In this document: positions 1-64,000 of the stretch, in pieces
Layout of the letters: every line of letters starts with the position of its first letter
Position numbering within the stretch: the first letter of the stretch is position 1
Source of the DNA: Heterostelium album PN500
Lineage: Eukaryota > Evosea > Eumycetozoa > Acytosteliales > Acytosteliaceae
Length of the DNA stretch: 64,000 nucleotides
Direction: 5' to 3'
NCBI RefSeq assembly: GCF_000004825.1
Contig: NW_008805071.1
Span: 868,001 to 932,000, forward strand
Notes under the pieces: generated by a model
The model's database searches: none
Seen by the model: the letters and a program-made list of their open reading frames with translations, nothing else
Told to the model about the DNA's origin: nothing
Made by a program: the position numbers and the translations under genes

Positions 1-66
1 AACTAGACAGGCAAGAAGGTTCCCATTTTATCATCTATTAAATTTTGAACTTTTTTGAATTCATAG

Positions 67-194
67 AACACGAGAAATACATTGATTACCAATACCTATC
101 GCTTAACTCAATGACTGTAGATAAATTAACTGATCACCTCCAGCAACGACAACAACATCAACTACAACATCAAAATCATTTGTTATCTGAATAA
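67..194 (+). CDS. 3' end of an unidentified gene (partial)
   Basis: The last coding stretch of a plus-strand gene that enters from the left edge. The frame is open from base 42 and ends at TAA 192-194. An acceptor-like TAG just before base 67 suggests the terminal exon starts there. The tail is Gln/His-rich (QQRQQHQLQHQNH), as is common in dictyostelid low-complexity C-termini. No domain is visible and I do not recognise the product. It converges on BRX1, about 140 bases away. The exon start is uncertain because bases 1-66 carry stops in this frame and no clean GT donor. Confidence 0.4.
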
Positions 195-332
195 TAATTG
201 TTAGATCGCTAGATTTCTATAAATATACTTATTATCATCTCAATTATTAAAAGTTATAATAACTGGTTTTGTTTTTTTTTTTTTTGTGCTTTGTTTCTAT
301 TGATAGCTTATTTTATTAGACAAATATTAATT

Positions 333-1483
333 CTATTGTTCAAGTCCGTGATAGTCTTCATCAAATAATCTTTCAACTTCAGATGGCTCAATAAATGCGC
401 TGTTATGTCTTTCTTCTGAAACCTTTCTAGATTGAATTTTCTTGACATACTTGTTTGCTTTTAATGTCTTTTGGTTCATACGATTCTAAAAGTTAAAAGT
501 AAAGTAAAGGTTGATTAATAATTAATTGATGAATAGATTGATTGATTTGATTTGATTAAAAACATACATCATTTGGTGAAACAAACTCTGGATTACTATA
601 TAATACTTGACCACCGAAACCACCAGAGAAAATCTTTGAAATGTGGAGAATCATTCTTGGACCGATCTCAGTGAGAAGACGCTCTTGTTTCTTGAACTCG
701 TGGTCGGAGATCTGGTAGTTACGGAACCAAATACGACCGTCTTGATAAAAGAATGCGAATACATGATCAAAGAATGGCTTACTCTTTACGTGTCCCTTTG
801 GAGTACTGAAGATCTGTGTCAACAACTCCTTTGCCAACTGAAGGTGTGGTTGTCCATCGAATGTTGCATCGAAATGTAAAAATGGTCTACTTCCTTTCAA
901 ACAATTACCTGTCATTTGTAATTCTTCCAATGTATGAACTACATATTTGATAATAATAATAAAAATTAAATAAATTATAAATTATAAATTGTTTTAATAT
1001 TAATATCTCAAAATAATAATCGAAAACTTAACTTTTGAAAAAAATTTACTTACCATTTGAAACACCGAATTTGATGGTTGGACCTAGTGGTGTCTTGGCC
1101 ATCCAGAGATAGAGATCGGTATGCTTACGAGAGTCAAAGAGAATGGCATAGTTGCAACTCTTCATCTCACAGGACTCGTTGATGAGTGAGAGTGACTTAC
1201 GATCGTCCAACTTTGACTCCTTCTTGGAGTGTGGGATGAGATCCAAGAGGTCACCCATAAGATGTCTATTCTTTGGACTGATACCACGTGTAGACATAAC
1301 GAGAACACGCTTCTTTATAAATATACTATCATCTTCCTTAACTTGTGGTGTAGTTGCTGCAGCAACTCTGCTTGTACTCTTATTATTTTCATTCTTTTGT
1401 TTCTTTACACTTTTATTATTGTTTTCATTTTTCTCTCTTTTTGAATCCTCTTCGGCAATCTTTCTTTTTATTGATTCTTTCAT
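333..1483 (-). CDS. brx1: Ribosome biogenesis protein BRX1 (Brix domain)
   Basis: Three exons on the minus strand: 1483-1054, 938-568 and 485-333, with GTAAGT and GTATGT donors and TAG acceptors. The phases join to a 317-residue protein. The N-terminus is Lys/Glu/Asn-rich and basic. The Brix domain follows, with the family signatures STRGISPKNRHLMGDLLDL, LPHSKKESK-like, DLYLWMAKTPLGPTIKF, TGNCLKGSRPFLHFD, SKPFFDHVFAF, and FGGQVLYSNPEFVSPND spanning the exon 2 to 3 join. In yeast and animals BRX1 is a nucleolar factor for 60S subunit maturation. The C-terminal tail (MNQKTLKANKYVKKIQSRK onward) is basic. The assignment rests on strong motif agreement across the whole domain. Confidence 0.95.
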
Positions 1484-1768
1484 TCTCTAATAATATATAA
1501 ATAATATAAATTTTTAATATAATAAAAAAAAATAATAATTTTAGTTATTTATTATCAAAAAAAAGAGTCGTTCGTCAAAATAAAAATAAAAAAAGAAAAA
1601 AATTAAAAATAATAAAAAAAAAAAAAGGAAAAAACGAAATTTTGGATGAGACATTGATTGTGTGGGTGTCAAGTGTGCATGATTTTTTGAACTGATTTTG
1701 AACATGATAAACTAATTGATTTGATCAGTTTGATTATTTTTTTTTTTAATTAAATATATTATATAAAG

Positions 1769-2176
1769 ATGTCTGTAGGTATATATATATATATATATTT
1801 GAATATTTTAGTTATGAGAACTATGATTTAACTAATATTTGTTTAAATTTGAAATAATACAATGATAATATATATTAGTTTAAAAAGTTCATTCCATTGT
1901 TGGATCGTGTTTTAGTTGAACGTTTGTCTGGACCAACACAAACAGCAGGTGGTATTTTGTTTGCCACAAAGCAAGGGACCATCAAATCACGCTCGTGTCA
2001 TCTCTGTTGGTACAGGTGCATACAAACCAGACGGAACATTCACTGGAACCATCGTACAAGCCGGTGACACCGTTTTGATTTCACCAAATGCCAAGACACA
2101 AGTCATCCCAATCGAAGATAAAACCTACTATTTACTCAATGAACACGATATAATGGGAATCATCGAGAATAAATAA
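1769..2176 (+). CDS. hspE: Mitochondrial 10-kDa chaperonin (HSP10/GroES) with an apparent frameshift
   Basis: The co-chaperonin lid of HSP60, which caps the mitochondrial folding chamber. Exon 1 is only six bases (ATGTCT, 1769-1774). The intron is 1775-1878 and exon 2 runs 1879-2176. Recognisable GroES blocks are KKFIPLLDRVLVERL, the mobile-loop region, NHARVISVGTGAY, AGDTVLI and the C-terminal YLLNEHDIMGII. The frame of the first block ends in a GGT GGT ATT TTG run, and the rest of the protein continues one base later (extra T at about 1960). Without that base the join reads GGILLPQSKGP, exactly as expected for the family, giving about 100 residues. Because both sides are well conserved, I favour a sequencing or assembly error over a true pseudogene. 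Confidence 0.85.
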
Positions 2177-3216
2177 ATAGATCTACAATATATAAATACA
2201 ACAAAAATAAAAAAGCAATATAACTAAAAAAATGGAAACAGAGAAATCTTTTTTTAATAGATAGATAATTGGCAGAGGCAAAAACATCATTTTGGAAGAG
2301 AACAACATCAATAGCTATTCCAATGTAGATTTCATGTGATTCTCAATAAGAATATTCAATCCCATTAATTTACCTATTGTTGATACATCTTTTGAATTTA
2401 TGAGTCAGTGTTTGATTAATTAAATATTCTGAAGTCTTGAAGTAGCAGCAGGCATGAATCGGAGTTTAGAATTCCAATTTGGTATTAATAAGTGTCAACA
2501 TTTTTCAAATTTTAGTATATTTAAAATATTAATACTCTTTGGCATTCTAGATTCTTTTTTCTTTTCTACCTCTTTCTTTTTTATTTTGAAAATGATTATC
2601 TAGACGAAAAAAAAAAGTTAACTACTGGAAATCTAATCTATAAAACAAGTCTTACACCTTGGGCTTCAGATCATGCAAGATTAATTATCTCATCCACTCT
2701 CTATTCTTTTTGTGAGACCATTATCTTTTCTAGATTCGATAGAGTTCAAAAACCTGAGAAGGGTAAAATAGATTTTGGTTTGACTTCATGGTTGTCATTT
2801 GTAGTTAGTGATCCCATTTAAATGCTCTTGAAATGTAAAGGGTATGTCGACTCAAGCTATGGAGACAAATTAGATTGAAAAGAAAAAGATACATTTGTAG
2901 TATACTATTTAAATCATATAATACTTGTAACAATAAAAATAATATACAGTTTAATAAAAAATCAATAGAGAGTGAAATTCTTGCATGGTCTGAAGCACAA
3001 AGATGTAAGTTTGTTATATTTTATATTAGATTAACTTATTCCACAATAATAGTTTAGTGCACAATATATATGTTTTTTTAGATTTAAATTATATCTGTAG
3101 TATAATTCAATTTGTTTGTTTTTTATTTTTCAATAAACATAAACTATATGTTCAGAGTCATGACTATAGTGTTAGTTACAAAATTTAATAATCATTAACA
3201 ATAAATAATATTCCTA
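2177..3216 (+). other. Intergenic, 1.0 kb, with an unexplained open stretch
   Basis: AT-rich spacer between HSP10 and the small peptide gene. On the plus strand, roughly 2600-2820 stays open for about 70 codons and is less AT-rich than its surroundings (it contains KTSLTPWASDHARLI and FGLTSWLSFVVSDPI). It has no start codon in a good position and no flanking exons that I can join, so it may be a decayed gene fragment. I see no RNA gene here. Confidence 0.35.
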
Positions 3217-3402
3217 ATGAAGTATCAAAACTTAGTATTTACGTTAGTTGCTCTTTTACTGTCTGCCACGATAGCTATCTCCTATACAGACACAATTGGC
3301 CCACCATTTTATAACTGTGAGGAATTCTGTCAAAGAATGTGCTTCCAAAAGCCAACCATTGAAGAAGCAAGACTCTGTATGTCAAGATGTTTTTGTGCTT
3401 AA
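3217..3402 (+). CDS. Small secreted cysteine-rich peptide (61 aa)
   Basis: An intronless 61-residue ORF preceded by an AT-rich leader. Residues 1 to about 22 form a clear signal peptide (basic MKYQ, then a hydrophobic LVALLLSATIAIS core). The mature peptide of about 38 residues has six cysteines in the order C-x3-C-x3-C-x10-C-x3-C-x-C, ending CFCA. This spacing would suit two short helices linked by disulfides (a CxxxC...CxxxC hairpin), as seen in several unrelated defence or signalling peptides. I do not recognise the family. Function is unknown; an extracellular peptide is the only inference the sequence supports. It stands alone between HSP10 and EMC7. Confidence 0.7.
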   Translation: MKYQNLVFTLVALLLSATIAISYTDTIGPPFYNCEEFCQRMCFQKPTIEEARLCMSRCFCA

Positions 3403-3816
3403 GTTCAAGACCTTCAATAAATTGAAGAAATACTCTTCATTTTCAAAACATGTTTTGACAAATTTGACCTAACAGTGTAAATACATGCTACTGATAGTAA
3501 ACCATATTAAACTTTGATAAAAAAATATTAATTAAAACTCTTTGTTTGAAATGAGCTATCATGATGGACATTGAAGTTCAAAAAACAATATATATTGTAA
3601 TACAAATATTTTTATAAATTATTTCAAAATATTGATTATTTGGTTATACTATAACAGTTGAGATCAGGTATACAATTTATTTATTTACTAATTCTAATTT
3701 ATATAAACCTTTATTTTTGTAAGAATAATTAGTTTTTTGTATGTAAAAAAATAGTTTTTGAACATAAAAACTGTTAGATTAAATTTTTTGTTAAACAATT
3801 TTATTTTTAAAAGAAA
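3403..3816. other. Intergenic, nothing recognised
   Basis: AT-rich spacer with no ORF, RNA gene or repeat that I can support. It carries the presumed promoter of EMC7 at its right end. Confidence 0.5.
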
Positions 3817-4794
3817 ATGAAAGGATATATATATATAAGCAGTATAGTAGTATTATTTTTGATAACAATAGATGTTTCATATCAATCTACTTTTATAAAT
3901 AAATTAGATGGTAAACTATCATTTGGTGTCAATAAAGAATGTAAGTTATCTATCTATCTATAAGAAAACGATATTGATCATGATTATTAACTCATTTTAT
4001 TCAATATTGTTAATTAAAGATTTAGATGCCATAAAGTTAGATAATATAAGATTGAGATTGATAGATAATGTAGATGAAAATAATATTGTTGAGCAAATAC
4101 CAAATGTCGATGGTCAATTCTCTTTGTAGGTTTCATTCATTCATTCATTCACCTGTACTATTTTTGTTGTGTAATCTTTATAGTGAGTCAATTAACGTCG
4201 ATATGATGTTATAAAATTGATTAGATTGCAACAGCAAGCAACAAGTAACTAATATTAATAATAATTCTAATATGAATATTTATAAATACTACTACTACTA
4301 CCAGTGTTAATATTCCGACAGGATCATATATTTTAGATGTAGACAGTAAAGATTATGTTTTCAGACAAATGAAGGTCGACGTAAGCAAACAACGTCAAGT
4401 TAGAGTTAGAAATGATAATGATACAGTAGTACAATCACCAATCACCATGAAACCAGTAGGACTACCCTTTTTCTTTGAGAAACACGCACCCTTTAGTATT
4501 TGGGGTCTTTTCAAATCACCAATGATCATTATGATGGGTATCACTGGTATTCTAATCGTTGTTATGCCAATGATGACCAATGCAATCGAAAGTATGTATT
4601 ATTAATAATACCAACAATAACAAATATATAACTAACTAATCAAAATTTGATTATTATTTAAAAAATCATCAGATGACGAAGAAACTAAAGAAGCATTTAA
4701 ACAAAGTGGACCAGAGTTAATTCAAAGTGTTCCAGATTGGCCAACTCTCAGTATTACAAAGTCATCAGGTTCGCCACCACTTAAAGATAAATGA
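3817..4794 (+). CDS. emc7: ER membrane protein complex subunit 7 (EMC7)
   Basis: Four exons (3817-3940, 4020-4125, 4305-4591, 4673-4794) whose phases give a 212-residue protein. It starts with a signal sequence (IVVLFLITIDVS). A lumenal beta-sandwich domain follows, with IPNVDGQFSF, then NIPTGSYILDVDSKDYVF and VDVSKQRQVRVR, then the EMC7 hallmark MKPVGLPFFFEKHAPFSIWG. A single transmembrane helix (SPMIIMMGITGILIVVMPMM) and an acidic cytosolic tail end the protein. EMC7 is a peripheral lumenal-facing part of the EMC insertase, which places tail-anchored and multipass proteins in the ER membrane. The second donor is GTAGGT rather than GTAAGT, the same variant used in the HSP10 gene. Confidence 0.9.
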
Positions 4795-5125
4795 AATAAA
4801 TGATAAATAATAATAGTTACAATAATAATAATATCAAATCATAACAATAATTTTTCATTTGTTATCAATATTTAATATTGTTTGATGTTCACAGTCAGTT
4901 CCAATCAAGCCGACCTTTGATGTCCACACCAAACTTTGAAAATTCAACAATACGAAAGAAAATGAAAAATTTTTGAATTTTTTTGATGAGAGAAACAACA
5001 TGATCGCCAAAGCTGACTTGTAATGTTTTCTTTTAAACCTATTTGACTAATTAATTAAGATTAGATTACTTTAAAGTATATTCTTATAGTCTAAATATAT
5101 AATATATATATAAATATAATAAATA
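4795..5125. other. Intergenic, possible minus-strand coding remnant
   Basis: Mostly AT-rich. On the minus strand about 5020-4890 reads without a stop for some 40 codons (it includes KFGVDIKGRLDWN before a TGA) and is richer in G+C than its flanks. There is no start or partner exon, so no gene is called. Confidence 0.3.
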
Positions 5126-5593
5126 ATGTCAGAATATAGACAGAAATCTGTTATGCTCAAGCCTGTGGTATGTTTTAAGTAGATAAAGATAAATATAGGA
5201 GATTTCTTATATATTTTATCGTTTACTCATTTTAAGATTATTAATTAACTAATCAAAACTATATATATCTTATGTAGAGCTTGATATTTAAGTTCCTAAC
5301 ACAAAAGTCAGTTGTACAAATCATGTTATTCGAACAAACAGATCTTAGAATTGAAGGTGTTATTATTGTATGTTCATATTGATATCATTTTAAACAAAAG
5401 AAAGAAATGAACTAGTTTTACTAATCTATAGATTCATTTATCATATTTATAGGGTCTTGATGAATATATGAACTTAGTATTAGATAATGCATTTGAAATT
5501 TCAATGAAAAAGAAAACAAGAAAACCTCTGGGACAGATATTACTTAAAGGTGATAATATTACATTAGTCTATGATGTTAAAGGATCAGCTTAA
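5126..5593 (+). CDS. snrpE: Small nuclear ribonucleoprotein E (SmE)
   Basis: Three exons (5126-5167, 5278-5367, 5453-5593) encode 90 residues, the usual size for SmE. The two Sm motifs are present: Sm1 in [20 protein letters not shown] through [20 protein letters not shown], and Sm2 in [17 protein letters not shown]. SmE is one of the seven proteins of the Sm ring that assembles on U1, U2, U4 and U5 snRNAs in spliceosome formation. Introns interrupt just before the Sm fold and inside Sm1. The identification is firm because [17 protein letters not shown] followed by the LLKGDNITL block is specific to SmE among the Sm paralogues. Confidence 0.95.
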
Positions 5594-6191
5594 GAAATAC
5601 ATTTAAAAAAAAAGAAAAAAAGAAATGAAATATCACAATAATAATAATTAGAACAATACTTTACTATTCATTTACAACAAATGACCGAATCAATGAATAG
5701 AATCAATCAATCAAATACTTAAATCGATCGATCAATCGATCAAACAATCAATCAATCAATCAATCAGTCAATCAAATGAACAACCTATCTTTCTACCTCT
5801 AACCTATCAATCAATTCACTTACATCCCTTCCTTAAAACAAAAAAAACCAAATATATAACAACAAAATACAACACTACAATCAATACAACTCTTAAATAA
5901 TAATAGTTCAACTTAAAGTTAATTATATTATCTATTATAAATATAATATAAATAATATTAACTTGGTATCTCTAATAAAATTCTGTAATTAATTTATCAA
6001 ATAAATATATAAAACTTTGTTTTAATAATATATTTGTTATTACGCTATATTTGTTTATTAACTTTTAAATAATAAACATTTAAAAGGTTATAGTTTTTAA
6101 TATTGTTTTGTTTTTAGATAATATATATTATATTGTTTATTGTTACTGGTATAGTTTTTCTTTTTTTTTTTATTTATTTTGGTTATTTAAT
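5594..6191. other. Intergenic between convergent genes, with an ATCA microsatellite
   Basis: Separates the convergent SmE and eIF3h genes. About 5690-5800 is a degenerate (ATCA)n/(ATCG)n simple repeat. The rest is A and T tracts. Nothing else is recognised. Confidence 0.6.
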
Positions 6192-7175
6192 TTATTTGTT
6201 TGTCAATTCTCTGTAGAGAGATAATTTTGTCAGACTACCTCCACAAAATGATGAAAGTTGATCGCAATAGTTGTTGATTTGGTTGGTGAGCAATAAACTG
6301 GTGACCTTTGATGGTGCGTGCAATGGTTTGTTGACCATGGAAGCGACGTGAGCGGCAATCTCTTCTTCTTCGACCTTTTGTCCTTCCAATGTCTTCTTTT
6401 GAATGAAAGAGTTACGAATGAACTGTTGTTGTTGGTATTGACGTTGGTAGTTGGCAACCTTGCTAACCTCCTGTGAGAGCGAGTCGACGCAGTCGGTCAT
6501 ACCCTCGACGACCTTCTCCAAGTAAAGATTGTTACCGATGTTCAAACGGTCGAAATTCGAGATGGAATCGTCACGCAACTCGTAGAGCAATGCGTTGATG
6601 AGCTGTGCGTTGTGGATACGGATGGGAATCTGCTCAAAGATGTCGGCGAACGAGAGTGCAGCGTTGTCCATACGCTCACGGCTGTACGGGTGGTTACGGA
6701 ACAACTCCATAAAGGTGGTGGTCAATCGGTAGCAACGCAACGAGAGTGTTCCTTGTGCGGTCTTGATTGGATCGTACACGAGCAACACACACTTCTGGTT
6801 GATTGCCGATTGATATTTGTATTGTGTTTCGATGACCGATTCGTTGAAGAACGAATTCAAGTAGGTTGGGGTGTACCAACCGACTGTGTTTGAATCGATA
6901 TTGACCTCACGCAAGAAACGCATCATCTCCAACTGATACTCTGCGATGCCACCCTCGTTGAGATCGTCCTCTTGGTCACGCAAGTTTGGGAATGGGAAGC
7001 AACTGCTCACCTCCAAGCTGGTGCCAATATCGATACCCAACAACTGTCCTGGTACCAACTCTGGCAAGTACTCTTTGCAGTTCTTGATGATCTTCATGAC
7101 GACGATACCATCGATTTGTACGACATCCAACTTTGGATTGTTGAAATCTGCTTCGATTTGTTGATCTATATTCAT
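6192..7175 (-). CDS. eif3H: Eukaryotic translation initiation factor 3 subunit H
   Basis: A single-exon gene of 327 residues. The N-terminal MPN domain (about residues 18-150) starts VVQIDGIVVMKIIKNCKEYLP and contains ELVPGQLLGIDIG and SSCFPFPN. The metal-binding JAMM residues (E and HxH) are absent, as in known eIF3h, which is a structural MPN- subunit. The middle carries VGWYTPTYLNSFFN and VLLVYDPIKTAQGTLSLRCYRL, followed by the helical C-terminal region. eIF3h belongs to the octameric core of eIF3, with eIF3f as its MPN partner, and assists scanning and re-initiation. Upstream lies a 600-base AT-rich interval shared with the divergent MKT1-like gene, so the two promoters probably sit back to back. 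Confidence 0.95.
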   Translation of the reverse strand: MNIDQQIEADFNNPKLDVVQIDGIVVMKIIKNCKEYLPELVPGQLLGIDIGTSLEVSSCFPFPNLRDQEDDLNEGGIAEYQLEMMRFLREVNIDSNTVGWYTPTYLNSFFNESVIETQYKYQSAINQKCVLLVYDPIKTAQGTLSLRCYRLTTTFMELFRNHPYSRERMDNAALSFADIFEQIPIRIHNAQLINALLYELRDDSISNFDRLNIGNNLYLEKVVEGMTDCVDSLSQEVSKVANYQRQYQQQQFIRNSFIQKKTLEGQKVEEEEIAAHVASMVNKPLHAPSKVTSLLLTNQINNYCDQLSSFCGGSLTKLSLYRELTNK

Positions 7176-7771
7176 CTTTTTTTTTGATTTATGTGTGATT
7201 CGTTATCGATCGATCTTTATCTATCTATCTATAAAAAATAACAAATATATATAATATATAAATCTAAAATAAAATCAAATTGAATTAATTTTGATTTATT
7301 TATTATTTCTCAGTCTAGAATTGTCTTGGGGGTGTGTAGACTCGCTAAAAAAAAAGCTGAAGTTGTTTTGAAAAAAAAAAATAGAAAAATGAAAAAAAAA
7401 AGCCCGTTTTTTATGATCAAAAAAAAATACAATAAAAATAAATAAATTGTTAATTTATATAATAATCATAATTTGAAGTGCAAAAAAAAATATATTAATA
7501 TATCAATTAATCAATCATCACCATCATAATCACTATCATCACCTTATTGTTTAATTAATTAACATTTTATAAAAACTAAAAAAAAAAGTAAAATAATAAT
7601 AATAGATATATAATAAATATAATATATAGACATTAGATCAGATTAGAATATATTTTTTTAGATATTTGATCATATTATTTTTTAGTTTAAACACAATTGA
7701 TCAATTCTTTTTTGTTTTTTTGTTAAAAAAAAAAAAAAAACAAACAGTAATATATAAATAGATAAACAAAC
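7176..7771. other. Divergent promoter region, eIF3h / MKT1-like
   Basis: About 600 bases of A/T tracts between two genes that diverge. Long T and A runs around 7680-7740 precede the MKT1-like start, as is common at dictyostelid transcription starts. No defined operator is seen. Confidence 0.4.
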
Positions 7772-10702
7772 ATGCCTTTAAATAGAACTATTGTTGGTAT
7801 GTATATTTGCAATTGGGTTGAATAATCTAATAATATCTAATATATAGTTATGTTGTAATAATGTTATGTTTAATCTAGATTTCATCGAGAAATCACATCT
7901 TAAAACATCAAAGATATCACTGCTCAATGACTATCGTATTGGTATAGATGCAATGCATTGGTGTCTACCGAAGCTACAACTAAAGGAACCATTCCAAATT
8001 ACAATGGGTGGTGCTCCTCTCACTTTATATAATGTAATTCAATCTGAATTAGATAAATTCAAGTATGTTGTTGTTGTTGTTGTTATTGTTGATTAAGAAT
8101 TGAATTGAAGCAATCATAATGATGATCATCATATTAACATATTGTAAAACTTACTTTATCACCTACCACCATTGTTATTGTGTAGAAATGCAAATATCAA
8201 TCCATTTTTTGTATTCTCTGGACTATCGATTATTAAAGACAGAAACAATCAATCGACACAAGCACATCAACGTGCAGGTCGTCTCAGCACTGCTTGGGAA
8301 GCATATTACAAAGCATCGTACCAAGCTGCCGAAAAACAATTCTCTGCTGAATCAGGTAAATATGAAACAACAATAATAGATAGTTTATTTCAAACTACTA
8401 CTACCATTACTCTTTTACTTATCTTACCTAATATTCAAATCATACACTACATACATATATAATCATAACAGAGAAAACATTATTATTACAATTCATTCCA
8501 TCGATTGTTGCATTTTTCAGACAGAACAATATCGAATGTTTCAAAGCACCATTCTGGGCAGCCGCACAACTAGCTCTATTCTCTGATCCCACTCAGAAGA
8601 ACTATCTCAATGCCGTTTGGGGTGGATACGATCTTTTATTATTTGGAGTATATCGTCTCATTGTTGATATTGATTTCGAGGTATGTTATGTTTGTTGTTT
8701 ATTTTTTGACTGTTATTTATTTATTTAAACATCCAATTGGATTATTTATAATATTAATATTTATTGTTATTGTTATTATTATTATTATAGAAAGGAGTAT
8801 TTGAATGGGTAGATTTGAAGATGGTTTTACAAGATTTACATTTGACACACGATCAATTTGTTGATGCCTGTTTATTGTCTGGATATGAGTTTTGTCCGAT
8901 TTTCAGAACTTTCCAAAATAACTTTAATAACTTGGTGCATTTCCGTGCCGCTTGCGATATGGTCAGACAATTCCAATCGGGTATCGCCGTCATCCAAGAT
9001 CACAGCTATCTCTTCAACACTGACAAGTACATGGAAGCATTCATGAAAACCAAATGTCTTCTTCGCAACCACATGGTCTACTACACCAACTGCAGTTGTG
9101 AACCATTATATAAAGATTTAACATATCAAGTGTAAGTAATATATTCATAATTCAAACAAACAAACAAACAAACAACGAAAATAACAAACTTTTTCTTATT
9201 AATTAATAACAGTAAACCAAGTGATTTAAATTCAATCTTTGGACCAAGACTTCCAAATGATCTCTATTTCTACCTTTCACAAAGTGTAGTCAGTCCTCAG
9301 GTTATTAATAATCTAATTAGTGGAGTGTTGTTTGAACCGTATCCAACTGCCGATTCCGAGGAGTACCGCAGAATGTTGGAGTATCTAAAGGAAATCAGAA
9401 CAAATACTCTTGGATTGTTGTCGTGCACTCTGAACGAGGAAATCAGTAACAAGTCCATTAGAAACATCCGTTGGTTCGAGCCAAAGGAAGAGGAGATTCA
9501 ACACTCAAAGAAACTGTCGACCGTCTTTGGCAAGCAGGCAAAACCATTCAATCTCACACCAGAGATGAAGCAAGTCATTCAATCACTAAGCGGTTCCACC
9601 ACTTTCCAAACTGTTGTCAAGTGTTTCGAAAATGCAGTCGCCGCTGCCGCCGCCGCCACCACCTCATCATCATCAACTCCCTCCACACCAACAACAACCA
9701 CCACCTCCTCGTCAACACCAACAACATCAACAACTTCCGCATCTACTTCACCATCCATCGTCAACTCTGATACTCATTCAAATGGTACTCCTAAAGAAAA
9801 TAGTCAAGTAAGTTCATTATTTCATTCAAAAATAATATTAGATTCTTATTAACAAATTTATCATATGATAGTTTAAGGAACCAAATGAAGCATCATTTTA
9901 TATTTATTATCAGACATTGGTATTGATGGGATATATCCAAGATGGAAAGCTTACAGTTTTTGGTAAATTGTTGGCCAACATTAAGAATTCCAAGTTTTTG
10001 GAGGAGATTATTTTGGTTATTGAGTTGATCAGATCACAATGTATCACCTCTGATAAATTGAATTTCCATCCAAAACCAACTTTTGAAGGTCCAGCTACCA
10101 ACGCATCCGCCGCATTACTCTCAAGAATACTTAGTATTTTACCTTCTACCTTGGATGTATGTATCTTTAGTGAGAAATCAAATCAACTACGTTTTAGTAC
10201 TAAATTACAATTCTTTTATCATTAATAGAATACACCATGGGGAGGACCAATCGATCATGACTTGATGGCATTCCATGAGATCTCTAGAACTCTCTACAAA
10301 TCGATTAGAAATCTTGTTGAGATTTCCGCTCTTTCCAATTTCCTTACACACAAGATCGTTTTGGAGCCATCAGAGTACTCTAGCTTCTCGAATAACCTGC
10401 CGTTCTTTGTCCAACCAAATGCCAGTATGGGATTGATGGCCAAGGGTATGATCCTTGAGGATTTGTTGATCGAAGACATGGAGTCGATCTTCCCCAACTG
10501 TATCTCCATCGAGAAGGATCTCGAGAGAGCCACTGACTTCCTCAATGAAGTCATGCAAATTGTAAAGACACTCCACACCGAATCACTCGTACAACAATCA
10601 CTCTACGACAATTTTGTCGAAGCAGAGTCCATTTGGAATAGAATCAGAAAAGATCAAATTGAAGACCTTGAAGAAACCAGACAACAACAACAACAACAAT
10701 AA
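7772..10702 (+). CDS. MKT1-like post-transcriptional regulator (XPG/FEN1-like fold)
   Basis: Eight exons (7772-7796, 7879-8062, 8186-8355, 8472-8680, 8791-9131, 9213-9807, 9872-10156, 10229-10702) give 760 residues with consistent phases. The N-terminus resembles the XPG N domain (RIGIDAMHWCLPKL), followed by NANINPFFVFSGLSI and an XPG-I-like segment (IECFKAPFWAAAQLALF, then AVWGGYDLLLFG). The nuclease acidic cluster is not evident, as in yeast Mkt1, which acts with Pbp1 in control of mRNA fate. MKT1 N- and C-terminal domains fill the rest, broken by a low-complexity Ala/Thr/Ser linker at about 9640-9780. The protein ends in a Gln run. Family assignment comes from overall domain order; the biological role here is inferred. 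Confidence 0.8.
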
Positions 10703-11888
10703 TAAGAATAATAGAATCAAAAGAAATATAAAACCACTTTCAAAAAAAAAAAAACAACAATCAACAAAAACACTTTGAATGATAAAGATATAACTAATTG
10801 ATAATACATAATAATAATAATAATCTCATTCATAATTCAACTAAAAAAAAAAAAAAAAAAAATTACCAACTTAATTATTACTAGGCAACTCTAATAACTA
10901 CTTACCTACCTAACTTGACAAAAGACATCTAATTATTGGATAACTTCAAATTACTAGATAGAATAAAGATCTTTTTATTCTAAATAATTAATATATTTGT
11001 AATTTAAGTAATGTTATTTTGTTTGTTAATCTTAACAGTTTCAATTAAATTCAACCGAAAATGGTCAATTCCAAATAACTATCCCCCTAAAGATAGAATA
11101 GTCACCTGTCACTCCCCATTTACTATTTTTTGTTAATCATTTAAATTATTATCAAATATAAATATATATTAATTTAATTTAAGTAAATTGCAATATTAAA
11201 AGATTAAAATGTTAATAAAAACCAAAAAGTTGGAAATTCACCACTATTTTTTTTATCATAAATTCTTTCAAAAATTAAAATTTTTTTGATTGACTACACA
11301 ATCAATAAAACCACATCAATCATAAACAGACTTACACACATACACACACAACACACACACACACTACTCAGGTATCATAAATATTTAAGATCGTTTAGGT
11401 TTTTTTTTAAAAGTGATAGTATTTTGTGTTTCTTGTTGACTGTAAAGATTTTTGGGCTTGTTCAAGTTGATCAATTTCATCAGCACTTTTATCTCATCAA
11501 TGTTTTGGTTGGATGATGAAATCCAACTATCTATTAGTTTGGAAAGAAAATGTCAACTCTAGAGTGTGTTTTAGGGCGTTTAAAACATGATCAATATCAT
11601 AAAGGATAAAAAGATTCAACTCAAGTTGAGTGATCCATCTAAAGTAGTAAGCACAATACGATACAAGCACCAAAAACTATTTTAATAATAATAGTGATGC
11701 CCTGAAAAGATAGAATAATCATAATTACTCTATCTTTATATTTTTTAAGAAGGAAAGGATGAAAAAGAATGTTTTCATCAATTGGAAGAGCAACAAACAA
11801 ACATATAAATATCAGCATCTATATTCATTATATTTATATATTTATTTATTTAATTGAAAAAATTCAAAAACTAAACTCTTAGAGAAAT
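10703..11888. other. Intergenic, 1.2 kb, with a CA microsatellite
   Basis: AT-rich spacer with poly(A) tracts near 10740 and 10840, and a (CA)n run at about 11331-11365. No supportable gene. The right end is the presumed promoter of the GMC oxidoreductase. Confidence 0.5.
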
Positions 11889-13850
11889 ATGTTAAAGATA
11901 TTATTTATTTGTTTATTGTTTATCAATATAGTTTTTGGTGTAAGTTATGATTATATAGTAATTGGTGCTGGCTCAGCAGGTTCCATTGTATCATCTAGAT
12001 TGGCAAAGAATGGAAGTAGTGTTTTGGTTTTGGATGCTGGCGAAGAATCTGTACAAACCCAAGGATTAAATGGTCAAGATGTTGCAGGAACACAAGGTAA
12101 ATTTAATTAATAAATATTAATTAAAATGACAATATTTATTAAATAATTAATAATTAATTTAGGTACATTTAATTCCAAGAATACATATACACCACAAGTA
12201 AATATTTACTTTAATCTTTCTGAAATAATATATAATTTTAACATTTTTTTCTAGAAAACATTTACAAAGTATGATATTCCTTTATATTGGAGTAGTGTTT
12301 ACTTGACTGGTTTGAATTGGGATATACCGGGAGCAGGTGTGGCCAAAGTAACTGGTGGATGTGGAATGCACAATGGAATGGTTTTCCAGAGAGGTCAACA
12401 AGCTGATTACGATGGTTGGAATGTTGGCGGTTGGAATTGGTCGAGTTTGTTCCCCTACTTTTTGAGGATAGAAACTATACTGGACCCTGCTTTATCGGCA
12501 TCGACCAATCATGGACATTCCGGTCCGATCAAAGTGAAAACGATACCTTTCGACCAAGAAGGAAATGATTTCATTCAAGCATCGGCAAGTGCAGGCCTAC
12601 CATTCAATTCCGATTTCCAAAACGATGTTCGCGACGGCTGTGGCTATTTCCAATTCAATATCGACGAACATGGAATTCGGTCATCGCCATTCCACAAGTA
12701 TTTGCTGCCTGCACTGTCGCTTCCCAATATTAAACTGATAACCAAAGTAACGGTTCTGAAAATCAATTTTGTTCCATCATCGACTTCGGGTGGACCACCA
12801 ACTGCACGGTCAGTACTTATCCAATTTGCTAATCAATCCACCACCATATTCACCGCCAACAAGGAGATTATATTGTCGGCCGGTGCATTGAACACTCCAA
12901 AGATTCTAATGAATAGTGGAATAGGTAATTCTACGTATCTCGGTAGCTACTCTTCAAAGATTCCAAATGTCTACTCTAACCTTCCGGGTGTCGGAAAGAA
13001 CCTACAAAACCATTTCCTCGCATTTACTGTGTGGGCTTATAATTCTCCTGAGCAACGTCCAACTTTCTACGACTTGTTTACCGAGACCAATAAGTTTGAA
13101 GCAGGTACCGGCGATAGTATTCTGGCAACGCCTGGATTCAGTGTTGGCTGTTGGCTACGTCCCAATGCATCGGCAGTTGGAGTGAGTGAGAATGTAATGC
13201 TCATACTTCCCGGAACACTAGGATCGACCACACCCTATCCAACGCTATCGATTGGCGTGTCGATATCCAAGCCGAAACCTAATAACCACTGGATCGGACT
13301 GAGTAGCAACCAAACCGGTAGTGCCAATGACTTTTATACGAAATCACCAGAGCTTCATTTCTCGCTGTTGAATGACAATGACGATGTGCAAACGCTGATA
13401 AGAGGCATATTGGAGACACGACGTGTCATGTCTTATCCGCCAATGAACAGTAAAGCATCATCGATATCACCGCCGTTGAGTATCTCTTCGAATTCCGACT
13501 TGTCAGACTGGGTGAAAAACAATACGATCGCTCACGACCACTGGTGCGGAACTGCCAAGATGGGAGCACCTAGCGATCCGATGGCGGTTGTCGATAGCCG
13601 TCTCAGAGTGATCGGTGTCAATGGATTGAGAGTTGTCGATGCATCGGTTATTCCTACCATTGTTAACTCGCTAGTGCATGCCACTGTAATGGTAATAGCA
13701 GAGAAGGGTGCCGATATGATATTAGATGATAACTATCAGCCTGGCTCCTCAACAACAACAACAACAACTTCCACAACAACAACAACTGGAGGAGGTATTC
13801 TTACACTATCATTGACATCTCTATCATCATTATCTCTAACATCACTATAA
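11889..13850 (+). CDS. Secreted GMC-family FAD oxidoreductase
   Basis: Three exons (11889-12096, 12163-12197, 12255-13850) encode 612 residues. A signal peptide (ILFICLLFINIVFG) leads directly into the Rossmann FAD motif YDYIVIGAGSAGSIVSSRLA, then VLVLDAG. Further GMC signatures are GGCGMHNGMVFQRG (FAD contact), ILSAGALNTPKILMNSGIG (GMC signature 2), LPGVGKNLQNH and the C-terminal HDHWCGTAKMG ... VVDASVIPTIVNSLVHAT. The first His of this pair is the expected catalytic base. Members oxidise alcohols such as choline, glucose or aryl alcohols, but the substrate cannot be read here. A Thr-rich linker and a terminal hydrophobic Leu/Ser stretch look like a GPI-attachment signal, so the enzyme is probably tethered outside the cell. 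Confidence 0.88.
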
Positions 13851-14513
13851 TATAGATTGTAAAAATAAAATAAAATTACACAAATAAGTTTTTAAAAACA
13901 GAGTAACCAACAATTAATTGTCTTGTTTTTTTTTTCAAATAATTTTGATTGCGATTGACTGTGATATCATTTTTTTGCTTTTTGGTTCAATATTAAATGA
14001 TTGTTATCAGCAAACAAAAGTAAAATAATATTGAAATTATTATGTCTTTACTCTTTATTTGATTGTACAATTCATTGTAATTTCGAACAATGCAATCACT
14101 ATTGACCCACAAGTGTAATCATCAACCCAACTAGTTCATGTATTTTTTACCAAAATAATTCGCAAATTTTTAAAAAAAACTAATAAATTTTATTTGAATA
14201 AAAATTTACCACATTGTAATTTTTGGATAAAATAGAAAATTACCCCATTTATTTTTCAAAAACAAAAAAAAACAAAATAAGTGTAATCTTATTGGGGGTT
14301 CCATCTCTTTGGCAGTATGACTTTCTGATTAAAAAGATTTCTTTTCTTTTTTTTTTTTTCTTTTTTTTTTTGTTTTGAAAAACATCAAGCATGTCAATTA
14401 ACTTATAAAGTTCAAACTATTGCCAACAATATCAGTAATAAAATAAATCATATTGCAATTTTTTTTTTTAGAAAATATATAAATAAATTAGATAGATAGA
14501 TAGATAGAAAGAA
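13851..14513. other. Intergenic, nothing recognised
   Basis: AT-rich spacer with T tracts around 14341-14372 and just before the next gene, plus a short GATA microsatellite at about 14490-14506. No gene or RNA is seen. Confidence 0.5.
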
Positions 14514-15369
14514 ATGCCACAGTTTTCAAATTTTAAATCAAATAAATATACATCGATCACCATATTAATGTTGATAGGCATATTGGCATTGGTGATTGCG
14601 GCATGCGTAACTGGATGGTACCGTGTAAATCAACAGGTGGGCACTGGACGTTTTGCAAACTACTATTTCTATCCTACTCAGATAAAGAGTACCATTGTAC
14701 AAGATGGCAATGAAGTATCGGCTATCGATTTCGATTGGGGATCAAGAGAATTAACAAAGTATGTTATTTACTTCAAATGAATGAATGAATTCATTCCTTT
14801 TTCGAAACATAATATAGATAGACTAACATATATCAATTAATGAACAACAGTTCACATCAGATTATTAATGCTTGTGTTGCAATGGCAGCTATTTCATGGC
14901 TGGTCTATTTGGCTACAACGATTTTAGCGGTGTTGGTACAGATTGAAGTTGTTCAGCAAATTGGAAGTATAAGTGCATGGTTGTTGGTGAAGATCATGAT
15001 TATCATTGGAACTGTATTGCTTTTGGTATCAGTTGGTATTCTCGGTGGATTCACACCGGCAATGCGAAAGGACATCAACAACGCCAACACAGTCACCGAC
15101 GTATTCACTCCTTGTGTTGATACATGTGAATTCCACTGGGCTGGTTCAAACAATGAAGTAAAAGTAAATAATATCACCATATAATCAAAATATTTTTTAA
15201 AGAGTTTATTCTTACTTACTTTATTACTTTCTAATATGAATTACTATAGTATGGACCATATACAGGATGGATTATTGCAATCGTTACATTCTTTTTTAGT
15301 GTTGCAGCAAGTATATTCCCATGGTTCTTGAAAGATACTGGATTCGGTACACCCTCAGCAACAGCTTAA
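14514..15369 (+). CDS. Four-transmembrane protein of unknown function
   Basis: Three exons (14514-14758, 14851-15163, 15250-15369) give 225 residues. Four hydrophobic helices are visible: ITILMLIGILALVIAACVTGW near the N-terminus, AAISWLVYLATTILAVLVQI, LVKIMIIIGTVLLLVSVGIL, and WIIAIVTFFFSVAASIFPWF near the C-terminus. The first extracellular loop carries a GWYRV motif, and a later loop has two cysteines (CVDTCEFHW). The topology resembles the claudin/PMP22-like four-helix class, but no diagnostic motif (such as W-GLW-C-C) is present, so I do not assign it. Likely a plasma- or endo-membrane protein. The second donor GTAAAT is weak but keeps the frame. Confidence 0.75.
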
Positions 15370-15833
15370 AAAACTACTACTATATATATATTTATAAATT
15401 ATATCAAACTAAACATTATTTATTATAACAACAAACAAGTCTCTGTCATCACTAGTGTAATAATAATTCAATCAAATCAACCAACCAACCACTATTCAAG
15501 TATAATACTTATCAATCAATCAATCACACAAACAATCAATCAATCACACAAACAATCAATCAATCAGTTAAGTTTATAAAGCTTAAAGTGTTTGTTATAA
15601 TTGTTGTTATGTAAAACCAATCTAAAACCAAGAGTTATAAACTTTATTTAAATTGGACTACCACCAACCAACATCAAACAGAGATATCTTTATAAGTAGA
15701 GATAGATTTGGAAAGAGATTTAATTTTTATTTTATTTTATTTTTGATTGGAATTCATGTTGCTTGCCAATAAAATGATACTTTTTTTTGAGATTGCATTA
15801 ATCGTAGATGTTTATATATATATAATTGTTAGT
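15370..15833. other. Intergenic with short tandem repeat
   Basis: AT-rich. About 15510-15570 has tandem copies of a 20-base unit built on AATCAATCAATCACACAAAC. No gene. Confidence 0.5.
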
Positions 15834-16320
15834 ACAGATTCTTTGAACGAAGGCACAGGTCACTCTACTGAGTTCATATATAAGTTAAACGAAGAATATT
15901 AACTATACACAGCCGTGAACAGTTTGAATCTAATAATATTATAAGAAAATAATAGAATTTCTATCTCGTATACAGATTATGAAATTAATTTATTTTATGA
16001 GAGCAAACAAAAACCTTTAGAAAATAAAAAGAAAGCCTTCAGTGATAGATCAAAAAAAGTAAAATGGAGATAGAGACCTATTATAATAGCACAGATTTGG
16101 AAAATCAACAATAAAACAGACCATAAAACATTCACCCACTTCATATCGGAATCAAGATTAGCAGACCGCGAAATCACTATCATTGAAATCATCTCTAAGA
16201 TCGTTCTGGTTTTACGATATATCAAAGTAGAAACAAACTTCGCTGCCAACTGTCTAACAGATTGCGATTCATTTGGAACCACACTCAAATTCGTGCCCTG
16301 TACCTTCGTTCAAAGATCTG
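15834..16320. repeat. Imperfect terminal inverted repeat enclosing a small ORF
   Basis: About 28 bases at 15836-15863 (core CTTTGAACGAAGG) recur inverted at 16293-16319 with two substitutions and one indel. Between them, minus-strand 16288-15995 is open for 97 codons and encodes a stretch with a long hydrophobic segment (VLWSVLLLIFQICAIIIGLYL), but without an early ATG. Both arms can be read in the same frame as LNEGTGH followed by an acidic tail and a stop, so the repeat may come from two inverted copies of a gene fragment rather than from a transposon. No target-site duplication is evident. Confidence 0.45.
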
Positions 16321-16801
16321 TTCCAACATTATATTTATGATAATATAACATAACATAACATCTCATTTTGTAAATAAATAAATAAAAAAAAATAATCAAA
16401 GAATATTTGTAAATAAATAATAAATATGTATTTTTATGTATTACAAAGATTTAGATATTTTTTTTTCATTATTTTTTTTCTTTGTTTTGTTTTTTTTTTT
16501 TTTTCAAAAATTTTTTCATTGGAGTATCCTTGCGTATGTTGTCTAAAAACTAAACTTAAAAAATATATATTATTGATTGTTATTCGAATGTATATATTAT
16601 ACAATTTATTATTATTATTATTATATATGTTTAGTTTATAAAAATAGATAGATTAATAGGTTAAATTAATAAGAAAGAAAGTAAGAAAGAAGAATAGTTA
16701 GTAAAGAACATTACTTTAACAACAAAAGTAGTTGAAGTAAATAGTTTAGGTTAGTTTGTTAGTTAGCTAGTTAGTTAGTTAGGAAACAAACATAAAGATA
16801 G
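16321..16801. other. tsc2 upstream region
   Basis: AT-rich leader of the tsc2 gene with T tracts around 16458-16505 and a degenerate AGTT tandem repeat (about 16740-16782) shortly before the ATG. No separate gene. Confidence 0.45.
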
Positions 16802-19423
16802 ATGAAGGGTGGCAGCGGTAAGTTTGATGGAGGTGTTTCATCACCAAAGTCAAATGTACTGAAGCGTATCAAAGATATCTTTGGTGGAGGAACTGCTGCT
16901 ACTGCTACTGGTAATTCACCATCTACAACAACAACAACAACCAGTACAGCTACAACAGGATTGGATGGAGATGAGCACCATAGTCATCATTATCACCAAC
17001 ATTCATCTCATGGCAGTGGTAGCATTCTCCGATCAAACTCTGAGATTGAAAGTCTCACCGAGAAGTTTAGAATGGAGATTGTTGCAAGTCGTACAATGAA
17101 TCTATCACAGCGGTGTGCATATCTCAAAGAGATTTCAGAGTGTATCAAGATCATGCGTATCGATCAAGTCAATCTAGAACAGATTTGGCAGTCGGTATCT
17201 GATTTGTTACTTCCACCATCACAGATTTCAACAATAGGAACAGGAACAACAACAACAACTACTACAGCTACAACAACGACAACAACTACAACACCAAATA
17301 CAACAACAACAACAACATCTTCATTATCAACATCAAACAATGAGAATATACCGATGGAAGCACAGATCATTGCATACAATGTGATGATGGCACTGATAGA
17401 GTCACACTATGGAATGCTAAGTGGTTCGATTAAACGTGATATCTTCACTATACTCCAGTCATCGAGTTCAAAGATTCCAGTGTCTCTTCGTATAAGAGCA
17501 TTGGCAGCGCTAATCAAAGGTGGACGCGACATTATACCTTTTGAATCACAGATAGTAGATCTCCTGATACACTGGTTGAATATTATCAATTCATCGATTA
17601 ATAGTAACAGTAGTAGTGGAGGTGGAGGTAGTGGTGGTAGTGGAAACAGTGGGAACAACTCTGCTGGCAATGCAGGACAACAGTCGGGTAGTGCAGTCGC
17701 TGTGATGGCAAGTGGACAATCCAGTGGAGGAAGTGGCGCCGGTAATAGTGGTAGCGGCGCTGGCAGTGGTAGCGGTGGTAGTGGTAATCTGAGTGACTCA
17801 CTCAACTCAATCCTCAACGAATTATTCATCCTCATCGAAGGAGTATTGCGCTACTCTCAGAGAATCATATCGGAGGGTGACATGGCTTCGCTCATTAACA
17901 ACATCTGTTTGATATCTAATTCCTCTACTTGTGTTGCTGTCATTGAATGTTGTTTGTCGTTCTTTGATGTCGTTTCCAATTTGCTGTTGGTTATTCCACC
18001 ACCTTGTATTTCTATGATAATCTCTAGTCTGAGTCGCACGGTAAACATTGACATTGCTTGTGACAAGTCGTGTACTACGATGCAGCGACTTCTCGAGCGT
18101 TACACTCACCAGGGAATCAGCTCGCTTTGTGCCATACTAAACGATCCACACAACAGACACACTATCAATCTGCTGCGTGGCGCCGTCTTCTTCCTGGGAA
18201 TGTCGGTGTGGGGACCTCAGCGTATTCCAACACTGGGCATCAGTCCAGCATTCATCTTACCGTCACTGTTCAACTCACTCGTTGGCCGACAAGAGATTAT
18301 CGCATTCGAAGTGATCCTGGCAATTCGTCGGTTAATCAAAAAGTTTGGAAGAGAACTGCATGTCGAGTGGCAACTAATCTTTATCATTATCGAGCGTATC
18401 TACTTGTTGATTTCAATGTTTGAGGGTGGCGATATATCACTCGGTAATCAGGCATTCAACCAGAGTAGTCAAGTTGCCAGTCAGAACAACATGGACAACG
18501 CATCGGGTGGTGTCAACACCGGTGGCGCCAACCAAACAATGATGAGCGTCAACAATACATCGATTTACAACGATATTAGTTCCACACTTAACAATATCAA
18601 TAACAGTTCACTTGCTAAGGTGTTGCGTGACACTATCAATCTCATTGAGGAGTTGGACGAGCAACAACTCTTTCAAGGCAGCCACACCGAACTCTTCAAA
18701 GTCAGTTCCTATTTCTTCAAGTTGAAAACCGAGGAGCAACTCATGAAGATCATTCAATCACAGGTTTCACAGATACATCCCTCTCATGCAATGTGGATAG
18801 TAAAGATGAACGCACTCGTTGAATTCTTCTTTAAGAAGGAAACAAGAACCAAACTGAGAAAGAAGATACTGCAGACTATGAAACAGCTGTACTCTAGCTA
18901 TCATGTAATCTATGGCGAGGACATCATCGAGAGTATAATACTTCCGGCACTGAACGACATACACAAAGAAAGAGATATCACCATTCGTATAGCAGGTTTA
19001 GAACTGATGGTTGAAATGGCGATGCGAGTGATCACACCGGCTTCCTATCATATTCTCATCAGCAATCTCGACCGTGCAATACGTGAATCACCTCCACAAC
19101 TACAGGATGTATCTCGTCTAGCACTTCAGGGTTTAATCAGCATCTTCTCGTCGCGATTCATTCACCCTGCCTGTGCGCTAACCATCGAAGCATGGACAAT
19201 GTTACTCTCTCACATCTCTCATGAAAACATTCAGCTACGAAAAGATATTCTATTGTCGATCGCAAGTTTGTCATCTACGAAATGGTATCAAATGCAATAT
19301 GGCAAAGTATCGTCGCCTTTCATTCATTGCTCCACAGTGAATTTGTTTATCAATGAGGTGTCGTCGATGGTACTAAAGTCACCGCGTGGCGCAGCAACAC
19401 AGCAACAACCAACACTACAACAG

Positions 19424-19454
<31 letters not shown>

Positions 19455-22400
19455 CACAACAACCAAGTAGTAACCTTAAAAAGAAGAAACCATCGAACGA
19501 CGGATTCTTCTCGATCTCTGTCATCTGGAATCTACTGGTTGACCGACTTTCCAAAGAGACATCATTCGAACTGTACACTCTCATCCTCGAAACGATATCA
19601 TCGTTCCTCAAGAACAAATACATCCTCATCGGACTTGATAATGAAATCGATTCATTTGTAAATACAATCATTAAATTACTAAACGATAAGATACTAGGTC
19701 ATTCTATAACAGATTATCAGGTAACTAATTAAAAAAGTTAAATCATATTTAGTTTTATTATTATTATTAACATCATTATAATCTTTTTTTTCAAATTATA
19801 ATAATTAGAATTCTGAAGGTAAAAAGGAATTACATTATATTATTGGATTTGAAATCCTTTGTAATTTAGCATCATATACATCATCATATAGTAATCAACA
19901 GTCATCACAAAACATCATTACAACACTCTTTAACGGACTCTGTCAAAAGTGGTCTGCATCAAGCGAAAACAAACATAAAATTCAAGCAATATGTTTGAAT
20001 GGATTATCCATTTGCATTAGTGAATTCCCATTAAAAACAACATTGAAATACATACAAAACATTGCTAAAGCTTTACATCAAGTAAGTTATCACAATATAT
20101 ATTTAATAAGAAATTAAATTTACATCTTACTAATTAATGAATTAAATTATTATTATTTTAGATATCAACATCAAGTAATACACAAAAAGATACATATTTC
20201 TCAATATTACAATATTTGAATATAATGGTATCGATTCCGACGTTGGCTACTCAACTTCCATTCGAAACACTTACTTTTATATTCAAATTGTTAATTCAAT
20301 TCTTTGATCGATCAAAGTATTCAACGTTGATTGTGTTGGTTGCATTCCAGAGTTTGATTCGTTGGTTCACCGCGTGTAGTAGTTCCTCTCGCATCCTGCT
20401 GGTGAAGAACATCATCAAGGGACTGGACAGCCAGTTGAAAGAGAAGAATGCACTGCTCAATGAGATCTCAATAGAGTTGCTCAACCGTTATATCCACACC
20501 GATTTCGATCCGTTCCACTACCCAATGCGTCACTCCAGTCCCATCTTCCACGAAGGTTTGATCAAGACTTGGATTCAGGGTTGTTCGCTTATCTCGATTC
20601 GCACAGGAAAACTCGGATGGGCAGAGGTCACCCATCGAAAAGCAACAGGCTGTGTCGTATGGTTGATGAGATTCCAAAATCCATCGTCATCGTTCGACCT
20701 CTATTCAAAGGAGAGCAACACCTATAATCTACTGGTGAATCTACCGAAACAACCGTATTTCCGAAAGGAGTTCTCACCTACCTCACCACTTTCACCTTCA
20801 CTCTCACCAATATCCGTATCGGGCGAGTATCATTCACTTTCACCGACTCAACAAACAACATTTGTAACAACAACATCATCAACACCATCCAGTTCTTCTT
20901 CACATTTGACAACAACCACCACTCAATTGACACCCAACTCAATGTCAACGGCCACCACTGCAACATCGGCATCCATCATGAACACACCCAACCCAGCGAC
21001 AACAACATCATCGACAACACCACAAAGTCAACAACCATATGGTTCATCGACAACACTTGACAAAGTTCCAGAAATTGTAAAATCACCAACTCAACAACAA
21101 CAACAACAACCATCCAACCAACACGCATCACACCAAACTACAGTCGACAGCTTCACAAGACTGGAAAGCTTGGCAAAGGAATTCGAAATGATAAGTCCAC
21201 AAAAGCAAAGTAACCATAGTGGTAGCTTTACATCCGAAAGATTAAAATGTAATTTAAATCTGTCGTTGCTACCTGATGCCTCTAGAGAAGAAGAGATTAA
21301 CGATTCTCTGGAATCAAACAACGAAGAGCTCAACAAACCAATCAAATTGATATCCTCACAGAATCTGTTATTCTCACCTTATATCAACAATGACATACTC
21401 TCACCTTCGCCAACACCTTTTGCTGAAGTGCACAAAGATGCTGTTGAAGTATTAGAACCAGCTATACAACCGATTACCAACAATAATAGCAATCTTTACT
21501 CAGACTATGAGTTGGATTCCGATACCAACTTGTATGAGAATTTTAGACAGATGCGTATATTACATGGTGCACTTCCTCCAGTTTCATTATCCGAGAATGA
21601 AATCAACATCAATAGCAACAACAACAACAATAGTAATCAAGAGGAACAGACTTTAGTTGATAGTTTCGATGATATCACTGATCTTAAAATACCGGTATTC
21701 ACACCGTCCAGCTCGGAAAATGGTGACAACATATTCCTTCAGAGTAATCTCGAGAGTCCCTACAGTCATAGATTCTATGGTTCAGGCGAGAATACTCCTA
21801 ATCCATTGTCCACTCTCTCCAAGTTCTATCCTCCACTACCCTCCTTTGATGACGACGAAGAGATACTCTCCTACTTTAGTTACTCATCGCCTATCATTGG
21901 ACAAACTACAGAGAGCAGCAGTCTTAGCAACAGTGCCAATAGTAACAGTAATAGCAGCAGCAACACAAACAACAACATTAACAGCAACAACAACAACAAC
22001 AATAACAACAATTGTAAATTAAACTTGAATGCACAACTACTGTTGCATGTTGGATCCAGTTCACCTCCTATTGTTACATCACTGTTGGGTAGCGGTGGAA
22101 ACAGTACCAGTGATCTACCATCGATTCCAATTGAAATACCACCTCCACCTTCAAAATCAACATTGGTTACTCTTCACAGTGTTCCATCGTCGACAAACAA
22201 CAGTGTAGATGGATCATTCTCCAAACAAACAGAAATCTTCTCATTGTCGGTAGACGACGACTCACCTTATCTTGCACCAAGAGTAGCTAGTCTTGCAAAG
22301 ATTCCAAAGATTGCACTGGCCAACGAAGATAGGATCGAAGAACATCTGTTATCAACAACCTCTGGAGATGGTACCGGTGAGCTCAAACGTTCGAACGGTT

Positions 22401-24224
22401 CAACTAAATTGATCAAATCAACCAGTTTTACTCTGGAGAATCAGAATTCTTCGTCGCCTCAAAGTACAGACCGTAACATTTCACCTATCATCCTCGAACC
22501 AACACCAACTCAATCGCCAATCGATATTACATTCCAGCAACGAAGTTATTCATCATCACAATCACAGCAACAATCATCGTTTAAACCGATATCTCCTTTG
22601 TCGACTGGACTCATTCCCAAGGAAGGACCAATTAAAAATAACAATGCATCAACGACCAACAATCCAAGCTCATCTTCAAACACTGATAAGTTTTCAACGA
22701 AACAATCAAATACTGGCAGTTCTTCAAATATGCCTCCTACGACCATGATTCAGAAACCATTTAAACCAAGTGCTAAAATAGTACCAACCATACCGCTGAC
22801 ATCAAACTTGAATCAATTCTCACAACAATCACTGGTACAAGTCAAACAGCAGTATAGGAATGTACCATTGCAATTGGCCAACCCAATTCCGACTACCTCT
22901 AGTGGCACAACTCCCATACAGATCCAACAGACTGGAGCAATGCAACACCATCCAAAGTCGAGTCTGCCTGTCAATACTTTACCAACACCATCATCTATTT
23001 CACATACAAGTCATATGGCTCAGTATCACTTGAGGAACAAGTATCATACTATTCCCTATTCACCAACCTCGTCCTCGCCGGTCGACCCATCAGAGTACTC
23101 ACGTGCTGCCGCCGGCAGTGGTGTCGGTGGTGTTCCAACACTTCAGAAATCAAATTCATCGTCGACTCTACCGTCTATCACTCCTTCCAGTCTGACAAAT
23201 ATTCCCAATCTATTTGACGATCACCCAACCTCACACGATTCCTTTAGAAATCGATCGCTCAACTACGATACAACCAATGTACTTTCACTGGTCGGAGGCA
23301 TATCGCCGCCACATTCACCATCGCCTCCACCTCTGACAGAGAATACAATCGATCCATCGATACTTGACCCATCCGTAGTATTCTATCATCTTCACCAATT
23401 CTCTGGCGATCTGACAACCGAGATTAAACCTGGTCATTCATTTGATCGTGCTCTCAGTGTTTTGGATCACACTTTTTGTTCAGAGACTTACAAGATTGGA
23501 ATCATCTATATTGGTGCTGGACAGAAAACCGAAGAAGAATTCCTCTCCAATACCAAAGGATCACCAAGATATCACCAGTTTCTGTCTGGTATTGGTGAGA
23601 AAGTCCGTATTGCTGATCGTGTCGATGTGTATCCTGGTGGACTCGATCGCAACGGTAAATCCGACGGAGAGTTTACAATTCACTGGCGTGACAGAATCTC
23701 TCAAATCGTTTTCCATGTAACTACAATGATGCCAAACATTGAGAATGACAAAACCTTTACCAACAAGAAACGTCATATAGGAAATGACTATGTAAATATT
23801 ATCTTTTCAGATTCGCCAACGGAATTCAATCAACAATGTATCTCTGGACAATTCAACTTTGTCAATATCATAATATATCCATTGGATATTGGTTGGTATA
23901 GAGTTGAGATTAAGAAAAAGAAAGAAATACCAATCTTTGGTCCAATACATAACTATCAAATGGTTTCTGAACAATCATTACCATTCTTGGTTGTTCAAAC
24001 TGCAATTTATGCAAATGTTTGTAAAAAAAAAAAAAAAAATTATTAATATAGTTTTAAAACTAACAATTTTTATTTATCTATAGTTAATATCAATGCAATT
24101 CGATGGAAAATTTGAGTTTATTTCCAACTTGGAGGAAAGATTAAAACAAATCAAAACGATCAAGGATAGATTTGCTAAAGAAGATGATGGATGGATTGAT
24201 CTTGTATCTCTTAAACAAAGATAA
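16802..24224 (+). CDS. tsc2: Tuberin (TSC2), Rheb GTPase-activating protein
   Basis: Four exons (16802-19720, 19809-20081, 20162-24016, 24084-24224) give about 2,395 residues. The C-terminal Rap/Ran-GAP domain (about 2130-2330) is closest to tuberin: IGIIYIGAGQKTEEEFL, YHQFLSGIG, YPGGLDRNGKSDGEFTIHW, FHVTTMMPN, then KKRHIGNDYVNIIFSDS with the catalytic asparagine thumb at about residue 2272, GQFNFVNIIIYPLD and SLPFLVVQTAIYANLIS. The last exon adds a helical tail (EERLKQIKTIKDRF) as in human tuberin. The N-terminal half is alpha-helical HEAT-like. Large low-complexity inserts of Thr, Gly/Ser, Gln and Asn lie between domains, longest at about 20770-23100. With TSC1, tuberin turns off Rheb and thereby TORC1. 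Confidence 0.92.
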
Positions 24225-24706
24225 TAAACTAATTAGTTTACAGATATTTTTATTGAAAAATTACTTTTGTTTTGTTTTTAAAAGTTGGAACTAAAACTGA
24301 AAAAAGAAACTAGAAAGTTTAGTAGATAAAGAAATAGGAGAAGCTAGCAAATGAAGTACGATATCTAACCAAACATATCATTTCTCATCTAAAAAGGTAC
24401 GAATATGCATAAGGATCATATTTTAGCTATTGTTATTTTATAGACTATTTAGTTGCTTAGAATTCTGATGAAAGTTGGATAATTGAAAAATGAAGATGAG
24501 GAAATAATGGGGTGCTGACAATATGTTCACTGTAAGTTTATAATTAATTTCAATACTGATATGTGTTGTATATTATTCATTTATGATAGACTCATCAAAT
24601 AGGTTGTTTTTGTAGAGAGGAGTACCGCAAAAGTAGAATTTCCGTATTAGATTAACGATTAATGAAATGAGAGTAGTGATGTTGTTTATTCTTACAAACT
24701 TTTTAA

Positions 24707-24707
<1 letters not shown>
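24225..24707. other. Intergenic, nothing recognised
   Basis: AT-rich spacer after tsc2 with no ORF or RNA gene that I can support. Confidence 0.5.

Positions 24708-24743
<36 letters not shown>
24708..24743. repeat. 36-base poly(A) tract
   Basis: An uninterrupted run of A on the plus strand, about 50 bases downstream of the tRNA gene's 3' end. It could be a strong backup Pol III terminator (T on the tRNA strand) or the A-tail of an old retroposed copy. A short palindrome, CATTATG-GCGCG-CATAATG at 24751-24769, lies between it and the tRNA. Confidence 0.8.
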
Positions 24744-24745
<2 letters not shown>

Positions 24746-24790
24746 CTACTCATTATGGCGCGCATAATGGGCATATATTTACAAAATTTA

Positions 24791-24864
24791 TATCAAGAAT
24801 GGGAATCGAACCCATGACCCAAACCGTGTTAAGGTTTTGTGATAACCAACTACACCATCCTGAC
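24791..24864 (-). tRNA. tRNA-Val (anticodon AAC)
   Basis: Reads on the minus strand and folds into a full cloverleaf. The acceptor stem is GTCAGGA/TCTTGAT (two G-U pairs, discriminator A). The D arm is GTG...CAC with AGTTGGTTA in the loop. The anticodon stem is AAACC/GGTTT with loop TTAACAC, so anticodon AAC. The variable loop has five bases, and the T arm is ATGGG/CCCAT around TTCGATT. Box A and box B are intact. The CCA end is not encoded, as expected for a nuclear gene. A TTTT run lies just past the 3' end. The ORF track proteins over this interval are not real. Confidence 0.95.
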
Positions 24865-24928
24865 TTTTGTTTTTCTTCGTTACTTCATTTTTTCGTGATC
24901 GCTACCGAAACAATCTGTTCAAGAAATA

Positions 24929-25021
24929 ATGGAACAAACAAAAGAATTACACAACCAAACTCAAGAGACCTTCGCTTCGATGGCATCTAAAGCCACCCAA
25001 GCTGAAGTATCTCCAAAGTAA
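24929..25021 (+). other. Short coding-like remnant upstream of the tRNA
   Basis: A 30-codon open frame with a good start (MEQTKELHNQTQETF...) and clearly coding-like composition, ending in TAA. It lies about 65 bases upstream of the tRNA gene and points away from it. Dictyostelid retroelements favour positions near tRNA genes, so a retroelement remnant is possible, but no diagnostic domain is left and I cannot name a family. Confidence 0.35.
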
Positions 25022-25049
25022 CCAATTTCTCAATAATCCAACAAAACAT

Positions 25050-25260
25050 GTTTGCTGATTATTGCATTAAGTTCGTCGGTAGATAGTGTACTTTCTGTAG
25101 TATACCAGCAACCAAAAGCTGGTGTTGTGGTGGTATACGATGATGATTAATAACTTTTTCTAATAGTTTAAATCTATCTTCTAGTGTACTAAGTGTGTTG
25201 GTAAGTATACCACAGAAAGTACACTATCTACCGACGAACTTAATGCAATAATCAGCAAAC
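25050..25260. repeat. Near-perfect 56-bp inverted repeat (long hairpin)
   Basis: Bases 25050-25105 and 25205-25260 are reverse complements over 56 positions with a single mismatch, separated by 99 bases. Transcribed from either strand, this folds into a long hairpin. A smaller stem (ACCAGC/GCTGGT) lies in the loop. The arms read as coding (LLIIALSSSVDSVLSVVY) toward each other from both ends, so this looks like an inverted duplication of a short gene segment. Confidence 0.85.
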
Positions 25261-25264
25261 TACA

Positions 25265-25844
25265 TAACTGCAGTGTCACTACATAAACTAAGAACAACAA
25301 AACAACAATAAGCGTTACAACAGAGAACCACACCCAAATTAACGGCAACTACACCTTCAAATGTAATAAACCCGAAGGTACAATCGACTTTGATGTTATC
25401 GGTGTGTGCAGATTAAGATACCAGATATTGTAGCTGTAGACAGAACACAAACAGAAGACTTTATACGTGTCATGTGCGGTCGTATACCCCAACTCGTCAA
25501 ATCAAACACCTCGACAAAGCCTGTATTGTCACTGGTTCTCTGTTAAATATAACAATATTACTATTAGCTATAAAGCTAGGGTGGTTTCTAACTCCTACAC
25601 GATTGAAATGAATATATCACTTAATACTGTCGTTGAAGAATTGGTTGATTTACTAATTCTATCTTGTAATGAATTGAGGAAATGAGAAAAACTATAAATT
25701 TTGGTTTATCAATAATCATTAAAGAAAATAAAGTACACCCAATGATTTATTATAATAGACTTAAATTGCAATCCAATTCCTTTTTTTTAATTTTATCTTT
25801 TTTTTTTGTTCACTCATTATACTCTCTTTTGGAAAACAGATACT
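25265..25844 (+). other. Coding-like, fragmentary interval
   Basis: About 25300-25680 is less AT-rich than the surrounding spacer and contains several short open stretches in different frames (one includes HTQINGNYTFKCNKPEGTIDF). No start, splice sites or domain let me assemble a gene. It may be the decayed remainder of the sequence that supplied the arms of the adjacent inverted repeat. Confidence 0.3.
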
Positions 25845-26900
25845 ATGAACATAGCAAAAGATAAATTAATATTAATTCTAAAAAATGTTGTTTTAAGAAA
25901 ACAGATTTTTCAATATGTATACAACTTTAATCAGTTGTTTGACACTAAAGGTAACACTAGATATCGTTGGGTTGAAGTGATCGATAATCCAGAGGTTATG
26001 GCAGGCAATGGTTATGTCGATCAATTTAAACATTATCTAGAGAAATTAAACCGTTCGATTCCAACGCTACGAAACAATTATGTATTCACTCTGATGCGAA
26101 ATTCAATATCAGGAGGCAGCTTACCATTTCTAAGGTACATTGTTGATTGCATTCCACCCGATGAGATCGAAATATTCCTCACCAATGAATTGCTGTGTGA
26201 CGCTTCACAATGTGGTAAATTCGATATTATCAAATACATGGTCGATCGAACCAATAAATGGGACTACCAACGAGCATTGATAGTCGCTCCACTCTCTGGA
26301 AATCTAGAGATCGTTAAATTCTTTTCGGCAAAGTCGATTGAGCCGAGAACTACAGCGGTTCGTGAGTTAAAGTGTTGGCCTCACAATGTATTTAATAATG
26401 CCGCTGCGATTGGTCGTATAGATATTTTGGAATGGTTGACAGTCAACCGTCCACAAGACAGAGTTGGCAACCGGATGTATCAGGACGCAGCGGAAGCAGG
26501 ACATATTCATGTATTGGATTATCTGCGTGCCAACCAAGATCGCTCCAACGATACATACAATATCTATTCACTCTATGACTCGGCAATTCAAAACGATAAT
26601 CTTTCAGTTTTCCAATGGTTGTTTGTTAATGGTTATAAAAGCTCATTCAATATCATGAATCATGTGGCGGGTCGCGGTAACCTGAAGATTTTAAAGTGGC
26701 TTCATGAAAATACAAAAGAATCACCAACTACCGACGCCATAGATACAGCATCCGTCAATGGAAAACTAGATATCATCATATGGTTGTTTGAAAATAGGAC
26801 TGAAGGATGCACTAATAGAGCAATTACTGACGGGTCCTACTATACACGTCATTGGTTGGTACAGAACAGACCAGAGTTTAAAGATTATCATTTAAACTAA
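25845..26900 (+). CDS. Ankyrin-type repeat protein (dictyostelid family)
   Basis: A single exon of 351 residues, if the ATG at 25845 is used; the frame is open from 25806, but the earlier ATG lies in a T-rich leader. The N-terminus (LKNVVLRKQIFQYVYNFNQLF) matches the F-box-like opening of a large dictyostelid ankyrin family. Degenerate ankyrin units follow, each closing on a WL motif: ILEWLTVNRPQ, VLDYLRANQDR, VFQWLFVNGYK, ILKWLHENTKE, IIIWLFENRTEGC. Members are expanded and poorly characterised; protein binding, perhaps in a ubiquitin-ligase setting, is an inference from the N-terminal motif. A second, larger member lies at 29170-31602. Confidence 0.75.
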   Translation: MNIAKDKLILILKNVVLRKQIFQYVYNFNQLFDTKGNTRYRWVEVIDNPEVMAGNGYVDQFKHYLEKLNRSIPTLRNNYVFTLMRNSISGGSLPFLRYIVDCIPPDEIEIFLTNELLCDASQCGKFDIIKYMVDRTNKWDYQRALIVAPLSGNLEIVKFFSAKSIEPRTTAVRELKCWPHNVFNNAAAIGRIDILEWLTVNRPQDRVGNRMYQDAAEAGHIHVLDYLRANQDRSNDTYNIYSLYDSAIQNDNLSVFQWLFVNGYKSSFNIMNHVAGRGNLKILKWLHENTKESPTTDAIDTASVNGKLDIIIWLFENRTEGCTNRAITDGSYYTRHWLVQNRPEFKDYHLN

Positions 26901-27605
26901 TTTAAAATAAATTGTAATTATATTATAAACTTAAAACGTTGATTGTTTTTGTATTATTTTATTATAATTATAAGATCATCTAGATTTTAAAAGTTACCTT
27001 TTGCAATAAATTAAATTTAAAGCAATTGGTGCATCAATTAAAAATGTAATCTGATTAAAAAATGTATAAAAAAAATAGATAATTATAAACTAAAGTTAAT
27101 TGTTGTACCCAACCAATTTATAACCTTTTTTTATAAATAAAGACTTTAATAGTAATTTAGTACTAAAAAAATAAGCAAAAACAATAACCTAACCTTACAA
27201 AAAATTATAAATCTTTTTGCATAAAAATTTTATCCAATTTTATTTTTTTTTGATTAATTTTTTTTGATTAAAGAGACGACAATTTACAGACAAAGACAAT
27301 CACCTTAATAGCATTTTAAAACAAAAAAATCAGAAAAACCTTTTCATTACCTTTTATTTTATTTTATTTTATTTAATTTAACTTACTTTTTTTATAAATT
27401 ATTTATTTAGTTGTTCTTATAAATATATATAGATTTTTTATAACTATATCAAGATCAAAGAGTAATATTAATAATAAATAGGTTAAAAAATAAATAAATA
27501 AATATATAAAAAGTAGAATAGAATCCTATCCTTGTATTTGTAGTTTGAAAAGTAGAAGTAGAAGAAGAAGTAAAATCAAAAAAAAAAAATAATAATAATA
27601 ACAAA
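26901..27605. other. Intergenic, nothing recognised
   Basis: AT-rich spacer with T and A tracts that leads into the SPT1 gene. No gene or RNA is seen. Confidence 0.5.
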
Positions 27606-29109
27606 ATGACAACATTAAATGAATTGTTAAATTCAAAGAATATTGAAAGTTTTATTACGAATCTAAGTGCACCACATCTTTTTTTGCATGGCTTGATGCT
27701 GTTGTTCATTGTATATCTACTTTCAAAGAGACCATTTAAGCCTCGTCAGAACGATTCTCTCTCAAAGTCAGAGGAAGAAGAGTTGATCAGAGACTGGCGT
27801 CCAATCCCACTCGCACCAAAGCTCTCAAAGATGCAGATTCTCAACTCAAAGGAAGTGGTGATCACCTCTACCACACCGACACACGTCACCGTCAACGGAC
27901 ATAGCAACGTACTGAACTTGGCACGTACCAACTACCTCGGTTTCATCGGACACCCCGAAGTGCAAGCGAAAGCCGAGGAAACCATTCGCAAGTACGGTGT
28001 CGGTTCGTGTGGACCGCGTGGATTCTACGGTTCGATCGACGTGCACATTGAGCTCGAGAAACGTCTCGGTAAGTTCATGAGCACTGTGCCTGCCATTCTC
28101 TACTCGTCGGGTTACGCCACCATCTCCTCTACGATTCCTTCGTTCTCAAAGATCGGTGATATCATCATTGCCGATCGTTGTGTATCGCAACCGATTCAAG
28201 TAGGTTTGTCGCTCTCTCGTAGTCAAGTACACTACTTTAAGCACAACGACATCAAGGATCTCACTAGAATCTTGGAGTTGACCAACAAGACCGGAGAGAA
28301 AGGAAAGATCTCTAGAAAGTTTGTTGTCGTCGAGGGTATCTACTACAACACCGGTGAACTCTGTGCACTTCCACAAATAATGGCACTCAAAGATAAATAC
28401 AAATTCAGAATCATCATCGATGAATCTCATTCAATTGGTATCTTGGGTAAAACTGGTAGAGGTATAACCGAGCATTATAATATTGATGTAAGTATATAAT
28501 ATTATAAATAATTATAAGTTATGATGATTAACTTGAACCATAATATTAATATTAATAAATATATATATACAGGCTGAACAAGTTGAAATTAGAACTGCAA
28601 GTTTGGCAAATGCATTTTCATCGGGTGGTGGATTCTGTGTTGGTTCCGATACAGTTGTTACTCATCAACGTTTGAATGGTGTTGGATATGTATTCTCTGC
28701 ATCGTTACCACCATACTTGGCAACCTCTGCCACCAAAGCTATCGATCTGTTGGATTCCAATCCAGATTTGCTCAATTCATTGAGTCATAACATTCATTAT
28801 ATGTACAAGGAACTCCAAGACAACCTCAGAGGTTTGAAGGTATGTGGCTCGCCACTCTCACCGGTAATTCATTTGCGTTTGAAAGAATCCACAGGAAACA
28901 GAGAGGACGACGAGAAGCTATTGGAACAACTCGTTGACAAATCACTGGACAGCGGTGTATTAATAACTCGTGCTAAGTATGTTGAAACCGAGAAATTCAT
29001 TCCGGAACCATCGATTCGTTTGTGTATCAATGCCGTTCTATCAGAGGCTGACCTTGACTTTGCAATCAATGTTTTGAAATCAGTTTCACAATCGACCTTT
29101 AAGAATTAA
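27606..29109 (+). CDS. sptA: Serine palmitoyltransferase subunit 1 (LCB1/SPTLC1)
   Basis: Two exons (27606-28487, 28573-29109) give 472 residues. A hydrophobic segment near residues 25-42 (FLHGLMLLFIVYLL) anchors the protein in the ER. The alpha-oxoamine synthase fold follows, with NLARTNYLGFIGHPEV, KYGVGSCGPRGFYG (Cys135 corresponds to the residue mutated in human SPTLC1 neuropathy), ILYSSGYATISSTIPSF, FVVVEGIYYNTGELCALP, IIIDESHSIGILGKTGRG and a C-terminal half with SSGGGFCVGS. The PLP-binding lysine is absent, as normal for this subunit; catalysis belongs to the LCB2 partner. The dimer condenses serine and palmitoyl-CoA, the first step of sphingolipid synthesis. Confidence 0.93.
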
Positions 29110-29169
29110 TTAATCAATTATATAAAGTTAAATATTCTAAAATTAATAATAATTATATATTTATTGTTT

Positions 29170-31602
29170 TTATTTATTATTATTATTGTTTATTATTAAT
29201 TTATTACATATTTTAATTATATTTATTTGACCATAGGATATCGATAGATTATATATTTCGTTGAGTATTGTATCTCTATGAGTGTTATGTACAAGGTTAA
29301 GATCGAATATCGATTGTATCTCTTTATATTGGTTGTTCTTTACAAGTTGTTTCGGTGTTGATGCTATGAATGGTTGAGTGGTTGGGTGATTCTTTAGGTA
29401 TTGTTTTAGCACGATGTTGAATGCATCTCTATGAGCATCTGAATCTTCGGTCATTAGGAATCTTAGGAGATACCGTAGGTCTAGATCACTACTTGGTAAC
29501 AAGTACTCTAGAATATCTGGATACTTTAGTGATTGACGAATGAACTTTGGTTTCATCAGCGTCGTTCTAAAGTAATCCGCTGTGAATTTGTGTTCCAACA
29601 TATAGGTAACTTGATCGAGATATCCACATTCAATGGCACGTCTCAATGCATCGATTACATATTGATCATCTACGAGATTACGCTCGACAATGTACTTTAC
29701 GATATCGGTGAATCCACGTTCGCATGCCGCCTTGAGAGCGGATGGAGGACAAAGTTGTTGATGTCGTTCAATGAGATATCGAAACAATTCTAACGAGCCT
29801 GATGTTGCGCAGTTGTATATAGAGTAATCGGCGTAGTTAATAGGCATCTCTTCGAGCAGTTCCAAGAGCGATTTCGATACTGGGAATGTAGAGATGTCAA
29901 CGACACTATCGTTGTGCTCGATGACACCGCGTTGATGTAGCATACGAACGACTTGTTCAAGGAAGGGATACCAAGACAACCTCCTAGCAAAAAAGTAACA
30001 GATATCGTTTATACTAACTTGTACTCGTATCGAACTGTCTAAAACCATCTGTAGAGCAGCTATATATGCATTGCCATCGATTTTACTTGTATTTCCTTGC
30101 CGGCAGTTACTGCTCCTGTCACTGGAGTAAGGATCGGGTACCTCTATTTCAAGATTAGGACTTTGTTTGATTAATATCGACAGTATCTTTAAGTAGCCAT
30201 GAGTGATCGCTGCCGATATTGCCGCTACATAGTCAATTTGAAACAGTTGTTGATTCTCCATTATATATTCAATGACGTCGTCCAGTCTGTGTTCAATAGC
30301 AGTCGCTAATAGAAACCGGAATCTACATTCAAAGTATCTATTGTTTAACAATCTTTTCAGTATATCAATGCTACAATATTGATGGTAAAGATCATCCAAT
30401 ATCCATTTGCCGTCAGCCTCCAAAGATGTAGTAGTGGGCTTAACATGGTCAATGATATAGTTGATAATATCGATAGATGATTGATAGATTAATGCTTGCT
30501 GAATTTTTCCTTCTGTTAGCTCCGTGTAGTTTAGAATGGTTCGGAAAGAATGAATGTCACCACGCGATATCGCCAGTGAGATGACATCGTCGACAATGAT
30601 CTCTTCGCGCTGGTAATACTTGAGAACTAGCTGTAGGAACTGGTTGTCATACTCAAACATACTTTCATGAAAGCATATTTTTCTTCGTTTGAATAGCATT
30701 TCAGCGGCTTTGTATTCACCAGCATCCATTGCCTTGAGAGTGATAACCTGCCAGACATCATGATAGCTCTCTCCAAGTTTGAAATGTTTCGCCAAGTTGA
30801 TTCTCTTATGATATCTGAGCAATAGATCATAGGTTCGTTCCGAATCCGACTCCAAAGCTTCATTGATCTTTATATTTAAAATCTTTCCATTTCCAAGTGA
30901 TTCACCACCAGTGTTGCCGTTAAAATCCAAGTTTCCTATACTCTCATATATCTCTGACTCTTCTGAATTTGAATCTAAATAGAAATGATCTTGATTGTCG
31001 TCTTCTGAATCAGATAACTCTGGATTGATTGAATCTCTAACCACAGGATGGTGTATCATTAGATATTTAATAAAGTTGGCAAGCATCAAGTATCGATGTG
31101 AATTGATGATGGTGAACAATATACTACCAATATGTTCAAAGTCGATCCTCAGTGAAAGTACGATATCAAAGATTTCCGTGTATCCTTGTTTGATAATTGT
31201 GAGGATATCCTTTAATGCCATTGGTTGCTCACCAAAGTCAGACAATGACTTTATATTATCCATTAGATAATTGACAACTCTTAAATTACCTGTTAACATT
31301 GCTTCTTTTAAAGTTGAAATAGGTTGATATTGTTTATTATTATTATTACTATTACTATTATTCCTATTGAAATATTCTAAAAGTAAATGTGTATTCTCAA
31401 AGAATAAATCATTTCTACCAAATTTCAACATTGTAACAAGCGAGTCATTATTTATATATGTACCCTTGGTTGGATTAATAAAAGTGGTTGGTGATCCTCT
31501 GTGTATTGAATAGACATGATTAAATATCAATTTAGATATAACTATATTATTGATTAGCTTTTTAAAAAGAAAACTGCTTTGATCATCTACATTATTATAC
31601 AT
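29170..31602 (-). CDS. Large ankyrin-type repeat protein (dictyostelid family)
   Basis: A single-exon gene of 810 residues, convergent with SPT1 and only about 60 bases from it. The N-terminus (FLFKKLINNIVISKLIFNHVYSIHR) is the same F-box-like helix pair as in the 25845 gene, followed by a hydrophobic, degenerate ankyrin array: LREAMLTGNLRVVNYLMDNIK-like units, VISLAISRGDIHSFRTIL, AISAAITHGYLKILSILIK, ALKAACERGFTDIVKYIVE, ALRRAIECGYLDQVTYMLE. An acidic Ser/Asp/Glu loop interrupts the array at about 31010-30880. Probably an adaptor or scaffold; no catalytic motif. The two family members flank SPT1, which suggests local duplication of the family. Confidence 0.75.
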   Translation of the reverse strand: MYNNVDDQSSFLFKKLINNIVISKLIFNHVYSIHRGSPTTFINPTKGTYINNDSLVTMLKFGRNDLFFENTHLLLEYFNRNNSNSNNNNKQYQPISTLKEAMLTGNLRVVNYLMDNIKSLSDFGEQPMALKDILTIIKQGYTEIFDIVLSLRIDFEHIGSILFTIINSHRYLMLANFIKYLMIHHPVVRDSINPELSDSEDDNQDHFYLDSNSEESEIYESIGNLDFNGNTGGESLGNGKILNIKINEALESDSERTYDLLLRYHKRINLAKHFKLGESYHDVWQVITLKAMDAGEYKAAEMLFKRRKICFHESMFEYDNQFLQLVLKYYQREEIIVDDVISLAISRGDIHSFRTILNYTELTEGKIQQALIYQSSIDIINYIIDHVKPTTTSLEADGKWILDDLYHQYCSIDILKRLLNNRYFECRFRFLLATAIEHRLDDVIEYIMENQQLFQIDYVAAISAAITHGYLKILSILIKQSPNLEIEVPDPYSSDRSSNCRQGNTSKIDGNAYIAALQMVLDSSIRVQVSINDICYFFARRLSWYPFLEQVVRMLHQRGVIEHNDSVVDISTFPVSKSLLELLEEMPINYADYSIYNCATSGSLELFRYLIERHQQLCPPSALKAACERGFTDIVKYIVERNLVDDQYVIDALRRAIECGYLDQVTYMLEHKFTADYFRTTLMKPKFIRQSLKYPDILEYLLPSSDLDLRYLLRFLMTEDSDAHRDAFNIVLKQYLKNHPTTQPFIASTPKQLVKNNQYKEIQSIFDLNLVHNTHRDTILNEIYNLSISYGQINIIKICNKLIINNNNNK

Positions 31603-32430
31603 ATTTAAACTATTGATAAATTGTAATTAAAAGATCGAATCAGAAAAAAAATAAAAGTAATCATAAAAAGAAATAAATAAAAAAAATAAAAAAAAAAGTA
31701 GAAATTTCATTTTTCTTTAAGTAATTGTAAATTTGCAATTTATTTCTTTCTTTTTTTTTTTTTTTTTTTGGTAAGGGTTTAAAAAATTTAAATGTTTCTT
31801 ATTATTATTATTAAGTTTATTTGTTATAAATTTTACTCTTTAGATAAGATGAAAATCTTTGAAAAACAAGAACATTGTTTGAAACAATATCCTTTATAAT
31901 AATTTAGACTTTTAAGCTAAAATAGTGTCGGTTTATAATGAGAGATCCGATTCATTGAATATCTGCCGTGGTTATAAATTTGCAAATTTTTTTGTTCAAA
32001 AATTTTTGTAGGTTTTTTTTTTAGCAAAAGGTGGACAAAAAGAAAGATGTAAGTTTTCGATTCTTGGTCACTTCAATACGCTTTAGTCTGAAAGATTGTT
32101 TTAACTAGTTGAAATCGTGATGACACTCAGCTTTCTTCAGAAGAATATAGCTATTGTTTTCAACTTTTTAAAAAATTATTTATTTTTGTTTTTTTTTTTT
32201 TTTGTGTGTTTAAATTAAAAAAAATCAAAAGTTCATTTTTATAAATTAAACAACATATAAGATCTTTTTAAAATTTATTTTAGTTTTTTTAAAAAACTTC
32301 ATTGTATAATTATTTATATATTATTATTAATAAATATTGTAAAAAGAAAAAATAATATATATATTTTATTATTTATTATTTTTGTATTTTTTTAATTTAA
32401 TATCAAAACAAACATAAAGGAAGGAAGGCA
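31603..32430. other. Intergenic, promoters of divergent genes
   Basis: Lies between the minus-strand ankyrin gene and the plus-strand MIT-LIM-arrestin gene, so both promoters face outward here. About 31900-32160 is slightly less AT-rich, but I find no ORF, tRNA or snoRNA boxes in a valid order. Confidence 0.45.
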
Positions 32431-34244
32431 ATGGCAACTGAAATATTACAAACAGGTTTACAACTTGCCAGATCGGCGGTGGAAGCCGATCAGAATAAAA
32501 ACTATACGTTGGCATCGACATTGTATGAACAGGCTATTCTCAATTTGAAGTTGGCCATCATCAGTGAGAAAGACCCAGCAAAGACAGCGTTGATCTCATC
32601 AAAGGTCGAGGAGTACACACAACGTAACAAGTTCATTAAGAGTATGGCTCCGCAAATGCCTGCTGCTCAACCAACTGCCGCACCACAATCAAACAACTTG
32701 GCGTTCAATTTCCCATCGATACCATCCTCTGTTTCACCCGCTGTTGCCAATACACCAGCAAACACAATCCACTCATTTCCACAACTACCTCAAACACAAC
32801 CACAACCAACATTCTCACAACAACCATCATTCCCACAATTACAACAACCATCATTCCAACAACAACAACAGCAACAATCACAAGCCAATATATCAAGATT
32901 ATCATCTTTACATTCTGGAGATCAATTTACACAGAAATCAAATATGGGTAGAGTAGAATGTAAGTGAAATAATAATAATAATTGGATATTGTTGAAAATT
33001 ATGTTTGATCATTAATATTTCTATATTTTAAAGCATATGAAATAGCTACAAATTTAGCAATGAAAGGTAGAAAGGAAGAGGAATCTAGAGATTATAAAAA
33101 GGCAAGTGAGTACTACCAACAAGCTTGTTCATACTTTTTGATTGCTATCAAATCTGAACCAGACTCTATCATTAAAAAGAGTATTAGTGATGAAGCAAAG
33201 ATCTATTTAGATCGTGTAGAAACTTTGAAACCATATATACAACAACAAGCACAACAACAGCAACAACCAATATTTACAAATACAACAACAACTGTTAGTA
33301 GTACAAGTATATTAGGTAATTTCCCAACTGTAGGTGGTGGTGGTGGTATGAATAATAGTAATTCAGCTCTAAGTCAATTCCCATCCGTCGGTAGCATGAA
33401 CAATATGAATATAATCAACAATAATAACAATAACGGGCTGAATGGAAGTGGTGGATTCCCAAGAGTAGGTAGCTCAGGTAGTATAGGAAGTAATGGATCC
33501 GGTGGATATGGATCGCCAATAGGAAATGGCACTGGAATGTTGATGTCGCCAACCTCGACAGTTCCATCGACATTCACTGGTGGCGATCGTTGTGCTGCCT
33601 GTGGTGCCACTCTCTCTACCAACAGCATCAAAGCACTCGAGCGTTCATGGCATCCCGAGTGCTTCTCTGTGACCATCATTTGTGCCGGTTGTCAAAAGCC
33701 ATTCTCACTGGTCAATCTCTCATTGAAGGTCAAAGACAACCGTGCCTATCATCCACATTGTTTCGAGTCCACCACCGGTCTCTACCAAGAGGAACGACGA
33801 ACATTCGTTGGCAAGTCCAAGGCACTGTTCTTCTCGATCCAATTACAGAGAAAGTTCTATCGTGCCGGTGAAACTGTACAATTTGCATTTATCATTGACA
33901 ATCCAACTTCAAAGAAAGTCGACAAGGTCGTTGCCTACATGCTCATGACCGAGACGCGAATGGAGATTGTTGGAACTGCCTATGAGAGACGTTCTCGAAA
34001 GACCGTTGCTAAGCTTGGTCGTTGCGAGTTCTTCCAATCCACGAAATTCCCACTCTCCAAAGACCGATTCGAAGGTGACTTTTTCTTTTCGATTCCACCC
34101 AATGTATTACCATCGGAAGTAGCTGGTGTCGATGCCAGCTTCGTTCGTGAGTATCAGTTAGTAGTTAAATGTGTAGGATCAGTTCTCAAAGTAATGAAAG
34201 TTAAACTTAGATTCAATTTAAATATATTAGAATCAAAGAAATAA
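32431..34244 (+). CDS. MIT-LIM-arrestin domain adaptor (Adc family)
   Basis: Two exons (32431-32959, 33034-34244) encode 579 residues. Residues 1-75 are a three-helix MIT-like domain (LARSAVEADQNKNYTLASTLY). A Gln/Pro linker follows, then a second MIT-like unit (ATNLAMKGRKEEESRDYKKA, starting at about 180) and an Asn/Gly/Ser linker. A LIM domain spans about 363-420 (CAACG...HPECF, CAGC...HPHCF, zinc ligands complete). The C-terminal arrestin-like beta-sandwich follows (ALFFSIQLQRKFYRAGETVQ). MIT domains bind ESCRT-III tails and arrestin-related proteins select membrane cargo, so the likely role is endosomal sorting. D. discoideum has arrestin-domain (Adc) proteins with accessory domains; I cannot say which member this is. 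Confidence 0.82.
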
Positions 34245-35131
34245 GAAAAGATAAGATAAATTAAGATAGGATATAAAACCAAAAAGATATTTTATTAAAA
34301 TAAATAACATGTAACTTAATATTATATTTTTTTTTGGTTTTTTTTTTTTTTTTTTTACATTTTTTATCAGATATCAATGGGCTCGTCTAGTTGATTGTCT
34401 ATCATTGTATCTTTGTTTTAACTCAGTAAGTGTTCGTTTCAAAAAGATGGTTTACTTTTGCTTAATTATTTATTGTTTAATTAATCAATAGACTGGTCAA
34501 GTGATTATCTATCATAATATCTTTGTTTGACTGAGTTGATTTCAAAAAAATTATTCTTCTTTTAAATTTTTAAAAAAATTATAAAATTAAAAAAAAATTA
34601 GAAATCATTATTCGATAAATTTGATATCAATAGACTTGTGTGATTATCTATTATTATATCTTTCCTTATAAGGTGTTGATTCAAAAAAGATATTTCTTGT
34701 TTTTTGTAAATAAATAAAAATAAAAAAAATAATAAAAATTAAAAAAAAATTAAAAAAAAACACACTCCAAAACTATGATCATTTTCACTAACACCAAAAA
34801 AAAAATGGTCGTTTTCAACAATGAAAATACATTCAATCAATAATCATATACACACCTTATTATAATGATAAAAACATCTTTTTATAAAATGTACATCTAC
34901 TTATATATATTAGTTATACAAATCAACATCAATGAGAAATTTGTTTAAATTATTATTAAATTCAAAATGAGTGTTATCGTCGTTGAATCAACCAAATTTG
35001 TTAACTTACCATCAAAATTATCTTTAATTTTAGTTTGGTAGATAGATTTATCTATGAACTAATTATTATAATAATTATAAATTAACTCCAACTGACTATC
35101 TTATTTATTAAAATATTTATATATATATGTT
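34245..35131. other. Intergenic with three diverged direct repeats
   Basis: The repeats lie at about 34370-34450, 34483-34558 and 34623-34699. Each begins ATCAATRGRCT and passes through GTGATTATCTATCA, ATATCTTTG and TTGATTTCAAAAA-like sequence, with AT-rich filler between them. No ORF. To the right is the promoter of the giant gene; an 8-codon upstream ATG frame overlaps the start at 35127. Confidence 0.6.
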
Positions 35132-38100
35132 ATGTTATTATATTCAATAAATTTTAATAATAATATAAAGTTAAACAAAATTGTTTTATTTTTATTGTTT
35201 GTTTTGTTATTTAATTTTAGTAATAACAACAATAGCATTAGAAATGTAGTTTCTTCACAATCCGTTGAAATCTCGTCATCAAATGACATTAACAATAATA
35301 ATAGTTCATATAAAATAAATAATGATAATAATAATAATAATAATATTATTGTTATTGATAATTTAAATATTTCATCAAATTATTCATCTTTCGATATAAC
35401 TTTATCACCATTACCATCATTGTCATCATCAAATTCACTAGCATTAAACCACTCAGATTCCGACTCTGACTCATTTTTTTCTGAAGATGAGAATAGTGAA
35501 GATAGTGAATTAATTACAATACTAAAAGAAAATGTCAAAGGAATTCAATCGGTAGATTGTGAGTCCATAACTTCCAGAACTTCTTGTGATTTGTTTGCTC
35601 CGATGTGTAGCTATATTACTTTCACCAGTTGCTGTGGTGAACTTCGTGGCTATTGTGTAAGTATGGAGCGCGATGATCTCTGTCGGAATGAGATGTCCTG
35701 TGGTTTGGACACCGTCACAAACGACACCATTGAGTTATGGACTACTTGCTATCCAAAAACAATCAGACAGTTGGAACAACCGAATATCAGTTGTGAACAC
35801 TGTCCCAATGGCTGTGAGTATATCGATCCACCTGGTGGACCGTCATGTACTCGTTCTCCTTGCTGCCCGAAGATTCCACGTTGTCTGCTATCGAGTGAGC
35901 ACAAAGTTCAACAACTGACACTTACCACTTGTAATGATTTCCAGTGTTTCAATGGATTGCATTGCCAGATGTTAAATGGTGTTCCAACATGTGTGCCGTC
36001 GTCTTGTAGCAACTTTCAGTGTCTGGGTGCATTCCACTGTGTTATGATAGGTCAAAGTCCAACTTGTGTTCCAAATCAAGCATATAATCCACCACCTCCA
36101 CAACAACAACAACATTACAATAATCAACCTACACAATTAACATGCCAACTTCTTCATTGTTTAATGAACTTTCAATGTGTAATGTTAAATGGAGTACCTA
36201 CTTGTGTTCCACAATATCAACAGCAACAATATCAACAACCACAATATCAGCAACCACAATATCAGCAACCACAATATCAGCAACAACAATATCAGCAACC
36301 ACAATATCAGCAACCACAATATCAACAACCACAATATCAGCAACCTACTCAAGTAAATTGTCAAACTTTACATTGTTTAAATAACTATCAGTGTATAATG
36401 ATAAATGGTGTACCTACTTGTGTTCCACAACAGCAACCGCAACAACAACCACAATACATTCCAAATTTTGTTATAACACCACAACCCCGACCACCTGTTA
36501 CTTATCCACCACCTATTTATATTCCACCGCAGTCAACACCAATTCCTACACAATATGCACCATCAACACCATATCCTACTCCCCCGGAAGCTACACATCC
36601 ACCTCAGTTGGTAAACGGTCGTTTTAATTTCGACTTACTAAAGGCATGCGACAAGGTTTGTCCAACAAACTTTTTTTGTAGGGAGATTATGGGTTTTCCA
36701 ACGTGTATTGCTATTGGAAATAATATTCATTTACAGTCGATATCTACATGTCAGAACTCACTATGTCCAACTGATATACCGACTATCTGTCTCAACTATA
36801 GTCTTCCAACATGTGTTCCCATCAATGAGCCTTTTCCACCAGTCGCACCAATTGGACTCAAATGTGGTTCAGGATATTGTCATCCATCTGACCGATGTTA
36901 TAATTGGCCTAGTTACTCTGGATGTGTTCCAAGAACAAGTAAGTCCAAATGAATCAATACATTAAAATCAATGTTTATTAATATGTTTTTAAATTGATAG
37001 TGAACTGTGAAGAATATCAATACCCAGAGTGCCAGCAGAATTCACCCGTATGTCAATGGACCTACATGAAAGATTGTTGTGGAAAAACTAAATTCTATTG
37101 TGCCAACAACATGGCATCAAGTGGCGGTTGTAGTTCGGAATACTATTGTGCAACTATGCCAAACAATCAGACCTACAAGGTAATCACCAATTGTAAGCCA
37201 TTGGAAGCACACGTATTCAGAGTACCTTATAGTATGTATATTTAATATATACAAATAGTTACAATTTGATATTAACTAAAATGATAAACAGAGAAATGTG
37301 AAGAAAATACATGTCCACCTGGTTACGCTTGTTCATTACAAAAAGGAGAGAGCGATTGTATTGATACCTGTTGTCCATTGGTACCTAGGTGCATTGAGCT
37401 GCCAAAACCAACACCTTATATTCCACCAATAATAATGATACCACCAATTCCCAAGACATTACCACCTTTCACTTTTGTACCACGAAGTACACCAGCACCT
37501 ACACCCTCTGAAATATATCATACAGTACCACAGGTAATACCTCCTTTACCACCGTTGCCACACAGAACTCAACCTCCAACTCATCCACCAGCACCACCAA
37601 CACCACCACCAACACCACCACCAACACCACCACCAACACCACCACCAACACCACCACCAACACCACCACCAACACCACCACCAACACCACCACCAACACC
37701 ACCACCAACACCACCACCAACACCACCACCTACACATCCACCAACTCTACCACCAACTCCGCCACCAACTCCGCCACCAACTTCGCCACCAACTTCGCCA
37801 CCAACTCCGCCACCAACTCCGCCACCAACTCCGCCACCAACTCCGCCACCAACTCCGCCACCAACTCCGCCACCAACTCCGCCACCAACTCAAGCACCTA
37901 CTCCTCCACCAACACAACCACCGACACCTACACCTACTCAAACACCAACACCAACATTTCATGTTCAAAGACCGCCTATGTCTCCAAATCCAACTGTATT
38001 TTCGGAGCCATCTGATAATAATGTTGTCAATCTTGAAGGTATTTCTATTTTTGACCATCAACCAGCAGCGGTTTCTGCTTCACATTCCAAACCGCCTAGC

Positions 38101-41100
38101 CAAAGTGAAATGCCTATTGTTATGACAACAGGTTTAATTCAAAATATTGGTGATAATCCAACTACAAAAGAACCATATAATGTAGCTCAGATCTCAACAG
38201 TTAATTTGACAGTAGCACCATCCTTATCAGGTAGTGGTTCCCCCGAGGTTATTCATGATGATACTACTTCAAATCAACAACAGACATCAAGTTTACAATC
38301 ATCTTCTCCCCTTCATGCTCCCCAACCAAAGAATCCATATAATAATAATGGCCAAATCAATCAAATTTATCCTACAGCAACACCTGACTCTACCATAGCA
38401 ACTTCCCCAAAGACAACGAGTTCTCCAATTTTCTCACCAAATACCAACGAAAATGGAAATTTACAACCAATAACTTCAATTGGTTCCAACACAGATACAC
38501 ATTTACCAAACATCAAGTCAAATCAAACATCAACACCAAAAAGGCCGGAAACTTTGACTAATCAATCACCTACTGTCATTACACAACAGCCTGATACTGC
38601 TATTAATATCTCCAATCAATCAAATAGCGCATCACCATTAAATCAATCACCAACATCGAGTAATAATAATCTCACAAGACCATTTACCAGTCCAGATTTT
38701 ACTACCTCAACACAAGAAACAATACATGCACCAGAAGACACATCAGAACCAACACCTCATACACCAATTCGTTCAATTCCAGTTAATTCTCCTCCACCAA
38801 GTGAAGTTCAAATCCATGTTGGTTCGGAGCAAATCCTCACATCTAATGTATACATCATTCCAACCTTTACACCCAAACCAGCCAATAATGATTCATCAGA
38901 GTTTGGAATTTTTGACTTTGACTTTGAAAACATCTTTCATACAAAACAAAATGAAACATCATCAAGCCCTATATCACCACCTGCTGCTACAACTGGTCAT
39001 CTTACCGAACCACCTATTCCTCCAAATAAGCATTTTCCTCGAACCAGTGATGTTCAACAATCTAATAGTCCAATAGATTACAATTCAATAACAACTTCTA
39101 CACCTTTCACAATTGGAGGTAAAGTCATCTTTTAATTAAATAAGTACATATGTTACAGTCTACTAATTACTTTTATGCTATTTTTAAATTTAGATGTAGT
39201 TACAGAGAATCAACCTAGATTACCAAGATTAACAACTTTATCAGAAACATTAACTGCAACTACAGCAACAAATGGAATAACTACTACATTTATAGATTTA
39301 ACATCTTCTATTTTATCAACTTCAACAGCAATAGCTACAAATGGATATCCTAAAGAACCATTATCTTCACAAACTTCAAGTTTTAAACCAACATCACATT
39401 CAATTTCAACGTACATGACTGCTGCAAGTACAACAACAACAGAAATTTATACAAATCATCAAGATGAATCACTATCAAAGGTTCCTCAAAGTCCAAAATC
39501 AACTACAGGTACAACATATGCATTGTCTGAAACATTAAAATCTACATCAACAATATTTCCAGCAATTCAATCATCTACTTATACATCATCCATTCCTAAT
39601 CAATCAAATACTCCAAGATTCTCTCCAATTCCACCACCTTTTACATCTGTCGTTACAACCTCTGATTCTTTTACAACAGCAACCATAGGTTCAAGTCAAA
39701 CGCCAAATCCATCAATATCATATAATCCAGATGAAACACTTTCTTCTGTTCCAAAGCAACCAAAAGTACCATTAACTATCTCAAACTTAGTATCAACAGT
39801 GTCAACTACAGTTTTACCTGCATCTTCAGATATTGCGTCCATCTCCACCACAGCATATCAAACAACAAATATACCAAAGTTTTCCACTGATATTATCACA
39901 AGTTTACCAAATCCAAAAGCAACTGATACATTAACTACAAGTTCAAGTACAGCACTCCCCAATACAAATAATCCAGATGAATCTCTTTCCTTTGTTCCAC
40001 AGATACCAAAAGTACCATCAACTTCAACAACAACTCCTAATAATCGTTTGACTACTGGTACAACTTTTGTACAAACTAATCCTACAACAAGCAATATCTA
40101 TCAAAGTGAAACACAATCTCAGGCACCAAAACAACCAAATGGATCTTTGCCACCAAACATAGTTGATGGAATAGCAAAAACATCAATACCGAGTACTCTC
40201 TCAACTTTATCTGTTTCATACAATCTAGATGAAACACTTTCATATGTTCCTCAACAACCAAAGGTTCCATCAACACTTTCCAGTCCTGTTAAACCAACCA
40301 CCACAATTTCAACTACTGTTTTACCATCTTCAGATCAAACTGCTGTTGCAACGACAATGACAACAAGTTTAACAACAGGTCCACAAACACCATCACCTTC
40401 AATCCAAACACCACCAAAAACACCACCACAACCAACAAATTCAATTTCATCTTCTTCACCGTCATCATTGTCTTATAATCCAGATGAATCACTTTCCTAT
40501 GCTCCACAACCAAAATTACCCTCAACACTCTCCAGTCACGTGAATCCAACTACAACCATGTCAACCACATTATTACCAACAACATCATCTCAAACATCGA
40601 CAACAATATCTTCTGCCAATGGTTTTATGACAACCGTACAAACACCATCTCCAAATTCATTACCACCACAACATCAAACAACAAACGCACCATCATCAAT
40701 ATCCACAACATTAACATCATCGTCGGTTTCTTACAATCCAGATGAAACACTTTCATTTACTCCTCAACAACCAAAAGTACCATCAACACTTTCCAGTTCT
40801 GTCAAACCAACCACCACAATGTCAACAACTATTTTACCATTACCGTCAGATCAAACTGCTGTTGCAACAACAATGACAGCAGGTTTAACAACAGGCCCAC
40901 AAACACCATCACCTTCAATTCAAACATCACCAGAAACACCACAACCAACAAATTCAATTTCATCGACTTCATCATTGTCTTATAATCCAGATGAAACCCT
41001 TTCCTATGCTCCACAACAACCAAAATTCCATCAACACTTTCCAGTCCTGTGAATCCGACTACGACCATATCAACAACATTTTTACCAACAACTTCAGCAC

Positions 41101-44100
41101 AAACATCGACAACAATCTCTTCTGCCAATGGTTTTATGACAACCGTACAAACACCATCTCCAAATTCATCACTACCCCACCAACAACCAACAAACGCACC
41201 ATCATCAATATCCACATCTTCAACATCATCGTCGGTTTCATACAATCAAGATGAAACACTTTCATTTATTCCACCACAGCCAAAGGTTCCATCGACACTT
41301 TCCAGTCCTGTTAAACCAACCACCACAATGTCAACAACATTATTCCCTATTTCTTCAGACCAAACTTCAACAACTATATCAACTTCTTTAACAAGTTTAA
41401 CAACAGTTCTCCAAACACCATCACCTTCAATTCAAACATCACCAGAAACACCCCAGTCAACAAATTCAATATCAACTACAACATCATCGTCATCCTCACA
41501 ATATCATCAAGATGAAACAAATTCATCTGGTTCACAACAACCAAAATCACCATCAACTCTCTCAAGTCCCGTGAATCCAACTACAACCATGTCAACCACT
41601 TTATTACCAACAATTCCAGCTCAAACAATAAATAACATAGCATCTACCAATGGTTTTATGACAACTGTACAAACACCATCTCCGAGTTCATTACCACCAC
41701 AACATCAAACAACAAATACACCATCATCAATATCCACAACATTAACATCATCAGTTTCATACAATCCAGATGAAACACTTTCATATGCGCCACAACAACC
41801 TAAAGTACCATCAACACTTTCCAACTCTGTCAGACGAACCACCACAATGTCAACTACTGTTTTACCATTACCGTCAGATCAAACTGCTGTTGCAACAACA
41901 ATGTCATCAAGTTTAACAACAGGTCCACAAACACCATCACCTTCAATCCAAACACCACCAAAAACAACACAACCAACAAATTCAATTTCAACTTCCTCAC
42001 TACCATCAGTATCAGATGAAACCCTTTCCTATGCTCCACAACAACCAAAATTACCATCAACCACTTTATTACCAACAACATCAGCTAAAATATCAACGAC
42101 AATATCTTCTGCCAATGGTTTTATGACAACCGTACAAACACCATCTCCAAATTCATTACCACCACAACAACAACCATCATCAATATCCACATCTTCAACA
42201 TCATCGTCGGTTTCTTACAATCCAGATGAAACACTTTCATTTATTCCACAACAACCAAAAGTACCATCAACACTTTCCAGTCCTGTTAAACCAACCACCA
42301 CAATTTCAACTACTGTTTTACCATCTTCAGATCAAACTGCTGTTGCAACGACAATGTCATCAAGTTTAACAACAGGTCCACAAACACCATCACCTTCAAT
42401 TCAAACACCACCAAAAACACCACAACCAATAAATTCAATTTCATCTTCTTCACCGTCATCAGTTTCCTATAATCCAGATGAAACCCTTTCATACTCTCCA
42501 CAACCAAAATTACCATTAACAATCTCTAATCCCGTGAATCCAACTACAACCATGTCAACCACTCTATTGCCAACAACATCGGCTCAAATAACAACTACAA
42601 TATCTTCTGCCAATGGTTTTATGACAACCGTACAAACACCATCTCCAAATTCATTACCACCGCAACAACAAACAACAAACCCACCATCATCAATATCCAC
42701 ATCTTCAACATCATCGTCGGTTTCATACAATCCAGATGAAACACTTTCATTTGTTCCTCAACCAAAAGTACCATCAACACTTTCCAGTTCTGTCAAACCA
42801 ACCACCACAATGTCAACAACATTATTCCCTATTTCTTCAGACCAAACTTCAACTACAACCATGTCAACCACATTATTACCAACAACATCATCTCAAACAT
42901 CGACAACAATATCTTCTGCCAATGGTTTTATGACAACTGTAACACCATCTCCAAATTCATTACCACCACAACATCAAACAACAAACGCACTGTCAACAAT
43001 ATCCACATCTTCAGCATCATCAGTTTCATACAATCCAGATGAAACACTTTCATTTGTTCCTCAACCTAAAGTACCATCAACACTTTCCAACTCTGTCAAA
43101 CCAACCACCACAATGTCAACAACTATTTTACCATTACCGTCAGATCAAACTGCTGTTGCAACGACAATGACAACAAGTTTAACAACAGGTCCACAAACAC
43201 CATCACCTTCAATTCAAACACCACCAAAAACACCACAACCAACAAATTCAATTTCAACTTCATCATCACCATCAGTATCAGATGAAATACTTTCATATAC
43301 ACCACAACCAAAATTACCATCAACTCTCTCTAATCCCGTGAATCCAACTATGACCATGTCAACCACTTTATTACCAACAACTCCAGCACAAACATCGACA
43401 ACAATCTCTTCTGCCAATGGTTTTATGACAACCGTACAAACACCATCTCCAAACTTATTACCACCACAACAACAACCATCATCAATATCCACATCTTCAA
43501 CATCATCGTCGGTTTCATACAATCCAGATGAAACACTTTCATTTGTTCCTCAACCAAAAGTACCATCAACACTTTCCAGTCCTGTCGAACCAACAACGGT
43601 AAAATCAACTACGTTGTTACCTACTCTCTCATACCAGACAGCTATTGCAACAACAATATCAACTTCTTTAACAAGTTTAACAACAGTTCTCCAAACACCA
43701 TCACCTTCAATTCAAACATCACCAGAAACACCCCAGTCAACAAATTCAATATCAACTACAACATCATCGTCATCCTCACAATATCATCAAGATGAAACAA
43801 ATTCATCTGGTTCACAACAACCAAAATCACCATCAACTCTCTCAAGTCCCGTGAATCCAACTACAACCATGTCAACCACTTTATTACCAACAACATCGAT
43901 TCCAACAATAACTAGTATTGATAGCACAGGTTTTATGACAACTGTACAAACACCATCTCCGAGTTCATTACCACCACAACATCAAACAACAAATACACCA
44001 TCATCTATATCCACAACTCTAACATCATCGTCTGTTTCTTACAATCCAGATGAATCATTGTCATTTGCTCCGCAACAACCAAAAGTACCATCAACACTTT

Positions 44101-47100
44101 CCAGTTCTGTCAAACCTACCACTACAATGTCAGTAACTACATTATTACCAACAATTTCATATCAAACTACATCGGATATGCATTCAACACTTTCGTCCTC
44201 ACAACAACCAAGGTTACCATCTATCATCATTACAACTTTATCAAACGGTCAAACTTCTACTACAACAGATGAATTGTCTATTATATCAACAAGTTCGCCA
44301 ACCAACCAACTTACAACTACATCAGGATATCCCCAAACATTAAATTCACAAACAACAGTTATTGGATCATCGCCAACTCCTTCAAACATTCAACAAGATG
44401 CCTTAGCTACACACATAACTTACACAAACAACTTAACTTCATCTTTAGCTAACAATCCAACATCTATAAATGGAATTTCAACAACCTCAAAACAACCTTC
44501 ATCGACATCACCTAATCCAACACCAATTTCATACAATCCAGATGAATCATTATCATTTGTTCCACAACAACCAAAAATACCATCACTCGCAACCACAGAT
44601 TCGAGCTTATCGACAGGTACAGGTACCACACCAAAACCGTCAATTGAAACAACTCGTTCGTCAAACGACCAACCTACCACAAATCCGAGCAGAACAACAC
44701 ATACACCGTCAGAACTTGCAACCACACAAAAGCCAGTTACTTCCTACCTCCAATCTACTACTCTTGATACAGGTATTTATCAAAGTATACTTTTACATTT
44801 CAAAAACTAATATACATCTTTATCACAATCATCTACAAAATCAGGAACTACTTCACCATTAATGAACGCCCAAACACAAGGAATATCAACAATCAATGGA
44901 TTTTCATCAACCTCAAAACAACCTGACTCACCCTATTCATCTCATTCCCAATCACCAACAACCACAACCACAACAAACACAAATACAAATCAAACACCTA
45001 TTCCAACACCAATATCATATAATCCAGATGAATCACTATCATTTGTTCCTCAACAACCAAAATCTCCATCACCTGTGATAACATTAACCCCAGTAACCGA
45101 AGTAGCAACAAACCAACTAACAACCACAACCTTAACAAATTCAGCAACAATACCAATTTCTACTTTAACCAATCAAAATATAAATTATCCACCCACCACA
45201 TCATTAACTATAATATCTTTACCCAATGATGGTAATTCTACTCTGAGCAATCCCACAAATATATCATTTTCGTCAAATGGCGTAAATCCAGCAACTAACA
45301 AACCAACAACAACAAATGGAACGACATCCTCAACAAAAAACAACCCATCGATTCCCATCTTCTCAATAACTACAACAACAGGTACCAGTCAAACACCAAT
45401 TTCATACAATCCAGATGAATCATTATCGTTTGTTCCACAACAACCAAAAGTACCATCTCTTGTAACCAACCCGTCTACATCAACGGAATTGGGACAACAA
45501 TCAACAACAACTTCTGGTATTCCTCAAAGTTATCTAACAGGAAGTAATACACATGAAATGACAACTTCACCAAATACATTTGGAACAACACAAACAACAA
45601 CAACCACGAATTTAGCACCAATATCGTCAACACAAACAACTACAGGCACAACCACAGTAGCACAAGCACAGCCAACAACAATATCATCTACTCCCTCTCA
45701 AACAACTAGAAGCACATATGTAGCTTCAATAACAAATGGAGTGAATACAACTTCTCCAAATGTTGGTCAAGATACCACATCTAATGAACAACCAAAGTTA
45801 ACTTTTGGAACAACCAATTCTCCAATGCCAATTGCAACAACGGGATCGCCAACTACTCATATAACAACATCACCATCATCATCAGCAACACCTTCAAATA
45901 ATCAACCAGAGTCAACAACCACAACAATTTATTCGGCAACCAACAAACCTTCATCTACAATAAATGTATCTGGAACAACCAATCCAACATCTATAAATGG
46001 AATTTCAACAACAATTTCACAACAATCTTCATCGACTTTACCTAATTCAACACCAATTTCAAACAATCCGGATGAATCATTATCATTTGTTCCACAACAA
46101 CCAAAGGTACCATCACCTGCAACAACAATATCTTCAACAACACAAACACCAACAAACCAACCAATACCTACAACCACAACAAACTCAGCAGCAATTCCAA
46201 TTACTTCAAACAAACCAACAACATCATCTGCATCCACATACTCAGGTATATCAACAGGTAATGGTATCACACCAACACCAAGTTCAAACGGACCAACCAC
46301 CCAATCAACAACATCACCAAATTCACAAACTACACTTTCATCAATAACATCAACAAATGGAATGACATCTCAAACAATTAACAACACAAACACTTCAACC
46401 AATCCTGATCAACCAAAAGTGTCTTCATATACAACAACCAATGCTCCTACTTCATTGAATACATCAATAAATCAAATGATAACAACATCACCACAAAGTT
46501 CGAATTCACTAAATTCAAATTTTGCGAAAGGAACTGCTCAGCCAACAATAGATAATCCATCAAACTATCCTTCTTCTTCAACAATAGGTACCAGTCAAAC
46601 ACCTATATCATTGAATCCAGATGAATCATTATCATTTGTTCCACAACAACCAAAAGTACCATCACCTATAACCACTCCATCCTCTACAACAGAATTGGGA
46701 CAACAATCAACAACAACTTCTGGTATTCCTCAAAGTTATTTAACAGGAAGTAATACACATGATAAGACAACTTCGCCAACTTTACCAAATACATTTGGAA
46801 CAACACAAACAACAACAACCACGAATTTAGAACAAATATCGTCCACTCAAACAACCAAAAGCACAACCACATTAACTCAAACACAACCAATAAATGTAGC
46901 CTCCAACACTCTATCTACATCATCTCCAACAAATGGAATTAGAACAACATCTCCAAATTTTGGACAAGTTACTACATTTGCAACTCAACAACCACAATCA
47001 ACAAATCCAACAACCAATGCTCCATCTTCAAGTTCTTTGGATATTCCACCAACAACAATGCAAGAATTTTCAACAACCTCGTCACCAAAATCGACTCAGT

Positions 47101-49899
47101 CATCAAATCCACCAATTTCAAATATTCCAAACGAAACTCTTTCGATTGTTCCACAACAACCTATACCATCCAATTCGACAACCAATTCTCCAATTTCCTT
47201 GACAACTTCACCATCAAAAACACCCTCAATTAACCAACAAGATTCAATTGCTTCGACAACCAACAAACCTTCATCTACATTAAATCCATCTTCAATAAAT
47301 GGAATTTCAACGACAACATCAAAACAAACATCATCCACATCACCACCCAAATCTATTTCAACACCAATATCATACAATCCAGATGAATCATTATCATTTG
47401 TTCCACAACAACCAAAGGTACCATCACCTGCAACAACAATATCTTCAACAACACAAATACCAACAAACCAACCAATAACTACAACTACAACAAACTCAGC
47501 AGCAAATCCAAACACTTCAAACAAACCAACAACTTCACCTAATTCAAACCCTGGTTTACCTCAAAGTTATCTAACAGGAAGTAATACACATGAAATGACA
47601 ACTTCACCAAATACACAAGCACAATCTACACATTCATCATTGCCAATACAAACAACCACAAGCACAACCACATTAACTCAAACAAAACCTCCAAATATAT
47701 CCAATGCACCAACAACAGGTTCTGTTCTACCATTGAACTCTTCACAAATATCTCCTCCAACAACAACCAGTGAACATACAAGCAACCAAATTTCAAGTCA
47801 AACAACAAACCCGAATGTATCTCCAATGACCAATACAACAACTCCAGTTGGACAAGATACCACATCCACATCTACTCCACAACCAAAATCATCAAATGAA
47901 GTAACCAACTCTCCTACTGTTATAGCAACAACAAGATCACCAACAAATCAAATTACGACAACAGAATATGTTACTCCACAAACAACAAATACAGAACCAA
48001 AAGGTACAATGATAGGAACAACTAAATCTTCAACAAACAACCTAACAACATCACCATCATCATCATCAACTGCTCCTTCAAATAACCAACAAGATTCGAC
48101 AACCAACAAACCTTCATCTACAATAAATGCATCTGGAACAAACAATCCAACATCTATAAATGGAATTTCCACAACAACTTCAACGACATCACCTAATTCA
48201 ACACCAATATCACACAATCCAGATGAATCATTATCATTTGTTCCACAACAACCTAAAATACCATCACCTGCATCAACATTGGGAACGACTTCACAAAGCA
48301 GTCCACCAATTCAGTCTATGCAAAGTACCACATCAATGATGAACACACAAGGATTGTCAACCATCAATGGACTATCATCAACTTCAAAACAACCATACTT
48401 ATCCATCATATCTCCTACAACAACCACAACCGCAACAGCATTATCAATTTCGGGCAAACCTAATGAATCATTATCATATTCATCAATCAATGGAATTCCT
48501 CAGACACCCTCCCTTTCTTCAGAAACCACTTCACCTCATACAACTTCGACTTCTCCAAATCCAATAGGTAACTAAACAATTATTAAAGTTGTTGCATAAT
48601 TCAATATGTTAACATTATTTTTTTTTAATATTCACGAACAAATCAATCAGATCAGTCATCACTTTATGGATTTTCAACTATGTTAATATCCGCAACATCA
48701 AGTACCACATCATCAATACAACAAACTCTTTCACAGACACCAATAACAACAGTAAATCCACAACAACCAAAAGTAGACAATCTTGTAACAACAATCTCTA
48801 CAACCACTAGTTCACAAACTTCTGCAATATATTCTACAACTTTGTTACAATCCTCAACAACTTTTATATACCAAACAGAAAAACCTTTACCTCCATATGT
48901 TCCAGCAACCACAGGTATTTCCACTTCACCAGTATCCTACAACCCAGATGAAACACTTTCATTTGTTCTCGAACAACCCAAAGTACAATCTTCTTCAAAA
49001 TCAAGTACAGTTTCATATAATACAATAGTAAAATCAACTTCAACTACAAATCCAGCTACTCCCATCCCTTTAACGACAGGAATATCTACACAATCAAATT
49101 CAGTAGGTCCTTTACCAACAATGAGTACAAACCAACAATCATTATCATCACTACATTCAACAGTCACATCTACAACAATCATCTCAGTACTTCCTTCTAC
49201 TCTATCTACAAGTTTAGGATTAAATACTATTAATCAACTTGTTGGTACAACAGCTTTACAATCAAATACCCAATCACAACCATCAACACCAACAAACAAT
49301 GTATCTCCTGCATTTTCAACTCCAACACCAAGAGATCCAACCTTAGCTTCAACAATTTATTTAATACCATCACACACCATATCACATCCTACAAATCCTA
49401 CTCATACACCATTATCAACAACACCATTACCATCCTCTGGCTCAAGGGTAAGTGCGGAGAACACATCACCTGCATACTATAGTCCAATACAAATAACACC
49501 ATCACAACCACCTCACGATGTCAATTCACAGCAACCTCTGTCGTTCAATCCAGACGAATCTCTAGGATTCGCTCTCAATAAACCAAAGGTTTCATCTAAA
49601 CCAAATTCTCCAATAGATCAAGGGTTAGTCCATCCAATAACCAATAGATCATACAACCCACCCCAGTATATTGGCCAAATTTTACCAGAACCCAAAGACA
49701 AATACTCTAAACCTCCTTTTACCCAATCAGGTATGTGTTTCGTTTTTAAATTTTATTTTAATGTAAAACTAATTTTAAGAATCTAGATTTAGATAAAAAT
49801 GATTAAAAGCCAATTATTTAATAAATCATTATGATTTCCTTGCTGCTCTTTTATTATTTAGGTTGTATCCAAATGGTATTCATCAATAAAGTTTTATAA
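35132..49899 (+). CDS. Giant secreted spore-coat/mucin-like protein (about 4,760 aa)
   Basis: Seven exons: 35132-36938, 37001-37231, 37292-39118, 39194-44772, 44845-48567, 48651-49730, 49862-49899. Their total (14,285 bases) is one short of a multiple of three; one missing base near 41027 restores a single frame. A signal peptide (KIVLFLLFVLLFNFS) opens the protein. Residues about 140-210 are a Dictyostelium spore-coat N-terminal cysteine domain, followed by follistatin-like CNDFQCFNGLHCQMLNGVPTCV units (several), a QYQQP array, a second spore-coat cysteine domain (exon 2), a CPPGYACSLQKG unit, a PTPPPT array, then about 3,500 Ser/Thr/Pro residues with a recurring NPDE(T/S)LSFVPQQPK motif. 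It is probably a heavily O-glycosylated extracellular coat or matrix component. Confidence 0.8.
36211..36350 (+). repeat. QYQQP coding minisatellite
   Basis: A run of near-identical 15-base units coding QQPQY, between follistatin-like cysteine repeats of the giant gene. Units vary only at third positions and at CAG/CAA. Confidence 0.85.
37590..37890 (+). repeat. PTPPPT coding minisatellite, two subtypes
   Basis: About a dozen perfect CCACCAACACCA units (to about 37730), a short irregular join with CATCCA, then about ten CCACCAACTCCG units. The protein repeat is the same PPTP throughout, but codon choice differs by block, so each block expanded separately. Confidence 0.9.
39700..49600 (+). 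repeat. About thirty degenerate NPDE(T/S)LSFVPQQPK repeats
   Basis: Inside exons 4-6 of the giant gene. The conserved core (SYNPDETLSFVPQQPKVPST) recurs every 100-160 residues or less, with Thr/Ser/Pro-rich filler such as TTTMSTT and ISSANGFMTTVQTPSP. DNA similarity is highest from about 40200 to 44100, where longer multi-motif blocks repeat almost exactly, pointing to recent expansion; outer copies are more diverged. Confidence 0.9.
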
Positions 49900-50300
49900 T
49901 CTTTTAACAAGCACATTAAAAAATAATTACAGAATTTAATAATCAATTTGAAATAAACAAATAACAATATATACCAAACGATAGTTTATCTTTTGATGAA
50001 ACCTATTTTATCATTTATTTGCTTCTAAAATGTTTTTAAAAAATAATATCTATCAAGTCATCGATAGGTGTGATCACCATTTTTATAGTCAAATTGATTA
50101 GACACCTCCAATTGAGTTGTTCTAAAAATTAATGAATTAATCAAAGATTAGACCAATTGATGTTGGTTGATTGGTTGAATGAGTGAATAGGTGTGTTGAT
50201 ATGGTTTTAAATAATGAATGATTAAGAATATAAAATCATCGATCCTCTTTTGTCTTTAACTATAGTTAGTAGTTAAAATATTTATACAAAACAATTTACC
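49900..50300. other. Intergenic, nothing recognised
   Basis: AT-rich spacer after the giant gene. No gene or RNA is seen. Confidence 0.45.
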
Positions 50301-50309
50301 AAATAATTA

Positions 50310-51426
50310 CTGAGGTGTTCAATGCATTGAGCTTTGGAAGTAGATAGTGGAGGAATTGCATCACTTTCAGGGTTCTACAATGATTTAATCGATTAATTGT
50401 CGCTAAACTGTCATCTCTGGACCAGAAAAAGATGCTATTCGTTCCGACAACAGATCCTATATGTTCTTCAGCACATTAAGTTAAGAAAAGCAAAAGAGAG
50501 TCAAAGAATTCAATTTCCTTTTTATACCACTTTATTTAAAGTTTATTTCAGATTGTTTTATCGATCATTATCGTATATGCTACCCATTGTTATACAACTT
50601 GTCCACATCACGTTGCGTAGCAAAACTAATTGAACAGAAAAAGTATTCATCCTTTTTCTCGTACAGTGTTGTTTAATGAATACGTCAACATTAGATGGTA
50701 ACGTAAGATACTGTCACTACCCTTTTGATGTCTACACTCAATTTTAAAGGTCTTGATAGTGGAAATATTGTAATTGCTGTTGTCAGCAGATACAACTACT
50801 TGTGTACCAATTTGTTTGATTTCGATCTCAAAGCAACTGAATTCACTACGACATACAATGTCAAAAATCAATGTGTCGCCGGTAGAAATGGATCAGTTGT
50901 ACTTTCCAGTTTCTATGGAACTAAAGCTGCCGATGCCATCTATACTTTGAATGGAGTTCAAGTTAGTAATTCATTGTCTCTCGGTGTAGGAAACTATTCA
51001 ATCGTTTCAGACGTTGCCTCTGGAACATGTAAATTCGCTCTCCAAACATTATTGACTGTTGAAAGTAATATTATCAATTCAACAATCAACTCACCATCAT
51101 GTGGAACCATCAACATCGTTTCAACAGCATCACTTAATTATTAGTTTAACTCTTTAATTATTATATTCATCAATAACTCTGTGATCACCACCTTGAAGAA
51201 TACCAATAGATACACATTCAACAATCTTAATGGTGCCGATTATTTGATCAGAATCACTGAAATCTCTGGATGTCAATCAACCACACCTGTCACTGTAAAT
51301 GGTTGTCAAGTTCCAACCACAACAACCGCAACATCATCAACTACCTCTGACCCTATCAATAACTCAAATAGAGTGATTCCATCACTTTTGCTTTTTATTA
51401 TTGTTTTGCTCGTTTTATTAAATTAA
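50310..51426 (+). pseudogene. Broken gene for a surface protein with Ig-like/SprB-like repeats
   Basis: The best-preserved part is 50725-51426, all in one frame, interrupted by a single TAG at 51142. It carries three cysteine-delimited beta units (CVAGRNGSVVLSSFYGTKAA ... LNGVQVSN ... GVGNYSIVSDVASGTC, then CGTINIVS..., then GADYLIRITEISGC), a Thr-rich stalk (VPTTTTATSSTTSD) and a hydrophobic C-terminus (VIPSLLLFIIVLLVLLN), typical of membrane- or GPI-anchored dictyostelid surface proteins. Upstream pieces around 50330-50480 also read as coding-like but in other frames, and no signal peptide is found. The stop could be a sequencing error, but the fragmented 5' part favours a pseudogene. Confidence 0.6.
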
Positions 51427-51685
51427 TTAAAATAATATTTATTTTATTCATATAATAAACAGATGAAAACAAATAAAAAGATATTTTTTTATACATTTTA
51501 TTAGTTAACAAATTACAACTAATAATTGATTCTTCGATTATATATTATTTACAAAAATTTACATTCCAAACAGACTTTTTTTAATATGACAAAGATGAAT
51601 GTCTTTTTGGATTTAGTTGATAGTTGTTGTAAAGCATAACATTGATAGATAGCTTAGAATTTAAACTAGAATTGCTTGGTACTTG

Positions 51686-51822
51686 AAATTGTTGGCAGAC
51701 AATCATTTGGAAAACACAGATCCAACTGAAAATATAATTAGAATTATAAACAAAGATTTAGATATATTAACTCTCAATTCAGTTGGATCTGTGTTTTCCA
51801 AATGATTGTCTGCCAACAATTT
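51686..51822. repeat. Perfect 45-bp inverted repeat (hairpin)
   Basis: Bases 51686-51730 and 51778-51822 are exact reverse complements with a 47-base AT-rich loop. The transcript of either strand would fold into a 137-nt hairpin with a fully paired stem, similar in size to a small-RNA precursor. The right arm is the end of a minus-strand coding-like segment (LLADNHLENTDPTE). Confidence 0.9.
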
Positions 51823-52060
51823 ATTAATTTCTTTATTTGGTATGATTAATGCCTTAAAAACATTGTAAAAAAAAAAATATTAATTATATTTCTATTGATA
51901 AATAATAAAAAAATAAACTTACAATGTTGTATTTAATAAGAAATCGAAGTGTCTCCTTACGATCTTTCTCTGGATCTGGAAGGAGCTCTTTAATTGCTGC
52001 ATTGTATATGATATTTCTCAAGTTGCAAAACAACTCAAAACCAATATATTAAATACTCCA
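51823..52060 (-). pseudogene. Unidentified gene fragment next to the hairpin
   Basis: Reading on the minus strand, about 52050-51923 encodes a coding-like stretch (with NIIYNAAIKELLPDPEKDRK) that ends in a GTAAGT donor; an acceptor at 51853 leads to ALIIPNKEINKLLADNH, which runs straight into the right arm of the hairpin. The family is not recognised. Nothing convincing continues upstream, so this looks like a two-exon fragment of a gene. It probably supplied the duplicated arm. Confidence 0.4.
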
Positions 52061-52699
52061 AAGCGCGTGCCAAAGTTGGTATTCAAGGGTAACAATGTGC
52101 CCATCCAATCCGACAGGGAATCATCTCAAGAAAAAAAATGGTGACAAGAAGATGAAGCTACGACTCGTTGCATCAAAGTGAGAAAAGTATATTCACTTAC
52201 TAAGGAGATTGGTACCTTCTTTACATTCACTATTAGAAACGGTAAAGATTGGCGAAGAATGCTCAACCAATAGTAGTGTATTGTTTCCTTCATGGGCACG
52301 TTCACCTAGAGTCTTTTGAACATCTTGCGTAACTCAATCTACCAAGATTTCTTACAAGAATGTAAGAGTTTACAAAGTTTGCTATTATATCATTGATTAG
52401 TAAAATCTTTTGGATTCATATGTAAAAGCATATACATACCCATTGATAGATAATCAAACTTGAAATATATATTTATAGAAAAGTGAAAAGTTAACTATTA
52501 GAATTTATTCTTTTATAATTTAATTGTTGAATAGTTCACTGTTTGAGAAAAATCAATGATAGTTTCTTATCAAATATATAATTAACTAAAAATGAAGTTT
52601 AATATTAAGTAAACTTTTTTTTGGTGGTATGTCTAATCAAAAATAAATGTTTTTACTTAAAATCAAAATTTTTATTTTTATTTTTATTTGATCAGCGCC

Positions 52700-52730
<31 letters not shown>

Positions 52731-52743
52731 TATTATAACAAAG
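52061..52743. other. Intergenic with coding-like debris and UFC1 promoter
   Basis: About 52061-52280 is less AT-rich and has short open pieces on the plus strand (for example LNTPKRVPKLVFKGNN) with stops between them. A 25-base T tract at 52700-52724 sits 19 bases before the UFC1 start, a typical dictyostelid start-region signal. Confidence 0.4.
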
Positions 52744-53114
52744 ATGGATGATGGTACAAAACAAACAGTTGCAAAGATACCTTTATTGACAACACGTGCA
52801 GGTCCACGTGATGGTGATAAATGGGTTGAACGTTTAAAAGAAGAGTACATGGCTCTAATTAGATATGTAGAGATCAATAAACAGTCTGATAACGATTGGT
52901 TCACCATCGAATCTAATCCACTAGGTACAAGGTAATAAACCAATCAATACGTATTATATGCTATCTTAAACAAACTTTATTAATATAATATTGTATTCTA
53001 TAGATGGCAAGGTAAATGCTGGTATATCTATAACTTTAAGAAATATGAATTTGATTTAGAATTTGATGTAATATTTACAATTTATAATGAATTGAATATA
53101 GATCTAACTTGTTC

Positions 53115-53147
<33 letters not shown>

Positions 53148-53465
53148 TATTATAGATGCCAATTACTTATCCAGAGACAGCCCCTGAAGTTGCTATTCCA
53201 GAGTTAGAAGGTAAAACAGAAAAGATGTACAGAGGTGGAAAGATTTGTTTAACTGTTCATTTCAAACCATTGTGGGCTAGAAATGTACCTCATTTCGGTA
53301 TTGCTCATGCCTTAGCACTTGGTGTATGTATTATAATATTATTAATATTATCACTTAATCATTTATTTATTTATATATTTAATATTATAGCTTGCACCAT
53401 GGTTAGCTGCAGAGGTACCTCATTTAGTTGATAACAATATGATTAAACATAAAGAAGATAAATAA
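52744..53465 (+). CDS. ufc1: UFM1-conjugating enzyme (UFC1)
   Basis: Four exons (52744-52931, 53004-53067, 53156-53323, 53391-53465) give 164 residues, the normal size. UFC1 is the E2 that accepts the ubiquitin-like UFM1 from UBA5 and, with UFL1, modifies ER-bound ribosomes. Diagnostic blocks are [59 protein letters not shown] and [20 protein letters not shown], with the catalytic cysteine at 115 (Cys116 in human). The last exon ([13 protein letters not shown]) completes the fold. It converges on the F-box-like gene, with only about 50 bases between the stop codons. Confidence 0.96.
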
Positions 53466-53515
53466 ACATCATAAAGAGCATGTTCAAAATAAATAGAAAG
53501 AAAAGGAATAATTTA

Positions 53516-55600
53516 TTAATTTAACCGATAACTAATTTTATAACCTGTTGGTTTATGATCGATGATGACAGCAGAGACTTCTCTAGATTGATTGAGATCA
53601 ACAACTTTGCCGTATGCAGAATTGTCTATTTCTATATTGGGACAGAGAGATCGAATGATTACTTCACTATCTACTTTATATTTAAATAGTGATCTAAAGA
53701 CAAAGAATTGTAGTGGGTCAACATGCTTTTGTGAAATAATAGTATTAACAAGTCGATTAATACTGTCGGTTTCAGCAAGGTAAGGGCTCGTACTGAATAA
53801 ATTGAAACTGGAATGACTGGTATCTATCTGTCTTTCTTTGAACATCTCTATAATTCTATTGACTAATCTAACTGGATCGGTTCCATGTATATATTCATTA
53901 CTATCATTATTGTTATTGTTTTCTTTATCTTCTATTGTTGTTATTATTTTATCAACTGTATTTTCTTCGATTTTAATTCCCATCCATAGTTTGTTAAATT
54001 TAAGTTTCGATAGATGATGAAACAGTTGATCAACAAGTAGAACATTCTCTTCACTTGGAAATACAATGGGTGTACCAAATAATAGCTGAATTCTCTGGAA
54101 TTCAATGTTGGGGTCGTAAGAACGTTCAACTAATACCTCGACTATCGATACTAAGATTGGTAGATCAACAAAGTAATATTGAAAGCCTTTCAATGTACGA
54201 TGCTCTCTGATACTATCGATATACCGTTTGGTCAACTCTGGAGTGAGTACCTTACTGTTGAAGTTTAAATGAGTACAAAGGTATTTGAGACGTTTACAAG
54301 ACGATTGGAATCCAATGAGAAGAGACGCAGTCTCCTCATCAAACACAGTATCAGCAGGATTCTCCATTTGTAGTGAAGTTAGCACTGGATGACCCATCAG
54401 GTTGTTGAAAACTGATTTTAGATTACCGGTATTAACAGACAATCGTTGTAGATACTTGCAACTCTTTAGAAATGAAAGATCAAAGTCCGAGGGTAACAAC
54501 GACTTTTTTATATCCAAATGTGCAAGAAGAGGTGGTTGTGAACATTGTACTATTGAATTAAGTAACATAGTAAGCATTTCTTTGTTGTTGATGATAGTTG
54601 GCAGTTTGAATATCTCTAATCTCTGAAGCAGTACAAGTGGATTGTTGTTTGTGAAATAATCTGGTCTATATTCAACATTGAATAGGTCAGTTGTGAATGA
54701 TTTCAACTTTACATTTGAACACTGTAGTAGTCTTGTGGTGTTTGCGTATGTCATATCACTGATATCTATCAACCTTAGATGTTTGAGTGGTAGACTTTTC
54801 TTTTGATACAAGAAATCAACGATTAAATCGAACCCACCAAGAGACTCTAATGACAAAGATACCAAAGTAGATCCCATAGATTCTAACAATGATTGTAAAG
54901 TTGACTTTTCAATATTAGAATTTAAACTGAAGCATTCTAGTTGATTGAATATTGTTTGTCTGTTGCCATTCAGTAGAGATGATAACAGATCATCGATAAA
55001 CTCTAATCTGTGGTGGCAATTAAGATACAGACAAGTTAAATTAGGAAGAGTGTCGATATTAAGATAGTCTTTTAGATATTCGAGTGTCGATGGATTTTGA
55101 TTATCTTCAAAGTTGATTGTCATCTCTTGAATGGTTGTAGGTGTAACTTTATCTCTTAGAATTGAATATAATAATGGTCCAGCACGAATATTAATTGTTG
55201 ATAATTTAATAGTTGTATCATCTATTGATTGATTATTATCTATTCCTTTATAGTTGAAATAAATGAATAAAAAGTTGATTGGTTTACATGTGAATAATGT
55301 TGTTAAACCTCTTTGGCTGAGTTGTACTGTCAGACGATAATCTGATTGATTGTAAATGTAGAGGTTCAACAAAGTTGTGACCAGCGGTATAATGGAACTG
55401 GCAAACCTATGTGACAGAAGTGAATATCTTATCAGTACATTGTTAGTGTACTCCAATGATACTACAGAATTTCTAAACATAAAAGATGAACCAAACAAAT
55501 AATCGATATTACAATAATTTGAACATAAATATTTAAATATTTTTGCAATCAATATATTAGGTAAATCTAATAAGTCTATCATTTTATTATTATTATACAT
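53516..55600 (-). CDS. F-box/LRR-like protein (dictyostelid family)
   Basis: A single exon of 694 residues. The N-terminus (MIDLLDLPNILIAKIFKYL, from a Met at position 7) is an F-box-like helix. Irregular leucine-rich repeats fill most of the protein: LYLNCHHRLEFIDDLL, VSLSLESLGGFDLIVDFL, LKHLRLIDISDM, LAHLDIKKSLLP, LQRLSVNTGN, LTSLQMENPAD. An Asn-rich loop (NNNNDSNEY) precedes the C-terminal part. The repeat spacing suggests a curved solenoid that could present substrates to an SCF ligase, but that role is inferred from the N-terminal motif only. Start 55600 or 55582 cannot be decided. Confidence 0.7.
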   Translation of the reverse strand: MYNNNKMIDLLDLPNILIAKIFKYLCSNYCNIDYLFGSSFMFRNSVVSLEYTNNVLIRYSLLSHRFASSIIPLVTTLLNLYIYNQSDYRLTVQLSQRGLTTLFTCKPINFLFIYFNYKGIDNNQSIDDTTIKLSTINIRAGPLLYSILRDKVTPTTIQEMTINFEDNQNPSTLEYLKDYLNIDTLPNLTCLYLNCHHRLEFIDDLLSSLLNGNRQTIFNQLECFSLNSNIEKSTLQSLLESMGSTLVSLSLESLGGFDLIVDFLYQKKSLPLKHLRLIDISDMTYANTTRLLQCSNVKLKSFTTDLFNVEYRPDYFTNNNPLVLLQRLEIFKLPTIINNKEMLTMLLNSIVQCSQPPLLAHLDIKKSLLPSDFDLSFLKSCKYLQRLSVNTGNLKSVFNNLMGHPVLTSLQMENPADTVFDEETASLLIGFQSSCKRLKYLCTHLNFNSKVLTPELTKRYIDSIREHRTLKGFQYYFVDLPILVSIVEVLVERSYDPNIEFQRIQLLFGTPIVFPSEENVLLVDQLFHHLSKLKFNKLWMGIKIEENTVDKIITTIEDKENNNNNDSNEYIHGTDPVRLVNRIIEMFKERQIDTSHSSFNLFSTSPYLAETDSINRLVNTIISQKHVDPLQFFVFRSLFKYKVDSEVIIRSLCPNIEIDNSAYGKVVDLNQSREVSAVIIDHKPTGYKISYRLN

Positions 55601-55737
55601 TATTATTATGATTATACATTATTAATATTATTATTATTGAGCAAATTTACTTTGATTTTAATTTCAAAATAATTATAATTTATTTTTTTTCATTTTTATT
55701 TTATTTTATTTTATTTTAAATAAATGATTTGATTAGT

Positions 55738-58700
55738 TTAACCACTGACGTAGTTGGCTGGTACCCAACCCTTCTTTCCTCTGAGTTCACCTTCCCACCA
55801 TCCACCATTATCCTTTTGGATGATGACAATTTGGTCACCCTCTTTGAATGAAAGTTCGTCTTGACTGGCGGCATCATAGTCGTACAAAGCTTTGACAGTT
55901 GGTCTCTGTGGAGCAGCTGGCTTTGGTTGTGGTGGACGCATTTGACCTCCACCGGCTGGTGCACCACCTCCCATTGGTGCTCCTCTTCCTCCACCACCTA
56001 CAGGTGCTCCTCTACCAGCACCCATTGGTGCTCCTCTACCTCCACCTTGTGGCATTCCACCACCCATTTGTGGAGCTGGCATTTGTCTTGGTGCCTGTTG
56101 TTGCATTCCACCTCCTTGTGGAACTGGCATTTGTCTTGGTGCCTGTTGTTGTTGTTGTTGTGGCATTCCACCTCCATTTTGTTGTGGCATTCCACCTCTT
56201 CCACGTCCGGCTTGTGGTGGACGTACTTGAGCTTGGGCCATTGAATTTGGATTGTAGTTCTTTGGTGTGGAGTCTGTGGAACTTGGAAGTCCGGTGGCAA
56301 CACCAACAGCTGGACCCTTTCCACCCTTCTTGAGAATAGGAATTGGTTGAGCTTGCTCGTTCTTGGCAAAAGTCATTGTACGTTGCTCTCCCTTCTTCAA
56401 TGTGTAATTGATATTGTCAGAGAAATTGATATTCAAAGCGGAACCAGTGAGAATCTTGTAGTTTTCAATGATATTGATGAGCAACTCGGTCTTCTTGTCG
56501 TTCTCAATGACTTGGTCAAACTCTGGCAATCCCAAAACAATGTAGTTATCGGCCAATGTAGAGACGGAAATCGATCTAATGTCTCTAATTTGAATTCTAC
56601 GAAGCAATGTAAATGTTTCGATCTTCTTTTTGATGGTTTTCTCGACAAAGTAGATGGCTTGCTCCGACACGACTAGAGTCAATGGCTTGGTCTTGGCACG
56701 ACGGTCAACCTTTACGACGTGGTCGGCGAAAATAATACGCTCCTTCTTGTGTGCGTTTTCCATTGCCTCTTGAATTGGGAATTGATTATCGAAATCAATG
56801 TAATCCATAGTGAATTTACGATCGATAGAGTTACGTTGACGCTCCTTCTTGTTCTTAAAGATATCTGCGATTTGGGCACGTTGCTCCAATGAGTGCTTCT
56901 TGGCCTTCCAGTTTCTAAAGGCTTTTTGGATCTTCATGATGCACTCGGTGTCCTTACGATCGAGAGATTCTTCCAAGTGGAAAACAGTCTCTGGGTGACG
57001 AATGAAAATTTTGGTTTGACCCATTTGCCATTGGCTTGGATCAAGACCGAGGTCTTGACAGATGGTTCTGGCACCCTCTTTTGGATCACCTTTCCACTCA
57101 CCCCAAAGTCCCCAGGTCTTGGGAGAGAGTTTCTTGTAACGACGCAAGAAACGCTCGAATGGTGCACGGTATGCGAAACCGGCACGACGTACACGAACAT
57201 TTTCTAAAAGACCCAAATATTGGACTTGATGACGTACACGACTACCTTCCCAGTCTTTGGCTTTCTTTGTTTCGTTTGGCTTGATACAACGGATGTAATG
57301 TGGAGTACACTGGGAGAGAGCCTTCATAAGGTCGGCAGCAGAGTTCTTAATCTTGAAACCAGCGGTTGTTGGACGCTTCTTTTGGAGTGACGAAGTGGTG
57401 TCGTCGTTGAACAACTGTGTGAGAAAAGTCATTTTACTGGTCTGGACGGCTTCGATCAGATCACTGAACAAAGTATCCTTATTCTTATCGGAGAAACCTT
57501 CGGCTTCGTAAGTCACCTCACCGGCATAGTGCTTCACAGCAAATGCACCGGTCATAGCACGCCAGTGAAGATGTCCATCAAAGACACCGGCCATCTTTTC
57601 CAAGAACTTCTGGTCAGTTCCACTCGACTGTGCATGTATAGTATAACAAATATCGTCGAGCAATGAGAAGATACCTGGTGGCGCTTTACCCTCGATCAAA
57701 TCACACACGATTTGATTGTTGAAATATTTAATTGGCTCCCATTTGATACCTTCACGGACATACTCTTCTTGTTCGGCCTTCAATGTCAGTTCAATAAAGT
57801 ATTGTTGGAGTTTCTCATTTACAAAGTTGATACAGAATTGTTCGAATCCATTCTTTTCGAAAATTTCAAATCCGAAAATATCAAGAATACCAATGACATT
57901 CTTGAACGGTGTTTGGTAGTAGGAAAGAGCTATGTTGACACGCTCAACCAACCAGGTGAACATACGGTCATAGATTGTACGTGCCAGAGCATCACGAGCA
58001 CCGTTTGCTTGCTCTACGTTTTGTGGCACATTATAGGTGGAACGACGATTACCAGATCCACCACCAGCACCACCGGTATTGATGACACGGAAGAGAATGG
58101 CATTCTGGAGAGTGGCCGAATCAATACACAACATACTGGCAGCCAAATCCAAGGCGTTGGGATCGTAGATGGCGGCATTTCCCTTGTCGTCCTCGATGAA
58201 ATAGATATTTCCAATATGTAGAACACATGCCACAATACGCATCAAGATGCTTTGCTCCTCGTCAGACAAACCAATGACTTTCATGGCGTCACGAACTTCA
58301 CGGTAGTCGGCAGCATCATCTACACCATCTACTGTATAACACTCTGATTGGTTGAGATAGTAGAATGAATCTGGAGTGGACAGTACAAAGTCACGCTTCT
58401 CCTGTGCGGAGGCACCGGCCAACAATTGGTAGAAAATATGGAAATTACGCTCTCCTGGATTCTGGAATACGACTCTTGACTTTTCCAGCAGGTAATTATA
58501 AATCTTACCACCGACTGGATCACCGGCCTTATCGAATTGAATTTCAAAATACTTTCCGAAACGCGACGAGTTGTTGTTACGCAGTGTCTTGGCATTACCG
58601 AATGCCTCTAGCAATGGATTCGATCCGAGAATAACGTGTTTGACATACTCTACCTTCTCAGTTCCACCAGATACCTTGGAAATATAGTTCATAATCATTT

Positions 58701-59178
58701 TGGCTGCCTCTGTCTTACCGGCACCAGACTCACCAGAGATAATTACACATTGATTCTCCTGGTCGTTCTTCATTGCACGATAGGAGGACTCTGCCAACTG
58801 ATAAATATGTGGTGGGACTTCCTGTGCATGTTTACCTCTATAAGCTTCGACATAATCATCACCTGTATTATTCAAATTTCTAAATGGATTTACTGAAATC
58901 AATACAGGTCCAATATTTGTCTATAATAAAATAAATAAAAAATATTTTTATTATTAATATTTTATGTTAATTGAACTGATTATTACAACAACTTACATAA
59001 ATGAAATCATTCATATAACGCTTCTTTAAATTTTCAACGATCTCCTCTTCAGAGATCTTTGGAAGCATAACAAGATCATCTGTACCTTGCTTGGCTTGTA
59101 CTTTTTTAGACTAAAAAATAAAGATAGTTAATTAACTGTTGATCAATTTGAAACGGTTGTTGTTAAATTACATACCAT
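55738..59178 (-). CDS. myoB: Long-tailed class I myosin, myosin IB
   Basis: Three exons on the minus strand: 59178-59176 (just the ATG), 59110-58997 and 58920-55738, giving 1,099 residues. The motor starts [17 protein letters not shown]. The P-loop is GESGAGKT at 102-109 and switch I is NNNSSRFGK. Relay and lever regions follow, then an IQ-type segment ([20 protein letters not shown]). The TEDS-rule residue is Ser333 (RRST, 16 residues before DALAR), so PAK/STE20-type kinase control is expected. The TH1 lipid-binding domain, a Gly/Pro/Gln-rich TH2 actin-binding tail and a C-terminal SH3 domain ([15 protein letters not shown] ... GWVPANYV) complete the protein. Myosin IB links membrane to actin at pseudopods and phagocytic cups. 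MyoD is the main alternative. Confidence 0.93.
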
Positions 59179-60749
59179 TGTTGCTTTCTGTTATTACTAT
59201 TCTACTAGCCCTTAAGTTCTAATACTACTGATTTCTATAAATTAAGTTGATTTTATTTGGTTGGGGATTGATGTACAATTTGTTGAAATAAATTATTATT
59301 GTTTTTTTTTTTGTTTTTTTTTTCTAATGATACAAATAAATACTATATTATAAACTAAGATAATTCAAAATGTTAGTATTTATTAACTATTTAAAATATT
59401 TTTTATTATTTATTTAATTAATTAAATTGAATGAACACATTATCATTAATTTACCAATGATGATCATTCAAATTAATTTTTTTTATTTTGATTATTTTTA
59501 TTATTTTTTATTTGATATTATAATGGTTGTTGGAAATGGGTTTGATTGAGATATGGGTAATTCAATAAAATTAATTGTGTTTGTTTGTGAATTTTTTTCG
59601 TTTAAGACTTGTTACTTTTTTTTTTTTTTTTTAAACCAAAATATTATATGATAAAAAAAACAATTATATATCTTTCTATCTATCTTTAATTGATCTTTTT
59701 ATTTTTCTTTTGAGCAGTATAAGTAGTTATCGTGATCATCAATCCAAAAATTTACAATGCTGCAAGAATTAAAAAAATATGAAAAATGAAATTTTTTTTT
59801 TTTTTTTTTGGGGTTGATATTTTTGTTTTGATCCTGCTGTTGAAGTTTGTGCTGAAATTAGACAATTCCTTCTTTATCTATTTGCTGTTGTATCTGAATT
59901 TGATTAATAATTGTTATTATTCTATTACCTTTTTTTAAAAAAAATTAAAATATTTTTATTTTGTCTGCTTTTTTTTTTTGTAGCTGACTTAACAATAAAT
60001 AAATTCGAAAATACAATTACAGTTACACTGTTGATAACAATGGATTATTATTGATTGTTATTAGTTCGATTTTCAAAATGTGTGAGTATGTGATGTTGAA
60101 ATGCAAACAAAGATATAAAAACTAAAGAGTCAGAGCAATCAATTCACAGTACTATGGCCAAAAAGAAAAAGGAAAACAAAAAAAAAAAACCAAAAACCAA
60201 AAAAAATTAAATAAAAAAATTATTTTCAAACAAAATTATTTATATTTGATTACCACACCATCCAATTATGATAAAAACAAGCAACAAAGTCAACATCAAC
60301 TAACTTTGTCAAATGGATTTTTTTATCCGAAAAAATGGGTGTTTTGTGGTTTTTAGTTTTTTTTGACAAAAAATATTATACCTTTTAACCCAAATCTAAA
60401 AAAAAAAATTATTTTTAGAAAATGCAAAAAAAAAAATACAGTCTTTAGTAACCTCAAAAAATTATATATTTTTTTTTGAATAAACAGAATCGTATTTATT
60501 AACAATATTTAATTAAATAATTGTTTCACCATGTTTTCATAAAAGATAAATAATAATTTTTTGATTGTTAGATAATACCCAAAAAAAAATTAAAAAATAA
60601 AAATAACAATTTTCAAAAAAAAAATTTTCAAACCCAAAAAAATTGATCCATTTTTGTTTTTAAGAGAATTTTTTCGAAATTATTTAAACTTTTTTAATTT
60701 ACATTTTTGTTATTTATTTATTATTTTCACAAGTTATAAAAGAGAGAGA
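59179..60749. other. Intergenic, 1.6 kb, between divergent genes
   Basis: Very AT-rich with many A and T tracts. It contains the promoters of myoB (minus) and the small zinc protein (plus). About 59835-59905 has a 26-codon open piece (DPAVEVCAEIRQFLL) ending in TAA, without a start or partner exon. No RNA gene is seen. Confidence 0.45.
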
Positions 60750-61315
60750 ATGTCAACTGTTGGAGCACCTGCTGTTTGTCCATATTGCAATAAAAAAGTC
60801 TATTTTGCTGAACGTCAGTTCTACAAGGGAGTGGTATGGTAGTTTATAATCATGATTTGTGAAGAGTAGTGGTTTGGCTGAGCAGTAGAAAGAGAGAGAT
60901 GAGAGAATGAGGTAACAAAACATCAAATTATCTGACCAACTTTTTTTTTTTTTAAAAAATCATACTATAAAAAAAAAAAAAAAGGATTATCACATGATTT
61001 GCTATGGTAACTTGATCAAAGAGGAACAAGCTGCAGCCCCAAAAGTATTTGCAATCCATGAACAAATTTTCTGTAATCCACAAGATAACGTTAAACACAA
61101 ATACCCATTGGGTAAGTTAGTTAAATAAACAGTTGGTTGATAAACATTCGAATCAAGCATCACTAAATATATAATACATCACAACTATAGCACCATCAGA
61201 ACAATATATTCAATCTGTAGGTGGAAATACTGGTCCAAAGAAATGTACAAGTTGTAGAGTAGAAGCAAAACCAGAAAGTAAATTTTGCACAAAGTGCGGA
61301 ACTAAATTGGTTTAA
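60750..61315 (+). CDS. Small LIM-like protein with C-terminal zinc ribbon
   Basis: Three exons (60750-60833, 60985-61111, 61191-61315) give 111 residues. The N-terminus has a half-LIM-like pattern: CPYCNKKVYFAERQFYKGVDYHMIC, with CxxC and a later HxxxC. The C-terminus is a CTSC...CTKCG zinc ribbon (KKCTSCRVEAKPESKFCTKC). The middle (IHEQIFCNPQDNVKHKYP) has no known motif. The pairing of one LIM-like finger with a DnaK-suppressor-type ribbon is unusual, and I do not recognise the family. It may act in protein binding or zinc handling. Confidence 0.75.
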
Positions 61316-62379
61316 AAAAATAAAAATAAATATAAACTAGAAATTGTAATAAGACGTTATACAAACAACTTCAATCCATGTTTGCTTTTGCAATGTATCT
61401 GCAAAATCGAATGAATGGAAAGGAAAAGTTCAGACTTTCGTTAAGACACGGGGGTGTCTGGAAAAATTTCAATTTTGAGTGATTTATGGTATGGGAACAT
61501 TTTTTTATTTTATTTTTTTTAGAATGTTGTGTTTCTGAGTTGGGAAAAACAGCTTGGACTCTCAGAGTCATCAGGTTGGGAGTTGATGTATACCACAATC
61601 AACTATGGTGCGACAGGCATAGCAACGGAGCTATGGAGAAACTAGAATAGTAACGGAGCTATAGAATGGCATGCATAGTAACGGAGCTTTAAAAAGGAGT
61701 GATTTGTTAATCGATATACGACTAAAAAAGCTCCGGTCATCAGGTGGTCGCAAACCGATATACGGCTTTTGATCCTGATGTTAAAAAGCTTTGATAATAG
61801 ATTAAGGTTTAAAATGTCTACAGATAAACTAAGTAACTACATATTTGCAAGTTTGCCCCAGTCTTCACTGCTAGGCCATTTATATTCGTTCATCAATCAC
61901 CTTAAAAGGAGGTTAAGTATTAATCGAAAACTAACAATTAACGTCTAAAAATGTCTACAGATAAAGAAAGTAAACAAATACAAAAAAATAAAATAAAATA
62001 AAAAAATATTTTTTCTAAATATTCTCCTCACTTTTGTTGATAGGCTTTAAGATGCGAAAAAAAAATCCCAAAGAAACAGCAAAATTTAAGCTTGGAAAGA
62101 AATTCATGTGAATAATTCCAATCAGATCTCCACCCACGGAGTTTTTTTTTTTACATTTTTTTCGTAAATATCTTTTTTTTTTCGTTAGAACTTTCTATTG
62201 ATTTTTTTAAGGTGGTTTTACACAAATCTTTTTTAGATTTTTTTTTTTTTTGAAAAAAAATAGAAAAAATTGATAATAATTTCGATATCCTTGATCGTAA
62301 AACTTCTTCTCTGTTTCTTTTTACAAACTTTCATTCAAATCAGATAATCTTATATTATTTATATTAAAAATAGAAAACA
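61316..62379. other. Intergenic with short direct repeats
   Basis: About 61618-61690 has three copies of a TAGTAACGGAGCTAT-like unit, then two CGATATACGRCT units (61713, 61760). ATGTCTACAGATAAA occurs at about 61814 and again at about 61950. This stretch is richer in G+C than the neighbouring spacer and has no ORF with a good start. The function is unknown; a structured or regulatory RNA is possible but unsupported. Confidence 0.5.
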
Positions 62380-64000
62380 ATGTTGAAATTAACATTATTA
62401 GCTATTTTACTTTTAGTTTCTGTTGCAGTATGTTTCCACATTAATTCTTTATATATATTTTTTTTCGTTCAAACATTAATCTAATATAACTTCTTATAGT
62501 GTGGACAAACATTTAACTATAAAATAAAAGCAGGTCCAGTCGTAAATGGAAAAGTTGTAACTACCACTTTCAATAATATCCCAATGCCTAAGGGATCTTA
62601 TGAGATTACAGGTGTTCAAGTTATGTTCCTCAATGAAACCAGCGCCAAACAATACGAACGTGAATACCTCAAGGTATTGGCTGTTGATATCACAGTAAAT
62701 AAACCATCCACTAGAAAGATTGTATCATTCACACTCTCAAACATTGCCCAACCAATGGTTTTCCCATCACCATACGTTATCTCCATCCCAGCCAACTCTA
62801 ATGCTTCGTTGACTCTCTCCTACTTCTCCACTGCCAGAGATATCCAAAATGTCTCAGTCTCTTACTACTTGAAGTTCTCTCCACAATCTTCAGCAAGTTT
62901 GCCATTGATTCGTACATCCACTTCGGCCACTGCAAACTCAACCTCTTTCAATGTTCCAGGTACTGGTGGATTGTTTGTACAAAAGGCAAGTGTCACCTGG
63001 CAATCGACTGTTGATGCCGCTTACTTTTTGACATCCGCATCAACTGGTGTTCTCAACGTAAGTTTGGTAAGTCCAACCAACCAAGTTTTGTGCGTATCAA
63101 ATCCAGTCTATCAAAATGGACTTCTCTTTGCAATGACCCCATGTTCTTCGATTGTTTCATTGGTCAAAGGACAATCTTACACCACCATTGCTGTATATAA
63201 TAATACAAAGCCAATCAAGGGTGTTTTCGCTGCAATGACTATTTATGTTGCTTTCCCTAAACCAACCACTACCGGTTCAACTACATCCACTCACACCACT
63301 ACCGGTCCAGCAACAACTCATACCACCACTGGTCCAGCGACCACCCACACCACTACCGGTCCAGCAGCTACACATACCACTACTGGTCCAGCCGCTACTC
63401 ACAGCACAACTGGTCCAGCTGCTACACATAGCACTACTGGTCCAGCTGCCACTCACAGCACTACTGGTCCAGCTGCTACACATAGCACTACTGGTCCAGC
63501 CACCACCGGTGGTTCATCCTCAGGTAAGACATCAGGTGGATCCTCAGGTGGATCATCAGGTAAATCATCGGGTGGATCATCAGGTAAATCATCAGGTGGA
63601 TCTTCAGGTGGATCTTCAGGAAAGTCATCGGGTGGATCATCAGGAAAGTCTACATCTAGTTCCGGTACCACCCAATCCGGTACATCAGGATCTGGAACAA
63701 CCACTCAATCCGGTACATCAGGCTCAACTACTCAATCTGGAACTGGATCACAATCAGGATCATCTGGTACCACCACCTCTGGTACTGGTTTCACTACCCA
63801 ATCAGGTTCAACCACTCAATCCGGTACCTCTGGACAAACTACTGGACAAACTTCTGGACAGACCTCTGGTCAAACTTCCGGTCAAACCTCTGGACAGACC
63901 ACTGGTCAAACTTCCGGTCAAACCTCTGGACAATCAACTGGTCAAACTTCTGGATCGACCGGTCAAACCTCTGGACAATCAACTGGTCAAACTTCAGGTC
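62380..64000 (+). CDS. Secreted Ser/Thr/Gly-rich repeat protein (3' truncated by window)
   Basis: Exon 1 is 62380-62427; exon 2 starts at 62500 and runs off the window. A signal peptide (MLKLTLLAILLLVSVA) is encoded by exon 1. The N-terminal ~270 residues form a beta-rich domain (YKIKAGPVVNGKVVTTTFNN, TRKIVSFTLSNIAQPMVF, VTWQSTVDAAYFLTSASTG) that I do not recognise; a carbohydrate-binding role is possible. A mucin-like stalk follows: GPAATHSTT units (63290-63500), then GSSGGSSGKS units (63510-63660), then GTTTQSGTSG and long SGQT repeats to the edge. Likely an extracellular matrix or spore-coat protein, as for the giant gene. Confidence 0.75.

Follow-up and report, generated by a model that had tools for sequence, protein, structure and literature searches.

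Dictyostelid spore-coat proteins combine mucin-like repeats, proline repeats, and cysteine motifs of the form C-X4-C-X5-C-X6-10-C (PMC3068167). In two further papers, the characterised, named proteins with these domains are coat proteins (PMC11574339, PMC4931340); the former, published in 2024, leaves room for a stalk or cyst-wall role for some family members. In Polysphondylium, cellulose walls are described for spores, stalk, and cysts (PMC4210663).

The window analysed here is a 64,000-nucleotide stretch of Heterostelium album PN500, and its plus strand from 35,132 to about 49.8 kb probably holds a single gene whose product is a giant, secreted mucin of modular build, belonging to the dictyostelid spore-coat (Dicty_spore_N/C4C) family. 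The gene is an outsized member of this known family, not a new kind. One giant gene is the best reading because paralogues have predicted introns at or close to two of its intron positions and because exons 4 to 6 carry a motif matched only in this gene. The preliminary description had proposed one giant spore-coat gene; the single giant gene stands as the best reading, while "spore coat" is the name of the family rather than evidence of a location.

Gene model and its joins

The gene model consists of seven predicted exons and six short, AT-rich introns, arranged as follows.

35132..36938, plus strand: exon 1, with an N-terminal hydrophobic stretch (probable signal), an Asn-rich stretch, the first Dicty_spore_N domain, C4C modules, and a PQYQQ array
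35930..36421, plus strand: four C4C modules, C-X4-C-X5-C-X8-C, the third and fourth parted by the PQYQQ array (36,209-36,345)
36863..36925, plus strand: fifth C4C module of exon 1 (residue 578), directly ahead of intron 1
36939..37000, plus strand: intron 1, 62 bp, phase 1, directly ahead of the second Dicty_spore_N domain
37001..37231, plus strand: exon 2, first part of the second Dicty_spore_N domain (E 8.7e-13, profile 1-69)
37232..37291, plus strand: intron 2, 60 bp, phase 1, within the second Dicty_spore_N domain
37292..39118, plus strand: exon 3, remainder of the second domain, PPT array (37,592-37,953), and a Ser/Thr/Pro-rich stretch without the anchor motif
39119..39193, plus strand: intron 3, 75 bp, a multiple of three with an internal stop; the internal join with least support
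39194..44772, plus strand: exon 4, a long array of repeats bearing 15 strict-pattern anchors, with a one-base frameshift at about 41,026-41,028
44773..44844, plus strand: intron 4, 72 bp, a multiple of three with an internal stop
44845..48567, plus strand: exon 5, Ser/Thr-rich, 6 strict-pattern anchors
48568..48650, plus strand: intron 5, 83 bp
48651..49730, plus strand: exon 6, Ser/Thr-rich, 2 strict-pattern anchors
49731..49861, plus strand: intron 6, 131 bp, doubtful; read-through ends at 49,786
49862..49899, plus strand: exon 7, 38 bases including the stop, doubtful

All six predicted introns begin with GTA and end with AG, span 60-131 bp, and are 78-83% AT, and each is in phase 1 once the frameshift near 41.03 kb is counted. 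The exon lengths (1807, 231, 1827, 5579, 3723, 1080, and 38) sum to 14,285, or 2 mod 3, with the single frameshift in exon 4. The initial proposals that the open frames join through consensus introns in compatible phases, and that the exon total is one base off a multiple of three, are thus borne out, intron 6 remaining doubtful. The accompanying figure of about 3,500 Ser/Thr residues was too high, as the predicted product of approximately 4,760 residues contains 1,716 Ser and Thr. All five exons put to a shuffling test are open more than chance predicts: the longest frames of exons 1, 3, 4, 5, and 6 are 602, 608, 1259, 1240, and 359 aa, whereas 200 dinucleotide shuffles of each exon reached at most 162, 338, 325, 279, and 181 aa, respectively.

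The frameshift lies inside a repeat, beside a run of A. Twelve sister-repeat alignments cover the spot (14 of 20 examined, minus one self-alignment and one lying off the spot); in ten of them a single base is missing from one partner at 41,026-41,028, and the other two differ. Of the 664 gaps in the repeat alignments, 416 have lengths divisible by three, a tally in which overlapping low-complexity alignments count the same gaps repeatedly. An extra intron over the frameshift was rejected, as the stretch aligns straight through to sister repeats. The frameshift may be an assembly error in the repeat or real damage.

The weakest parts of the model are the join of exons 3 and 4 and the last mini-exon (49,862-49,899), for which the case is weak. 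When exon 6 is read without intron 6, the frame stops at 49,786 and terminates in a hydrophobic stretch; AATAAA occurs at 49,820 and 49,885. AT-rich runs border the gene at 34,143-35,460 (1,318 bp) and 49,677-50,349 (673 bp). Extension of the gene into open frames at 50.7-51.4 kb was considered and rejected: that piece is 96% identical (protein) to part of a gene on contig C17, and in the intervening ~840 bp every one of the three frames is broken by 15 to 27 stops. Directly downstream of the giant sits a truncated copy of another gene. CA-rich elements were counted in the 800 bp upstream of the giant and of the family genes designated C9a, C25, C13, and C12 (C9b left out); they are sparse and not common to the five, numbering 2, 1, 1, 0, and 0, respectively.

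Six Dicty_spore_N genes are present in the genome, the same count as published for Polysphondylium pallidum. The introns shared among them are predictions. In the C12 paralogue, a phase-1 intron is predicted no more than one codon away from the intron 2 site of the giant, one codon further from the following Cys, and the counterparts of intron 1 are predicted introns directly ahead of the first domains of paralogues. Of the four stop-free candidates for the C9 intron, two are in phase 0. The one-codon offset of the shared intron and the pattern-based selection of anchors weigh slightly against the favoured reading.

N-terminal modules and mucin tail

Profile searches find the two spore-coat cysteine domains of the preliminary description. 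The first Dicty_spore_N domain (PF04562) lies in exon 1 at 35555..35884 on the plus strand (C10:903555-903884 in contig positions), with E 1.8e-14, 54.8 bits, and coverage of profile positions 1-113 of 115. The second scores 49.4 bits from exon 2 alone (profile 1-69) and 63.4 bits when spliced over intron 2 (profile 1-114), so this domain is complete only after splicing. Both domains (54.8 and 63.4 bits) exceed the curated cut-off of 22.3 bits. AlphaFold2, run on the sequence of the first domain alone, gave no usable structure (mean pLDDT 39.5). By hydropathy only, the six 17-mers of highest hydrophobicity in the predicted product begin at residues 11-17, suggesting that the N-terminal hydrophobic stretch is a probable signal.

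Five C4C (follistatin-like) modules lie between the two Dicty_spore_N domains, and a sixth pattern match falls within the second domain. Pfam FOLN gave no match at E up to 10 in three exon 1 stretches; the FOLN name is therefore based on the C-X4-C-X5-C-X6-10-C pattern and on likeness to paralogues. With that reading of the name, the follistatin-like repeats proposed earlier are present, as are the two proline arrays, PPT and PQYQQ.

The region after the second Dicty_spore_N domain comprises approximately 4,043 residues, 39.8% of them Ser or Thr, with 595 Pro. It contains no Cys ahead of the frameshift and two beyond it, one of them among nine residues translated from upstream of the frame break, the other in the doubtful exon 7. 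A long, Ser/Thr/Pro-rich, Cys-poor region of this type is a mucin-type feature. The tail is punctuated by a 20-residue anchor, SYNPDE[ST]LSFVPQQPKVPS, a motif that the preliminary description did not mention. The strict pattern, in which D-E-[ST]-L and the two positions after it are fixed and nothing beyond, finds 23 anchors over exons 4, 5, and 6 (15 + 6 + 2) and none in exon 3. Pro-Lys follows the fixed part in all 23, and 22 have a Gln within residues 13-16. With a looser pattern there are 29 copies, 27 with Pro-Lys; it misses one strict copy, for about 30 overall.

The anchor motif has no match elsewhere in the genome, and with a 101-aa repeat query all seven matches at E <= 0.001 (16 candidates scored) fall within the giant gene. 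Since the anchor is common to exons 4, 5, and 6 and found nowhere else, these exons are tied together. Among anchors, 13 codons together give a pN/pS ratio of 0.38, and the six left free by the pattern give 0.51, values that partly reflect the pattern-based choice of copies; in the two shifted frames, pN is 0.18 and 0.18, with pS 0.16 and 0.18. Beyond the frameshift, Thr makes up 2.5% of the anchors versus 24.6% of the linkers. The anchors are probably little glycosylated because they are Thr-poor.

Proposed role and competing readings

The order read from the sequence (two Dicty_spore_N domains flanking C4C modules, the PPT array, and then ~4,000 Ser/Thr/Pro-rich residues bearing anchors) suggests how such a protein could work. 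The probable signal sequence would direct the product into the secretory pathway, and O-glycosylation of the Ser/Thr tracts would make the tail a hydrated, stiff brush. At the N-terminus, the Cys-rich modules may tether the mucin by binding other coat proteins or cellulose, while the Thr-poor anchors would be bare peptide sites, spaced along the brush, where partners bind or cross-links form. A bolder version, which we regard as rather improbable, makes the anchors the working part: with Gln beside a nearly invariant Pro-Lys, they would be cross-linked or bound at intervals within the glycan brush, and the giant would act as a multivalent staple welding neighbouring spores or coat layers into a sheet. 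The literature search on transglutaminase with the Dictyostelium spore coat returned nothing on topic, judged by title.

The weak join at intron 3 is where the locus could be divided into two neighbouring genes. The first would encode a coat protein of some 1,290 residues and finish with the stop codon at 39,133-39,135; the second, for an anchor-repeat mucin, would begin with the ATG at 39,175. Unspliced exon 3 does run into that stop, the next open frame opens with a hydrophobic stretch, the longest AT-rich run inside the gene (5' end aside) lies here at 39,056-39,388, and the anchor is present only downstream. However, only 39 bp separate stop from ATG, compared with 1,318 and 673 bp in the AT-rich runs bordering the gene; a GTA..TTTAG intron of 75 bp and 80% AT fits in phase 1 as in the others, and the hydrophobic stretch falls within that T-rich predicted intron. 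Two genes are consequently unlikely. Similarly, the exon 4 frame break, with its one-base gap in 10 of 12 sister alignments and a truncated gene copy directly downstream, could mark a decaying gene that no longer produces the array beyond the break. Yet it is the one break in 14.3 kb of exon, approximately 8.5 kb of exon beyond it is still open, and replacement changes are fewer than synonymous changes among anchors taken from both sides. A repeat beside a run of A is probably also a frequent setting for assembly errors, and decay is considered very unlikely.

A stronger competitor differs from the favoured reading in place only, with one gene whose mucin would belong to the matrix, slime sheath, stalk, or cyst wall instead of the spore coat. 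The room left for stalk and cyst-wall functions among family members (PMC11574339) and the occurrence of Polysphondylium cellulose walls in spores, stalk, and cysts (PMC4210663) make this a real possibility, though one we consider less probable given that the characterised members named with these domains in two papers are coat proteins (PMC11574339, PMC4931340). The outer layer of the spore coat appears to be the likeliest single place for one giant mucin of this family, with the cyst wall and the stalk/slime matrix as alternatives.

Comparison with relatives and other giants

The preliminary description knew of no family member of this size. None of the other five Dicty_spore_N genes in the genome makes such a size look usual, but the genome also holds a different sort of giant that has C4C-like modules: a gene on contig C4 with an open frame of 3,689 aa (3,253 aa in the stretch examined), an SdrD_B match at E 2.8e-93, and no place among the Dicty_spore_N matches. 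Similar to the giant, the C9 paralogue (C9:871434-873242 onward) has a Dicty_spore_N domain, C4C modules, a second Dicty_spore_N domain, and Thr/Pro mucin repeats. In contrast to the giant, it is about a quarter of the size, with a main open frame of 1,058 aa; its second domain lies within one open frame, its mucin is built of TTGPP units, and the anchor was not seen in the translation examined. The giant thus shows one coat-protein plan stretched, with the same N-terminal module set followed by a ~4,000-residue tail carrying a private motif. If the gene is expressed, the contribution of a giant mucin to the wall of a dormant cell could be studied in a tractable amoeba, and the naturally arrayed anchor copies could help to find the partner of the motif.

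A literature search by name found no recognised paper on the giant gene (supplements lay outside its scope), nor were papers found tying SP85 to mucin in this context. The names of the Dictyostelium proteins SP75, SP85, SP70, and SP96 suggest apparent masses of tens of kDa. We know of no 4,000-residue anchor array in the Dictyostelium SP proteins. Like the giant, these proteins and others have mucin-like and proline repeats (PMC11574339, PMC3068167). The colossins, giants with Cna_B/SdrD repeats, are likewise very large extracellular dictyostelid proteins (PMC3188802); unlike the giant, they are made of folded repeats and not mucin. No Pfam match to Cna_B/SdrD-type repeats was found at E up to 1 in seven scanned stretches of the giant (exon 7 excluded), and it is the C4 gene, with its C4C-like modules, that is likely a relative of the colossins. 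Outside the dictyostelids, the avian eggshell protein CREMP (PDB 9pgb, chicken) shares the C-X4-C-X5-C-X8-C module (E 1.5e-9). CREMP is described as runs of C4C modules, and its likeness to the giant is at the level of the module, descent aside; a likeness to SP75 has already been published (PMC3068167).

Gene model and exon joins

The giant coat-mucin gene is predicted to consist of seven exons, the last of which is doubtful.

Exons of the giant gene in the predicted splice model (window positions)
35,132-36,938, +, exon 1
37,001-37,231, +, exon 2
37,292-39,118, +, exon 3
39,194-44,772, +, exon 4
44,845-48,567, +, exon 5
48,651-49,730, +, exon 6
49,862-49,899, +, exon 7 (doubtful)

The six predicted introns have GTA donors and AG acceptors, are 60-131 bp long and 78-83% AT, and all are in phase 1 once the one-base frameshift in exon 4 is counted, in agreement with the compatible phases claimed in the preliminary description. 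For exons 1, 3, 4, 5 and 6 the open frame is longer than in every one of 200 dinucleotide shuffles per exon. The profile search suggested for exon 2 against the spore-coat family matched Dicty_spore_N (PF04562): exon 2 alone is matched to profile position 69 (49.4 bits), and splicing to exon 3 extends the match to position 114 (63.4 bits). Nine Dicty_spore_N domains were aligned. The domain of the paralogue on contig C12 is interrupted by a predicted intron in the region where the giant has intron 2, with phase 1 in every stop-free candidate (best form GTAAGA..TATAG, 71 bp); counted back from the conserved Cys, the split codon is the third in C12 (best candidate) and the second in the giant. 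Intron 1, also phase 1, lies directly before the second Dicty_spore_N domain, and paralogues have predicted introns directly before their first. The C25 intron is phase 1 in all three stop-free candidates, C9 offers two phase 1 candidates (likelier by position) and two in phase 0, and the corresponding C13 and C12 sequences are readable by eye as phase 1.

Exons 4, 5 and 6 contain 15, 6 and 2 strict copies, respectively, of a repeated motif of about 20 residues, the anchor. All seven matches to a 101-residue repeat query fall inside the giant, in a genome search that skipped simple repeats and scored the best candidates alone. Intron 3 has no support of these kinds, and intron 6, like exon 7, is doubtful. 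As read from the sequence, retention of intron 6 would instead give a short C-terminal end with many F, V, I and L residues, so a C-terminal attachment of the protein is possible.

Other features of the window
16802-24046, pair of long open frames encoding tuberin (DUF3384, Tuberin) and Rap_GAP domains, likely a single TSC2 gene
24791-24864, -, tRNA-Val gene
50740-51425, fragment of another gene
55738-58920, -, myosin with the class I domain set (motor, TH1, SH3)
63265-63995, further tandem repeats, mucin-like in look, at the window end

On its 3' side the giant is bounded by the fragment at 50740-51425. This fragment shares 96% protein identity with C17:512593-512991 and 83% with a neighbouring copy on C17 (133 of 134 residues), has an in-frame stop at 51,142-51,144, past which the reading ends in a hydrophobic tail, and looks like a truncated gene copy.

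Protein composition and the anchor motif

The predicted product has about 4,760 residues, including 900 Thr, 816 Ser, 672 Pro and 61 Cys (within about one residue), so the earlier estimate of some 3,500 Ser/Thr residues was wrong as a count. The protein is nearly Cys-free past the second Dicty_spore_N domain, and its six most hydrophobic 17-mers all begin at residues 11-17. AlphaFold2, run on a single sequence of 119 residues for the first domain, gave an uninformative model with a mean pLDDT of 39.5.

The strict anchor consensus is roughly [VIL]-S-Y-N-P-D-E-[ST]-L-S-F-V-P-Q-Q-P-K-[VIL]-P-S. Constancy at D-E-[ST]-L and the next two residues is partly by choice, because the search pattern fixes the former and restricts the latter. 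Positions left free are also steady (S in 22/23, Y in 18/23, the fifth-place P in 21/23), and Pro-Lys follows in all 23. A looser pattern yields 29 anchors, 27 with Pro-Lys, gaining worn copies and losing the last strict one. Across 13 codons, pN is 0.139 against a pS of 0.369; for the six codons free in the pattern the values are 0.200 and 0.393, and in the two shifted frames pN about equals pS. As the copies are related by duplication, these values are descriptive and do not amount to a formal test. Downstream of the frameshift, the linkers between anchors are 21.0% Ser and 24.6% Thr, compared to 14.1% and 2.5% in the anchors, which have more Asp, Glu, Lys, Tyr and Phe, part of the Asp/Glu/Lys excess being demanded by the pattern.

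Published passages describe the spore wall as cellulose sandwiched by two protein layers (PMC4210663), O-fucose on mucin-like coat domains (PMC11853108) and dictyostelid enzymes for mucin-type O-glycosylation (PMC3188802). Given this background, the giant would probably function as a tethered mucin brush; any role for the anchors is hypothetical.

The spore-coat family and known systems

The genome searched (32.9 Mb, 39 contigs), in which the window is C10:868001-932000, contains nine Dicty_spore_N matches, grouped into six genes.

Layouts of the five paralogues
C9 (L025): two domains with C4C modules between them, followed by TTGPP mucin
C13 (L028): two domains with C4C modules between them, followed by a short stretch of Thr and further Cys modules
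C25 (L027): a single domain with PTDKPTE-type repeats after it
C9b (L029): a single domain plus Cys-rich modules
C12 (L030): a single domain, interrupted by a predicted intron, with PTTGS mucin after it

By these layouts, the giant is an enlarged C9 plan. Glockner and others list, for Polysphondylium pallidum, three proteins with Spore_N alone and three with Spore_N and FOLN, and 9 and 8 proteins of this class for D. discoideum and D. lacteum, respectively (PMC4931340). The six genes found here match the P. pallidum number, so the giant has probably already been counted as a family member. Its size, described earlier as unusual for a spore-coat protein, was unmatched among the six genes of this genome in the stretches examined, where the other five had no open frame of that length.

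Giant extracellular proteins have precedents in this setting. Contig C4 carries a colossin-like gene (L033, C4:1416003-1425761, -) with C4C-like modules and SdrD-type (SdrD_B) repeats, whose open frame spans 3,689 aa in the search row. Colossin A is reported to be a structural protein of the slug with hundreds of Cna_B repeats (PMC3188802), and a colossin family is tabulated as expanded in group 2 (PMC4334915). A further open frame of 760 aa (L035, C38:64937-67216, +) consists mostly of C4C-type modules, gave no Pfam match at E 0.001 over 747 aa, and is similar in plan to avian eggshell CREMP. The C4C modules of the giant itself match chicken eggshell-membrane CREMP (PDB 9pgb, E 1.5e-9), a similarity that has already been published for SP75 (PMC3068167).
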